A DNA stretch of 38,622 bases, taken from a virus. The DNA is taken from positions 1-38,622 of IMG/VR virus record IMGVR_UViG_3300009177_000071. The stretch is one strand, 5' to 3'. Positions 1-38,622 of this stretch are shown here, one piece after another. Positions within the stretch are counted from its first letter, which is position 1. Every line of letters begins with the position of its first letter. The notes beneath the pieces were generated by a model. It had not been told where the DNA came from, made no database searches, and saw only the letters and a program-made list of their open reading frames with translations. The translations under genes and the position numbers were made by a program.

Positions 1-5974: not shown

Positions 5975-6261
5975 AGGCCCCACGCTCAGCCGGGAATCCC
6001 TCACGCTCAGCGGCGCTGGGGCCCGGAAAAGGGCCCCGCGGTCGATCGCTCGCGCGGCGGGGAGGGCGGCCCCCCGCCCGCCTGAGAGGGCCTTCGGCCC
6101 TCGGTAAGGAACACGGCACGTTCCTCTCTGCCTCGACGCTCACGCCCTGCCTGCTCGCTCCTCTGCCCTTGGCTCTGTGCCTGGGCATGCACGCCTCAGC
6201 ATGCTGCTCGCGCTGTATCAGGTCACGCTGCGCTTGGCTCTATCACTGGCTTTGCGGGACT

Positions 6262-6280
6262 TGGTCAGGGCCTGGTCAGG
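6262..6280 (-). repeat. Tandem CCTGACCA pair, inverted relative to the attP-like region
   Basis: Two TGGTCAGG units (6262-6269 and 6273-6280) are spaced 11 bases apart, directly after the stop of the 6282 gene. The same octamer, spaced 11 bases, occurs in two clusters downstream of the integrase (18992-19010 and 19177-19206) in the opposite orientation. Confidence 0.55.
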
Positions 6281-6281
6281 G

Positions 6282-6998
6282 CTACTGCTCGTCGAGCAGC
6301 CTTGCTGCGAGGGCCTGCATCTGCTCCCAGCCGAGCGCCTGCACGCCCGCCTCCTCGGCCGGTAGCTCCAGCTCGACCGTGGCCTGCTGCAGAGGGAAAG
6401 TCGCGTCGAGCACGGTCACGGCGGCGCGCTGCTGCGCGAGGCTGCTGAGGGCCTCGTCGTCGAGCGGCGCCAGCAAGGCTTCGGCCAGCCGCTCGGCCCT
6501 CGCCATGGCTTGAATCCTGGCATGTTCCCTCGGGTTCCCGACCCTGTTCGGGCCTATGCCAAGTGTCTGCCTCTGGATTCTGAGCCTTGTCTTGGCGGCG
6601 TGGCCTTTGGCGCTCATGCGCCGCAGAGCTTCGGGGTCTGTGGCGCCTCCTCCTCCAGCGTGGACGACGCAGATGCCGTACAAGCGAGTGGCCGGAGCAC
6701 GGCAGCGTCCGCGCTGCGTGACGATCCTGCAGTAGCCGTTGGGCTCGGCGAGTGTCGAGCCTTCGGGGACGCGGTGGCAGTGAGGGAGGCTGAGCCCGAG
6801 GACGTCGACGTGTGGCTGTTGTTGCAGCCAGGCGAGTGTGCCTTCGCGGGGCGGCTCTGTTGCGTCCTGGTGACTACCTACGTTGGCGCTATCCCGCATG
6901 GTTGCGTGAGCACTCTGAATGGCGAGGCCTGTTTCGGCCTCCTCGGGCTGCTCGACCTTGGGCTCGATCTCCTGACCCATCTGGGGGATATCTGTCAC
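6282..6998 (-). CDS. Cys/His-motif protein (238 aa), possibly DNA-binding
   Basis: Residues 88-113 hold GYCRIVTQRGRCRAPATRL, then YGICVVHAGG. This is a C-x8-C-x10-C-x3-H arrangement seen in many phage proteins with an HGG motif and probably binds zinc. A helical, arginine-rich region follows (MSAKGHAAKTRLRIQRQTLG...HARIQAMARAERLAEALLAP). Such proteins are sometimes encoded near terminases and may act as packaging adaptors or DNA-binding factors, but this gene lies 5.4 kb from terL and no small subunit was otherwise seen. The start is GTG after AAGGAGG, with a rather long spacing of about 12 bases. Confidence 0.65.
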   Translation of the reverse strand: MTDIPQMGQEIEPKVEQPEEAETGLAIQSAHATMRDSANVGSHQDATEPPREGTLAWLQQQPHVDVLGLSLPHCHRVPEGSTLAEPNGYCRIVTQRGRCRAPATRLYGICVVHAGGGGATDPEALRRMSAKGHAAKTRLRIQRQTLGIGPNRVGNPREHARIQAMARAERLAEALLAPLDDEALSSLAQQRAAVTVLDATFPLQQATVELELPAEEAGVQALGWEQMQALAARLLDEQ

Positions 6999-7194
6999 AG
7001 ACTGTTGCGCCTCCTTGCTGCTGGCTGCTACCTTGCTCTCGATCGGCCGAACGGGCCGGGGTCAGTCGCAACGAGGCCGGGCTAGCGCCGAGGCCGTCTG
7101 AGAGGGAGTATCGCCCTCCGGCTCCACTGGAGAAGCTCACCAGGTCGCACGTCGGGCCAGGGGGACTCGGTTGCAGAGGCCGGGTACGAGGGCC

Positions 7195-7211
7195 GGTGGA
7201 GGATCCTCCTC
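7195..7211 (+). repeat. Left copy of 17-bp inverted repeat bracketing the early array
   Basis: The sequence is GGTGGAGGATCCTCCTC, centred on the palindrome GGAGGATCCTCC. Its exact reverse complement lies at 10936-10952, just after the last gene of the array. Confidence 0.6.
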
Positions 7212-7390
7212 CAAGAGGGCCGCGGTGCTTCACCCCGGCGCTCCGAGCTTGACCCTGATGACTCACGACAGTGAGGACGCTTCGGCGTCGACCTGGGCTC
7301 GGATGCGTTGCCGCGGTCACAGGTCGAAAGGGTGGGGCGAGGTGACCGGATGCGGTCACCGAGCTGTCGCTTCCGCCTCCCTCATTGGCG

Positions 7391-7434
7391 GGGCCGCTCA
7401 CGCGGCCCTGTCGGTCAACCAACCAGAGGAGCAC
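7391..7434 (+). promoter_or_regulatory. Array element 1: hairpin + CGGTCAACC + RBS
   Basis: GGGCCGC-TCAC-GCGGCCC (7391-7408), CGGTCAACC (7412-7420), then AGAGGAG before the ATG at 7438. Confidence 0.7.
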
Positions 7435-7437
7435 ATC

Positions 7438-7626
7438 ATGCTGAAGTTCACGGTCTACAACGCGAGCACGGGCGAGATCATCGCCACCGACCGCACCGAG
7501 ACTCAGGCCGAGAACCTGGCCGGGGCGCTTCGCGTCTACGGTCAGTTCAACGTCACGGTCGCTGCGTCCACCGACGTCGAGGGCGACAACGTCCACACGT
7601 CGCGGGTGCGGCTGGACGAGATTTGA
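7438..7626 (+). CDS. Small hypothetical protein (62 aa), first of the early array
   Basis: The product is strand-rich (MLKFTVYNASTGEIIATDRT) with a central helix (ETQAENLAGALRVYG) and a second strand region. I do not recognise it. It opens a series of small genes that share one leader design and probably one transcript. Such arrays in phages usually code for early host-takeover proteins; no direct evidence exists here. Confidence 0.75.
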   Translation: MLKFTVYNASTGEIIATDRTETQAENLAGALRVYGQFNVTVAASTDVEGDNVHTSRVRLDEI

Positions 7627-7629
7627 GGG

Positions 7630-7669
7630 GGCGCCGGACGGCGCCTCGGTCAACCAACGAACGGAGGAA
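7630..7669 (+). promoter_or_regulatory. Array element 2: hairpin + CGGTCAACC + RBS
   Basis: GGCGCC-GGAC-GGCGCC (7630-7645), CGGTCAACC (7647-7655), ACGGAGGAA, then the ATG at 7675. Confidence 0.75.
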
Positions 7670-7674
7670 TCACC

Positions 7675-7962
7675 ATGGCTGCTACTACCTGCACCGTCCG
7701 CACCGCCGTCGGCGGCACCTGCGGCAAGCCCGCCGTCTACAGCTTCACCGGCTCGCGCGGCGAGGCGTTCGGCGAGTGCGCCGAGCACTTCCACGGCGCG
7801 ATCAGCGCCACGTCGACCGGCCTCGTCAAGGTCGGCGACACCGTCGCCGTCCACCGGCACGGCAAGCGCTACGACGGCCGCGTCGTCCGCGTCACCAAGG
7901 CCGGGAACGTGTTCGCCGAGGTCACCTACGACAACGGCGTCACCCGCACCGTCCGGGTCTGA
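7675..7962 (+). CDS. Zinc-ribbon-like plus KOW/SH3-like small protein (95 aa)
   Basis: Residues 6-40 contain CTVRTAVGGTCGKPA and CAEHFHG, a C-x8-C...C-x2-H arrangement that would bind zinc. Residues 51-95 are strand-rich (KVGDTVAVHRHGKRYDGRVV...), suggesting a small beta-barrel. A nucleic-acid or polymerase-binding role is a reasonable guess but unproven. It starts with ATG after the array leader; the stop is followed immediately by the next hairpin. Confidence 0.75.
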   Translation: MAATTCTVRTAVGGTCGKPAVYSFTGSRGEAFGECAEHFHGAISATSTGLVKVGDTVAVHRHGKRYDGRVVRVTKAGNVFAEVTYDNGVTRTVRV

Positions 7963-7965
7963 GGG

Positions 7966-8002
7966 GGAGCGCATCGCGCTCCTCGGTCAACCACTAGGAG
8001 GA
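7966..8002 (+). promoter_or_regulatory. Array element 3: hairpin + CGGTCAACC + RBS
   Basis: GGAGCGC-ATC-GCGCTCC (7966-7982), CGGTCAACC (7984-7992), TAGGAGGAA, then the ATG at 8006. Confidence 0.75.
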
Positions 8003-8005
8003 ACC

Positions 8006-8254
8006 ATGAACATCGAACTGACGCCTGACTCGCTCGACCTGTTCCTCGGCCTCGCCGAGGACGCCTCGAACTGGAGCGGCACGCCGCTCGTCACGGTCTC
8101 GGCCGGGCAGCGCGGCAACCTCACGCACCTGAAGAAGCTCGGCCTGATCGAGACCTTCGTCGATGAGGGCTGCACGTTCGCGATCTTCACCGACGCGGGC
8201 AAGGCGCTCGCCGTCGAGCACGGCATCGACCCGCTCAACCTGAGCTTCGTCTAG
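8006..8254 (+). CDS. Winged-helix-like small protein (82 aa)
   Basis: The pattern LDLFLGLAEDASNW, then a strand TPLVTVS, helix QRGNLTHLKKLGLIETFV and wing DEGCTFAIFTDAGKALA resembles a short winged helix of the kind found in MarR-like regulators. It could modulate early transcription. The assignment rests on pattern only. It is a single-gene block between two array hairpins. Confidence 0.65.
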   Translation: MNIELTPDSLDLFLGLAEDASNWSGTPLVTVSAGQRGNLTHLKKLGLIETFVDEGCTFAIFTDAGKALAVEHGIDPLNLSFV

Positions 8255-8258
8255 GAGG

Positions 8259-8298
8259 GCACCCGCGAGGGTGCTCGGTCAACCAACCCAAGGAGGAA
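8259..8298 (+). promoter_or_regulatory. Array element 4: hairpin + CGGTCAACC + RBS
   Basis: GCACCC-GCGA-GGGTGC (8259-8274, a GNRA tetraloop), CGGTCAACC (8276-8284), AAGGAGGAA, then the ATG at 8303. Confidence 0.75.
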
Positions 8299-8302
8299 CA
8301 CC

Positions 8303-8563
8303 ATGCAGGATCGCGAGATCGCATACGAACAGAACGTCACCGGCCTGGAGATCGCCTGGCGCAGTCGCATCGACAGCTTCGCCGCGAGCGCCGTCAACGG
8401 GCTCACGAACGACCACATCGACGACCTCGACGGGCTCCAGCTGAACGCGACCGAGGTCGTCGCCGCCCGCCTGCTCGACTCCGAGCAGTGGGCGAACGTC
8501 AAGGCCACCGACATCTCGGACATCGCGTACGAGGCCGTCGGCCGCGTCATCGACGCGAGGTAA
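8303..8563 (+). CDS. Helical hypothetical protein (86 aa)
   Basis: The product is predicted to be almost fully helical and acidic (LEIAWRSRIDSFAASAVNGL, TEVVAARLLDSEQWANVKAT, DISDIAYEAVGRVID). No family is recognised. It forms a single-gene block of the array with strong G/C third positions. Confidence 0.7.
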   Translation: MQDREIAYEQNVTGLEIAWRSRIDSFAASAVNGLTNDHIDDLDGLQLNATEVVAARLLDSEQWANVKATDISDIAYEAVGRVIDAR

Positions 8564-8568
8564 GGAGG

Positions 8569-8603
8569 GCGCCCACGGGGCGCTCGGTCAACCACCAAGG
8601 AGG
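8569..8603 (+). promoter_or_regulatory. Array element 5: hairpin + CGGTCAACC + RBS
   Basis: GCGCCC-ACG-GGGCGC (8569-8583), CGGTCAACC (8585-8593), AAGGAGGAA, then the ATG at 8608. Confidence 0.75.
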
Positions 8604-8607
8604 AATC

Positions 8608-8949
8608 ATGAGTGATGCACGCTTCGCATTCGTTTCCGGCGCCCGGCGCCGCGAGGAAGTCGCCGCCTACCTGCCCGCCAACTTCGCCGTCCTCGGCGAG
8701 GGCGCAGAGTCGAAGCAGTACGGCTGGGACGGCACGTCCAAGCCGATCATCCGCACCACCACGTTCTACGTGATCGGCGGCTACGACGACCACGGCTGGA
8801 CGCTCGACGGGTACGTCATTCCGCGCCTCGCCAGCGGCCTGATCGGCGCCCGCGAGGTCAGCGAGCAGACGGCGCGAGAGGTCGTCGCCAGCTCGTCGAG
8901 CCCGGACGCCTACATCGGGCTCCCGGCACGGAGGGAGGAGCGCATCTAG
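8608..8949 (+). CDS. Hypothetical alpha-beta protein (113 aa)
   Basis: The protein begins MSDARFAFVSGARRREEVAA, has a strand-rich middle (PIIRTTTFYVIGGYDDHGWTLDGYVIPRL) and a helical end. I do not recognise it. The frame extends far upstream, but the ATG at 8608 is set by the array leader. Its TAG stop lies at the loop edge of the next array hairpin (8947-8949), so ribosomes terminating here would open that stem. Confidence 0.75.
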   Translation: MSDARFAFVSGARRREEVAAYLPANFAVLGEGAESKQYGWDGTSKPIIRTTTFYVIGGYDDHGWTLDGYVIPRLASGLIGAREVSEQTAREVVASSSSPDAYIGLPARREERI

Positions 8950-8977
8950 CGCTCCTCGGTCAACCAACACAAGGAGG
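8937..8977 (+). promoter_or_regulatory. Array element 6: hairpin + CGGTCAACC + RBS
   Basis: GGAGCGC-ATCTA-GCGCTCC (8937-8955) contains the previous stop codon; CGGTCAACC is at 8957-8965, then AAGGAGGAA and the ATG at 8982. Confidence 0.75.
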
Positions 8978-8981
8978 AATC

Positions 8982-9227
8982 ATGGAACGGATCAACATCG
9001 TCACGCTCAACGAGCGTGCGATCAACGTCAACCGCCGCCTGCTCGGCAGCGGTCGGAGCGTCGTCGTCGAGCAGCGCAACGGCTACGTCGCGCTCGACGA
9101 GTACAGCGTCAACAGCGAAGGCCATTTCGACGCCTGCCTGCGCACGATCACGGCCGGGAGCAAGCGCGAGATCGCCGACTTCCTGCACGCGATGATGGTC
9201 GGGATCGACCTGTCGAGGGCCAGCTGA
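8982..9227 (+). CDS. Hypothetical protein (81 aa)
   Basis: An alpha-beta protein (RINIVTLNERAINVNRRLLG, VVVEQRNGYVALDEY, TITAGSKREIADFLHAMMVG). No family is recognised. It is the first gene of a two-gene block: its TGA shares one base with the following ATG (TGATG), and no hairpin separates them, so the two are coupled. Confidence 0.7.
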   Translation: MERINIVTLNERAINVNRRLLGSGRSVVVEQRNGYVALDEYSVNSEGHFDACLRTITAGSKREIADFLHAMMVGIDLSRAS

Positions 9228-9406
9228 TGTTCGACATCGAGAACCACGGCTCGATCATGCTCATCCGGCCGCACACCGACGACGTGCAAGCGTGGCTCAT
9301 CGAGCACACCGACGGCACCTGGTTCGGCGGCGCGCTTGTCGTCGAGCCGCGCTACGTCGGCGACATCGTCGCCGCGCTCGTCGAGGAGGGGTACGCGCTC
9401 CAGTAG
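9227..9406 (+). CDS. Small protein of a common phage family of unknown role (59 aa)
   Basis: The sequence FDIENHGSIMLIRPHTDDVQ, then WLIEHTDGTWFGGALVVEPRYV, fits a short protein seen in many phages and prophages with the pattern ENHGSI...L..P....A..W........W.G....VE.RY. Its function is unknown. It starts by ATG overlapping the previous TGA. Its stop falls in the next array hairpin. Confidence 0.7.
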   Translation: MFDIENHGSIMLIRPHTDDVQAWLIEHTDGTWFGGALVVEPRYVGDIVAALVEEGYALQ

Positions 9407-9437
9407 CGCGCACCTCGGTCAACCAAAGGGAGGTGAT
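9394..9437 (+). promoter_or_regulatory. Array element 7: hairpin + CGGTCAACC + RBS
   Basis: CGCGCT-CCAGT-AGCGCG (9394-9410) overlaps the previous stop; CGGTCAACC is at 9416-9424, then GGGAGG and a TTG start at 9442. Confidence 0.7.
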
Positions 9438-9441
9438 CCCG

Positions 9442-9666
9442 TTGAAGAGCGGGAACATTTACTGCACCTGTGGGCACGCCATCGTGTCCCACAACCCGGC
9501 AGGCGAGACGTTCGCCTGCTGCATCCGCGGCTGCGATTGCCGCGAGTTTCGCTCGGTCGAGAAGGCCGAGGCCCTGTCCGCGATGAACGAGATCGTGGAC
9601 GACTTCTTCGCTTTCCAGGCGGCGGCTTGCACCACGCAGGCTGACTGCCAGTGCGGCCGTCATTGA
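9442..9666 (+). CDS. Cysteine-rich zinc-binding-like small protein (74 aa)
   Basis: Residues 8-32 contain CTCGHAIVSH and CCIRGCDC, a cluster of six cysteines and two histidines likely to bind one or two zinc ions; CQCGRH ends the chain. TTG is chosen as start because GGGAGG lies at 9428-9433; the in-frame GTG at 9433 overlaps that site. Its stop codon is within the next array hairpin. The role is unknown. Confidence 0.7.
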   Translation: MKSGNIYCTCGHAIVSHNPAGETFACCIRGCDCREFRSVEKAEALSAMNEIVDDFFAFQAAACTTQADCQCGRH

Positions 9667-9695
9667 CGGCCGCACCTCGGTCAACCACAAGGAGG
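9651..9695 (+). promoter_or_regulatory. Array element 8: hairpin + CGGTCAACC + RBS
   Basis: GTGCGGCCGTC-ATT-GACGGCCGCAC (9651-9675) is the longest stem, 11 bp, and spans the previous stop. CGGTCAACC is at 9678-9686, then AAGGAGGAA and the ATG at 9700. Confidence 0.8.
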
Positions 9696-9699
9696 AAAC

Positions 9700-9900
9700 A
9701 TGCTGTACATCGCCACCCGGTCAGTCCTGACCGGGCATCTGTCCGAGATCATCTCGGTCGGGGACGACATCGCCGCGGCCCGCAAGCTGGCCCAGGAGCG
9801 CGCCGATCGGATGCGCGCGAACAGCGTCTGGCTGACGACGGGCAACCCGACCAGCAAGTACTCGGCGGTGCTCGAAACGTTCCCGGCCACGCTCGTCTGA
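9700..9900 (+). CDS. Hypothetical protein (66 aa)
   Basis: An alpha-beta pattern: MLYIATRSVLTGHLSEIISV, then a helix DIAAARKLAQERADRM and a final strand. I do not recognise it. First gene of a two-gene block; TGATG links it to the next. Confidence 0.7.
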   Translation: MLYIATRSVLTGHLSEIISVGDDIAAARKLAQERADRMRANSVWLTTGNPTSKYSAVLETFPATLV

Positions 9901-10052
9901 TGGCCTGGCAGCTCGTCGCCGGGCGCAAGCGCTGCGAGCACTGCAGCCACTTCACCGAGCGGTCGTGGTGCTGGTTCGAGCGACCCGGGACGTGGACGCG
10001 CTGCCTGTGCGAGCCATGCGTCGAGTACCTGCTGCAAGAGGGGGAGCGCTAG
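9900..10052 (+). CDS. Small zinc-ribbon-like protein (50 aa)
   Basis: CEHCSHF and CLCEPC give the C-x2-C...C-x-C-x2-C spacing of a small zinc ribbon, separated by an aromatic stretch (ERSWCWFERPGTWTR). It starts by ATG overlapping the previous stop (TGATG). It is the third likely zinc-binding protein in the array. The function is unknown. Confidence 0.7.
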   Translation: MAWQLVAGRKRCEHCSHFTERSWCWFERPGTWTRCLCEPCVEYLLQEGER

Positions 10053-10084
10053 CGCGCTCTCTCGGTCACCTAACCAAGGAGGGA
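10044..10084 (+). promoter_or_regulatory. Array element 9: hairpin + variant motif + RBS
   Basis: GAGCGC-TAGC-GCGCTC (10044-10059), then CGGTCACCTAACC (10063-10075 region), a variant carrying extra bases within the motif, then AAGGAGGGAA and the ATG at 10087. Confidence 0.65.
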
Positions 10085-10086
10085 AC

Positions 10087-10359
10087 ATGAACACCGCAGA
10101 GAAGCTGCGGCGCATCCGGCGCGAGCTGGACGAGTGCGCCGAGCAGCTCGACCGCCTCGCGACCGCCGTCGAGGAGCCCGTCGAGGCGCCGCTGGTAGGC
10201 CTCGTCGAGGCCTCGGCGCTGACCGGGATCGAGCGGGGGCTGCTGCGCTCGATGCGCTCGCGCAACAAGCTGCCCGTCCCGATCGCCGAGTTGGCCTCCG
10301 GGCCGGTCTGGCGGCGCGTCGACATCGAGCGCTGGAACAAGGCGAGGAAGAAGTCATGA
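10087..10359 (+). CDS. Coiled coil plus excisionase/AlpA-like HTH (90 aa)
   Basis: Residues 1-32 form a short coiled coil (EKLRRIRRELDECAEQLDRL). Residues 36-86 match the MerR/AlpA/excisionase-type helix-turn-helix: LVGLVEASALTGIERGLLRSM, then LPVPIAELASGPVWRRVDIERW. It probably binds DNA as a transcription or recombination factor. It is linked by ATGA to the following membrane protein gene. It differs from the other excisionase-like protein at 17331. Confidence 0.75.
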   Translation: MNTAEKLRRIRRELDECAEQLDRLATAVEEPVEAPLVGLVEASALTGIERGLLRSMRSRNKLPVPIAELASGPVWRRVDIERWNKARKKS

Positions 10360-10547
10360 GCAACATCGTGATCATCGCGCTGTTCGCCGTCGCGATCGGC
10401 GTCCCCGCCGCGATCGTGCTCACCCGCCTCGACGACTCGAACTGGTGGGAGCGACTGCCCGAGTGGCTCGTCTTCCCGCTGTTCCTCGTCGGGTCGTGGC
10501 TCTGGATCGGCGCCGTCGCGGGCGTCGGCTACCTGCTGCTCCGTTAG
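10356..10547 (+). CDS. Two-pass small membrane protein (63 aa)
   Basis: Two hydrophobic helices are clear: residues 4-23 (IVIIALFAVAIGVPAAIVLT) and about 38-62 (LVFPLFLVGSWLWIGAVAGVGYLLL), joined by a polar DDSNWWERLPEW loop. ATGA overlap with the HTH gene suggests coupled expression. A role in superinfection exclusion or membrane modification is possible but not shown. Confidence 0.7.
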   Translation: MSNIVIIALFAVAIGVPAAIVLTRLDDSNWWERLPEWLVFPLFLVGSWLWIGAVAGVGYLLLR

Positions 10548-10551
10548 AGGG

Positions 10552-10588
10552 GGACGAGCTAGTCTCGTCCTCGGTCAACCAAGGAGGA
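10552..10588 (+). promoter_or_regulatory. Array element 10: hairpin + CGGTCAACC + RBS
   Basis: GGACGAG-CTAGT-CTCGTCC (10552-10570), CGGTCAACC (10572-10580), AAGGAGGAA, then the ATG at 10591. Confidence 0.75.
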
Positions 10589-10590
10589 AC

Positions 10591-10785
10591 ATGAGCACCA
10601 CCGTAGGAACGATCACGATCCTGGCCGGGCTGTTCGGCCTGGTCGGGATCCAGACGTTCTGGGTCGTGCGCGCGCTCGACTCGATCGACCGTGTGCTCGA
10701 TCGCATCGACACGCGCCTCGACCGGATCGAGGGCGTCCTGATCGCCTTCGGCGAGCGCATCACGCGCCTGGAAGAGCACTCATGA
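10591..10785 (+). CDS. Single-pass membrane protein with coiled-coil tail (64 aa)
   Basis: Residues 5-27 are a transmembrane helix (VGTITILAGLFGLVGIQTFW). The rest is a heptad-like coiled coil (SIDRVLDRIDTRLDRIEGVL...). The repeated IDR units give a regular 3-4 hydrophobic pattern, suggesting oligomerisation at the membrane. It is coupled to the next gene by ATGA. Confidence 0.7.
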   Translation: MSTTVGTITILAGLFGLVGIQTFWVVRALDSIDRVLDRIDTRLDRIEGVLIAFGERITRLEEHS

Positions 10786-10937
10786 ACGCCGCCGACACGA
10801 TCACCCTGTACGAGCAGATGCTGCTACGCATCGTTCGGATGGTCGAGGCAGCCAACGATGACGCCGACGCCGACCCCTGGCTCGTTCTGGAAGACATCCA
10901 GATCGCCTGCCAGGACGCGCTCGCGCACACGCACTGA
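10782..10937 (+). CDS. Small acidic helical protein (51 aa), last of the array
   Basis: The product (MNAADTITLYEQMLLRIVRM..., ending WLVLEDIQIACQDALAHTH) is helical and acidic. ATG overlaps the previous stop (ATGA). The stop touches the 17-bp inverted repeat at 10936-10952 and the hairpin after it. The family is unknown. Confidence 0.65.
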   Translation: MNAADTITLYEQMLLRIVRMVEAANDDADADPWLVLEDIQIACQDALAHTH

Positions 10938-10952
10938 GGAGGATCCTCCACC
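10936..10952 (-). repeat. Right copy of the 17-bp inverted repeat
   Basis: It is the exact reverse complement of 7195-7211 and overlaps the stop of the last array gene. Confidence 0.6.
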
Positions 10953-10965
10953 ATCTCCGGTGGAG
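10946..10965. terminator. Hairpin between convergent genes
   Basis: CTCCACC-ATCTCC-GGTGGAG is a seven-bp stem between the rightward array and the leftward SLOG gene. It lacks a T-tract, so it may stop transcription poorly or serve RNA stability. Confidence 0.45.
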
Positions 10966-11331
10966 TCACTCGTTCTCGACCTGAATGACCTCGACCCGAA
11001 TGCCGCGCTTGCGCGCCTCACCGATCGTGTGCTTCGTCCCGGGCGAGTCACCGTTCCAGAACGCGAGCACCAGCTCCGGCCGGGTATCGAGCATGCGCAG
11101 GTTGCGCAGGATCCCCGCCTGTCTGCCGTGCCGGTTCCAGTTCGCCGGGATGATCACGCGCTCCAGGCCGAGGTCGCGGGCGACGTCGTCGGCGAGCTGA
11201 TCGGCGCCGAGCGCGCCGCCGGTCACGATCATCGCGTCGGCGGGCAGGCTCTTCAACCGCCGCGCGATCGCTTCCTTGTCGCGCCAGCTGCGCGAGCCGC
11301 AGACGAGCACCCTCATCGGAAAATCGGACAC
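10966..11331 (-). CDS. YspA/DUF2493-like SLOG-family protein (121 aa)
   Basis: The chain follows the SLOG Rossmann-like pattern: strand RVLVCGSRSW at residues 7-16, VTGGALGADQLADDVARDLG at about 36-56, IIPANWNRHGRQAGILRN, and VLAFWNGDSPGTKHTIGEA near the end. GGA-GAD and GT form the presumed nucleotide-binding loops. Relatives are common in phages and are thought to bind nucleotide-derived ligands; no activity can be assigned here. The start is taken as GTG at 11331; an internal ATG at 11316 directly before the first strand is an alternative, since neither has a good Shine-Dalgarno. Confidence 0.8.
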   Translation of the reverse strand: MSDFPMRVLVCGSRSWRDKEAIARRLKSLPADAMIVTGGALGADQLADDVARDLGLERVIIPANWNRHGRQAGILRNLRMLDTRPELVLAFWNGDSPGTKHTIGEARKRGIRVEVIQVENE

Positions 11332-11391
11332 GCTGGCGCCGTCGAGTTCCCTTTTCAGCCCGAGACGGGTGACCGGGATGGCGAGATCCTA

Positions 11392-12084
11392 TCAACGCAG
11401 CCGTTTGCGTACCGTGCCACGCGGGATGCCCGTGCGCCGGGCGATCTCCCCGGCCGTAAGCCCGATCGCCGCCAGCTCCAGGATCGCGTCGCGGCGCTCG
11501 TCGGCCGCCGTCCGCTCGACCAGCCAGGGCGGTACGCGCACCGTCCGCACGCGCAGCGCGATCATCAGCACGCCGAGATCGAGGTCGACGCGGGCGGGCT
11601 CGTCGAGCGCGCGCGGTTCGTGGTCGACGAGCACGGTGCGCACCAGCCGGTAACGGCGAGGGTGCCGGAGCGACAGCCAGTCGAGCGCGCCCCGCATCTG
11701 CCGGTAGCTGCCGTGGCGGTCGTAGGTGGCCTTCACGCGCTCCCAGACGAACATCTCCGGTTCGGGTGAGGTCTGGGCCCGACCGGCCTTCGGGCGCGTC
11801 ACAGGCAGGCTCACGGCCTCGTCCAGCGGCAGCTCCAGGTACCTGTCCCACGGCCGCTCGCCGGGCTCGCGGCGGCGCCAGCCTTCACCGTCGCAGCCGA
11901 GGCAGAGTGTCCAGCCGCCGCGCGTGCGCACCTCGCCGCGGGAGCGACAGGTTTCGCACGGCACGTAGCGGCTCGCGGCCGGGCCGGAGTCTGGTTCGAT
12001 CGGGTCGACCGGCGTCGGCACCCAGTCGTTCATCGAGCCGAGCAGCAGCCTCACCCGCTCGACGTGCTCTGCGAGGGCGGACAT
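11392..12084 (-). CDS. Zinc-motif plus C-terminal HTH protein (230 aa)
   Basis: Near residues 42-70, CETCRSRGEVRTRGG then CLGCDGEGW gives C-x2-C...C-x2-C-x-G-x-G, like a DnaJ-type zinc knuckle. The last 45 residues (DERRDAILELAAIGLTAGEI, then ARRTGIPRGTVRKRL) form a typical HTH of the resolvase/sigma-region-4 kind. The middle contains helices with many arginines. The protein is probably a DNA-binding regulator. The ATG at 12084 is chosen because GAGGAGG stands four to five bases upstream, although the frame is open further. It lies 60 bases upstream of the SLOG gene and is probably cotranscribed with it. Confidence 0.7.
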   Translation of the reverse strand: MSALAEHVERVRLLLGSMNDWVPTPVDPIEPDSGPAASRYVPCETCRSRGEVRTRGGWTLCLGCDGEGWRRREPGERPWDRYLELPLDEAVSLPVTRPKAGRAQTSPEPEMFVWERVKATYDRHGSYRQMRGALDWLSLRHPRRYRLVRTVLVDHEPRALDEPARVDLDLGVLMIALRVRTVRVPPWLVERTAADERRDAILELAAIGLTAGEIARRTGIPRGTVRKRLR

Positions 12085-12232
12085 CGCCTCCTCGCAGCCA
12101 GCCTCTCCCCCCGGCCGCAGTCTAGAGACGAATTTCTCGCTCTGTGCAGGTAACAGCCGCCTGCCTGGTGTCAATCCGGTGAACGGAGCGGGTAGTACTG
12201 CAGGCTCAATCGGGGGGAGGCAGGCTCTGCGG

Positions 12233-12260
12233 CTCAGTCTCGCCCACCCGGGGGACTGAG
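12233..12260. repeat. Hairpin CTCAGTC-N14-GACTGAG
   Basis: A seven-bp stem lies in the divergent region between the 12084 and 12291 genes, upstream of the membrane micropeptide's ribosome binding site. It could be part of an operator or a leader; there is no T-tract. Confidence 0.4.
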
Positions 12261-12290
12261 GCCTTCACCCTCTAGGCGAGGAGGGAGAAG

Positions 12291-12440
12291 GTGGCTGTCA
12301 CCAATGTCACAATCAAGGTTCAGAGAATCCTTACATGTGATGTATGGGTGATGTATTTCGGGCTCTTAGTGATGTATTTGGCCCTCTTAGTGATGTATGT
12401 GCCCATTGTCACTAGGGGCACAAGGGATGTGGCGTCTTGA
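12291..12440 (+). CDS. Membrane micropeptide with tandem heptapeptide repeats (49 aa)
   Basis: AGGAGG at 12279-12284 is six bases before the GTG, and the TGA stop shares three bases with the TTG start of the Xre regulator (TTGA), so both ends are well supported. The peptide begins MAVTNVTIKVQRILTCD. It then carries three related seven-residue units, VMYFGLL, VMYLALL and VMYVPIV (residues 20-40), forming one transmembrane helix, and ends TRGTRDVAS. The units are encoded by 21-bp repeats. Codon use differs from the region: two TTA codons and many A/T third positions. Coupling suggests it works with, or antagonises, the regulator. A signalling peptide or membrane toxin are options; no family is recognised. 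Confidence 0.6.
   Translation: MAVTNVTIKVQRILTCDVWVMYFGLLVMYLALLVMYVPIVTRGTRDVAS
12337..12404 (+). repeat. Tandem GTGATGTAT repeats, helically phased
   Basis: GTGATGTAT occurs at 12337, 12348, 12369 and 12390, with spacings of 11, 21 and 21 bases. The last two lie in 21-bp units (12363-12383 and 12384-12404) that share their first 15 bases. Two of the copies encode the heptapeptides of the micropeptide. The spacing also puts all copies on one face of the helix, so they may double as regulator or replication-protein sites. Confidence 0.6.
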
Positions 12441-12775
12441 CATCCGACGGCGGCTCCCTAGAGTCCCTGCAACGAGTTAGAAAACGGGCAGGTAGCCGTC
12501 GACTCGGGGGAAGACTCGGACAGGCGCGGCGCAGGCGCGGTTACACCCAGGCTGAAGCCGCAGCCCTCTTACGGGAGGCCTCACAGGGAGAACTTCGCAC
12601 GACCCAACAGACCATCTCGCGCTGGGAACGCAACGTGTTCAAGCCGATGACCAACGAGCTGGAGTGGATCTGCATCGCCTACGGGATCCGGTTCGAGTGG
12701 CTCGTCGACAAGCGGGGCGCGATGGATCGCAAGGGGCTCGACATCTCCCAGTTCCACCATCCCGACTTGAAGTAG
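12437..12775 (+). CDS. Xre/Cro-C1-type HTH regulator (112 aa)
   Basis: Residues 25-85 match the Cro/C1 helix-turn-helix: GRLGQARRRRGYTQAEAAALL, then TTQQTISRWERN and a third helix region with ELEWICIAYGIRFEWLVD. The TTG start is supported by AAGGGA nine bases upstream and by TTGA overlap with the micropeptide stop. No other start codon is in frame before the fold. The same bases also read TTGACA, and TAGAGT follows after 16 bases, so a promoter inside the 5' end of the gene is possible. It opens the recombination/replication operon and probably regulates it. Confidence 0.8.
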   Translation: MTSDGGSLESLQRVRKRAGSRRLGGRLGQARRRRGYTQAEAAALLREASQGELRTTQQTISRWERNVFKPMTNELEWICIAYGIRFEWLVDKRGAMDRKGLDISQFHHPDLK

Positions 12776-12824
12776 CCAGCTGACCCCAGCGCGCCGCCGC
12801 TTGCCCTCGACGAGGAGGCGCACG

Positions 12825-13376
12825 GTGGCGACGTTTGAAGCAAAGATCACCAAGATCGAGCAGGATCTCGGCTCGGAGTGGTACAGGATCTCGACCGACC
12901 ACCCGGAGATCGGGCGGCTCGACACGAAGGACGAGGCTCGGGCGCGCGAGGCGGTGGCGGCGAAGGAGTCCGGCGCCGTCGTTCTGATCGACTACACGCG
13001 GCGGCCGTCGACCAAGATCAACCCGCATAGCGGGGCGCCTTACGCGGATTCGATCTACTTCAACTCGGTCAAGACGCCGGAGGCGACGCCGAGCCCGAGT
13101 GGCGCGATCCCCGGCGTCGAGCTGGTGCAGCAGACGCAGCGGCCGACCGACCCGGCGACGGCCTGGAGGATCTCGCTCGCGGCCGGGGCGAAGCTCGCGG
13201 TCGGGATGCTGCCGCTGCTGCCCTCGGAGCAGCAGAACTTCAGCACGGCGCAGCAGATGGCGCTGGTCTGGGGGCGCTGGCTGTTCTCGACGCCGCTGCC
13301 TCCCGAGCCCGCCGCCCCTGCCTCTGCCCAGGACGACATGCGCCCGCTGTTCGCCGACGACGACATCCCGTTCTGA
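12825..13376 (+). CDS. SSB-like single-strand DNA-binding protein (183 aa)
   Basis: The C-terminus ends FADDDIPF, the acidic tip by which SSB proteins recruit replication and repair partners. It follows a Pro/Ala-rich linker (PLPPEPAAPASAQ). The N-terminal 80 residues are strand-rich (AKITKIEQDLGSEWYRIST, GAVVLIDYTRRPS) and could be a divergent OB fold. A helical part follows (LPSEQQNFSTAQQMALVWGRW). The GTG at 12825 is chosen because GAGGAGG lies six bases upstream; the longer frame from 12801 has no such site. It overlaps the nuclease gene by TGATG, which supports a joint role in recombination or replication. Confidence 0.75.
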   Translation: MATFEAKITKIEQDLGSEWYRISTDHPEIGRLDTKDEARAREAVAAKESGAVVLIDYTRRPSTKINPHSGAPYADSIYFNSVKTPEATPSPSGAIPGVELVQQTQRPTDPATAWRISLAAGAKLAVGMLPLLPSEQQNFSTAQQMALVWGRWLFSTPLPPEPAAPASAQDDMRPLFADDDIPF

Positions 13377-14269
13377 TGCCGCTCGACATCAGCCAGTTCC
13401 AGATCGAGCAGCAGCTCCTCGTCGAGCAGGCGCGCAGCGCGTACCCGATCGAGTGGCACCCGCAGCTGCCCGACCACCTCTCCCCCTCCTCGATCTCGAT
13501 GTTCCGCCGCTGCCCGCGCCAGTACCAGGAGCGCTACCTGCACGGGCGCAAGGAACGCCCGGCCGAGGCCCCGGTGATCGGCACCGCCGTTCACGCCGGG
13601 CTGGAGCACAACTTCGCCCAGAAGATCACCTCGCACGAAGACCTCCCGGCCGTCGAGCTGCTCACATGGTTCGGCGACGTCGGCTGGCCGATCACGCTGG
13701 AGTTGGAGCAGGCGAAGGCCGGTGAGGAAGTGTTCTGGGACAGCAAGCCGGAGCAGGCGAAGGTACGCGGGGCGAAGATGCTCGCCGAGTACCGGGAGAC
13801 GGTGGCGCCGAGGATCCAGCCGACCGGGATCGAGGGCAAGGTCGAGGTCGACTTCCATGCCCCGGTGCCGGTCGTCGGCCGCTTCGACATCGAGCGCGAA
13901 ACCGGCGTGATCGACGTGAAGACGGGGCGCAAGGCGAAGCGCAAGCCGCAGGAGTCGTGGCGGATCCAGGCGGCCGTGTACGGCGAGGCCACCGGCAAGC
14001 CGGTCGAGTTCCACTCCCTGTCCGCGAGCCCGGAGCGGGGCTCGGTGACGATCGTGACGCCGCTGGAGAGCGAGGAGCTGCTGATCGCTCCCGGCGCGAA
14101 CGAGCGCGCCGTGCTGCGCGAGAACGTGCGCCTGGTGGCGGCCGAGATCGCGCTCTACATGAACCTACTCGGGCCCGACCAGACCTGGCCGACCTACGGC
14201 CGCTTCCACGACTGGGCCTGCGGCTTCTGCGGCTTCCGTAACGACTGCCCGGCCTGGAGCGACGAGTGA
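13376..14269 (+). CDS. Cas4/RecB-like PD-(D/E)XK nuclease with Fe-S cluster (297 aa)
   Basis: LSPSSISMFRRCPRQYQERY (residues 35-54) opens the family fold, with His73 in GTAVH. GRFDIE (Asp171) and VIDVKTGRK (Asp180, Lys182) form the metal-binding active site, and Gln198-Tyr202 fit motif QxxxY. Cys46 with Cys282, Cys285 and Cys291 (C-x2-C-x5-C) would hold a 4Fe-4S cluster, as in Cas4 and AddB. The enzyme should be an exonuclease or end-processing nuclease for recombination. It sits directly behind the SSB-like gene (one-base overlap), and its stop is coupled by GTGA to the next gene. Confidence 0.88.
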   Translation: MPLDISQFQIEQQLLVEQARSAYPIEWHPQLPDHLSPSSISMFRRCPRQYQERYLHGRKERPAEAPVIGTAVHAGLEHNFAQKITSHEDLPAVELLTWFGDVGWPITLELEQAKAGEEVFWDSKPEQAKVRGAKMLAEYRETVAPRIQPTGIEGKVEVDFHAPVPVVGRFDIERETGVIDVKTGRKAKRKPQESWRIQAAVYGEATGKPVEFHSLSASPERGSVTIVTPLESEELLIAPGANERAVLRENVRLVAAEIALYMNLLGPDQTWPTYGRFHDWACGFCGFRNDCPAWSDE

Positions 14270-14382
14270 CCGCGGTGCTGCTGTTCCTGCTCGGCGTGTT
14301 CGTCGGCTGCGTCGGCCAGGCCGTCTGGTCGTTCGCGCTGGAACTGTTCGACATCTACCGCGAGGAGCGGGAGGAACGATGA
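14266..14382 (+). CDS. Single-pass membrane micropeptide (38 aa)
   Basis: GTG overlaps the nuclease stop (GTGA), and its stop overlaps the next ATG (ATGA). Residues 3-25 form a hydrophobic helix (AVLLFLLGVFVGCVGQAVWS), followed by an acidic-basic tail (ELFDIYREEREER). The placement between two cytoplasmic proteins is unusual. The function is unknown. Confidence 0.6.
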   Translation: MTAVLLFLLGVFVGCVGQAVWSFALELFDIYREEREER

Positions 14383-14858
14383 CATTCTCGGACTCGATGA
14401 GCCTCGCCGAGGCTCGCGACGAGCTACGCAAGCTGGTGGAGAAGGGCGCGCTCTGCCCGCTCTGCACCCAGAACGCCAAGATTTACCCGCGCCCGCTGCC
14501 CGCGGCCTCGGCCAAGGTGCTGATCGAGCTGTACCGGCGCAACGAAGGTCGCGAGTGGATCTTCCTGCCCGACGTGCTCGACACGATGAAGGGCACGCCG
14601 CACCAGGGCGGCTACGGCACCTTCGCCTGGCACTGGCGCCTGATGGAGCAGCAGCCGGGCTACCGCAAGGACGGCTCGAACCGTGTCGGCTGGTGGCGCC
14701 TGACCGATCGCGGCCGTGCCTTCGTTCGCGGCGAGATCAAGGTGCCGAGCAAGGCGCGGATCTACGCGAACCGCTGCCTCGGCTTCACCGGAGATCCCTG
14801 GACGATCTCGGACGCGCTCCGGCACCCGTTCGACTTCAGGGAACTGATGGGCGAGTGA
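14379..14858 (+). CDS. Zinc-knuckle plus winged-helix-like phage protein (159 aa)
   Basis: An N-terminal helix (SLAEARDELRKLVEKG) leads into CPLCTQNAKIYPRPL, which carries one C-x2-C pair. The remainder alternates helices and strands with a winged-helix-like section (WHWRLMEQQPGYRKDGSNRV, then WWRLTDRGRAFVRGEIKVP). Proteins of this layout are frequent in phage replication operons but have no assigned function that I know. It is coupled to the preceding and following genes by ATGA and GTGA overlaps. Confidence 0.7.
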   Translation: MTFSDSMSLAEARDELRKLVEKGALCPLCTQNAKIYPRPLPAASAKVLIELYRRNEGREWIFLPDVLDTMKGTPHQGGYGTFAWHWRLMEQQPGYRKDGSNRVGWWRLTDRGRAFVRGEIKVPSKARIYANRCLGFTGDPWTISDALRHPFDFRELMGE

Positions 14859-15538
14859 CGCTCCCCGCCGTCGACTTCATGCTGGTCAAGGGCGTGCGCG
14901 GCGGCCCGCTGTACAAGGTCGGGCCCCGCTGCTCGAACCCGAGCTGCAACCGCTGGTCGGAGCACGCGCACCACATCGTGCGCCGCTCCGCGCTCGGCGG
15001 GGACTTCCGCTGGATCATGATCGACGGCCGCGTCGTCGGCAACCTGACCGGCGTCTGCCCGCCCTGCCACGACGACCTGACCGGGCGCATCGGCGGGCAC
15101 AAGGCCGCGATCCGCTACGAGGACGGGCTCTTCTACTGGGCGCTGCCGGTGGCGCTGCCCGGCGAGAAGGTGTCGAAGTACAACCTGGTCGGGCCGATCA
15201 CGCCGCAGCCACCGACTCCTGAAACGATCGACGACGAGCAGTCAGTCGTCTCACCCCCGGAGTCGAGCTGCCCGTTCTGCGGGCAGAAGCGTCGGCATCC
15301 CCCGGCCCGCAAGCGGGGCTGGGGGCGCCGTCGCAAAACCTGGTCGGTGCGGGTGCCCGCGGACGAGGTCGAGGACGGCGCCGACGTGCTCGACACGCTG
15401 ATCGAGAACCTGGCGCCGCTGATCCCGAACGCGGACAGCTCTGCGATCGGCCGTTACTACGTGCTGGTGCCGGTGCTCGCGTACGCGACGATGGACGCGA
15501 AACGGTTCCTGGAGACGATGGAGGGCGTCGGTGCCTGA
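14855..15538 (+). CDS. HNH-type zinc nuclease-like protein (227 aa)
   Basis: Residues 25-80 contain CSNPSCNRWSEHAHHIVRRS and GNLTGVCPPCHDDLTGRIGG. The pair of histidines, the asparagine and the CPPCH make the HNH beta-beta-alpha-metal fold, with two C-x4-C / C-x2-C zinc pairs. A second zinc pair appears later (CPFCGQKRR). The C-terminal 90 residues are helical and acidic. The GTG start overlaps the previous stop (GTGA). Its last eight residues (ETMEGVGA) are nearly repeated at the end of the following small gene. Such nucleases act in packaging or recombination; which one applies here is unclear. Confidence 0.75.
   Translation: MTLPAVDFMLVKGVRGGPLYKVGPRCSNPSCNRWSEHAHHIVRRSALGGDFRWIMIDGRVVGNLTGVCPPCHDDLTGRIGGHKAAIRYEDGLFYWALPVALPGEKVSKYNLVGPITPQPPTPETIDDEQSVVSPPESSCPFCGQKRRHPPARKRGWGRRRKTWSVRVPADEVEDGADVLDTLIENLAPLIPNADSSAIGRYYVLVPVLAYATMDAKRFLETMEGVGA
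15515..15536 (+). repeat. 22-bp direct repeat, copy 1
   Basis: The repeat runs from ACGATGGAGGG to GGTGCCT and contains both the Shine-Dalgarno GGAGGG and the GTG start of the next gene. The identical copy is at 15693-15714. Confidence 0.75.
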
Positions 15539-15716
15539 CAGGCTCGTCGTCACGCTGGAACTCGGGGACGACCTCGGCTACAGGTTCGACGCGCTGATCG
15601 AAGCCGTCGACCGTCTCGCGACGAACAGCGATGCCAGTCTCAACCTCCACGAAGTGAGCGAGGCCCTGTTCATGATCGCCCGCGCGCTCCAAACGATGGA
15701 GGGCGTCGGTGCCTAA
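15531..15716 (+). CDS. Small acidic protein (61 aa) bracketed by direct repeats
   Basis: The product has a strand, a long helix (YRFDALIEAVDRLATNS) and a second helix (LHEVSEALFMIARALQ). Its GTG start and its own end both lie in copies of the 22-bp repeat, and it ends TMEGVGA like the upstream HNH protein. The family is unknown. The arrangement suggests insertion or duplication of this unit between the HNH gene and the 15709 gene. Confidence 0.65.
   Translation: MPDRLVVTLELGDDLGYRFDALIEAVDRLATNSDASLNLHEVSEALFMIARALQTMEGVGA
15693..15714 (+). repeat. 22-bp direct repeat, copy 2
   Basis: It is identical to 15515-15536 and supplies the Shine-Dalgarno and GTG start of the 15709 gene. The two copies are 178 bases apart. 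Confidence 0.75.
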
Positions 15717-15954
15717 GGGCAAAATCGCGCCGCTCTCGCTGCTCACTTTCGAGGATCAGCTGGCGCTCTACCGCGAGCAGATGGGGCCGGGCGCCGCCGA
15801 GCGCCAGCAGCGCCTCGCCGACATCGAGGCCGGGCGCTGCGTCTGCACGCCGACCCCGACGCGCGGGCACTGGGAGGGTTCGAACAAGGCGACGCTACGG
15901 CGCGTCCATGATCGCTCCTGTCCACGCTGGAAGCCCTGGATGGCCGAGCCGTGA
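15709..15954 (+). CDS. Small Cys-containing hypothetical protein (81 aa)
   Basis: A helical part (TFEDQLALYREQMGPGAAER) precedes RCVCTPTPTRGHWEGS and HDRSCPRWKPW, where Cys46, Cys48, His54-like residues and Cys72 could bind a metal. GTG start after GGAGGG. It is coupled to the next gene by GTGA. The role is unknown. Confidence 0.65.
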   Translation: MPKGKIAPLSLLTFEDQLALYREQMGPGAAERQQRLADIEAGRCVCTPTPTRGHWEGSNKATLRRVHDRSCPRWKPWMAEP

Positions 15955-16190
15955 GCGAGCGCTTCCGCGTCGGCTCGGTCACCGGCTGGAAGATCGACCA
16001 GCGCAGCCCGAAACGAGCCGGGGATTCCCGTCACACCCCGACCACCTTCTGGTACGTGACCGACTCGGCCGACTGCTTCCACGTCGTGCGCGAATTCCGC
16101 AACGCCAACAACGGCAAGCCGGGCGGCCGGGTCGACGCGGAGACCGAGGCGCGCAAGTACGCGAAGCGGCTGAACAGGGAGTACCCGTGA
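15951..16190 (+). CDS. Hypothetical protein (79 aa)
   Basis: The protein has a strand-rich start (RFRVGSVTGWKIDQRSPKRA), an aromatic strand (TFWYVTDSADCFHVVREF) and a basic helix (EARKYAKRLNREYP). I do not recognise a family. GTG overlaps the previous stop (GTGA), and its own stop overlaps the next start the same way. Confidence 0.65.
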   Translation: MSERFRVGSVTGWKIDQRSPKRAGDSRHTPTTFWYVTDSADCFHVVREFRNANNGKPGGRVDAETEARKYAKRLNREYP

Positions 16191-16498
16191 GCAAGCGCGA
16201 GCGCGACAAGGGCCTGCGCGGCGAGCTGGAGGTGGCGCACATCTTCGCTCAGCACGGCCTGCAGCTGCGCAACCTGGAGGGCAGCGGCGATCAGCTGGTG
16301 ATCCTGCCCGCGAGCGGCTGGCTGCACGTCGAGTGCAAGCGCCAGGAGCGGCTCTGCATCCCCGACTGGAACCGCCAGGCCGCGCGCGAGGCGCCGGACG
16401 GCACGATCCCCGTCGTCTGCTACCGGCGCAGCCGCGAGCCCTGGTACGCATCGCTGCCGCTCGACCAGTTCCTCAACCTCGTCGATGGCCGACAGTGA
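16187..16498 (+). CDS. Holliday-junction-resolvase-like PD-(D/E)XK nuclease (103 aa)
   Basis: The short fold carries Glu13 in LRGELEVAHIF, Asp35 in GSGDQLVIL and Glu49-Cys-Lys51 in HVECKR, the E...D...ExK order of archaeal Hjc-type and related phage resolvases. Length agrees with that family. It would cleave branched DNA during recombination or before packaging. It is the third nuclease of the operon after the Cas4/RecB-like and HNH proteins. GTG overlaps the previous stop (GTGA). Confidence 0.78.
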   Translation: MSKRERDKGLRGELEVAHIFAQHGLQLRNLEGSGDQLVILPASGWLHVECKRQERLCIPDWNRQAAREAPDGTIPVVCYRRSREPWYASLPLDQFLNLVDGRQ

Positions 16499-16730
16499 CA
16501 CGAACCGCCGCCACGTTCCCGCGCGCGCCGGAGGGATCACCCGGCTGCCGTGGGAGTCGGCGCTGTTCGCCGCCGTCGAGAAACTCGAGGAAGACCTGCG
16601 CGTCTGCAAAGGCGAGCGCGCGAAACTGCAGGCCCAGGTCGTCGACCTGCGGCACCGCCTGGAGAACTGGCACGCCCGCCAGGAGGCGTGGCGCCGCGAG
16701 CGCGCCGAGCTGCTCGAAAGGCTGAAGTGA
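16485..16730 (+). CDS. Coiled-coil protein (81 aa)
   Basis: From residue 26 to the end the chain is a continuous heptad-patterned helix (ALFAAVEKLEEDLRVCKGER, then LQAQVVDLRHRLENW and RRERAELLERLK). It overlaps the resolvase-like gene by 14 bases. The function is unknown; it may bridge or cap a partner. Confidence 0.65.
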   Translation: MADSDTNRRHVPARAGGITRLPWESALFAAVEKLEEDLRVCKGERAKLQAQVVDLRHRLENWHARQEAWRRERAELLERLK

Positions 16731-16999
16731 GGATGATCATCACCAAGACACGGGTGGTGCTCGACCGCAGCCAGCTGAGCGCGCTGCTGCTGCGCAACGC
16801 GAAGGCACGCGACCTGATCCAGCTGATGCGCGAACGGCTGCTCGAAGAGCACCGGCTGCTGCAGATCGCGCTCCACCAGCTCGCGCTCGCCGAAGGCCGG
16901 AAGGATCCGCAGCATTTCGCGCGCCTCTGGTTGAAGCAGCAGCGCAAGATTCCCGACCCCGTCCCGATGCGAAGGCAAGGGAGGCGGCAGCCGGGCTGA
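16727..16999 (+). CDS. Helical basic protein (90 aa)
   Basis: GTG overlapping the previous stop (GTGA) is taken as start; an ATG at 16733 in the same frame is an alternative. The product is helical (LDRSQLSALLLRNAKARDLI..., MRERLLEEHRLLQIALHQLA) with an arginine-rich end (MRRQGRRQPG). No family is recognised. It is the last of the coupled genes before the untranslated stretch. Confidence 0.6.
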   Translation: MRMIITKTRVVLDRSQLSALLLRNAKARDLIQLMRERLLEEHRLLQIALHQLALAEGRKDPQHFARLWLKQQRKIPDPVPMRRQGRRQPG

Positions 17000-17013
17000 G
17001 CGCGCGAGAGATA

Positions 17014-17053
17014 GGGAAGCGCGAGCATCCTGCCACCCGCAATCGCGCTTCCC
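17014..17053. repeat. 11-bp inverted repeat (GGGAAGCGCGA / TCGCGCTTCCC)
   Basis: Perfect arms at 17014-17024 and 17043-17053 with an 18-base loop, just after the last gene of the operon. It could terminate or stabilise that transcript; there is no T-tract. Confidence 0.5.
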
Positions 17054-17163
17054 GCCGTATAGCAATCGAGGCGGTTTGGCGCCGCCGTACCAAGAGCCGG
17101 TCGGGGTGGCAGGGCGTGACCGCGACGCAAACGGCGGGGGTGGCGAACCCTGGGATCAGTACG

Positions 17164-17180
17164 TCTCGACTCAGTCGAGA
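17164..17180. promoter_or_regulatory. Perfect 17-bp dyad, operator-like
   Basis: TCTCGACT-C-AGTCGAGA has eight-base arms around one central base, the size of a typical repressor operator. It lies 151 bases upstream of the excisionase-like start. Confidence 0.5.
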
Positions 17181-17330
17181 AAGAGCAAGCAATGAGAACG
17201 TGAGAGGTGAGCACGGCATGTCGACTCGTCGCTCGAACAGGAATTTTAAATTTAAATCTGGTTCTCGAATTCGGACTCGCGCAAGCTTGCTCGACTGCGC
17301 TCGATGGGTTCGAGGAGGGAGTCTGCCCTG

Positions 17331-17585
17331 ATGAGCGATGTCGACGAGGCGCTCGTCGAGCTGCTGACTCCGCTGGTGCGCAGGCTGATCAAGGCCGAGC
17401 TGGCGAAGGAGCGCGACCGCTTCCGCTGGGCGCCGGTTCCCGTCGTCGCTGAGAAGCTCGGGATCAGCGAGGAGGCGGTGCGGCAGCGCTGGCAGAAGGG
17501 TCAGCTGCCGGGGCGGGTTGTCGAGCGGCGCGTCTACATCGACCTGGCCGCGCTCGACCGTAAGATCGATGCTACCCTGCCCTGA
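17331..17585 (+). CDS. Excisionase-like HTH protein (84 aa), likely recombination directionality factor
   Basis: After an N-terminal helix (SDVDEALVELLTPLVRRLIK), residues 41-75 read VPVVAEKLGISEEAVRQRWQ, then KGQLPGRVVERRVYIDLAAL. This is the helix-turn-helix plus wing of small excisionases and MerR-like proteins. Position 71 bases upstream of the integrase makes a directionality factor most likely. The ATG at 17331 is preferred over an in-frame upstream start (17304) because GAGGAGGGAG lies just before it. Confidence 0.72.
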   Translation: MSDVDEALVELLTPLVRRLIKAELAKERDRFRWAPVPVVAEKLGISEEAVRQRWQKGQLPGRVVERRVYIDLAALDRKIDATLP

Positions 17586-17612
17586 CTTGATACATGAAGT
17601 GCCCCCGCGAGC

Positions 17613-17652
17613 GACCAGGCTCCGGGGGCGCGAACACCAAGGGAGGTGACCC
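17613..17652 (+). promoter_or_regulatory. Leader of the integrase gene with hairpin
   Basis: In the 70-base gap, GCCCCCG-N15-CGGGGGC forms a stem just before GGGAGGT, which lies nine bases before the integrase ATG. The stem may limit translation. It lacks the CGGTCAACC motif of the early array. Confidence 0.45.
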
Positions 17653-17655
17653 CTG

Positions 17656-18909
17656 ATGTCAACAGCAGTGTATGACCCCACGAAGCGCCGAGGCCGAGTC
17701 GACGGCGACAAGTACCCCGGGCTCTGGTGGCGGCGCCGGGCAACGGACGTCGTCTGGGAGCTGAAGCTCTCGCAGAACAACGTCGACACGTCGGGCACGA
17801 TCTGCTACCCGAAGACGCAGACGCCTGTGAAGACCGAGAAGGAAGCGATCACCGCCTGGAAGAAGGCGACGGCGAACCGCGACGAGGGCGGCACGCCGCT
17901 CGCGGGCGGCACGGCCACGCTCGACGAGATCGCGGCCAAGTTCTTCGCCGACCTGGAGGCGAAGGTGCAGCGCGAGGATCGCGCCGACAACACGATCCGC
18001 AGCTACCGCAACTCGTACCGCAACTACCTGGAGCCGTACTTCCGCGGCAGCCGCAAGATCAACACGATCACCGACCGCATGATCGCCCGTTACATCGCGG
18101 CGATGAGCGAGCGCACGTCGCGCTACGGCACGCCGATGACGAACTGGACGGTGATGGGCTCACTGACGCCGCTGCGCAAGATGATCAAGCTGGCGCTGAA
18201 GGAGGGCGTGATCTTCGTCGACCCGTTCGACGGGCTCGATCGCGACGACGTCGTCCCCACGGAACGCTCCGAGAAGGGCGAGCCGCGGATCCTGCGCCCC
18301 GACGAGCTGCGTAAGCTGATCGAGGCCTGCCCCGAGAACTACCGGCTGCCGCTGACGGTGCTCTGCTTCTCCGGCTGCCGGATCAGCGAACTGTGCGGCC
18401 TGACCTGGGGCGACGTCTCGCTCGTCGAGCGGCGGATCACGATCAGCAAGCAGCGGGCCGCGACGGGCGTCACGGACAAAACGCGGGCGAAGGTGAAGAG
18501 CAAGGCGTCGAAGCGGACGATGAGCATGTTCGACGCGGCGCACGCGGCGCTGGAGGAGCAGTACCGGCTGTTCGTCGCCGAGCACGACCGCCAGCCCGAG
18601 GACGACGAGTTCGTGTTCGCGACCGCGAGCGGCAAGCCGATCGACCCGGTGAACTTCCGCCCGCGCGGCGTGCAACGCGCCGGGATCAACGCCGGGCTCG
18701 GCCACATCGTCCCGCACGATCTGCGCCACTCGGTCGCGTCGCTGATGGCGCAGGCCGATCCTCCGGTGCCCGTGACCGTCGCCGCCCGCTGGATGGGTCA
18801 CACGGTCGCGACGTTCGTGAAGGAGTACGCGCACTCCTACGGGGACGCGCAGGAGGACGAGGCGTTGCTCGCTTCGATGGCGACGGTCGGGTTCGGCTCG
18901 CTGGCCTGA
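17656..18909 (+). CDS. int: Tyrosine recombinase, phage integrase (417 aa)
   Basis: The enzyme would join attP and attB for lysogeny. Residues 1-85 are a strand-rich arm-binding-type domain, and residues 88-185 the SAM-like core-binding domain (LDEIAAKFFADLEAKVQRED). The catalytic domain follows: Arg242 in SGCRISEL, a lysine in the hairpin around 281-287, His354 and Arg357 in PHDLRHS, His382 in MGHT, and the nucleophile Tyr391 in KEYAHSY. Length and residue order are normal. It starts at ATG after GGGAGGT and is followed by a strong terminator. Confidence 0.95.
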   Translation: MSTAVYDPTKRRGRVDGDKYPGLWWRRRATDVVWELKLSQNNVDTSGTICYPKTQTPVKTEKEAITAWKKATANRDEGGTPLAGGTATLDEIAAKFFADLEAKVQREDRADNTIRSYRNSYRNYLEPYFRGSRKINTITDRMIARYIAAMSERTSRYGTPMTNWTVMGSLTPLRKMIKLALKEGVIFVDPFDGLDRDDVVPTERSEKGEPRILRPDELRKLIEACPENYRLPLTVLCFSGCRISELCGLTWGDVSLVERRITISKQRAATGVTDKTRAKVKSKASKRTMSMFDAAHAALEEQYRLFVAEHDRQPEDDEFVFATASGKPIDPVNFRPRGVQRAGINAGLGHIVPHDLRHSVASLMAQADPPVPVTVAARWMGHTVATFVKEYAHSYGDAQEDEALLASMATVGFGSLA

Positions 18910-18934
18910 CCTTCGATCCCAGCTCACGCCGACT

Positions 18935-18966
18935 AGAGGCCCGCGCAAGCGGGCCTCTTCTGTTTC
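18935..18966 (+). terminator. Rho-independent terminator of the integrase operon
   Basis: AGAGGCCCGC-GCAA-GCGGGCCTCT is a perfect ten-bp stem with a GNRA loop, followed by TCTGTTT. It lies 25 bases after the integrase stop. Confidence 0.8.
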
Positions 18967-18991
18967 CTGGGCAGACGACGACGCGAACTGC

Positions 18992-19010
18992 CCTGACCAA
19001 ACCCTGACCA
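18992..19010 (+). repeat. CCTGACCA arm-type cluster, left (2 copies)
   Basis: Copies at 18992-18999 and 19003-19010, spaced 11 bases and followed by GATG. Same orientation as the right cluster. Confidence 0.6.
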
Positions 19011-19176
19011 GATGGGCCTCGCCGAGCCGGGAACCCGCATGGATACAGGGGTTGAGGGCCACTGATCTGCTACTCGTCCAGTGTCCCAGGGGGGCATCAG
19101 GGCACATCTGAACGGCTCTGTTGAGCCAAATCCTCTCGCCGATACAGCGCTGAAACAGCCCCGTACAGCGACGAAC

Positions 19177-19206
19177 CCTGACCAAGCCCTGACCAAATCC
19201 TGACCA
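19177..19206 (+). repeat. CCTGACCA arm-type cluster, right (3 copies)
   Basis: Copies at 19177-19184, 19188-19195 and 19199-19206, each spaced 11 bases and followed by GATG. Regular helical spacing suggests cooperative protein binding. Confidence 0.6.
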
Positions 19207-19212
19207 GATGAC

Positions 19213-19295
19213 TTCAGGAACAGGCCCCGGCGAGACTCCTCCAGAAGAGCGCTCTTCTCGCCGAGGCCAGGTGCTCGCAACACCCTGTTCCTGAA
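19213..19295. repeat. Nested inverted repeat, 83 bp
   Basis: The outer arms are TTCAGGAACAGG (19213-19224) and CCTGTTCCTGAA (19284-19295). Inside are CGGCGAGA and TCTCGCCG, and at the centre the perfect palindrome AGAAGAGCGCTCTTCT (about 19243-19258). It begins two bases after the stop of the leftward 19297 gene. It could end leftward transcripts or be a protein-bound site within attP. Confidence 0.6.
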
Positions 19296-19296
19296 T

Positions 19297-19731
19297 CTAG
19301 CTTCGTCCGGCCTCGTCGATCTCGGTCAGATCCTCGTCGAGTCGATGCAGCGCCTTCGCCATCACCCTCGCCTTGCGACCCGGGATCGAGCGGCCGTCGG
19401 TCGCCCGCGCCGCGACCCCCATCGCCTCCGAGAGCAGATGCACCCGACTCTGCGCGTCGCCGATCCGGTTCGTCGTCCAGCCCGAGTGCTCGGCGTCGAC
19501 CAGTGTCTTGCCATCGACGAGCTGGTACAACCACGGCTCCCGTGGGCCCTGCGGCTCGGCGATCACGAACAGCGTGTCACCCTCGGCGAGTGTGAGACGA
19601 GTGCTGCGCATCGCTTTCCGGCAAGCGTAGACGGGCATGTTGACCCGCTCGGCGATGTCGTAGATCGACATCCCCCCGGGCGCGTCGGCGAGCGCGTCGT
19701 AGATCATTCCGGCGAGATCGTCCTTCTTCAT
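19297..19731 (-). CDS. Winged-helix-like regulator (144 aa)
   Basis: Residues 1-60 fit a winged helix: KDDLAGMIYDALADAPGGMS, then YDIAERVNMPVYACRKAMRS and a wing TLAEGDTLFVIAEP. The C-terminal half is less defined (DAQSRVHLLSEAMGVAARAT...). It starts three bases after the stop of the 19735 gene, so the two form an operon. The pair beside the integrase suggests lysogeny control; this is inference. Confidence 0.65.
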   Translation of the reverse strand: MKKDDLAGMIYDALADAPGGMSIYDIAERVNMPVYACRKAMRSTRLTLAEGDTLFVIAEPQGPREPWLYQLVDGKTLVDAEHSGWTTNRIGDAQSRVHLLSEAMGVAARATDGRSIPGRKARVMAKALHRLDEDLTEIDEAGRS

Positions 19732-19734
19732 CGG

Positions 19735-20460
19735 TCAGCCCTCCATCACCTTGGTGAACTCCGTGTCCCAGTCGATCCCTCCCCGCTCGCCCGTGATCCG
19801 GACGTCGATCAGATCGACGATCATCCTCAGCTTCGCGATCGAGTCTTCGAGCAGCTCGGTCTCCTCGGCATCGAAGTCGACGTCGCGAGCGATCGCGAGC
19901 GCCTGCCGCAGCCGCCGCATCGCGGCACCGATGTGCCCCTCGACCTCGACGAGCATGAAGTGGGAAGCACGACGGGAGTCCTTCTCCTTCTGCGCGGCCC
20001 GGCGAGCCTTCTCCCGGAAGTCGGCGACAGCAGGCAGCTCGTCGCTCACCGTCGTGCCCTTACGCTCGGCCCGCTCGCGGGCCGTGTCGAGCACGTCACG
20101 TACCTCAGCGCGCTTGCTAACCGCGGTGTTGCTGAATGATTTGCCGGTCGCAGCGGCAACCGCCTCGACCGCCTCCGCTTTCTCAGCCGCCAAGTTCGCC
20201 TGCTCGATGAAGTCCGTCAGCGTGACCGGCTCGCCGGGGGAGTGTCCGGAATTCCGGACGCTCCACGCCTTGTAGCCATAGGCCATGCGATGAATCGTCG
20301 CTCGGCCCCGCGAGACGCGGCGAGCATACTCGGCGATCGAGACACGATCGGGATTGCTGTCGTCGAGCGTCCAGTGCCAGCGGTGCTGCGCGAGCTTCTC
20401 GATCGAGCGCTGCTGCACCGACTCCAGCTCGCGATCGCGAACAACGAAACTCTCTGCCAT
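19735..20460 (-). CDS. HTH-containing helical protein (241 aa), candidate immunity regulator
   Basis: Residues 36-65 (DRVSIAEYARRVSRGRATIH, then RMAYGYKAW) form a helix-turn-helix. The rest is long helices rich in Ala, Glu and Arg (FIEQANLAAEKAEAVEAVAA and further), ending with a segment like that of an oligomerising DNA-binding protein. The frame opens at an ATG at 20466 that touches the Shine-Dalgarno GAGGAGG; the second ATG at 20460 has the right six-base spacing and is chosen. A promoter lies 35-62 bases upstream of it. It could be the phage repressor or a partition-type protein; the sequence does not decide. Confidence 0.7.
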   Translation of the reverse strand: MAESFVVRDRELESVQQRSIEKLAQHRWHWTLDDSNPDRVSIAEYARRVSRGRATIHRMAYGYKAWSVRNSGHSPGEPVTLTDFIEQANLAAEKAEAVEAVAAATGKSFSNTAVSKRAEVRDVLDTARERAERKGTTVSDELPAVADFREKARRAAQKEKDSRRASHFMLVEVEGHIGAAMRRLRQALAIARDVDFDAEETELLEDSIAKLRMIVDLIDVRITGERGGIDWDTEFTKVMEG

Positions 20461-20493
20461 AGCCATCCTCCTCGCGTCGTATTAGAACGGCCG

Positions 20494-20522
20494 AGTCTAC
20501 GACGTCGGAAGAGGGTTGGCAA
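20494..20522 (-). promoter_or_regulatory. Leftward promoter of the regulator pair
   Basis: On the minus strand TTGCCA (20517-20522) and TAGACT (20494-20499) are 17 bases apart, near consensus for the primary sigma factor. GGTTGCCAACC, a short dyad, covers the -35, and CTGTT-N2-AACAG lies just upstream, so repression or autoregulation is likely. Confidence 0.6.
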
Positions 20523-20537
20523 CCTGTTAAAACAGAA

Positions 20538-20556
20538 TCAGCCTCTCAGTCCGACG
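20538..20556 (+). repeat. 19-bp direct repeat, left copy
   Basis: TCAGCCTCTCAGTCCGACG is identical to 21172-21190, which is the 3' end of the lysin gene. The pair brackets a 615-bp segment with two divergent small genes. Confidence 0.7.
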
Positions 20557-20571
20557 AGATTGGTCACCGGG

Positions 20572-20841
20572 CTAGCGAGCCTGGTACGGGATGATTCCGG
20601 CCTGCTGCATCACCTGCATGTAGTGCTGCTGCAACGCCGGGTCGTGCGCGTAGTCGCCGTAGACCATCCGGCCCGCCAGCCGCTGCGCGTCGAACGGATG
20701 CATCCCTTGCTTGACGTACTCGTTCGACAGGTCGAGGTGCTGGTTGACGCGGTGCTCGATCCCGGCGTCCCAGTTGATCGCCGCCTGGGCGGCGTGGTAG
20801 GGCGCGGTGAGCGCCGTCTTGAAAGCCCCGAACGGATCCAT
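20572..20841 (-). CDS. Small hypothetical protein (89 aa) in a possible inserted cassette
   Basis: The protein begins MDPFGAFKTALTAPYHAAQA and is helical with many His, Gln and Tyr (QHLDLSNEYVKQGMHPFDAQ..., LQQHYMQVMQQAGI). It resembles tail or internal virion accessory proteins by composition only. GGAG lies nine bases before the ATG. It is separated from the upstream lysin by an opposite-strand gene and a terminator, so it needs its own promoter, for which I see no clear candidate. Confidence 0.65.
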   Translation of the reverse strand: MDPFGAFKTALTAPYHAAQAAINWDAGIEHRVNQHLDLSNEYVKQGMHPFDAQRLAGRMVYGDYAHDPALQQHYMQVMQQAGIIPYQAR

Positions 20842-20879
20842 CTTTTACACTCCTCGCTCGAAGCTCCCTTCCTATAGAT

Positions 20880-21068
20880 ATGGAAGAGAGCAAGCAGCTT
20901 CGATTCCCGTTCCAGCTCCGCGTCACCTCGACGCGCTGGCTGCTCGTCGACACTCGCAGCGGCCAGACCGTCAAGGACTACCCGCAGTCGAACGACGAGC
21001 TGTACCGTGCTCAGTTCGACCGCGACCAGGCGAACGCACTGCATCGACGCGAGCACGGAATCGGCTGA
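20880..21068 (+). CDS. Small plus-strand protein inside the leftward late region (62 aa)
   Basis: Codon use is strongly G/C at third positions, and the product looks natural (MEESKQLRFPFQLRVTSTRW, then LVDTRSGQTVKDY and a charged helix), so the frame is probably real despite facing against all late genes. No Shine-Dalgarno is visible; TATAGA directly precedes the ATG. It is followed by a strong terminator in the same direction. With the 20572 gene it forms a divergent pair between 19-bp direct repeats, as in a moron cassette expressed from a prophage. The family is not recognised. Confidence 0.6.
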   Translation: MEESKQLRFPFQLRVTSTRWLLVDTRSGQTVKDYPQSNDELYRAQFDRDQANALHRREHGIG

Positions 21069-21138
21069 CAGATTTTGCTGCCCCTTCGGGCAAGCCGCGC
21101 AGGGCGCACCTTGGCGTGGGAACAGAACGAGTGCGGAC

Positions 21139-21170
21139 AAGGAGCGGGCTTCGGCCCGCTCCTTCTTTGT
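21139..21170 (+). terminator. Strong rho-independent terminator
   Basis: AAGGAGCGGGC-TTCG-GCCCGCTCCTT is a perfect 11-bp stem with a UUCG loop, followed by CTTTGTCT on the plus strand. It lies between the plus-strand gene and the convergent lysin gene, and would also hinder late leftward transcripts. Confidence 0.8.
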
Positions 21171-21171
21171 C

Positions 21172-21190
21172 TCAGCCTCTCAGTCCGACG
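21172..21190 (+). repeat. 19-bp direct repeat, right copy
   Basis: Identical to 20538-20556. It covers the lysin stop codon and its last five codons. Confidence 0.7.
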
Positions 21191-22254
21191 TGGAGGTGGT
21201 TCCAGTGGTTGCCGCCCTGCGCGAGCGTCGTGTTGAAGATGATCTGCCACTTGCCGACCTGGTAGAGCCCGCCGCTCGTCTTCTCCGCTTTCCGCCACGG
21301 CATCCCGGCGGCGATCAGCGCGTCGTGCCCGAGCCGCGTCAGCGTGTGGCCGGAGGCGGGGATGTCGACGGCGTTGCCCTCCCAGTGATCCGACTGCCGG
21401 GTGTTGTTCGTGCCGGAGACGAACTGGTTGTGGTTCGTGCCGGTGCCGATTGTGATCGGGCCGAACTTCCCGGCGATCTGGCGCACGAAGTTCGTCACCG
21501 CCGGGTTCACGCCGATCCCCGCCCGGTTCGCGCTCGGCGCGAACGCGACCTTGCCGAGCTTGCCCTGCGGGAAGATCGCGCCGCCCATCATCGGCACCTT
21601 GCCGCCCGCCGTCCCGAGCGTCGGCATCTTCAGCGGCGGCGGCGTCCACGGCTTCTCGTCGAGCCGCCCGCTCAGCATCCCGCTGACCAGGTTGCGCACC
21701 TGCATGTCCGGGTTCAGGCCCGCGTTGTTGATCACGAACTGGTCAATCCCCGACGGGGCCGACGACTCCAGCGCCGACGGGCCGATGTCGGGCATCTTCA
21801 GGGTCGGCGGCGCCGTCGGCATCTTCATCCCGGCCATCGGCCGGATCGACATCGAGGCGCCCGGGTCGGCGCCCAGCTGCTTCATGAAGTGGCCGACGTT
21901 CGACGCCCACTGCGCCTCGTCGTTGCCGTCCGAGGAGGGCGCGTACTTTGAGACGATCGCCGCCGGGGTCGTGCGCCCCTGGCTGATGTAGCCGTCGCGC
22001 AGGCCCTTCGTGACCTGGGCGATCGACTCCTCCCAGCTCCCGAAACTGTGCCCCGCCCTGCCGCCCCAGCCCCAGGCGTTGTACGGGCGGTACGCATACT
22101 TGCCGAGCGAGGATTCGGCTCCGGCGATCCCGACCACTAGTCGCGGGTCGACGCCGTATTTCTTACCGGCGGCGACGAACACGTTGCCGAGCCCAGCCAT
22201 CGGCGAGCCGTTCTTGTGCAGAAACGCATCGATCTGCTGCACCTCATCAGCCAC
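21172..22254 (-). CDS. Virion lysin: transglycosylase-like plus M15-type peptidase-like domains (360 aa)
   Basis: Residues 20-125 resemble a lytic transglycosylase/glucosaminidase fold: VFVAAGKKYGVDPRLVVGIA, Glu47 in GAESSLG, then YNAWGWGG and SWEESIAQVTKGLRDGYI. After a Pro/Met-rich linker, residues 262-360 carry SDHWEGNAVDI (His290, Asp297) and NHWNHLHVGL (His353, His355), the zinc ligands of M15/VanY-like peptidases. One protein would thus cut glycan and peptide. It directly follows the giant protein and probably opens the wall during DNA entry. The GTG start overlaps the previous stop; the 3' end is duplicated at 20538. Confidence 0.8.
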   Translation of the reverse strand: MADEVQQIDAFLHKNGSPMAGLGNVFVAAGKKYGVDPRLVVGIAGAESSLGKYAYRPYNAWGWGGRAGHSFGSWEESIAQVTKGLRDGYISQGRTTPAAIVSKYAPSSDGNDEAQWASNVGHFMKQLGADPGASMSIRPMAGMKMPTAPPTLKMPDIGPSALESSAPSGIDQFVINNAGLNPDMQVRNLVSGMLSGRLDEKPWTPPPLKMPTLGTAGGKVPMMGGAIFPQGKLGKVAFAPSANRAGIGVNPAVTNFVRQIAGKFGPITIGTGTNHNQFVSGTNNTRQSDHWEGNAVDIPASGHTLTRLGHDALIAAGMPWRKAEKTSGGLYQVGKWQIIFNTTLAQGGNHWNHLHVGLRG

Positions 22255-25200
22255 CGGTCTTCTCCTTCGAGAGGTCGGAGCGGTACTCCTGCAGCGGCCC
22301 GAGCAGCGCATCCTGACGCGGGAAACCCTCGCTCTCGTTCCCGTACAGCAGGCCGTCCGAGTAGATGTCGAGACCGCTCTTGTTGATCTGCTCAGGTGGC
22401 GGCAGCACCCCCCGAGCGGTCGGGAAGGTCTTGAGGTAGAGCGAGTAGACAACCCGGGCCCGCTGCAGCGGCGACAAGGTCGGCTGCGCGCCCGGCCGCT
22501 TCGGGTGCCAGTCGGAGGACTGCCCGAGGTCGTGCTCCTGGCGCGCGACCTCCTCCTCGTACATCGTCTGGATCAGCAGCGCGTGGCGGACGCTCTTCGG
22601 GATCGGCATCGTTCCGCCCACCTTGTTGCGGCTTTTGACGAGCGAGGCCATCTTGTCGTCCAGCCGCTGCTGCGTCGTCTTCTTCCCGTTCTGGGTCTGG
22701 AAGGCGTGCAGCCGGTTCAGGTCGACCTCCATCGGCAGCACCCTGCCGACGCGGCGTTCGAGCAGCGCCTTCCAGTCGCGCCGGTTGTAGACCTTCGAGG
22801 CCTTCGTCGGGTCGATCACCTGGCGGATGATGCCGCCGAAGGGGACGAAGTTGACAGCCGAGTCGAACAGCGCGTCCTTGTGCGAGATCGGCTGCCCGTA
22901 GTCGTTCATGCCGGTCACGTTCTGCGTGATCCCCTGCCAGAGCGGGTTGAAGAAGTCCATCACGCGCGAGCCCTGCTCGCTCGGCACGTTGATCCGGCCC
23001 AGGTCGAGGATCGCCTGCAGCGAGCTGGCGGCGGTCGAGGTAGGCGAAAGCGCCCCCACGTTGATCGTGCGCGCGAACTGGCCGTGCTTCGTGATCGGGA
23101 ATAGGTCGCGGTACGCGGAGCGGACGTTGCCCATCATCGCCTTGCGCCTGTCCTCGGCAACCTGCCCGAGGTTGGCGCCGATCGCCGTCTCCACCGGGAA
23201 CTCTTTCGCGTAGTAGAACGGCCAGGCGGTCGCGCCGCGGATCCACGGCCAGATGAACAGCACCTTCGTGACCGTCTGGCGCTCCCAGTCGGAGAGCCGG
23301 TCGAAGTTGACCATGATCTCGTTCGTGCGGTGCGCGACGAGGTCGCGTCTGCGCGCGAGCGCCGTGCCCGGCTCCGCGTCGATCAGCCGCAGCATGTCCT
23401 CCTTCGTCCTGTAGCCCATGCGGCGGGCCTCGTACACCCAGGCCGCCATCCGCGGCAGCTTGTCGGGTACCGCCGTGATTCTGCGCAGGTAGCGCTCCTC
23501 GCGCTGCCGCAGCCCCTGCCCGATTCCGCGCCCGCGCGCGATCGCCGCCTGAGCGGGCAGCTCGCCCCCTTCCCCCGCGACCCTGATCGCGAACTCCTTG
23601 TCGTTCAGGAGCATCTTCGAGGCGCGCGTCAGGTTGGCGACGGCGAGCGGGCCCTGTTGAGCGAGCAGGTAGAAGTTGTTGGCGATGAAGTTGGTCGGGA
23701 TGTAGGCCGGGTTGGTGTAGATCAGGCTCCAGCGCGCGACCGTGTTCGACCAGTCGACGGCGCGGCTGGCGGTCGAGGTGCCACCGCGCAGCGGGCGGAA
23801 CAGGCCCTCGACGATGTGGCGGTCGATCACGCGGACGTTGTCGAGCTTCATGCGGGCGGCGAGCGCAGCGTCGGCGCTCTCGGCCCCCGCGGCCTGGATC
23901 GAGGCGCGCACGTCCTCGCTCTTCAGGAACGTGTCATCGACGTAGCGAGTGACGACTTCCTCGAGTTTTGCCGGGTCGCGCGCCTCCAGCGCGGTGAGCG
24001 CGTCCTGCACCTCGTCGGTCGAGGCAACCCCCGACGCGACCTTCTGGACGTGCGGCACCGGGGTGCCGTCCTTCTTGACCAGGAACACGTTGTCGGGGAT
24101 CGGCTCGTCGCGCCCGAGCGGCCGTCCCATGTCGAACAGCAGATCCTTCATCTCCTTGATGAACGCGAACGCCTGCGCGTTCTGCCAGACGTCGAAGATC
24201 ACCTTCGGGTCGGTGGAGAGATCGCCGTTCTGCCAGCGGTAGAGGTTGTTCTTGTTGTGCAATCCGAGCAGCGACTGGTCGACCTGGCCGATCACGCCGC
24301 CCTCCAGCCCCTGCGCCGGGCGGTCGACCCGCCGTGGCTCCTTGCCGCCGAGCGGCATGTGCGGCGCGTACTTGGCGGTGCCGCGGGCGAAGTCGGGCTC
24401 GATCAGCCCCTTGTCGACGAGGTGGTCGGCGAGCAGGTCGACGCGGTTCTCGAACACCGGGTCGTACTTGTCGCCGAACACCGTCTTGAGAATGTTCTCG
24501 CGCATCACGGTCAGCTGACCGAGCGCCGCCAGCGCCCCCTCGTAGCCAGGGCCGGTCGGGTTCGCGAGCGCCGCCTCGATCTGCTCGACCCGGCGCCGCA
24601 GGCCAGTGGCGCGGTCGACGTCGGCCATCGTCTTCTCCGCTTGCATCGTCAGCAGCTGCGAGCGGGTCGCGATCATCTGCGTCTGGTCGTCCTCGCTCAG
24701 GTTGTCGAAGCCGCCCGCCGCGTCGGCCTTCTCCCCCTGCTTCTCGTAGTCCTTCTGCAGCTTCTCGATCGAGCGGCTGTAGGCGCGCGCGTCGTTGCGG
24801 CGCCGTAGGTCGGCGAGCTGCTTGGAGGTGAACTCGAAGATCGCGTGCTGCTCCACGGAGCGCATGTCGTGCGGGATCGAGGTGGTCATGTTCGCGACCC
24901 GGAACACGTTCGGGTCGTCGTAGGATCCGAACATCTCGTCGAACAGGGCCTTCACCTCGGGCGGCGGCGGGCGCCCGATCCGGTTCATCGCCCCGTACGT
25001 CTCGCGGTAGCTGCGCTTCAGGTGCTGGAACACTGGCACCAGCTCCGGCGTCGGCGCGACACCGTCGGCGAAGTAGCGCTCCGACCAGCGGGCGAAGCGC
25101 TCATGATCCTCCGGCTCCCACTCGGCGAGCGGCTTGCCGACGAACGCCTCGACGCGGGCCCACTGCTCCGGGTAGGCGGCAGCGATCTCGCGCACGTTGT

Positions 25201-28200
25201 GCCCGTACAGCTCATGCAGCAGCGTCGAGACGTCCGCCTGCTGGGTGAGGTGGAGGATCCGCTGCCCCTCCGGCGTGTGCAGGAACTCGACGGCGCCGTA
25301 GAGGTCTTGCCCGCGCGTCTGGGAGAGCAGCGCGGGCGGGGTGACGCTCTTCTGTTCTAGGCGGGCTGCTCGCCCTCGGGCGGCAGCGCTGCGGGCTCCG
25401 GCGAGGTCGGCGTGACGTTCGACGGCTGCTGCGGAGTCTGCGCCGAATTCGTCTCTGACGGCTGCGGTGTCACTGGCGAGCCGATCAGCAAGTTGCCTGA
25501 ACCGAAGAACCTGTTCAGCGTCTCCTGTGTTGCCAAGCGCGCTTTCGATGGCATTGTCGTAACCCTCCGTTCCGGTTGACCAGTCGTTCTCGACCAGCTC
25601 CCCGTCTGATCTGAGCAAGTCGCGAGGAGCATCAGGGAAGACCTGGTCGAGCGCTGTCTCGACCTGTCCCTGGAAACTCTCATGGTAGCGCTTGCCGGGC
25701 AGGTGGTTGGGGAAAACCTCGTCGGCGAGCCCGGGATCCTTGCGCAGCAGCAGGCCCTCGTTCCCGGCGTGAACGACGAACACCCGCGTGGGCTGACCCT
25801 CCGGGTTGAGCAGCCGGTGAAGCTGAAGCGCCTCCTCGTCGGAGGCTCTCCGACCGATCGAGACCGCCATCGTGTCGGCGTGCTTGAGCGCCGTCGGCAG
25901 GAAGCCGCGCGCCCAGGCGACAGAGTTCTGCAACGTCGCCCGGCCGATCGAGGCGGCGACGTAGTTGAACATGTCGCGCTGAGTCGGGTCGACCGTGTAG
26001 GGATCCTCCCTGGCGCGCGTCGCGACCAGACGCAGCCGCGCACCCGGTGAGGCGACACCTTCGTAGATGCCGGGGCCGAACTCGCTGCGGCGGTGGAGAA
26101 CCCCGGCGTCCTGCAGGAACTGGTCGATCGGGCGACTGGTGGCGGCGAGGAACGCCTGCTGCGTCTCGGGATCCCAGGCCTTGTAAACGTCGTTGAAGGG
26201 GCCGACGTAGGTCGAGCCCGGCGCCGTCTCGTAGTTGACGATCCCGTGGTGGCGCCCGATTGCGTCGGCGAAGTCGACGTTGGCGCTGACGTCGTCCGAC
26301 TTGTCCTTGATCGCCGTCCAGATCGCCGCCTGCACCTGCTTCGGCTTCCAGCCGGTCTCCTTCGCGATCTGCTTGGTCACCGACTCGATCACGTCATAGC
26401 GGCCCTCGGACACGCCCGTGCGCAGGTAGCCGAACACGCGGGCCATCCACATGTCGGCGGTCACCTCGCCCAGCTCGGTCTGCCCCTTGTAAATCTTGTT
26501 GTCGGCGAGCGCCTTGCGCTGCTCGGCCTTGGTCAGATACCGCTCCTTCTTCCAGCGCGCCTTGTCGATGTCTTCGAGGAAGTTGCGGTAGAAGTTGTTC
26601 GTCTTCCGCCCGTCCCAGTCGCCCTCGCCGTCGAGCACACGCTGCGCTGCGGCCTTCTGCCAGTCCTGGCCGTTGTCGATCGGCCGCTTCATCAGCCAGG
26701 TGTTGTAGGCCTTGATCGCCTCGCCCATGTTCGGGATCACGGCCTTCTGGGGCGAGTAGATCGCGACCAGCTGGGCGATCTGAGCAGCCCGCTCCTTGTC
26801 ACCCCCCGCCAGCTCCATGATCGCGCGGGCGGAATCCTCGTACCACATCCGCCCCGACTCGCCGTGGATGCGCAACTCGTCGAGCAGCGCCATCAGCTGC
26901 TCCATCTCCCGCGGGGTGCGGCCCCGAGAGGGGAGCGCCCCGACCCGGCCCTTGTAGGCGGCCACCAGCCGGTTGGCGAGCGCCCGCCGTCCGGCCACCC
27001 GCGGCACCTGGCCCTTCGAGGCGCGCGAGCCGTACCAGATGCGGGCGTACAGCTCGTCCTCGCGCGCCTTGGCGAGCGCGTCCCTCGCCTCGACTCGCTT
27101 CGGGTGGTCGGCGTTGGCCTTGCCGGGATAGGCGCGCTTCGCCGCCACGTCGGCGACTTCGGCCTGGTCGAGCGTCTCGACGAGCCCGCGGTGCTCATCA
27201 TTGTAATAGAGACGGCCGGAGTCGCTGCGCGGGTAGGCGCCCTCGGGGTCGATCCGGTTGGCGTTCGCCGCGATCGCCGACGTCCTGGTCTGCGCGAGCA
27301 CCCCCTCGGGTAGCTGCGCGTCGGCGTGCTCCTGGATCATCCTGATCTCCTTCAACCCGAAGCCGGTCGGGTCGCTGTAGAACTCGCCCGGGTCGCGGTT
27401 GAAGTGATCGCCCCAGCGTCGCGCCGAGGTGTCGAACAGGTTCGTCAGATGCGCCGCCTCCTCGTCACTGACGCCGGGCAGCTCGTTCATCCGGTTGATC
27501 AGGGTGGTGCGCATCTCCGACTCGACCGGCGCCTGGCCGACGGTCAGCGCGTCGAGCTGCTCCTGCAGCGCGCTGCGCGTGTTCTCCAGCGTGCGCACGT
27601 CGTCGCGGGCGCCCTGGATCCTGGTGCCCTTCGCGACGTCGCCCAGCTCCAGCGAATGCGCACGGCCGCTCTCCAGCGCCGAGATGCGCTCGGTCGTCTG
27701 GTGCAGCGCGCCGCGGATCACCGGGATCTCCGGGTCGTCGGGCGCGAGCTTCTGCAGCTGCTGCTCCAGCGCGAGCCGATCGGTGCGCAGCTTGTAGATC
27801 GAGGCGGTGTAGACGCCCGCCTCGTCGGGGCCCTCGACAGCGCGTAGCCGCTCGCGGGCGCCCTTCAGGTGGTGCTCGTTCAGGAGCAGCGAATGGTGCA
27901 GACGCTCCTGTTCGTGGTAGACGTCCTCGACGCGGCGCCCCCAGCGCTCCTGCGAGAGCCGGTCGACCCCCGCCCGCATCGCCTTCACCTGCCGCAGCAG
28001 CTGCTGCTCGCGCGGAGTCAGCTTGCGAGCGGCCTGCGCCGGGCCCTCCTCCAGCATGTCCTGCGTGTTCTTCAGCGCCGCCTTCAGCCACACGTCCTCG
28101 GGGATGTCGGCGGGGCGCTGGTGGGAGAGGAACAGGCGCACGCCCTGCTCCGGCTCCTTGCCGAGATAGCTGTTGACCTGGTTCATCAGCGCGTGCGCCT

Positions 28201-29917
28201 GCGCGGCGTAGCGGCGCACCTGCTGCTTGGAGAGCTGCGTCTGCGCGCGCAGCCCCTTCTTCGTCTCCGAGAGCGGGAAGCGGGGCCCGGCAACCTTCTC
28301 GACGCCACGCGCGAGCGGGTCGCCGACGTTGCGGGTGATGCCGCGCCAGAGCGGGCTCTGCGACTCATGCAGCGGCACCTGGTAGGGGTCGATGTTCTTG
28401 CCCCTGATCGTGGCGGTACGCGACGGGCGCGGCGCCTCGACGCCGGGGGCGATCTCGCCGAGCCGGGTCGGGTCGCGCGACAGCCTGACCGCGTCCTCGA
28501 AGCTGACGCCGGGGAGCTTCCAGTAGCGCATCACCGACGCGCTCTTCGCGAGCGGAGCGGCCACCGCCAGTCCGTCGAGAGCGTGGATCAGCGGCTGGTC
28601 GAAGCCGTTCTTGACCGCCTGCTTCCAGGTCACGCCGGGCCCGTACTTGTTCATCAGGTCGTCCACGAACCCGTGGAAGAGCTGGCTGTAGACGCGGTTG
28701 CGGTCGTGACTGCTGATGCTCGGCTGGAGCAGGAAGCCGAGCGCGATCGCCGCGTCGCCACCGCCACGGATGAAGCCGACCGCCTCGTCGACCGAGCGGA
28801 TCGGGTGCGCCGCCATGCCGGGGATCGAGGCGGCGGTGCCGACCGCGACCTTGCCGAGCCCGCCGAGCACGTTCGCGGGGAGACCGCCCACCTGCCCGAG
28901 CGCGCCGGGTGGGACAAGCCCCCCGGCCTGTGCCGCCCCGGCCGCGGAGCTGAGCCCGAGCCGCGTCCCGCCGCCGACGTCCCCGCGTCCGATCTCGGTC
29001 GCGGCGCGACCAAGGCCGGTCACTGAGTGGATCCCGGAGCGCACCGCGTCGGCGACGTTCGCGATCGGTGCGCCGATGTCCCCGCGCGCGACCGCGATCC
29101 CGGCGCGAGCGGTGTCGATCGCGCCCTTCAGCGGCTGCTGGTGAAGGATGAAGTTGCCGATCGCCGGGGCCTCGACGGCGCCGCCGTGGGCGATGTCGCC
29201 GATGATGTGCCCGGCGCCGATCGCAGCCGGAGGAGCGCCGAGCACCGGCTGGTGCGTGAACGGGTCACGATGAACGGTGGGCAGAACAGCCTTGGTCACC
29301 CCTGCCACGGCGTGCGCCGCCGCGGCGAGCTTGTCGGTGTTGGCGCCGATCCCGAAGTCGGAGCGAGGCGCGTGGAAGGTCTGCGCGTCGCGCGCGACCT
29401 TGGTCGCGGCGTAGTCGGTCTCTTGCTCGCTCAGCTTCGCCGCCCGCTCCGCGGGGGTCAGCGAGGCGACGAAGTGCTTGCGCGCCTTCTGCCCCGTCTT
29501 GCCGGGCACGACGACGTTGCGCGCCCAGGTCGCCTGCTGGTGCAGGGTCGCTGCCTGCTCCTTCGCCGTCGGCGGCGTGGTGATCGTCGGCTTCAGCGGC
29601 CCGGTCGGGAGCGCGTGCGCGAACGCATGCGTGGCGATCCGCTTGACCTCGCCCTTCTTCGTCCCGAACAGCGACGGCGTCGCCGCTGCCACGTCGGTCG
29701 GCAGCAGGTGCAGCTTGCCCATGGTGACGGCGGCCTCGTCCTTCTCGCGCTGCGTCAGCGGCTTGCTCGACGGCACCTTCTTTGCTGCTGCGACAGCCTT
29801 GACTTCCGCCGGGTGCGTCGCCTTGTACTGCTGGAGAGTCTTGGCGAACGGGTTGGTGTAGAAGCTCTTGGCAGGCTGACGCCTGCCGCCCCTCGGTGGG
29901 CGGCGCGGTGGTGACAT
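22247..29917 (-). CDS. Giant internal/ejection-type virion protein (2556 aa)
   Basis: The N-terminus is basic and low in complexity. Gly/Ala-rich helices follow at 250-420. At about 1010-1240 comes a domain with IYSPQKAV, KTNNFYRNFL, TADMWMAR and VQAAIW, a pattern I know from phage proteins of unknown function (DUF7178-like). At 1568 STLLHELYGHN, with ERFARWSERYFADG.APT, resembles the zincin-like domain of polyvalent phage proteins, but HELYGH has one residue too many for HExxH. Near 2060-2260 lie AYIPTNFIANNFYLLAQQ and FIWPWIRGATAWPFYYAKEF, like large-polyvalent-protein domain 38. Such giants are usually injected with the DNA. It starts by ATG after AAGGGG, next to the previous stop. A short frame at 25357-25554 overlaps it. 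Confidence 0.85.
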   Translation of the reverse strand: MSPPRRPPRGGRRQPAKSFYTNPFAKTLQQYKATHPAEVKAVAAAKKVPSSKPLTQREKDEAAVTMGKLHLLPTDVAAATPSLFGTKKGEVKRIATHAFAHALPTGPLKPTITTPPTAKEQAATLHQQATWARNVVVPGKTGQKARKHFVASLTPAERAAKLSEQETDYAATKVARDAQTFHAPRSDFGIGANTDKLAAAAHAVAGVTKAVLPTVHRDPFTHQPVLGAPPAAIGAGHIIGDIAHGGAVEAPAIGNFILHQQPLKGAIDTARAGIAVARGDIGAPIANVADAVRSGIHSVTGLGRAATEIGRGDVGGGTRLGLSSAAGAAQAGGLVPPGALGQVGGLPANVLGGLGKVAVGTAASIPGMAAHPIRSVDEAVGFIRGGGDAAIALGFLLQPSISSHDRNRVYSQLFHGFVDDLMNKYGPGVTWKQAVKNGFDQPLIHALDGLAVAAPLAKSASVMRYWKLPGVSFEDAVRLSRDPTRLGEIAPGVEAPRPSRTATIRGKNIDPYQVPLHESQSPLWRGITRNVGDPLARGVEKVAGPRFPLSETKKGLRAQTQLSKQQVRRYAAQAHALMNQVNSYLGKEPEQGVRLFLSHQRPADIPEDVWLKAALKNTQDMLEEGPAQAARKLTPREQQLLRQVKAMRAGVDRLSQERWGRRVEDVYHEQERLHHSLLLNEHHLKGARERLRAVEGPDEAGVYTASIYKLRTDRLALEQQLQKLAPDDPEIPVIRGALHQTTERISALESGRAHSLELGDVAKGTRIQGARDDVRTLENTRSALQEQLDALTVGQAPVESEMRTTLINRMNELPGVSDEEAAHLTNLFDTSARRWGDHFNRDPGEFYSDPTGFGLKEIRMIQEHADAQLPEGVLAQTRTSAIAANANRIDPEGAYPRSDSGRLYYNDEHRGLVETLDQAEVADVAAKRAYPGKANADHPKRVEARDALAKAREDELYARIWYGSRASKGQVPRVAGRRALANRLVAAYKGRVGALPSRGRTPREMEQLMALLDELRIHGESGRMWYEDSARAIMELAGGDKERAAQIAQLVAIYSPQKAVIPNMGEAIKAYNTWLMKRPIDNGQDWQKAAAQRVLDGEGDWDGRKTNNFYRNFLEDIDKARWKKERYLTKAEQRKALADNKIYKGQTELGEVTADMWMARVFGYLRTGVSEGRYDVIESVTKQIAKETGWKPKQVQAAIWTAIKDKSDDVSANVDFADAIGRHHGIVNYETAPGSTYVGPFNDVYKAWDPETQQAFLAATSRPIDQFLQDAGVLHRRSEFGPGIYEGVASPGARLRLVATRAREDPYTVDPTQRDMFNYVAASIGRATLQNSVAWARGFLPTALKHADTMAVSIGRRASDEEALQLHRLLNPEGQPTRVFVVHAGNEGLLLRKDPGLADEVFPNHLPGKRYHESFQGQVETALDQVFPDAPRDLLRSDGELVENDWSTGTEGYDNAIESALGNTGDAEQVLRFRQLADRLASDTAAVRDEFGADSAAAVERHADLAGARSAAARGRAARLEQKSVTPPALLSQTRGQDLYGAVEFLHTPEGQRILHLTQQADVSTLLHELYGHNVREIAAAYPEQWARVEAFVGKPLAEWEPEDHERFARWSERYFADGVAPTPELVPVFQHLKRSYRETYGAMNRIGRPPPPEVKALFDEMFGSYDDPNVFRVANMTTSIPHDMRSVEQHAIFEFTSKQLADLRRRNDARAYSRSIEKLQKDYEKQGEKADAAGGFDNLSEDDQTQMIATRSQLLTMQAEKTMADVDRATGLRRRVEQIEAALANPTGPGYEGALAALGQLTVMRENILKTVFGDKYDPVFENRVDLLADHLVDKGLIEPDFARGTAKYAPHMPLGGKEPRRVDRPAQGLEGGVIGQVDQSLLGLHNKNNLYRWQNGDLSTDPKVIFDVWQNAQAFAFIKEMKDLLFDMGRPLGRDEPIPDNVFLVKKDGTPVPHVQKVASGVASTDEVQDALTALEARDPAKLEEVVTRYVDDTFLKSEDVRASIQAAGAESADAALAARMKLDNVRVIDRHIVEGLFRPLRGGTSTASRAVDWSNTVARWSLIYTNPAYIPTNFIANNFYLLAQQGPLAVANLTRASKMLLNDKEFAIRVAGEGGELPAQAAIARGRGIGQGLRQREERYLRRITAVPDKLPRMAAWVYEARRMGYRTKEDMLRLIDAEPGTALARRRDLVAHRTNEIMVNFDRLSDWERQTVTKVLFIWPWIRGATAWPFYYAKEFPVETAIGANLGQVAEDRRKAMMGNVRSAYRDLFPITKHGQFARTINVGALSPTSTAASSLQAILDLGRINVPSEQGSRVMDFFNPLWQGITQNVTGMNDYGQPISHKDALFDSAVNFVPFGGIIRQVIDPTKASKVYNRRDWKALLERRVGRVLPMEVDLNRLHAFQTQNGKKTTQQRLDDKMASLVKSRNKVGGTMPIPKSVRHALLIQTMYEEEVARQEHDLGQSSDWHPKRPGAQPTLSPLQRARVVYSLYLKTFPTARGVLPPPEQINKSGLDIYSDGLLYGNESEGFPRQDALLGPLQEYRSDLSKEKTGG
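25357..25554 (-). CDS. Out-of-frame gene embedded in the giant gene (65 aa), putative
   Basis: The start signal copies that of the early array: a short stem GTCG-AGAA-CGAC, then TGGTCAACC, GGAGG and ATG at 25554. From that ATG the frame changes from a typical shadow (Arg/Ser/Thr-rich) to a natural-looking protein that begins MPSKARLATQETLNRFFGSG and ends in a Pro/Gln/Thr-rich tail (PTSPEPAALPPEGEQPA). By my hand count about 52 of its 64 sense codons end in G or C, against about 40 of 69 in the giant frame over the same stretch; G/C-ending codons are the rule in this genome. It overlaps giant residues about 1455-1520. Function unknown. Confidence 0.5.
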   Translation of the reverse strand: MPSKARLATQETLNRFFGSGNLLIGSPVTPQPSETNSAQTPQQPSNVTPTSPEPAALPPEGEQPA

Positions 29918-29920
29918 GGG

Positions 29921-32059
29921 CTACGGCCCCTTGGGCTTCGTGTACTGGGCGATCACGTTGTTGGCGGCGGCGTCGACCGCCTGCATGATCATCTTCTTCT
30001 GGCCGGGATACCGACCGAGGAAGGCGTTGCCCCAGTTGTTCATCAGGTACTCGACGATCCGCTTCCGCGGCCAGACGGTCTGCGGACGGGTCATCCTGTT
30101 TATCTGGCCCGGGTTCAGTCTCGCCTCGACGCCCTCTTTCATCAGCTTGCCGAAGTTCGTGATGTCGGTGTAGCTCGGCACCGCTGTTTTCCCCGCCGAC
30201 TTGGCCGACGGGGTCGCGTCGATCGGCAGGCCCTTCGGGCCGATGATCGTGTTCGTCGGCAGCGGTCGCACCTTGCCGGTCTTCGGGTCGACGTAGGTGC
30301 CGAGCGCGTTGCCGCCACCCCAGGCCGGTGGCAGCTTCCCGGTCGCCTTGATGTAGGCGTTCCAGCGATTGATCTGATCTCGGCTCGCGTACTCGTTCTG
30401 CCTGATCTGGTTCGCCTGCGCGGCAACCTGGTTCGCCTGCGCCCTGACGTCGAGCGAGCCGCTCTGATAGGCCGCGTTGTGCTCCGCGATGAACTTGTCG
30501 ATCTTGATCTTCATCTTGTCGTACTGCTTCTTCCAGTTCAGCTCGGCGGTGGTGTTCGTGATCTTCGAGTTCAGGTAGGCGTCGTAGGTCGCGGCGCTGT
30601 TCATCTGCCGGGTCGCGTTCATCAGGTTGATCACCTGGTTGCCGCTGGCGGTGGTGGCAGCGGTGGCCGCGTTCAGCGCCGAGGTGGCCGCGTTCTTCAA
30701 CGCCACGCGGCGGTTGACGTTCGAGTTGAGGATGTTGACGTCGTTCTGCGACAGCGCCACCTTGCGGTTGACCGAGGCGTTGAGGGCGTTGACGACCTGG
30801 TTCGCCTTCGAGATGTCGAGGTTGCCCAGTGAGACGCCGAGGTTGCCCAGGTACTCGGTCGCGCGCTGCCCGAGGTTCGCTCCGAACTCGGTCTGCCGCT
30901 GGCCGAGGTTCTGCCCGAACTCGAGTTGGCGCTGCTTCAGCTGCGCCGTGTTGTAGGCCTGGTTGAACGCCTGGTTCTGCTGCTGGCTCAGCGCCTGGTG
31001 GTACTGCACCGTGCCCTGCGCCAGGCTCATCAGCTGCTGGATCTGGTTCGTGCGGTTCGCCTGCAGCACCTGCACCTGCTTGTCGGTCAGGTCGGGGCGG
31101 GTCGCGAGGATCTTCGCCCGCTCCGCGGCGGCGGCGGCCGAGGCGTCGGAGGCCTTCTGGATGTAGTCGCGCGCGATCGCACCCACCTGCTGGATGTTCG
31201 CGCCGCGCTGGAACTGGGTCAGGGTGGAGGCGTTCGCGGCCTGCTCGGCGAGGTTGCGCGCGGGCATCACGACGCCGGTCAGCTGCGCCACCGAGCGCTC
31301 GGCCGGGATGTCGTAGCCGCCGACCTGGTTCGCGAGCCCGCCGGTCATCTGCGAGATTTGCGCGGAGGCCTGGTCGGCCGCCTGCTGCTGCGAGGCGGCG
31401 ACGTCGCCGGTCAGGCCGGTGCCGAGCCCCTGCTCGAAGCGGGCCGCCTGCATGTAGGCGTCCTGGATCGACTGGCCGCTCGGGGCGCTGATCTGCCCGA
31501 GCGCCTTCGCCATCTCGTTCGCGCGCGTCGCCTGGCTCATCAGCTGCTGCTGCTCCAGCGCCGAGCTGCTCTTCTCCGCGGCGAGCTGCGCGTTGATCGC
31601 GTCGCTCGCGTACTTGCTCGCCTGCGCGTTCATCTGCGCCGGGGAGAGGATCTGCCCGAGCTGCTTCTGCAGCGCCGCGTACGGGTTCGCCCACGAAGGC
31701 TGGGCACCAGCGGCGCCGCCAGCGCCAGCGCGTCCAGCGCCAGCGCCTCCTGCGCCGCCCCAGTTGATGTTCGGGTTCGGAGCGATGTAGCCGCGGTTGA
31801 CCGCCGTCTGTGCCGACACCTGCTGCCGCTGCCGGTCGGCCTGCGTGTAAGGGGGGATCGTGTAGGGCTTGACGGTGATCGGCTTGTTGTAGGTGACGTA
31901 GCCGCGCGCGATCGCCTGCGCAGCTCCGCGCTGCGGCGTGTAGCCGGGCTGCGTGTACTGCGTCACCGCCGGGGTGACCTTCACCGTCGGGTTGGGCTGG
32001 ATCCAGCCGCCTGAAACAGCTGCGGCTCTGCCGCCGGGGCGTGGCTTCGGAGGGGCCAT
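29921..32059 (-). CDS. Ala/Gln/Asn-rich internal virion-type protein (712 aa)
   Basis: After a Pro/Gly-rich basic start (PKPRPGGRAAAVSGGWIQP...) and a Gly/Ala linker near 100-120, the protein is almost entirely helical and rich in Ala, Gln and Asn. There are internal repeats near 375-470: LGQRQTEFGANLGQRATEY and the paired NASVNRKVALSQNDVNILN / NSNVNRRVAL. This composition is typical of internal core proteins of short-tailed phages that are ejected with DNA. The ATG directly follows the stop of the 32060 gene, and it ends four bases before the giant gene starts, so the three form one unit. Confidence 0.75.
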   Translation of the reverse strand: MAPPKPRPGGRAAAVSGGWIQPNPTVKVTPAVTQYTQPGYTPQRGAAQAIARGYVTYNKPITVKPYTIPPYTQADRQRQQVSAQTAVNRGYIAPNPNINWGGAGGAGAGRAGAGGAAGAQPSWANPYAALQKQLGQILSPAQMNAQASKYASDAINAQLAAEKSSSALEQQQLMSQATRANEMAKALGQISAPSGQSIQDAYMQAARFEQGLGTGLTGDVAASQQQAADQASAQISQMTGGLANQVGGYDIPAERSVAQLTGVVMPARNLAEQAANASTLTQFQRGANIQQVGAIARDYIQKASDASAAAAAERAKILATRPDLTDKQVQVLQANRTNQIQQLMSLAQGTVQYHQALSQQQNQAFNQAYNTAQLKQRQLEFGQNLGQRQTEFGANLGQRATEYLGNLGVSLGNLDISKANQVVNALNASVNRKVALSQNDVNILNSNVNRRVALKNAATSALNAATAATTASGNQVINLMNATRQMNSAATYDAYLNSKITNTTAELNWKKQYDKMKIKIDKFIAEHNAAYQSGSLDVRAQANQVAAQANQIRQNEYASRDQINRWNAYIKATGKLPPAWGGGNALGTYVDPKTGKVRPLPTNTIIGPKGLPIDATPSAKSAGKTAVPSYTDITNFGKLMKEGVEARLNPGQINRMTRPQTVWPRKRIVEYLMNNWGNAFLGRYPGQKKMIMQAVDAAANNVIAQYTKPKGP

Positions 32060-33142
32060 CTACTTCTTCTTCCTGACGGCCGCGATCGCCTTCGACACGG
32101 CCGCCTTGGGGATGTTCACGTTCGGGGTGGGCGAGATGAACCCCGCCGACGCTGCGGCCTGGGCTCGCGTTCCCGCGTTCGGAGAAACCAACCCCGTACG
32201 TACCGTGGGAGTCAGCCTGGGGGCGACGATGCCGTTGATGCCGCCGAGCCCGCCGAAGTCCTGCGAGATCGCATCCGGGCTGGTGATCGCCTCCTCGCCC
32301 ACGTCCGGGTACTGGCCCTGCGCGTTCGCCGCCTTGTTGTAGCCGTAGATTTGCGCGAGCCGCGAGGAGATGTCCTGCTGCCTCGTCATCCAGTCCGCCT
32401 CGGCCTGGGTGCGACCGGTCAGGTAGTCGCTCTGATTCCCCGACAGCTGCTTCGCCAGCTCCTGCATCGCCTGGTTCGACGATGACTGGAACGCCTCGTT
32501 GTAGGCGGTCGCGTGCGTCTGCGCGGCGCCGGAGCGGGTCGCGCCTCGACGAGCCAGGTCGTACGGCATCGCCGACATCTGCTGCCCGAGCCCCTTGACC
32601 AGCTGCGCCTTGGTCGAGAACTGATTCTGCGCGGCGGCGGCGAGCGTCTCCGGGGTGATGTCCCCCGCGTACTCGCCGAGCGCGGAGCTGTTGAACTCGC
32701 CCGGGTTGTAGCCGCCAGCAATCACCGCCTGCTGGTTCGCCGTCCGCCGCGACGCCTCCAGCGCGTTGATGTTTGCGTTGCGCTGCGCCAGCCCGAGCCC
32801 GTACATCGGGTCGGACTCGATCTCGCCCACGTACGGGTTGAAGCCGAGCACGCCCGACGGGTTCGCCGCCGCGGCGCGGGAAGCGGCAGTGGCGAGGTTG
32901 TTCGAGGGCGGCGGCGGGGCGACGGGCGCGGCGGGAACACCGGTCGAGAACGTCGAGCCGCCCGGCGAGTAGTTCGCCATCGTGCCCGTGTTGCCGAGCG
33001 GGTAGTTCCAGCCGCTGCCGGTGTAGCCGATCGGCGCGGCCTTGATCGGCGCGGGCTTCGGTGCCGGTGGCGGCTTGTAGGCCGTGCCGCCGTACGCCTT
33101 GCTGCCGTAGGGGGCGTAGCTGGGCGCTGCTTTGATCGCCAT
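32060..33142 (-). CDS. Internal virion-type protein (360 aa)
   Basis: A Pro/Ala/Lys-rich N-terminus (YKPPPAPKPAPIKAAPIGY) and a Gly/Ser-rich linker precede a helical, Gln- and Ala-rich body (YGLGLAQRNANINALEASRR..., FQSSSNQAMQELAKQLSGNQ). The C-terminus has GFISPTPNVNIPK and a lysine tail. Related short motifs occur in the next protein. ATG at 33142 is chosen over the TTG one codon earlier because AGGAGG is too close to the latter. It is a probable minor core or ejection protein. Confidence 0.7.
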   Translation of the reverse strand: MAIKAAPSYAPYGSKAYGGTAYKPPPAPKPAPIKAAPIGYTGSGWNYPLGNTGTMANYSPGGSTFSTGVPAAPVAPPPPSNNLATAASRAAAANPSGVLGFNPYVGEIESDPMYGLGLAQRNANINALEASRRTANQQAVIAGGYNPGEFNSSALGEYAGDITPETLAAAAQNQFSTKAQLVKGLGQQMSAMPYDLARRGATRSGAAQTHATAYNEAFQSSSNQAMQELAKQLSGNQSDYLTGRTQAEADWMTRQQDISSRLAQIYGYNKAANAQGQYPDVGEEAITSPDAISQDFGGLGGINGIVAPRLTPTVRTGLVSPNAGTRAQAAASAGFISPTPNVNIPKAAVSKAIAAVRKKK

Positions 33143-33152
33143 CAAGCCTCCT

Positions 33153-33821
33153 TCAGGCGACGATGATGAAGTTCAGGACGATGAAGGCGGGGGTGTCGAC
33201 GGGGGCCGTCGCGGGGCCGTGGTGGTGGACGCCGACCTCGGCGCCCGCGGCCGAGCCGTAAACCTGCGCGTCGGCGCCCGCCGTGATTCCCTCCGAGGCT
33301 GCGCCGCCGCCGTCGCTGGTGCGGTGGATCGGCGAGCGATCCGCCAGCCCGACGCCCTCGTTCTTGCCGAGCGTGTCGACGGCGCCGTGCGTGCCCTTCC
33401 CGGCGGGGATCCGCCCGCGGATGTCGGGGACGTTGAACGTGCCGCCGCCGCCGCCGTAGCTGTAGCCGATCGCCGCGAACAGCCGCGCCTGCGAGGCGGT
33501 CGCGTAGGCGGCGCCGTCGCAGAGCAGCGAGCCCTCGGGGGCGCTGGTGGCGGCGAACGGGAGGATCAGCCCGGCCGGGAAGATGCCGAGCGTGCCCTTC
33601 CCCGCCCCGGCGATCCCGAGCGTCGAGCGCAGCCCGAGGATCGCGCTCATCGGCAGCGTCAGGTCGGAGCCCTCCAGGTACGCGACCAGCCAGGTCTTGA
33701 ACTGGATCGGCAGGCTGAGCGGGTCGGAGAGCAGCCGCTGCAGCAGCTGGTATTCCTGGTCGGAGAGCGGGCGCGCATCGGCGGGGCCGGTCGCGCCCTC
33801 GCCGTGCAGCGCGCTACTCAC
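33153..33821 (-). CDS. Tail-collar-domain protein (222 aa)
   Basis: Residues 80-140 match the phage tail-collar fold: GLILPFAATSAPEGSLLCDG, YATASQARLFAAIGYSYGGG and FNVPDIRGRIPAGKG. The C-terminus has the usual HHH-containing end and AFIVLNFIIVA. Such domains occur in collar fibres and short tail fibres. N-terminal helices (LSDQEYQLLQRLLSDPLSLP) probably attach it to the particle. The GTG start overlaps the previous stop by three bases, with AAAGGAG upstream. Confidence 0.85.
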   Translation of the reverse strand: MSSALHGEGATGPADARPLSDQEYQLLQRLLSDPLSLPIQFKTWLVAYLEGSDLTLPMSAILGLRSTLGIAGAGKGTLGIFPAGLILPFAATSAPEGSLLCDGAAYATASQARLFAAIGYSYGGGGGTFNVPDIRGRIPAGKGTHGAVDTLGKNEGVGLADRSPIHRTSDGGGAASEGITAGADAQVYGSAAGAEVGVHHHGPATAPVDTPAFIVLNFIIVA

Positions 33822-35353
33822 ACACGGCTCCTTTCAGCTGCGGTCGCCTCGACGCCGAGGTCGAACACGCGCGTGACGGTGGAGGGGACGAGCTGCCGCA
33901 CCTTGAACGCGACCCCGTACGGGAACTGGTTCACCGGCAGCCGGAAGCGGCGGTACTCGGTCGTCACCGGCAGCTGCCCGATCGTCGTGTAGCTCGTCTG
34001 CTGCGGCGAGCGGATGTAGCCGACCTCCAGGATCGGCGCAAGCGCCGCGAGCACGCTCGGCGGCGCCGGGGGCGGCGCCCCCTCATCGGACTTCGTCGTG
34101 TCGGTCAGGCCGCCGGAGATGCGCGCGTCGTAGGAGAGGTAGACGAATCGCACCCGCTTGCGGCCCTCCTGCTGCGCGAGCCGATACCAGGGGGTCTCGA
34201 ACACCGGCAGCACCGCGACGCCGTTGTCGTCGGACTCCTGCCCGTCAGGGAAGGGGAAGAAGCAGGGCCCCATGCGGGCGGTGCGGCTCGTTCCCGAGAT
34301 CCCCGCCCAGACGCGCTCCATGCCGCCGCTGCCGCCCGAGGCGATGTAGTCGATCGAGTCGATGTTCGAGAAGCGGAACCACTGCCTGGCGTTCAGGTCG
34401 CAGATCAGCGTGACCGGGCCGCCCGAGGATTGACGCAGCGTAATGATGTAGTAGTCGAGGAACGTGCAGGCGGCGAGCGAGGTGCGCGTCTGCCAGAGCG
34501 GGCGCCAGTAGGTGAGGATCCCGCCCTGGCTGACCAAATTCCTTATGACAGCGCCATCGGTGACATGGACGCCGTGCTCGTCGGCGAAGATCAGGTTCTC
34601 GTTCCAGTAGGCGATTGCCTTCGGGTCGGGACAGCCTGCGCGGGCGAACAGCGGCTCCAGGTTCAGGTCGTCGGAGGTGGTGCCGGTCGCCGGGGGCTGC
34701 GAGCCGCGGATCCGCTCGGTCGACCCGGCGTGGAAGACGATCAGCACCGAGCGCAGCGCGCCCAATCCGGTCACCTTCATCGAGGTGCGCTGGAAGCTGT
34801 TCACGTCCCAGCCGCTCGCGCTCATCAGGTCGTTCGAGGGGTGGCTGAACCTGACCGTGTCCTCCTCGCCGGAGCCGCCCCCGGTGACGACGTACTCGCC
34901 CCAGACCGTCCCGACCGCCGCGTTCGGCGCCGGGCTCGGCGCTCCCCCGAATGTCGAGGAGCGGATGATGATCGGAGGAGCCTGACCGAGCGCGTTGAAC
35001 ATGATCACGTCCTCGTAGCGCTGGATCGGGTTCTGCTTGCTCGTCCAGCCGCTGCTGCCGCGCAGCGAGATCATGTTCCCGGGCGGGAGCGGGTTGCAGT
35101 TGTAGACCGACCCCGCCGTCGTCTGCAGGATCAGCTGATCGCCGGAGGCGTAGGTGGCGAGCAGCCCCGAGATGACGTCGCCATTCAACGGGTCGGTGCC
35201 CCAGCGCCAGCCGCCGCGGCCGGTCAGCCCGGCGTCGATGATGAGCGGCACGTAGTCGACGACGTCCCACAGGTAGTCGCGGGTCATCTTGTCGCGCGCG
35301 AAGTCCCGGGCGAACGCTCGCGCGTTGCCGAGCAGCGAGGTCGGTGCGCCCAT
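33818..35353 (-). CDS. Probable tail/stopper protein, T7 gp12-like position (511 aa)
   Basis: The protein is beta-rich with repeated propeller-like strands (VISGLLATYASGDQLILQTT, SVLIVFHAGSTERIRGSQ, AIAYWNENLIFADEHGVHVT, VTLICDLNARQWFRFSN). It begins MGAPTSLLGNARAFARDFAR. Its place directly after the connector-like gene and before collar and core proteins matches the tail tubular protein B of T7-type phages and similar tail nozzle proteins. The frame is open upstream, but ATG at 35353 shares a base with the previous stop (TGATG), and the upstream extension is shadow-like. Assigned by context and pattern. Confidence 0.7.
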   Translation of the reverse strand: MGAPTSLLGNARAFARDFARDKMTRDYLWDVVDYVPLIIDAGLTGRGGWRWGTDPLNGDVISGLLATYASGDQLILQTTAGSVYNCNPLPPGNMISLRGSSGWTSKQNPIQRYEDVIMFNALGQAPPIIIRSSTFGGAPSPAPNAAVGTVWGEYVVTGGGSGEEDTVRFSHPSNDLMSASGWDVNSFQRTSMKVTGLGALRSVLIVFHAGSTERIRGSQPPATGTTSDDLNLEPLFARAGCPDPKAIAYWNENLIFADEHGVHVTDGAVIRNLVSQGGILTYWRPLWQTRTSLAACTFLDYYIITLRQSSGGPVTLICDLNARQWFRFSNIDSIDYIASGGSGGMERVWAGISGTSRTARMGPCFFPFPDGQESDDNGVAVLPVFETPWYRLAQQEGRKRVRFVYLSYDARISGGLTDTTKSDEGAPPPAPPSVLAALAPILEVGYIRSPQQTSYTTIGQLPVTTEYRRFRLPVNQFPYGVAFKVRQLVPSTVTRVFDLGVEATAAERSRV

Positions 35354-36009
35354 CAGCCGACGTAGGCGTCGTGCGAGTTGAGGGTCTTGACCGTCACCTT
35401 GCGCGCCGCCGGGCGCGCGGTGCCGCGCTTGTTGACCAAACTCTTGATCTGGCCGAGCCTGCCGCCGCGGCCGTCCTGACCCTCGTAGAGGACGCGGTAG
35501 CGCTCGCCCTGCTGCGACCCGGCGTCGTCGCTGTAGTCGGCCGCCTTCCACATCGCGTAGGTGACGATCGCGTCGTGGTACTCGGTCGGGATCGCGCCGA
35601 AACTCTCGCTGTCGGGCGAGTCGGTGTCGGCCGCCATCTGCTGCGGGCGCATCACGCCCCAGACCTGGATCGTCCCATCGACACTGGGGGCGGGCGCGAC
35701 CAGCAGCACGTCCGAGCGGATCAGCGTGAAACCCGGGTCGGTCGCGTCGGCGAGCTGGCTGCGGCGCAGCCTCGGGCGGGCGCCGTTCTCGACGTCGACC
35801 AGGGCGAGGATGCCGTGGTCGAGCGTGTACTCGTCCTGCCCGGCCTGCACCCGCAGCTGCACGCAGCGCACCGTGCAGCGGGTGCGCGACAAGAGGTCGA
35901 TCGTGCCCTGGTAGAGGAGGTCGTTGACCATCGTCGTCTCGTTGTAGGAGTCGACGTCCTGCAGGCCGAGCCAGTTCACGACCTGATCCTGCATCTGCTT
36001 CTTAGTCAT
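35353..36009 (-). CDS. Head-tail connector/adaptor protein, T7 gp11-like (218 aa)
   Basis: The chain has the adaptor pattern: an N-terminal helix (KKQMQDQVVNWLGLQD), helix MVNDLLYQGTIDLLSRTRCT, strands CVQLRVQAGQDEYTLDHGIL and VLLVAPAPSVDGTIQVWG, and a helical pair IPTEYHDAIVTYAMWKAADY and GERYRVLYEGQ. This is typical of gp11/gp4-like connectors that sit under the portal. It overlaps the preceding membrane protein by eight bases and is followed by the probable tube protein, which agrees with this role. Confidence 0.78.
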   Translation of the reverse strand: MTKKQMQDQVVNWLGLQDVDSYNETTMVNDLLYQGTIDLLSRTRCTVRCVQLRVQAGQDEYTLDHGILALVDVENGARPRLRRSQLADATDPGFTLIRSDVLLVAPAPSVDGTIQVWGVMRPQQMAADTDSPDSESFGAIPTEYHDAIVTYAMWKAADYSDDAGSQQGERYRVLYEGQDGRGGRLGQIKSLVNKRGTARPAARKVTVKTLNSHDAYVG

Positions 36010-36235
36010 CGAGCCCCCGTTTCGGCCAGCTCTCGGTCACGACCTCGACCTCCTCGTCCTCGAACGGCTCGCGCTCGACGAAGAACCCGAAGCGTGTCTT
36101 CCCGACGCGCATGTCGCGGGTGCGGGTCAGGTACTTGTAGACGAGCACCATCAAGACCAGGATCAGCACGCTCGCGAGCACGACCGGGAGCGCCGAGAAA
36201 GCGTCGGTCGCGATCACTGCTTCACGCACGTCCAC
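36002..36235 (-). CDS. Single-pass membrane protein (77 aa), holin candidate
   Basis: Residues 15-36 are a transmembrane helix (ALPVVLASVLILVLMVLVYK). A basic stretch follows (YLTRTRDMRVGKTRFGFF), then an acidic tail (EDEEVEVVTESW). It lies two genes downstream of the endolysin among three small membrane genes, so it may belong to the lysis cassette. The GTG start at 36235 overlaps the previous gene by 22 bases; a second GTG at 36229 is possible. Confidence 0.65.
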   Translation of the reverse strand: MDVREAVIATDAFSALPVVLASVLILVLMVLVYKYLTRTRDMRVGKTRFGFFVEREPFEDEEVEVVTESWPKRGLDD

Positions 36236-36528
36236 ACTTCGACGTGCCCGCCTGGCGAGTTGAGCACGACCGCCTCGAAGTCACTGCCGGTCGGGCACTG
36301 ATCAGCGCCACCGGTTCCGGCTGGCCCCGGCGGCCCCGCCGGGCCTGCTGGCCCTGCCGGGCCGGTCGGGCCTGTTTCGCCGCCGACCTGAACCGTGGTG
36401 GTCTTCGTCGGCGCCCCGGCGAAGCCGACCCCGAGGGCTTTGGCGGCGAAGAACCCGCTAATGCTCGCCAGGGCCAACGCCCCCAGCATCGCGATCACCA
36501 GACCCTGTCTCCGTATGAACGCGACCAT
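36214..36528 (-). CDS. Membrane-anchored collagen-like protein (104 aa)
   Basis: A transmembrane or signal helix (LVIAMLGALALASISGFFAA, residues 10-29) is followed by a threonine-rich stalk and seven collagen-type Gly-X-Y triplets (GPTGPAGPAGPAGPPGPAG, about 52-70). A C-terminal cap with two cysteines follows (QCPTGSDF...WTCVKQ). Collagen triplets suggest a trimer projecting from the membrane or particle. GGGGAGGAGC stands before the ATG. It overlaps its neighbours on both sides. In the lysis region it could be a spanin-like or exclusion protein; this is a guess. Confidence 0.7.
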   Translation of the reverse strand: MVAFIRRQGLVIAMLGALALASISGFFAAKALGVGFAGAPTKTTTVQVGGETGPTGPAGPAGPAGPPGPAGTGGADQCPTGSDFEAVVLNSPGGHVEVWTCVKQ

Positions 36529-36688
36529 GCTCCTCCCCCCTGGTGAGCCCCTGCTTGTACAGCTCCAGCCGCTCGCGGCACTCCTTCTCCATCCGCTTGC
36601 GCATCGAGCGGATCACGAAGACGGCGCCGAGCACGCTCCCGGCGCCGGACAGGAACGCCCCGAACGCCGCGACCTGATCGGAAGACAC
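36458..36688 (-). CDS. Small membrane protein next to the endolysin (76 aa), holin candidate
   Basis: The N-terminal helix (VAAFGAFLSGAGSVLGAVFV, residues 6-25) is followed by a basic turn IRSMRKRMEKECRERLELYK. Similar small proteins with one hydrophobic helix and this kind of basic segment often accompany lysins in actinophages. GTG start four bases after the endolysin stop. Its last 23 codons overlap the collagen-like gene in another frame and look less constrained. Confidence 0.62.
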   Translation of the reverse strand: MSSDQVAAFGAFLSGAGSVLGAVFVIRSMRKRMEKECRERLELYKQGLTRGEEHGRVHTETGSGDRDAGGVGPGEH

Positions 36689-36692
36689 ACGC

Positions 36693-37622
36693 TCACGCGA
36701 CGCGAATGAAGGTCGTCGTCTGCGCGGTGGCCGAGCGCTGCCTGCGCATCACGGCTCCCCCATTGCTGTTGTTGTCAACCGAAGTATTTCCTTCGATGGC
36801 CGTAAAACTCGAGCCGCCCGTCCAGGCCTCGAATATGCCGACATGATCGTAAGTGCCGTCCGGCCCGCCGTCCCAATTGTAGGTCACCAGATCCCCTGGA
36901 ATAACCGAGCTGGGGATACTCAAGCCATTACGGTTATTCCTACCGTCCGAGACCATATACGGGACGTAGGCGTAGTTTTGCCCTTTCGCAAAACTCGGCG
37001 ATCCGCCCGCGTCAACCTCGTAGCAATATGACACGAATGCCGCACACCACGGCTGGTAATTGCAGCCATACCATTCTCCGAAGCGCGTGTCATTGCTGTT
37101 AGGCGGGCTCTCCTTGTAACCGAGATAGCCGATCGCGGCTTCGAGCGCCCGCTGTCTCGTCGTCTTCCCCTCAACGGGCGGCGGCTCGGGAGCTGGCTCC
37201 TCGCCGCCGTACAGCTGCCAGGCCTGCGCGATCAGGTTCGCCGCATTGGCGTCCATCGCCATCTCGCCCTGATGAGGCCCTGTCGGGCAGCGGATACTCC
37301 TCAACGTGTTGAACGTTGCCAGTCCCACGAATCCCGAAGCATCGATGCCTTGCTGACGCTGTACTCCTGCGATACCCGTGTTGACGACGTTCGGGCCGCT
37401 CCCGTGACTGAAGGCGTTGCTAAACGCCCGGTCGAAGTTCGAGGCGGGCCCCGGCCATCTGCCAGCTCGCCAGCAAGTCCGCTTATAGGCCTCTACGTCC
37501 GGCCCGTTGACCGAGGGCGTCTTGCCTTTCGAGGCGGCGTCCGGCGGGTATAGCGGACGCGGGAAGCCCGGTACGGGAACCATCGGCCCACCCTTGTACG
37601 GGGCTTCCCACCATGCGCTCAT
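36693..37622 (-). CDS. Endolysin: peptidoglycan-binding-like plus CHAP amidase (309 aa)
   Basis: Residues 38-112 resemble a peptidoglycan-binding domain (GPDVEAYKRTCWRAGRW, then VQRQQGIDASGFVGLATFNT). After a Pro/Glu linker, residues 155-309 are a CHAP domain with Cys193 in PWCAAFVSYC, His260 in YDHVGIF and Glu277 in AIEGN as the likely catalytic triad. It would cleave peptide or amide bonds of murein to release progeny. The ATG shares a base with the preceding TAA (TAATG). Base composition is visibly poorer in G/C at third positions than in flanking genes, which suggests separate acquisition. Confidence 0.88.
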   Translation of the reverse strand: MSAWWEAPYKGGPMVPVPGFPRPLYPPDAASKGKTPSVNGPDVEAYKRTCWRAGRWPGPASNFDRAFSNAFSHGSGPNVVNTGIAGVQRQQGIDASGFVGLATFNTLRSIRCPTGPHQGEMAMDANAANLIAQAWQLYGGEEPAPEPPPVEGKTTRQRALEAAIGYLGYKESPPNSNDTRFGEWYGCNYQPWCAAFVSYCYEVDAGGSPSFAKGQNYAYVPYMVSDGRNNRNGLSIPSSVIPGDLVTYNWDGGPDGTYDHVGIFEAWTGGSSFTAIEGNTSVDNNSNGGAVMRRQRSATAQTTTFIRVA

Positions 37623-37924
37623 TACGAGCCCGAGCTGGCCTTCGTGGTCGTCGGCGCGGCCTGCTTCGCCGCGTCGGCCTGCTGCGCCTTCGCAGCCTCC
37701 TCCGCAGCCTTCGCGTCCTCGCGCGCCGCCTTGTCCTCGCTCTCGGTGACGGCCTTCAGCTCGTCCTCGCGCGCCTGGTCGCGCTCGTCCTTCAGCTTCT
37801 GCTCCTCATCGGGCAGGATCTCGACCCCGTCCGAGCCGGACAGATCGGGGCTGACGTACCCGGCCTGCGGATGCCCCGAGGGCACCGGCAGCTTCTTCTC
37901 TTCCTTCGATCCAGCAGGACTCAT
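37622..37924 (-). CDS. Charged coiled-coil protein (100 aa)
   Basis: From residue 38 the chain is a long helix of alternating acidic and basic residues (EEQKLKDERDQAREDELKAV, then DKAAREDAKAAEEAAKAQQA), with a Ser/Thr-rich end. The frame is open upstream, but AAAGGAGC precedes the ATG at 37924. It is located between fibre-like and endolysin genes. It may be a chaperone or a virion-associated spacer; no family is recognised. Confidence 0.7.
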   Translation of the reverse strand: MSPAGSKEEKKLPVPSGHPQAGYVSPDLSGSDGVEILPDEEQKLKDERDQAREDELKAVTESEDKAAREDAKAAEEAAKAQQADAAKQAAPTTTKASSGS

Positions 37925-37938
37925 CGTGCTCCTTTCGA

Positions 37939-38550
37939 TTAGGAAACAGCCAACGGTGTGACGCAGATCCAGCGGTTGTTGACAGTCCATGTCCCGTTCG
38001 CGCCGTAGCCGAAAATCTTCAGAACCGCGCCCGCCGAACAGAGCAGCGGGCATTTGATCGGTGCCCAGCCGCAGACGTTGGCCGAGTCTGCGTAGAACTG
38101 GCTGTAGTAGCTGGGACTCGGCTGGCCGCTGAAGTTCGGCCCCTGTGCCATCAGCCCCGCCGCCTGAGTGCCGCCCTGATCGATGTTCGTCTCGACCATG
38201 TACCAGCCGCTGCGAGGGACGGTGAGAGCGGGCGTCGAAAGTTCATGCCAACCCGCCCCCTGCGTGCCGGGATTGGCGCTATCCGCCACCATCCAAGGCG
38301 TGCCGCCGATGAACTCCCACTTCCGCGGCGAGCTTGATGAGGCGTTGTAGCGGAACCGCCATGAGTAGTTCGCGCCGCCCAGGACGTCAACCAGGATCGC
38401 CTCCTGGCCGTCAACCGGCGAGGCGGGCAGCGAGGTGCCGTAGCTCGGCTTGCCCAGATCAACGGAGGCGATCCCGTTCTCGATGTTGTTCATCTTCGCC
38501 GCATCAACGGGCGTGACGTTGTCAGTCCAGACTGTCTTCGTGTACGTCAT
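37939..38550 (-). CDS. Fibre- or appendage-like virion protein, paralogue of 2593-3216
   Basis: The N-terminal module (TYTKTVWTDNVTPVDAAKMN, then NIENGIASVD) and the middle segment (LPASPVDGQEAILVDVLGGA, WRFRYNASSSSPRKWEFIGG) align by eye with the gene at 2593-3216. The C-terminal half differs and is rich in Tyr, Ser and Asn (FSGQPSPSYYSQFYADSA), with Cys residues near CGWAPIKCPLLC. ATG at 38550 is chosen over the GTG at 38556 because it matches the paralogue start and overlaps the upstream stop (ATGA). It probably forms part of a receptor-binding or decoration structure. Confidence 0.7.
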   Translation of the reverse strand: MTYTKTVWTDNVTPVDAAKMNNIENGIASVDLGKPSYGTSLPASPVDGQEAILVDVLGGANYSWRFRYNASSSSPRKWEFIGGTPWMVADSANPGTQGAGWHELSTPALTVPRSGWYMVETNIDQGGTQAAGLMAQGPNFSGQPSPSYYSQFYADSANVCGWAPIKCPLLCSAGAVLKIFGYGANGTWTVNNRWICVTPLAVS

Positions 38551-38622
38551 AGGCACCCCGCGGGTTGAAGATCAATGGTTCGGGTGACGGGTGGGAACAG
38601 ATACGTGTAGCCGCCGACGAGA
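38547..38622 (-). CDS. C-terminus of an upstream late gene, cut by the right edge
   Basis: The frame gives LVGGYTYLFPPVTRTIDLQP and AGCL before a TGA that overlaps the next ATG as ATGA, like other coupled late genes. Too little remains to name it. Its position suggests another structural gene. Confidence 0.55.
   Translation of the reverse strand, partial: LVGGYTYLFPPVTRTIDLQPAGCL

Follow-up and report, generated by a model that had tools for sequence, protein, structure and literature searches.

The window analysed here, the whole 38,622 nt of IMG/VR virus record IMGVR_UViG_3300009177_000071, carries an array of small early genes whose starts are repeatedly preceded by the same arrangement of hairpin, short motif and ribosome-binding site. 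Why should so many genes share such a beginning, and what might read it? Judged from the sequences of this and related uncultured phages, there is an even chance that the element is a standard start module for operon-wide, RNA-level control of early translation, with a conserved pseudoknotted leader perhaps reading it. The tag within the module varies with lineage in step with that leader, which suggests a previously unrecognised RNA control system.

Organisation of the element

In this group of phages the module lies before nearly every independently started small early gene, and runs from a hairpin at the stop codon of the preceding gene, through a short tag, to a ribosome-binding site (Table 1). 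Between 7.4 and 10.6 kb, all ten non-coupled starts have GGTCAACC and a Shine–Dalgarno (SD) sequence with a hairpin immediately upstream, whilst the element is present at none of the four coupled starts (9227, 9900, 10356 and 10782), which overlap the preceding stop, just as the earlier note had described. Its count of ten copies is likewise confirmed: nine are exact CGGTCAACC (at 7412, 7647, 7984, 8276, 8585, 8957, 9416, 9678 and 10572) and the tenth, at 10064, is the variant GGTCACCTAACC. Base composition predicts about 0.24 exact copies of CGGTCAACC per strand in the whole window; with one mismatch allowed, 32 occur, against 11.7 ± 3.5 in shuffles.

The three-part layout proposed earlier stands in its order but not in its dimensions, as the array stems span 8–11 bp rather than 6–11 bp, and the gap before GGTC, originally given as one to five bases, is usually 0 (3 nt at 9678). 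The first C of CGGTCAACC is thus part of the stem in most copies. One array stem contains a mismatch, and several contain G–T pairs. An SD is present as claimed, but its sequence is variable, with GGAGG and GAGGAG amongst its forms, and is not always AAGGAGGAA. The tag, GGTCAACC or TTCCCAAC, is separate from the SD, and the element sits just before the starts of non-structural genes in a single orientation. The same architecture is found in 14 further uncultured relatives, and its motif is clade-specific: GGTC in class 1, which includes the window, and TTCC in a sister clade, class 2.

Table 1. Features of the start module, its outlying copies and the leader RNA in the window
Feature	Coordinates	Strand	Support
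First array hairpin, 11 bp, TCAC loop	7387..7412	+	
Motif GGTCAACC and SD (GAGGAG) before gene 7438	7413..7431	+	
Hairpin, 8 bp, 1 nt past stop of gene 7438-7626	7628..7647	+	
Motif GGTCAACC and SD before gene 7675	7648..7667	+	
Hairpin, 9 bp, 1 nt past stop of gene 7675-7962	7964..7984	+	
Motif GGTCAACC and SD before gene 8006	7985..8001	+	
Hairpin, 8 bp, GNRA loop GCGA, directly past stop of gene 8006-8254	8257..8276	+	
Motif and SD before gene 8303; extra gene cassette here in relative G002	8277..8296	+	
Hairpin, 8 bp, directly past stop of gene 8303-8563	8567..8585	+	
Motif and SD before gene 8608	8586..8603	+	
Hairpin, 9 bp, loop at stop TAG of gene 8608-8949	8935..8957	+	
Motif and SD before gene 8982	8958..8977	+	
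Hairpin, 11 bp, one mismatch, loop at stop TAG of gene 9227-9406	9388..9416	+	
Motif and SD before TTG-initiated gene 9442	9417..9433	+	
Hairpin, 11 bp, loop at stop TGA of gene 9442-9666	9651..9675	+	
Motif and SD before gene 9700	9679..9695	+	
Hairpin, 10 bp, loop containing stop TAG of gene 9900-10052	10040..10063	+	
GGTCACCTAACC (variant motif) and SD ahead of gene 10087; extra cassette here in G002	10064..10082	+	
Hairpin, 9 bp, directly past stop of gene 10356-10547	10550..10572	+	
Motif and SD before gene 10591	10573..10587	+	
Start-less copy: hairpin, GGTCAACC and GGAGG, divergent intergenic region, no start codon	3237..3277	+	
Leader of gene 3370: dispersed GGTCAACT and SD, following -10-like TACACT	3337..3363	+	
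Leader of gene 1036: dispersed AGGTCAACC and SD, following -10-like TAAAAT	1015..1034	+	
CU-rich leader segment TCCTCCTCC, complementary to SD (AGGAGGA)	7204..7212	+	12/12 leaders, alignment A4
Leader RNA core: helices P0, P1, P2, P3, PX; CTGATGAC and GAAA	7206..7333	+	Covarying helices, 12 genomes
TTGACC box of leader RNA (ends in GACC); complement of array motif GGTC(AA)	7249..7254	+	

The hairpin as an RNA structure

By eye, it had been proposed that the stems covary, that the motif varies less than the stem and that several hairpins contain a stop codon, and all three points are borne out across paralogous and related elements. Loop-proximal positions are paired at 99 % in 96 hairpins, compared with 51 % when arms are dealt amongst elements, and a fixed-end pairing test returns 19.5 vs 9.6 ± 0.6. 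In 85 of the 96, the preceding stop codon is found at the loop or immediately before the stem. GNRA tetraloops cap 11 of 56 element hairpins, but only 21 of 648 other strong hairpins in the same genomes (p about 1e-5); for UNCG tetraloops the figures are 11 of 56 and 17 of 648 (p about 2e-6). As pairing is kept and both tetraloops are enriched, the structure, on this comparative evidence, acts at the RNA level. Predicted accessibility is higher for array SDs than for other SDs (0.51 vs 0.28, p 3e-11); this falls only from 0.51 to 0.47 when the hairpin is removed in silico, and is reduced by the class 2 linker. Pure insulation of the SD by the hairpin was rejected given this weak predicted effect.

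The earlier note had set independent terminators, each followed by its own promoter, against its proposal. These were rejected on a scan that found zero terminator-like sites over 6900–11100 and a single, weak promoter-like site in the array, which is inside a gene, with none between genes. A related, rather unlikely reading is control of transcription elongation, in which polymerase would weakly pause or terminate at the hairpins, and the leader would be a put-like antitermination RNA allowing read-through of the array. The UCUU or UUUU that follows class 2 stems is consistent with this, although it amounts to a partial U-tract only, whilst class 1 stems run into GGTCAACC with no U-tract, so that the GC stem and U-tract of an intrinsic terminator are not found together.

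A clade-specific tag and a pseudoknotted leader

The tag is GGTC in 57 of 61 class 1 elements and TTCC in 34 of 35 class 2 elements, and the two are never swapped between classes; three elements of G012 harbour GGCTC in place of GGTC. Gene families present in both classes bear the tag of their own genome, and thus the motif follows the genome.

A leader containing helices P0–P3 and a crossing helix, PX, is present in all 12 array genomes whose sequence includes the operon start. The corresponding covariance model, R1, matches the leader core of the window at 94 bits, gives one strong match in each of the 12 leader genomes, and finds no leader in G014 and G016, both relatives without the array. 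In addition to a CU-rich segment 45–51 nt upstream of the core (12/12 leaders), these RNAs possess a box that is GACC in 9/9 class 1 leaders, complementary to GGTC, and GGAA in 3/3 class 2 leaders, complementary to TTCC. Between the classes, the tag core differs as GGU/UUC and the box as ACC/GAA, i.e. by three matching complementary changes, although this switch occurs once on the tree and hence counts as one event. No third combination of tag and box was found, as a DNA pattern for the leader core matched no further records in viral contigs.

That the leader controls the early operon, in cis or in trans, through pairing of its GACC or GGAA box with the GGUC or UUCC tag is a tentative possibility. 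Box and tag would then coevolve, and cassettes would have to bear the tag of their own genome to be controlled. Calculated duplex energies display no clean preference for cognate leader–tag pairs: the class 2 box scores −6.6 with class 1 elements vs −4.6 with its own, and the box is not the best-pairing window of the leader.

The put RNAs consist of two simple stem–loops, and we know of no complementary downstream repeat set for them. As a structured nascent antitermination RNA in an early phage operon, HK022 put (PMC9378689) lends some weight to elongation control, since a structured leader likewise heads the operon here. The present leader is, however, pseudoknotted and unlike any Rfam family: the window, L132, L157 and L159 gave no match above family gathering thresholds, and the leader region none up to E=5. 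A hammerhead ribozyme (CUGAUGA...GAAA in the leader) was also rejected, because P2, P3 and PX lie in between and the helices come in the wrong order.

The stoperators of cluster A mycobacteriophages occur as many asymmetric, transcription-oriented copies, with a consensus that varies by clade and tracks a reader (PMC6550527, PMC9283540). The motif here is similarly asymmetric, in one orientation and clade-specific, and the window encodes an integrase and, by eye from the translation, an XRE-like protein (12437-12775). Nevertheless, it is decidedly unlikely that GGTCAACC is a stoperator-like repressor site, oriented with transcription and coevolving with a protein in each clade. Stoperators are repressor sites spread genome-wide, structural genes included, and have no link to an RNA hairpin or SD (PMC6550527, PMC9283540). 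The present motif, by contrast, is tied to a hairpin with RNA covariation and RNA tetraloops, and outside the early array its copies occur only in a few leaders, with two exact minus-strand matches that both fall within one long coding frame.

The position of the element would also suit a nuclease cutting at or near the tag, since the hairpin closes one gene at its 3′ end and the tag, unpaired, opens the next at its 5′ end. Each cassette would then become its own mRNA, ending in a hairpin and beginning at a defined 5′ end; the copy at 3337 would lie near a 5′ end if its -10-like TACACT is used. Such processing is improbable, as the motif shifts with the leader box between clades, a change not required of a host nuclease site.

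Gene cassettes and relatives

Whole gene cassettes, cut inside the element, distinguish a pair of near-identical genomes. The two extra cassettes of G002 join within the shared element, in line with the earlier suggestion that cassette boundaries fall there. Moreover, 66 of the 105 array proteins occur as singletons within the genome set, and shared families occur in differing order. All of this could be accommodated if the element served chiefly for shuffling small cassettes and had no regulatory role. This has little probability, since exchange driven by homology requires neither a sequence-variable paired hairpin, tetraloops, stop-codon placement nor a matching leader, and cassette gain may be a by-product. 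Integron attC sites carry RYYYAAC, which is unlike GGTCAAC; with only a phage tyrosine integrase, and no integron integrase, seen, this identity was rejected.

The neighbouring HTH protein has a predicted fold of pLDDT 67 with no significant PDB match. With regard to the host, a terminase search of 396 Actinomycetota genomes returned nothing, the leader model gave only weak matches near threshold, and a DNA pattern found scattered single matches in genome contigs. The nearest isolate terminases share <35 % identity in the best matches.

Proposed mechanism

In the preferred reading, RNA-level control of the whole operon, each copy would be an RNA module in a long early mRNA. Its hairpin, starting at or centred on the stop codon of the preceding gene, would keep upstream termination apart from downstream initiation and display a short tag, left single-stranded, whose core is GGUC in the window and UUCC in the sister clade; a strong SD and the start would follow. 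Genes coupled by overlap would have no need of it. The reader of the tag would be one factor common to the operon, such that all independently initiated cassettes could be switched together, at translation or in mRNA fate. The favoured candidate is the leader RNA of the same operon, through its tag-complementary box and its SD-complementary CU segment; alternatively, a phage protein may recognise both leader and tag. As every boundary would be the same module, recombination within it could add or remove genes. We infer leader–tag base pairing, an effect on translation and coordination across the operon.

Comparison with known systems

Start-associated repeats have, to our knowledge, been found in several actinobacteriophage groups since 2011, none with a known function. 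Those of cluster K (SAS and ESAS) are located at translation starts of non-structural genes, in one orientation, with an inverted repeat upstream in about half and no assigned function (PMC3203893, PMC11373665). The 13 bp SAS is GGGATAGGAGCCC or a near variant and includes the SD core, whilst the ESAS arms are conserved in sequence, display departures that do not support RNA pairing, and contain SigA-like promoters (PMC3203893, PMC11373665). The earlier note had drawn this parallel with reservations, and both hold: position before non-structural genes and single orientation are shared, but the tag here is separate from the SD, the 13 bp GGGATAGGAGCCC is not present, and the stems change sequence freely whilst remaining paired, are placed at the stop codon and contain no promoter. 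The element is a new form of actinobacteriophage start-associated sequence.

Short repeats in short intergenic gaps, mostly before starts, are described for Microbacterium phage clusters EC, EF, EG and EI, and the EG repeat, GATCAACCNNGGTTGATC, resembles the present tag; it is a conserved palindrome, however, and the sections of that report drawn upon here mention no variable hairpin, stop-codon placement or partner leader for it (PMC7302621). In the leader-encoded CI RNA immunity of satellite phage P4, a leader RNA has a short box complementary to repeated sites in its own operon and acts by transcription termination in the leader, whereas the sites complementary to the present leader are found before each gene along the operon.

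A known kind of repeat is thus joined to a covarying stop-codon hairpin, a clade tag that follows the genome and a leader with a complementary box, making its function testable with small reporter constructs. It would offer a concrete account of how phages swap small early genes without loss of control, and the leader provides a new structured RNA for annotating uncultured phages.

Copies outside the array

Further copies had been noted before genes 1036 (AGGTCAACC) and 3370 (CGGTCAACT). Both are present, but these dispersed copies (at 1016 and 3337) are without a stop-codon hairpin, and the segment containing the former is absent from G002 and G007. In G015, G017 and G018, the start-less copy at 3237-3277, which the earlier note did not list, has counterparts bearing the class 2 motif. 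Positions 3310-3329 harbour an inverted repeat, AGTGTA-N8-TACACT, of operator- or promoter-like appearance.

A repeated module at gene starts

In the early array of the window, which is a 38.6-kb IMG/VR virus record, each of the ten starts lying clear of the preceding gene has the same series before it, first a hairpin, then GGTCAACC, and after a short linker the Shine–Dalgarno (SD) sequence, as the earlier note had claimed for ten gene blocks. Its further claim that starts within blocks go without this element also holds, as all four overlap the preceding stop and none has it. The hairpins adjoin the motif, with the preceding stop codon either 1–3 nt 5′ of the stem or at the loop. Exact CGGTCAACC occurs in nine copies on the + strand within 3.2 kb (expectation ~0.24 per strand over the whole window), and is unexplained by an SD plus start codon.

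The first relatives were obtained with a DNA pattern and the remainder through the HTH gene that, with a second gene, flanks the array in this phage group. Terminase identity to the window is 73–98 % within the group, whereas the best isolate matches are <35 %, and hence the collections searched hold no cultured member. The element was found in 14 other records (eight diverged class 1 with tag core GGTC, two near-identical to the window and four class 2 with TTCC), and not in G014 and G016, two relatives having the flanking genes.

Features of the array, its relatives and its surroundings (oriented coordinates for G015, G017 and G018)
Feature	Record	Position	Remarks
Element, diverged class 1	G001, G004, G005, G009-G013		
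Element, near-identical to window	G002, G007		
Element, class 2	G015, G017, G018, G019		
Segment with gene 1036	window	878-1428	own tag copy; promoter-like -10-like box; absent from G002, G007
Start-less hairpin, tag and SD	window	3237-3277	divergent region
Start-less hairpin, tag and SD	G015; G017; G018	about 7232; about 28154; about 19949	
Inverted repeat AGTGTA-N8-TACACT	window	3310-3329	over possible -10 boxes, both directions; operator-like
Non-coding stretch	window	5277-5520	highly conserved against L132 (compared sequence); palindrome near ATGAAACCGCGACTTCATG
Flanking gene	window	6285-6998	
Leader	window	7180-7412	between flanking gene and first array gene
Early array	window	7438-10937	rightward; small genes
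Second array gene	window	7675-7959	weak Pfam Phage_ProQ_C_like match (E 0.0018, below cut-off); possible RNA-binding protein
Starts without element	window	9227, 9900, 10356, 10782	
Flanking HTH gene	window	11395-12174 (-)	conserved; CxxC...CxxC zinc-ribbon-like part, C-terminal HTH
Alternating second element type	G012 (L176)	43977, 44566, 45253	GGCTCAACAGGGGCC, a second small hairpin, replaces GGTCACACA

The hairpin as RNA

Among 96 distinct hairpins with a strong stem, the six loop-proximal positions are paired in 99 %, compared with 51 ± 2 % when 3′ arms are dealt among elements. As these hairpins had been chosen by score, pairing was tested again with each 3′ end anchored to the motif (19.5 observed versus 9.6 ± 0.6), and the covariation suspected earlier is thus upheld. 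GNRA and UNCG tetraloops close 22 of 56 element hairpins, but only 38 of 648 other strong hairpins in the same genomes; neither a DNA cruciform nor a protein-bound palindrome would need such loops. Kept pairing and tetraloop enrichment therefore indicate that the hairpin acts as RNA, although they do not tell its role. Sites for a DNA regulator are unlikely, and RNA processing is improbable. The flanking HTH protein, whose fold is not recognised, is a candidate regulator.

A tag matched to the genome

On the 3′ side of the stem, class 1 elements read CTC-GGT-CAACCAAC. Those of class 2, a single clade with full support in the tree, have GTC-TTCC-CAACCAA there. GGTC is present in 57/61 class 1 elements and TTCC in 34/35 of class 2, the other class's core never being seen. 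Gene families 1, 2, 9 and 13 occur in both classes, and every member bears its own genome's tag type (a GGCTC variant in the family 13 member of G012). The tag is thus matched to the genome. This favours one shared reader, whether RNA or protein, over a tag merely moving with its gene.

Across most of the two sequences, aligned blocks of the window and G002 share 91–99 % identity, yet the G002 array has two extra genes, each break lying inside a repeated CTCGGTCAACC...GGAGG stretch. Of the 105 array proteins, 66 lack a relative in the set. The module thus serves as a boundary at which genes are gained and lost, which may be either function or by-product; pure recombination as the whole explanation is as improbable as RNA processing.

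Proposed control of translation and the leader RNA

Scanning the array revealed no terminator-like site and no promoter between genes, the sole promoter-like match (9231) being weak and inside a gene, which speaks against the independent terminators and separate promoters that the earlier note had set as its counter-case. Given this, the SDs predicted to be more accessible than those elsewhere, and the exemption of coupled genes, the preferred reading is that translation of array genes would be controlled at the RNA level through the element. Simple SD insulation by the hairpin alone was rejected, its predicted effect on SD access being small, and for this reason a reader that would recognize the tag is postulated.

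A leader of ~130 nt heads the operon in 12/12 array genomes whose operon start is covered. Its helices P0, P1, P2, P3 and PX all covary in these 12 genomes, and as PX crosses P0 and P1 the fold is a pseudoknot. A covariance model built from this leader gives one match per array genome (86–119 bits) and none >20 bits outside those leaders in 845 kb searched; no Rfam family matches. Transcription antitermination by this leader is a rather doubtful alternative, if less so than DNA regulator sites.

Directly 5′ of an invariant CTGAYGAC lies TTGACC (nine class 1 genomes) or GTGGAA (three class 2). Leader GACC is complementary to tag GGTC, and GGAA to TTCC; three positions therefore change in step between leader and tag. 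CU-rich, SD-complementary TCCTYCTCC stands 45–51 nt upstream in 12/12 leaders. For RNA-level control, this box is the main lead to a possible mechanism, but a clearly limited one. The switch counts as a single event, a match of four base pairs is short, and both U of TTGACC may be taken up by P1 pairing; in class 2, moreover, the cognate pair is not the one favoured by calculated duplex energies.

Relation to known repeats and further copies

The element is the same in kind as actinobacteriophage start-associated repeats, whose function is given as unknown or unclear in the relevant sections of PMC3203893, PMC11373665 and PMC7302621. It differs from cluster K start-associated and extended start-associated sequences in the tests that define them (sequence, promoter content, no RNA pairing), and thus falls outside that group. 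Those sections of the cited descriptions mention neither a covarying stop-codon stem nor a clade-matched tag or complementary leader.

The start-less copies, in the window and in G015, G017 and G018 alike, lie in the divergent region and, read on the leftward strand, would be antisense to array elements (CCTCC...GGTTGACC). The palindrome of the conserved non-coding stretch is seen again in L049, another compared sequence, as ATGAAGTCGCGATTTCATG.

Follow-up and report, generated by a model that had tools for sequence, protein, structure and literature searches.

A probable small gene overprinted in the linker of a giant internal-virion-type gene of a double-stranded DNA phage

The window, the whole stretch of 38,622 nucleotides of the virus record IMGVR_UViG_3300009177_000071, carries on its minus strand a giant late gene of 7.7 kb. 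Wholly within this gene, on the same strand and in its +1 frame, lies a complete small open reading frame with plausible start signals, running from the ATG at 25554 to a TAG stop codon at 25359-25357. Read along the minus strand, the small stem GTCG-AGAA-CGAC (25594-25583) is followed by a single T, the 8-mer GGTCAACC (25581-25574), GGAGG, nine nucleotides and the ATG. A sequence-only reading of this DNA had described the stem, GGTCAACC, GGAGG, the ATG and a 65-residue alternative frame, and we found all of them in place. The features of the locus, including those shared with the homologous contig L008 introduced below, are as follows.

22247-29917, minus strand: giant late gene of internal-virion type, 2556 residues, closing the late operon
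25357-25554, minus strand: putative small gene of 65 codons, from ATG to TAG, overprinted in the giant gene's +1 frame
25564-25568, minus strand: Shine-Dalgarno (SD) sequence GGAGG, 9 nt before the ATG
25574-25581, minus strand: GGTCAACC, 8-mer identical to the early-array sites, encoding W-S-T of the giant protein, unchanged in L008
25583-25594, minus strand: small stem GTCG-AGAA-CGAC, unchanged in L008
25555-25594, minus strand: 40-nt leader, identical in the window and L008, longest identical run of the giant-gene alignment, ending at the small start codon
25471-25554, minus strand: constrained N-terminal core, small-protein residues 1-28, MPSxxxxATQExLxxFxGSGxLLIGSPV
25360-25470, minus strand: proline/serine/threonine/glutamine-rich tail of the small protein, where the giant frame is the constrained one

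No other out-of-frame open reading frame of 50 codons or longer within the giant gene has a strong SD sequence before it, which we judge to exceed chance. It corresponds to giant codons 1455-1519 and is thereby located between a match to DUF7178 (residues 1020-1118) and a zincin-like region (residues ~1550-1690). In Pseudomonas phage AF, a distant relative of the giant gene has internal virion proteins and a structural lysozyme as neighbours; the relative in phage HU1 is adjacent to a structural lysozyme, and that in a Methanomicrobiales virus to an internal virion protein. An NDW...G..Y motif encoded just before the small start is kept in the distant giant homologues, and the sequence after the motif is variable. 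Both the window (giant residues ~1568-1573, about 25199-25216) and L008 have HELYGH as the zincin-like motif itself; relatives from Pseudomonas and archaeal viruses carry HELGH, HEFGH or HEIGH. HELYGH is one residue longer than these and thus departs from the HExxH spacing.

The codon composition of the overlap departs from that of the surrounding gene. The earlier estimate by hand of about 80% third-position G+C for the small frame, against about 58% for the giant frame over the same bases, agrees closely with the computed values of 82% and 58%; the mean of the giant gene is 92%. With a codon score trained on the late genes, the worst-scoring 65-codon windows of the giant frame start at 25546-25561, almost coinciding with the small ATG; the combined codon and amino-acid score of the small frame is positive. 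The minimum of third-position G+C (GC3) in the giant frame falls over the small frame in both the window and L008 (0.57 and 0.62, with means of 0.92 and 0.93). We nevertheless rejected the dip by itself as proof of an embedded gene: low GC3 alone is no evidence, because 24 of 75 loci with giant-gene homologues, copies of the window phage counted, show such dips before the zincin-like region, mostly without an embedded reading frame. Pronounced low-GC3 stretches, within the 230 codons that precede the zincin-like region, mark about a third of these loci, and this linker seems prone to unusual composition.

The sole informative homologue of the small frame is found in L008 (contig IMGVR_UViG_3300010366_000040), whose giant protein is 51% identical to that of the window. 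The sole change in the bases just after the invariant leader turns the small ATG into GTG. The small frame of L008 stays open for 61 codons (7759-7944), and its predicted protein, VPSNLVPATQEDLDKFYGSGGLLIGSPVRRRPSGTSSQQTPPPPPSGTPSSPPSEPQQSQE, is identical to the window's at 31 of 52 positions, so that we count two independent lineages, the window and L008, as carriers of the small gene. The combination of a conserved giant frame with a stop in the small frame is not seen in L008. The claim of an overprinted gene starting from the ATG at 25554 is supported by this open frame, and by reduced synonymous variation of the giant gene in the leader and N-terminal core.

A further relative, L002, is a mosaic that is 98.6% identical to the window over 18 kb. 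Compared with window positions 16885-34500, it shows 6.3 kb without a difference (16885-23191) and then blocks diverging by several percent; from 25256 to 28418 there are three differences. We set L002 aside as evidence of conservation, because the small reading frame sits within this nearly identical block, which has probably recombined and whose identity is uninformative. A third copy of the small gene was found neither with peptide patterns, nor with a pattern for the leader DNA, nor by wider searches for the giant gene, and motif and profile searches of the collected loci gave no further copy. Searches of Pfam, PHROGs, NCBIfam, phages and plasmids returned no relative of the small protein, and scans of species genomes with the giant protein returned no relative either.

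The comparison of the window with L008 separates the selection acting on the two frames. We counted those giant codons of the window that have A or T in third position and whose amino acid is shared with L008: 10 of 11 are kept in L008 in codons 1440-1484 versus 5 of 62 elsewhere (Fisher P=5e-8), with boundaries set after seeing the data; this choice matters little, because 11 of the 16 retained A/T-ending codons in the whole alignment fall within codons 1437-1519. Within the small frame itself, retention is 7/8 over codons 1455-1484 and 1/8 over codons 1485-1519, the tail, where no synonymous constraint was detected. At alignment columns with differing giant residues, GC3 of the core is 0.45 in both phages compared with 0.94-0.95 elsewhere; therefore, even changed codons avoid the preferred third base.

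The substitutions can also be judged by their effects on each frame. Small codons 8-28 contain 14 changes, and the small frame is the only one in which these amount to conservative replacements (T/D, N/D, R/K, F/Y, N/G). When the same number of changes was placed at random, the small frame was conserved (z 2.63, P=0.004), whereas the giant frame (z 0.95, P=0.19) and the third frame (P=0.58) were not. Over small codons 29-52 it is the giant frame that is conserved (z 3.04), against z 0.89 for the small frame. Because of this switch, each of the two proteins seems to claim its own part of the overlap, with the core probably held by the small frame and the tail by the giant frame.

In a simplified pairwise version of the OLGenie approach (excerpted text of PMC7531306), dNN/dNS of the small frame is 0.53-0.56 (bootstrap P=0.027 for 0.53) and dNN/dSN of the giant frame is 0.48 (P=0.015); equally low ratios of this type occur in about 1-3% of 105 control windows. 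The small-frame similarity score of 140 exceeds the 51 (sd 17) predicted by a codon null calibrated with the remainder of the giant gene; control windows reach at most z 3.0. The excess is modest under a laxer, parsimonious codon null with average codon retention (P 0.014-0.06), and is gone once this null grants high local retention, so that the similarity signal rests mainly on codon retention, for which the comparison of A/T-ending codons is the direct test. A simple test of substitutions by codon position showed no difference, and has little power where GC3 of the giant gene is 92%. Taken over the two sequences, these results point to purifying selection of modest strength on the small protein.

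From these patterns, we consider it very probable that the linker between the DUF7178-containing and zincin-like regions of the giant gene carries an overprinted small gene in the +1 frame. The foremost alternative is a nucleic-acid element at 25594-25470, such as a late regulatory RNA, a processing site or a protein-binding site, that limits synonymous change while the small frame is open by chance. The constraint is indeed strongest in the leader, with all 40 nt unchanged, and an open small frame comes cheaply in the GC-rich giant gene (P 0.75-0.91). However, such an element would not account for the changes in codons 8-28 being conservative in the small frame only (P=0.004), nor for the correct placement of the SD sequence and NTG start. 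The leader shows no excess of folding over shuffled sequences (z 0.16); its 4-bp stem is weak, and offers no covariation test because it is unchanged in L008. We therefore regard a nucleic-acid element as unlikely.

It is more improbable still that the giant gene has a recently acquired or weakly codon-adapted linker, in which low GC3 and a chance reading frame mimic an embedded gene. Even though the frequent GC3 dips of the distant homologues, mostly without a reading frame, fit such a linker, it leaves unexplained why A/T-ending codons are kept at 10 of 11 positions across ~50% protein divergence versus 5 of 62 elsewhere, which largely refutes it, and why the identity of the leader ends at the small start. 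A similarly slim chance attaches to a +1 ribosomal frameshift out of the giant frame near GGAGG, yielding a truncated giant protein with an alternative C-terminus. The small frame is +1 relative to the giant one, and an SD-like sequence together with a fully conserved stretch before the new frame would fit programmed +1 shifting; however, we noticed no canonical slippery site, the ATG or GTG is kept where the coding signal begins, and the SD spacing suits initiation.

The origin of the small gene is a separate question, on which the 8-mer bears. Ten sites on the plus strand of the window, located before early genes, have GGTCAACC, a short spacer, an SD sequence and a start codon. The early leader (1016-10580, plus strand) consists of a GC-rich hairpin, CTC, GGTCAACC, an A-rich spacer, AGGAGG and ATG. 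It is a real recurring leader, because further viral contigs, at least G003 and G005 (L153, L155, L156, L158), carry arrays of it; in these two we found no match to the giant gene. At 3259, unlike at the other plus-strand sites, GGTCAACC and GGAGG have no start codon close behind. On the minus strand, the copy at 25574 had been taken for the only one; there are three (25574, 30766 and 31795), of which that at 25574 alone leads into an SD sequence and a start, the other two being without a start.

The early-array signal may also govern the small gene, as had been proposed. In favor, the small-gene site keeps the early-leader order, with the SD sequence within about 2-7 nt of GGTCAACC and then the start. 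Against it stand the two minus-strand copies without a start and the absence of a GC-rich hairpin directly upstream: early sites usually follow such a hairpin, ending in CTC and much longer than the 4-bp stem that is all the small gene has in both phages. The conservation of GGTCAACC in L008 extends to the entire leader. This one copy is the only GGTCAACC of the L008 contig, a count that we left out of the evidence on the array because the contig is without an early region. The link to the early array is thus suggestive by layout only. The least probable of the alternatives, which concerns the origin and not the reality of the small gene, is that a stand-alone early gene was captured together with its GGTCAACC leader, as the sequence-only reading had also offered: the GGTCAACC-SD-start layout agrees with the early array, but the leader encodes the giant NDW...G..Y motif common to distant homologues without the small gene, and no free-standing relative was found in phages, plasmids or viral contigs. 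Because the leader is native giant coding sequence, in-situ overprinting appears more likely than capture.

For an overprinted gene of this kind, ribosomes would initiate within the late giant mRNA, at GGAGG, 9 nt and ATG (GTG in L008). The predicted product of 61-65 residues would comprise an N-terminal core, a helix followed by GSGxLLIGSPV, and a disordered Pro/Ser/Thr-rich tail whose sequence would be set mainly by the giant frame. AlphaFold2 gave no confident fold for the small protein (pLDDT 58.7) and a single helix at residues 10-17, a model of too low quality to serve as a structural query. By inspection, neither of the two sequences has a signal peptide or lipobox, a hydrophobic N-terminal segment or a cysteine. 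The small protein is presumably translated and would appear together with the giant protein; at a guess from genomic position and timing, made with low confidence, it may be an accessory of virion assembly or ejection. The composite picture, in which a dsDNA phage overprints an inter-domain linker, two proteins divide the overlap and an early translation signal is reused for a late start, is a tentative one that we hold to be doubtful as a whole.

Because gene callers usually forbid genes nested on the same strand, few are recognised in tailed dsDNA phages; the present case illustrates that codon composition and one homologue at ~50% identity can expose such a gene. It also points to the inter-domain linkers of giant virion proteins as favourable sites for new small genes to arise. 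The small gene, a sequence orphan, would credibly join the small set of nested genes described in tailed phages.

Among known systems, a close likeness is with the spanin genes of phage lambda, where Rz1, a small proline-rich protein, is encoded within Rz, in another frame of a larger late gene and from its own start. The small reading frame of the window likewise specifies a small protein in another frame of a larger late gene with start signals of its own. However, Rz1 is a lipoprotein that carries a signal peptide, and the gene around it is a small lysis gene, whereas the small protein described here has neither signal peptide nor lipobox and its host gene is a giant one of internal-virion type. 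In phiX174, genes B, E and K are overprinted in A, D and A/C, respectively, on the same strand and with internal ribosome binding sites. Unlike that tiny ssDNA phage under strong size pressure, the window phage is an integrase-bearing dsDNA phage under far less.

In the temperate dsDNA Pseudomonas phage Fc02, olg1 and olg2 likewise overlap in different frames (PMC9936078). They are reported to adjoin the repressor and to have superinfection-exclusion activity (PMC9936078), whereas the small gene of the window lies in a late virion gene. The division of the overlap has a parallel in the segregated overlaps of HIV-1, in which, according to PMC9119678, one of the two proteins predominates in each part of an overlap. 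The likely split of the window gene into core and tail resembles this arrangement, even though HIV-1 concerns retroviral accessory genes and the pattern in the window is drawn from two sequences. An overlap with one part held by the small frame and another by the giant frame would offer a model, open to testing, of the way in which overprinted genes are stabilised.
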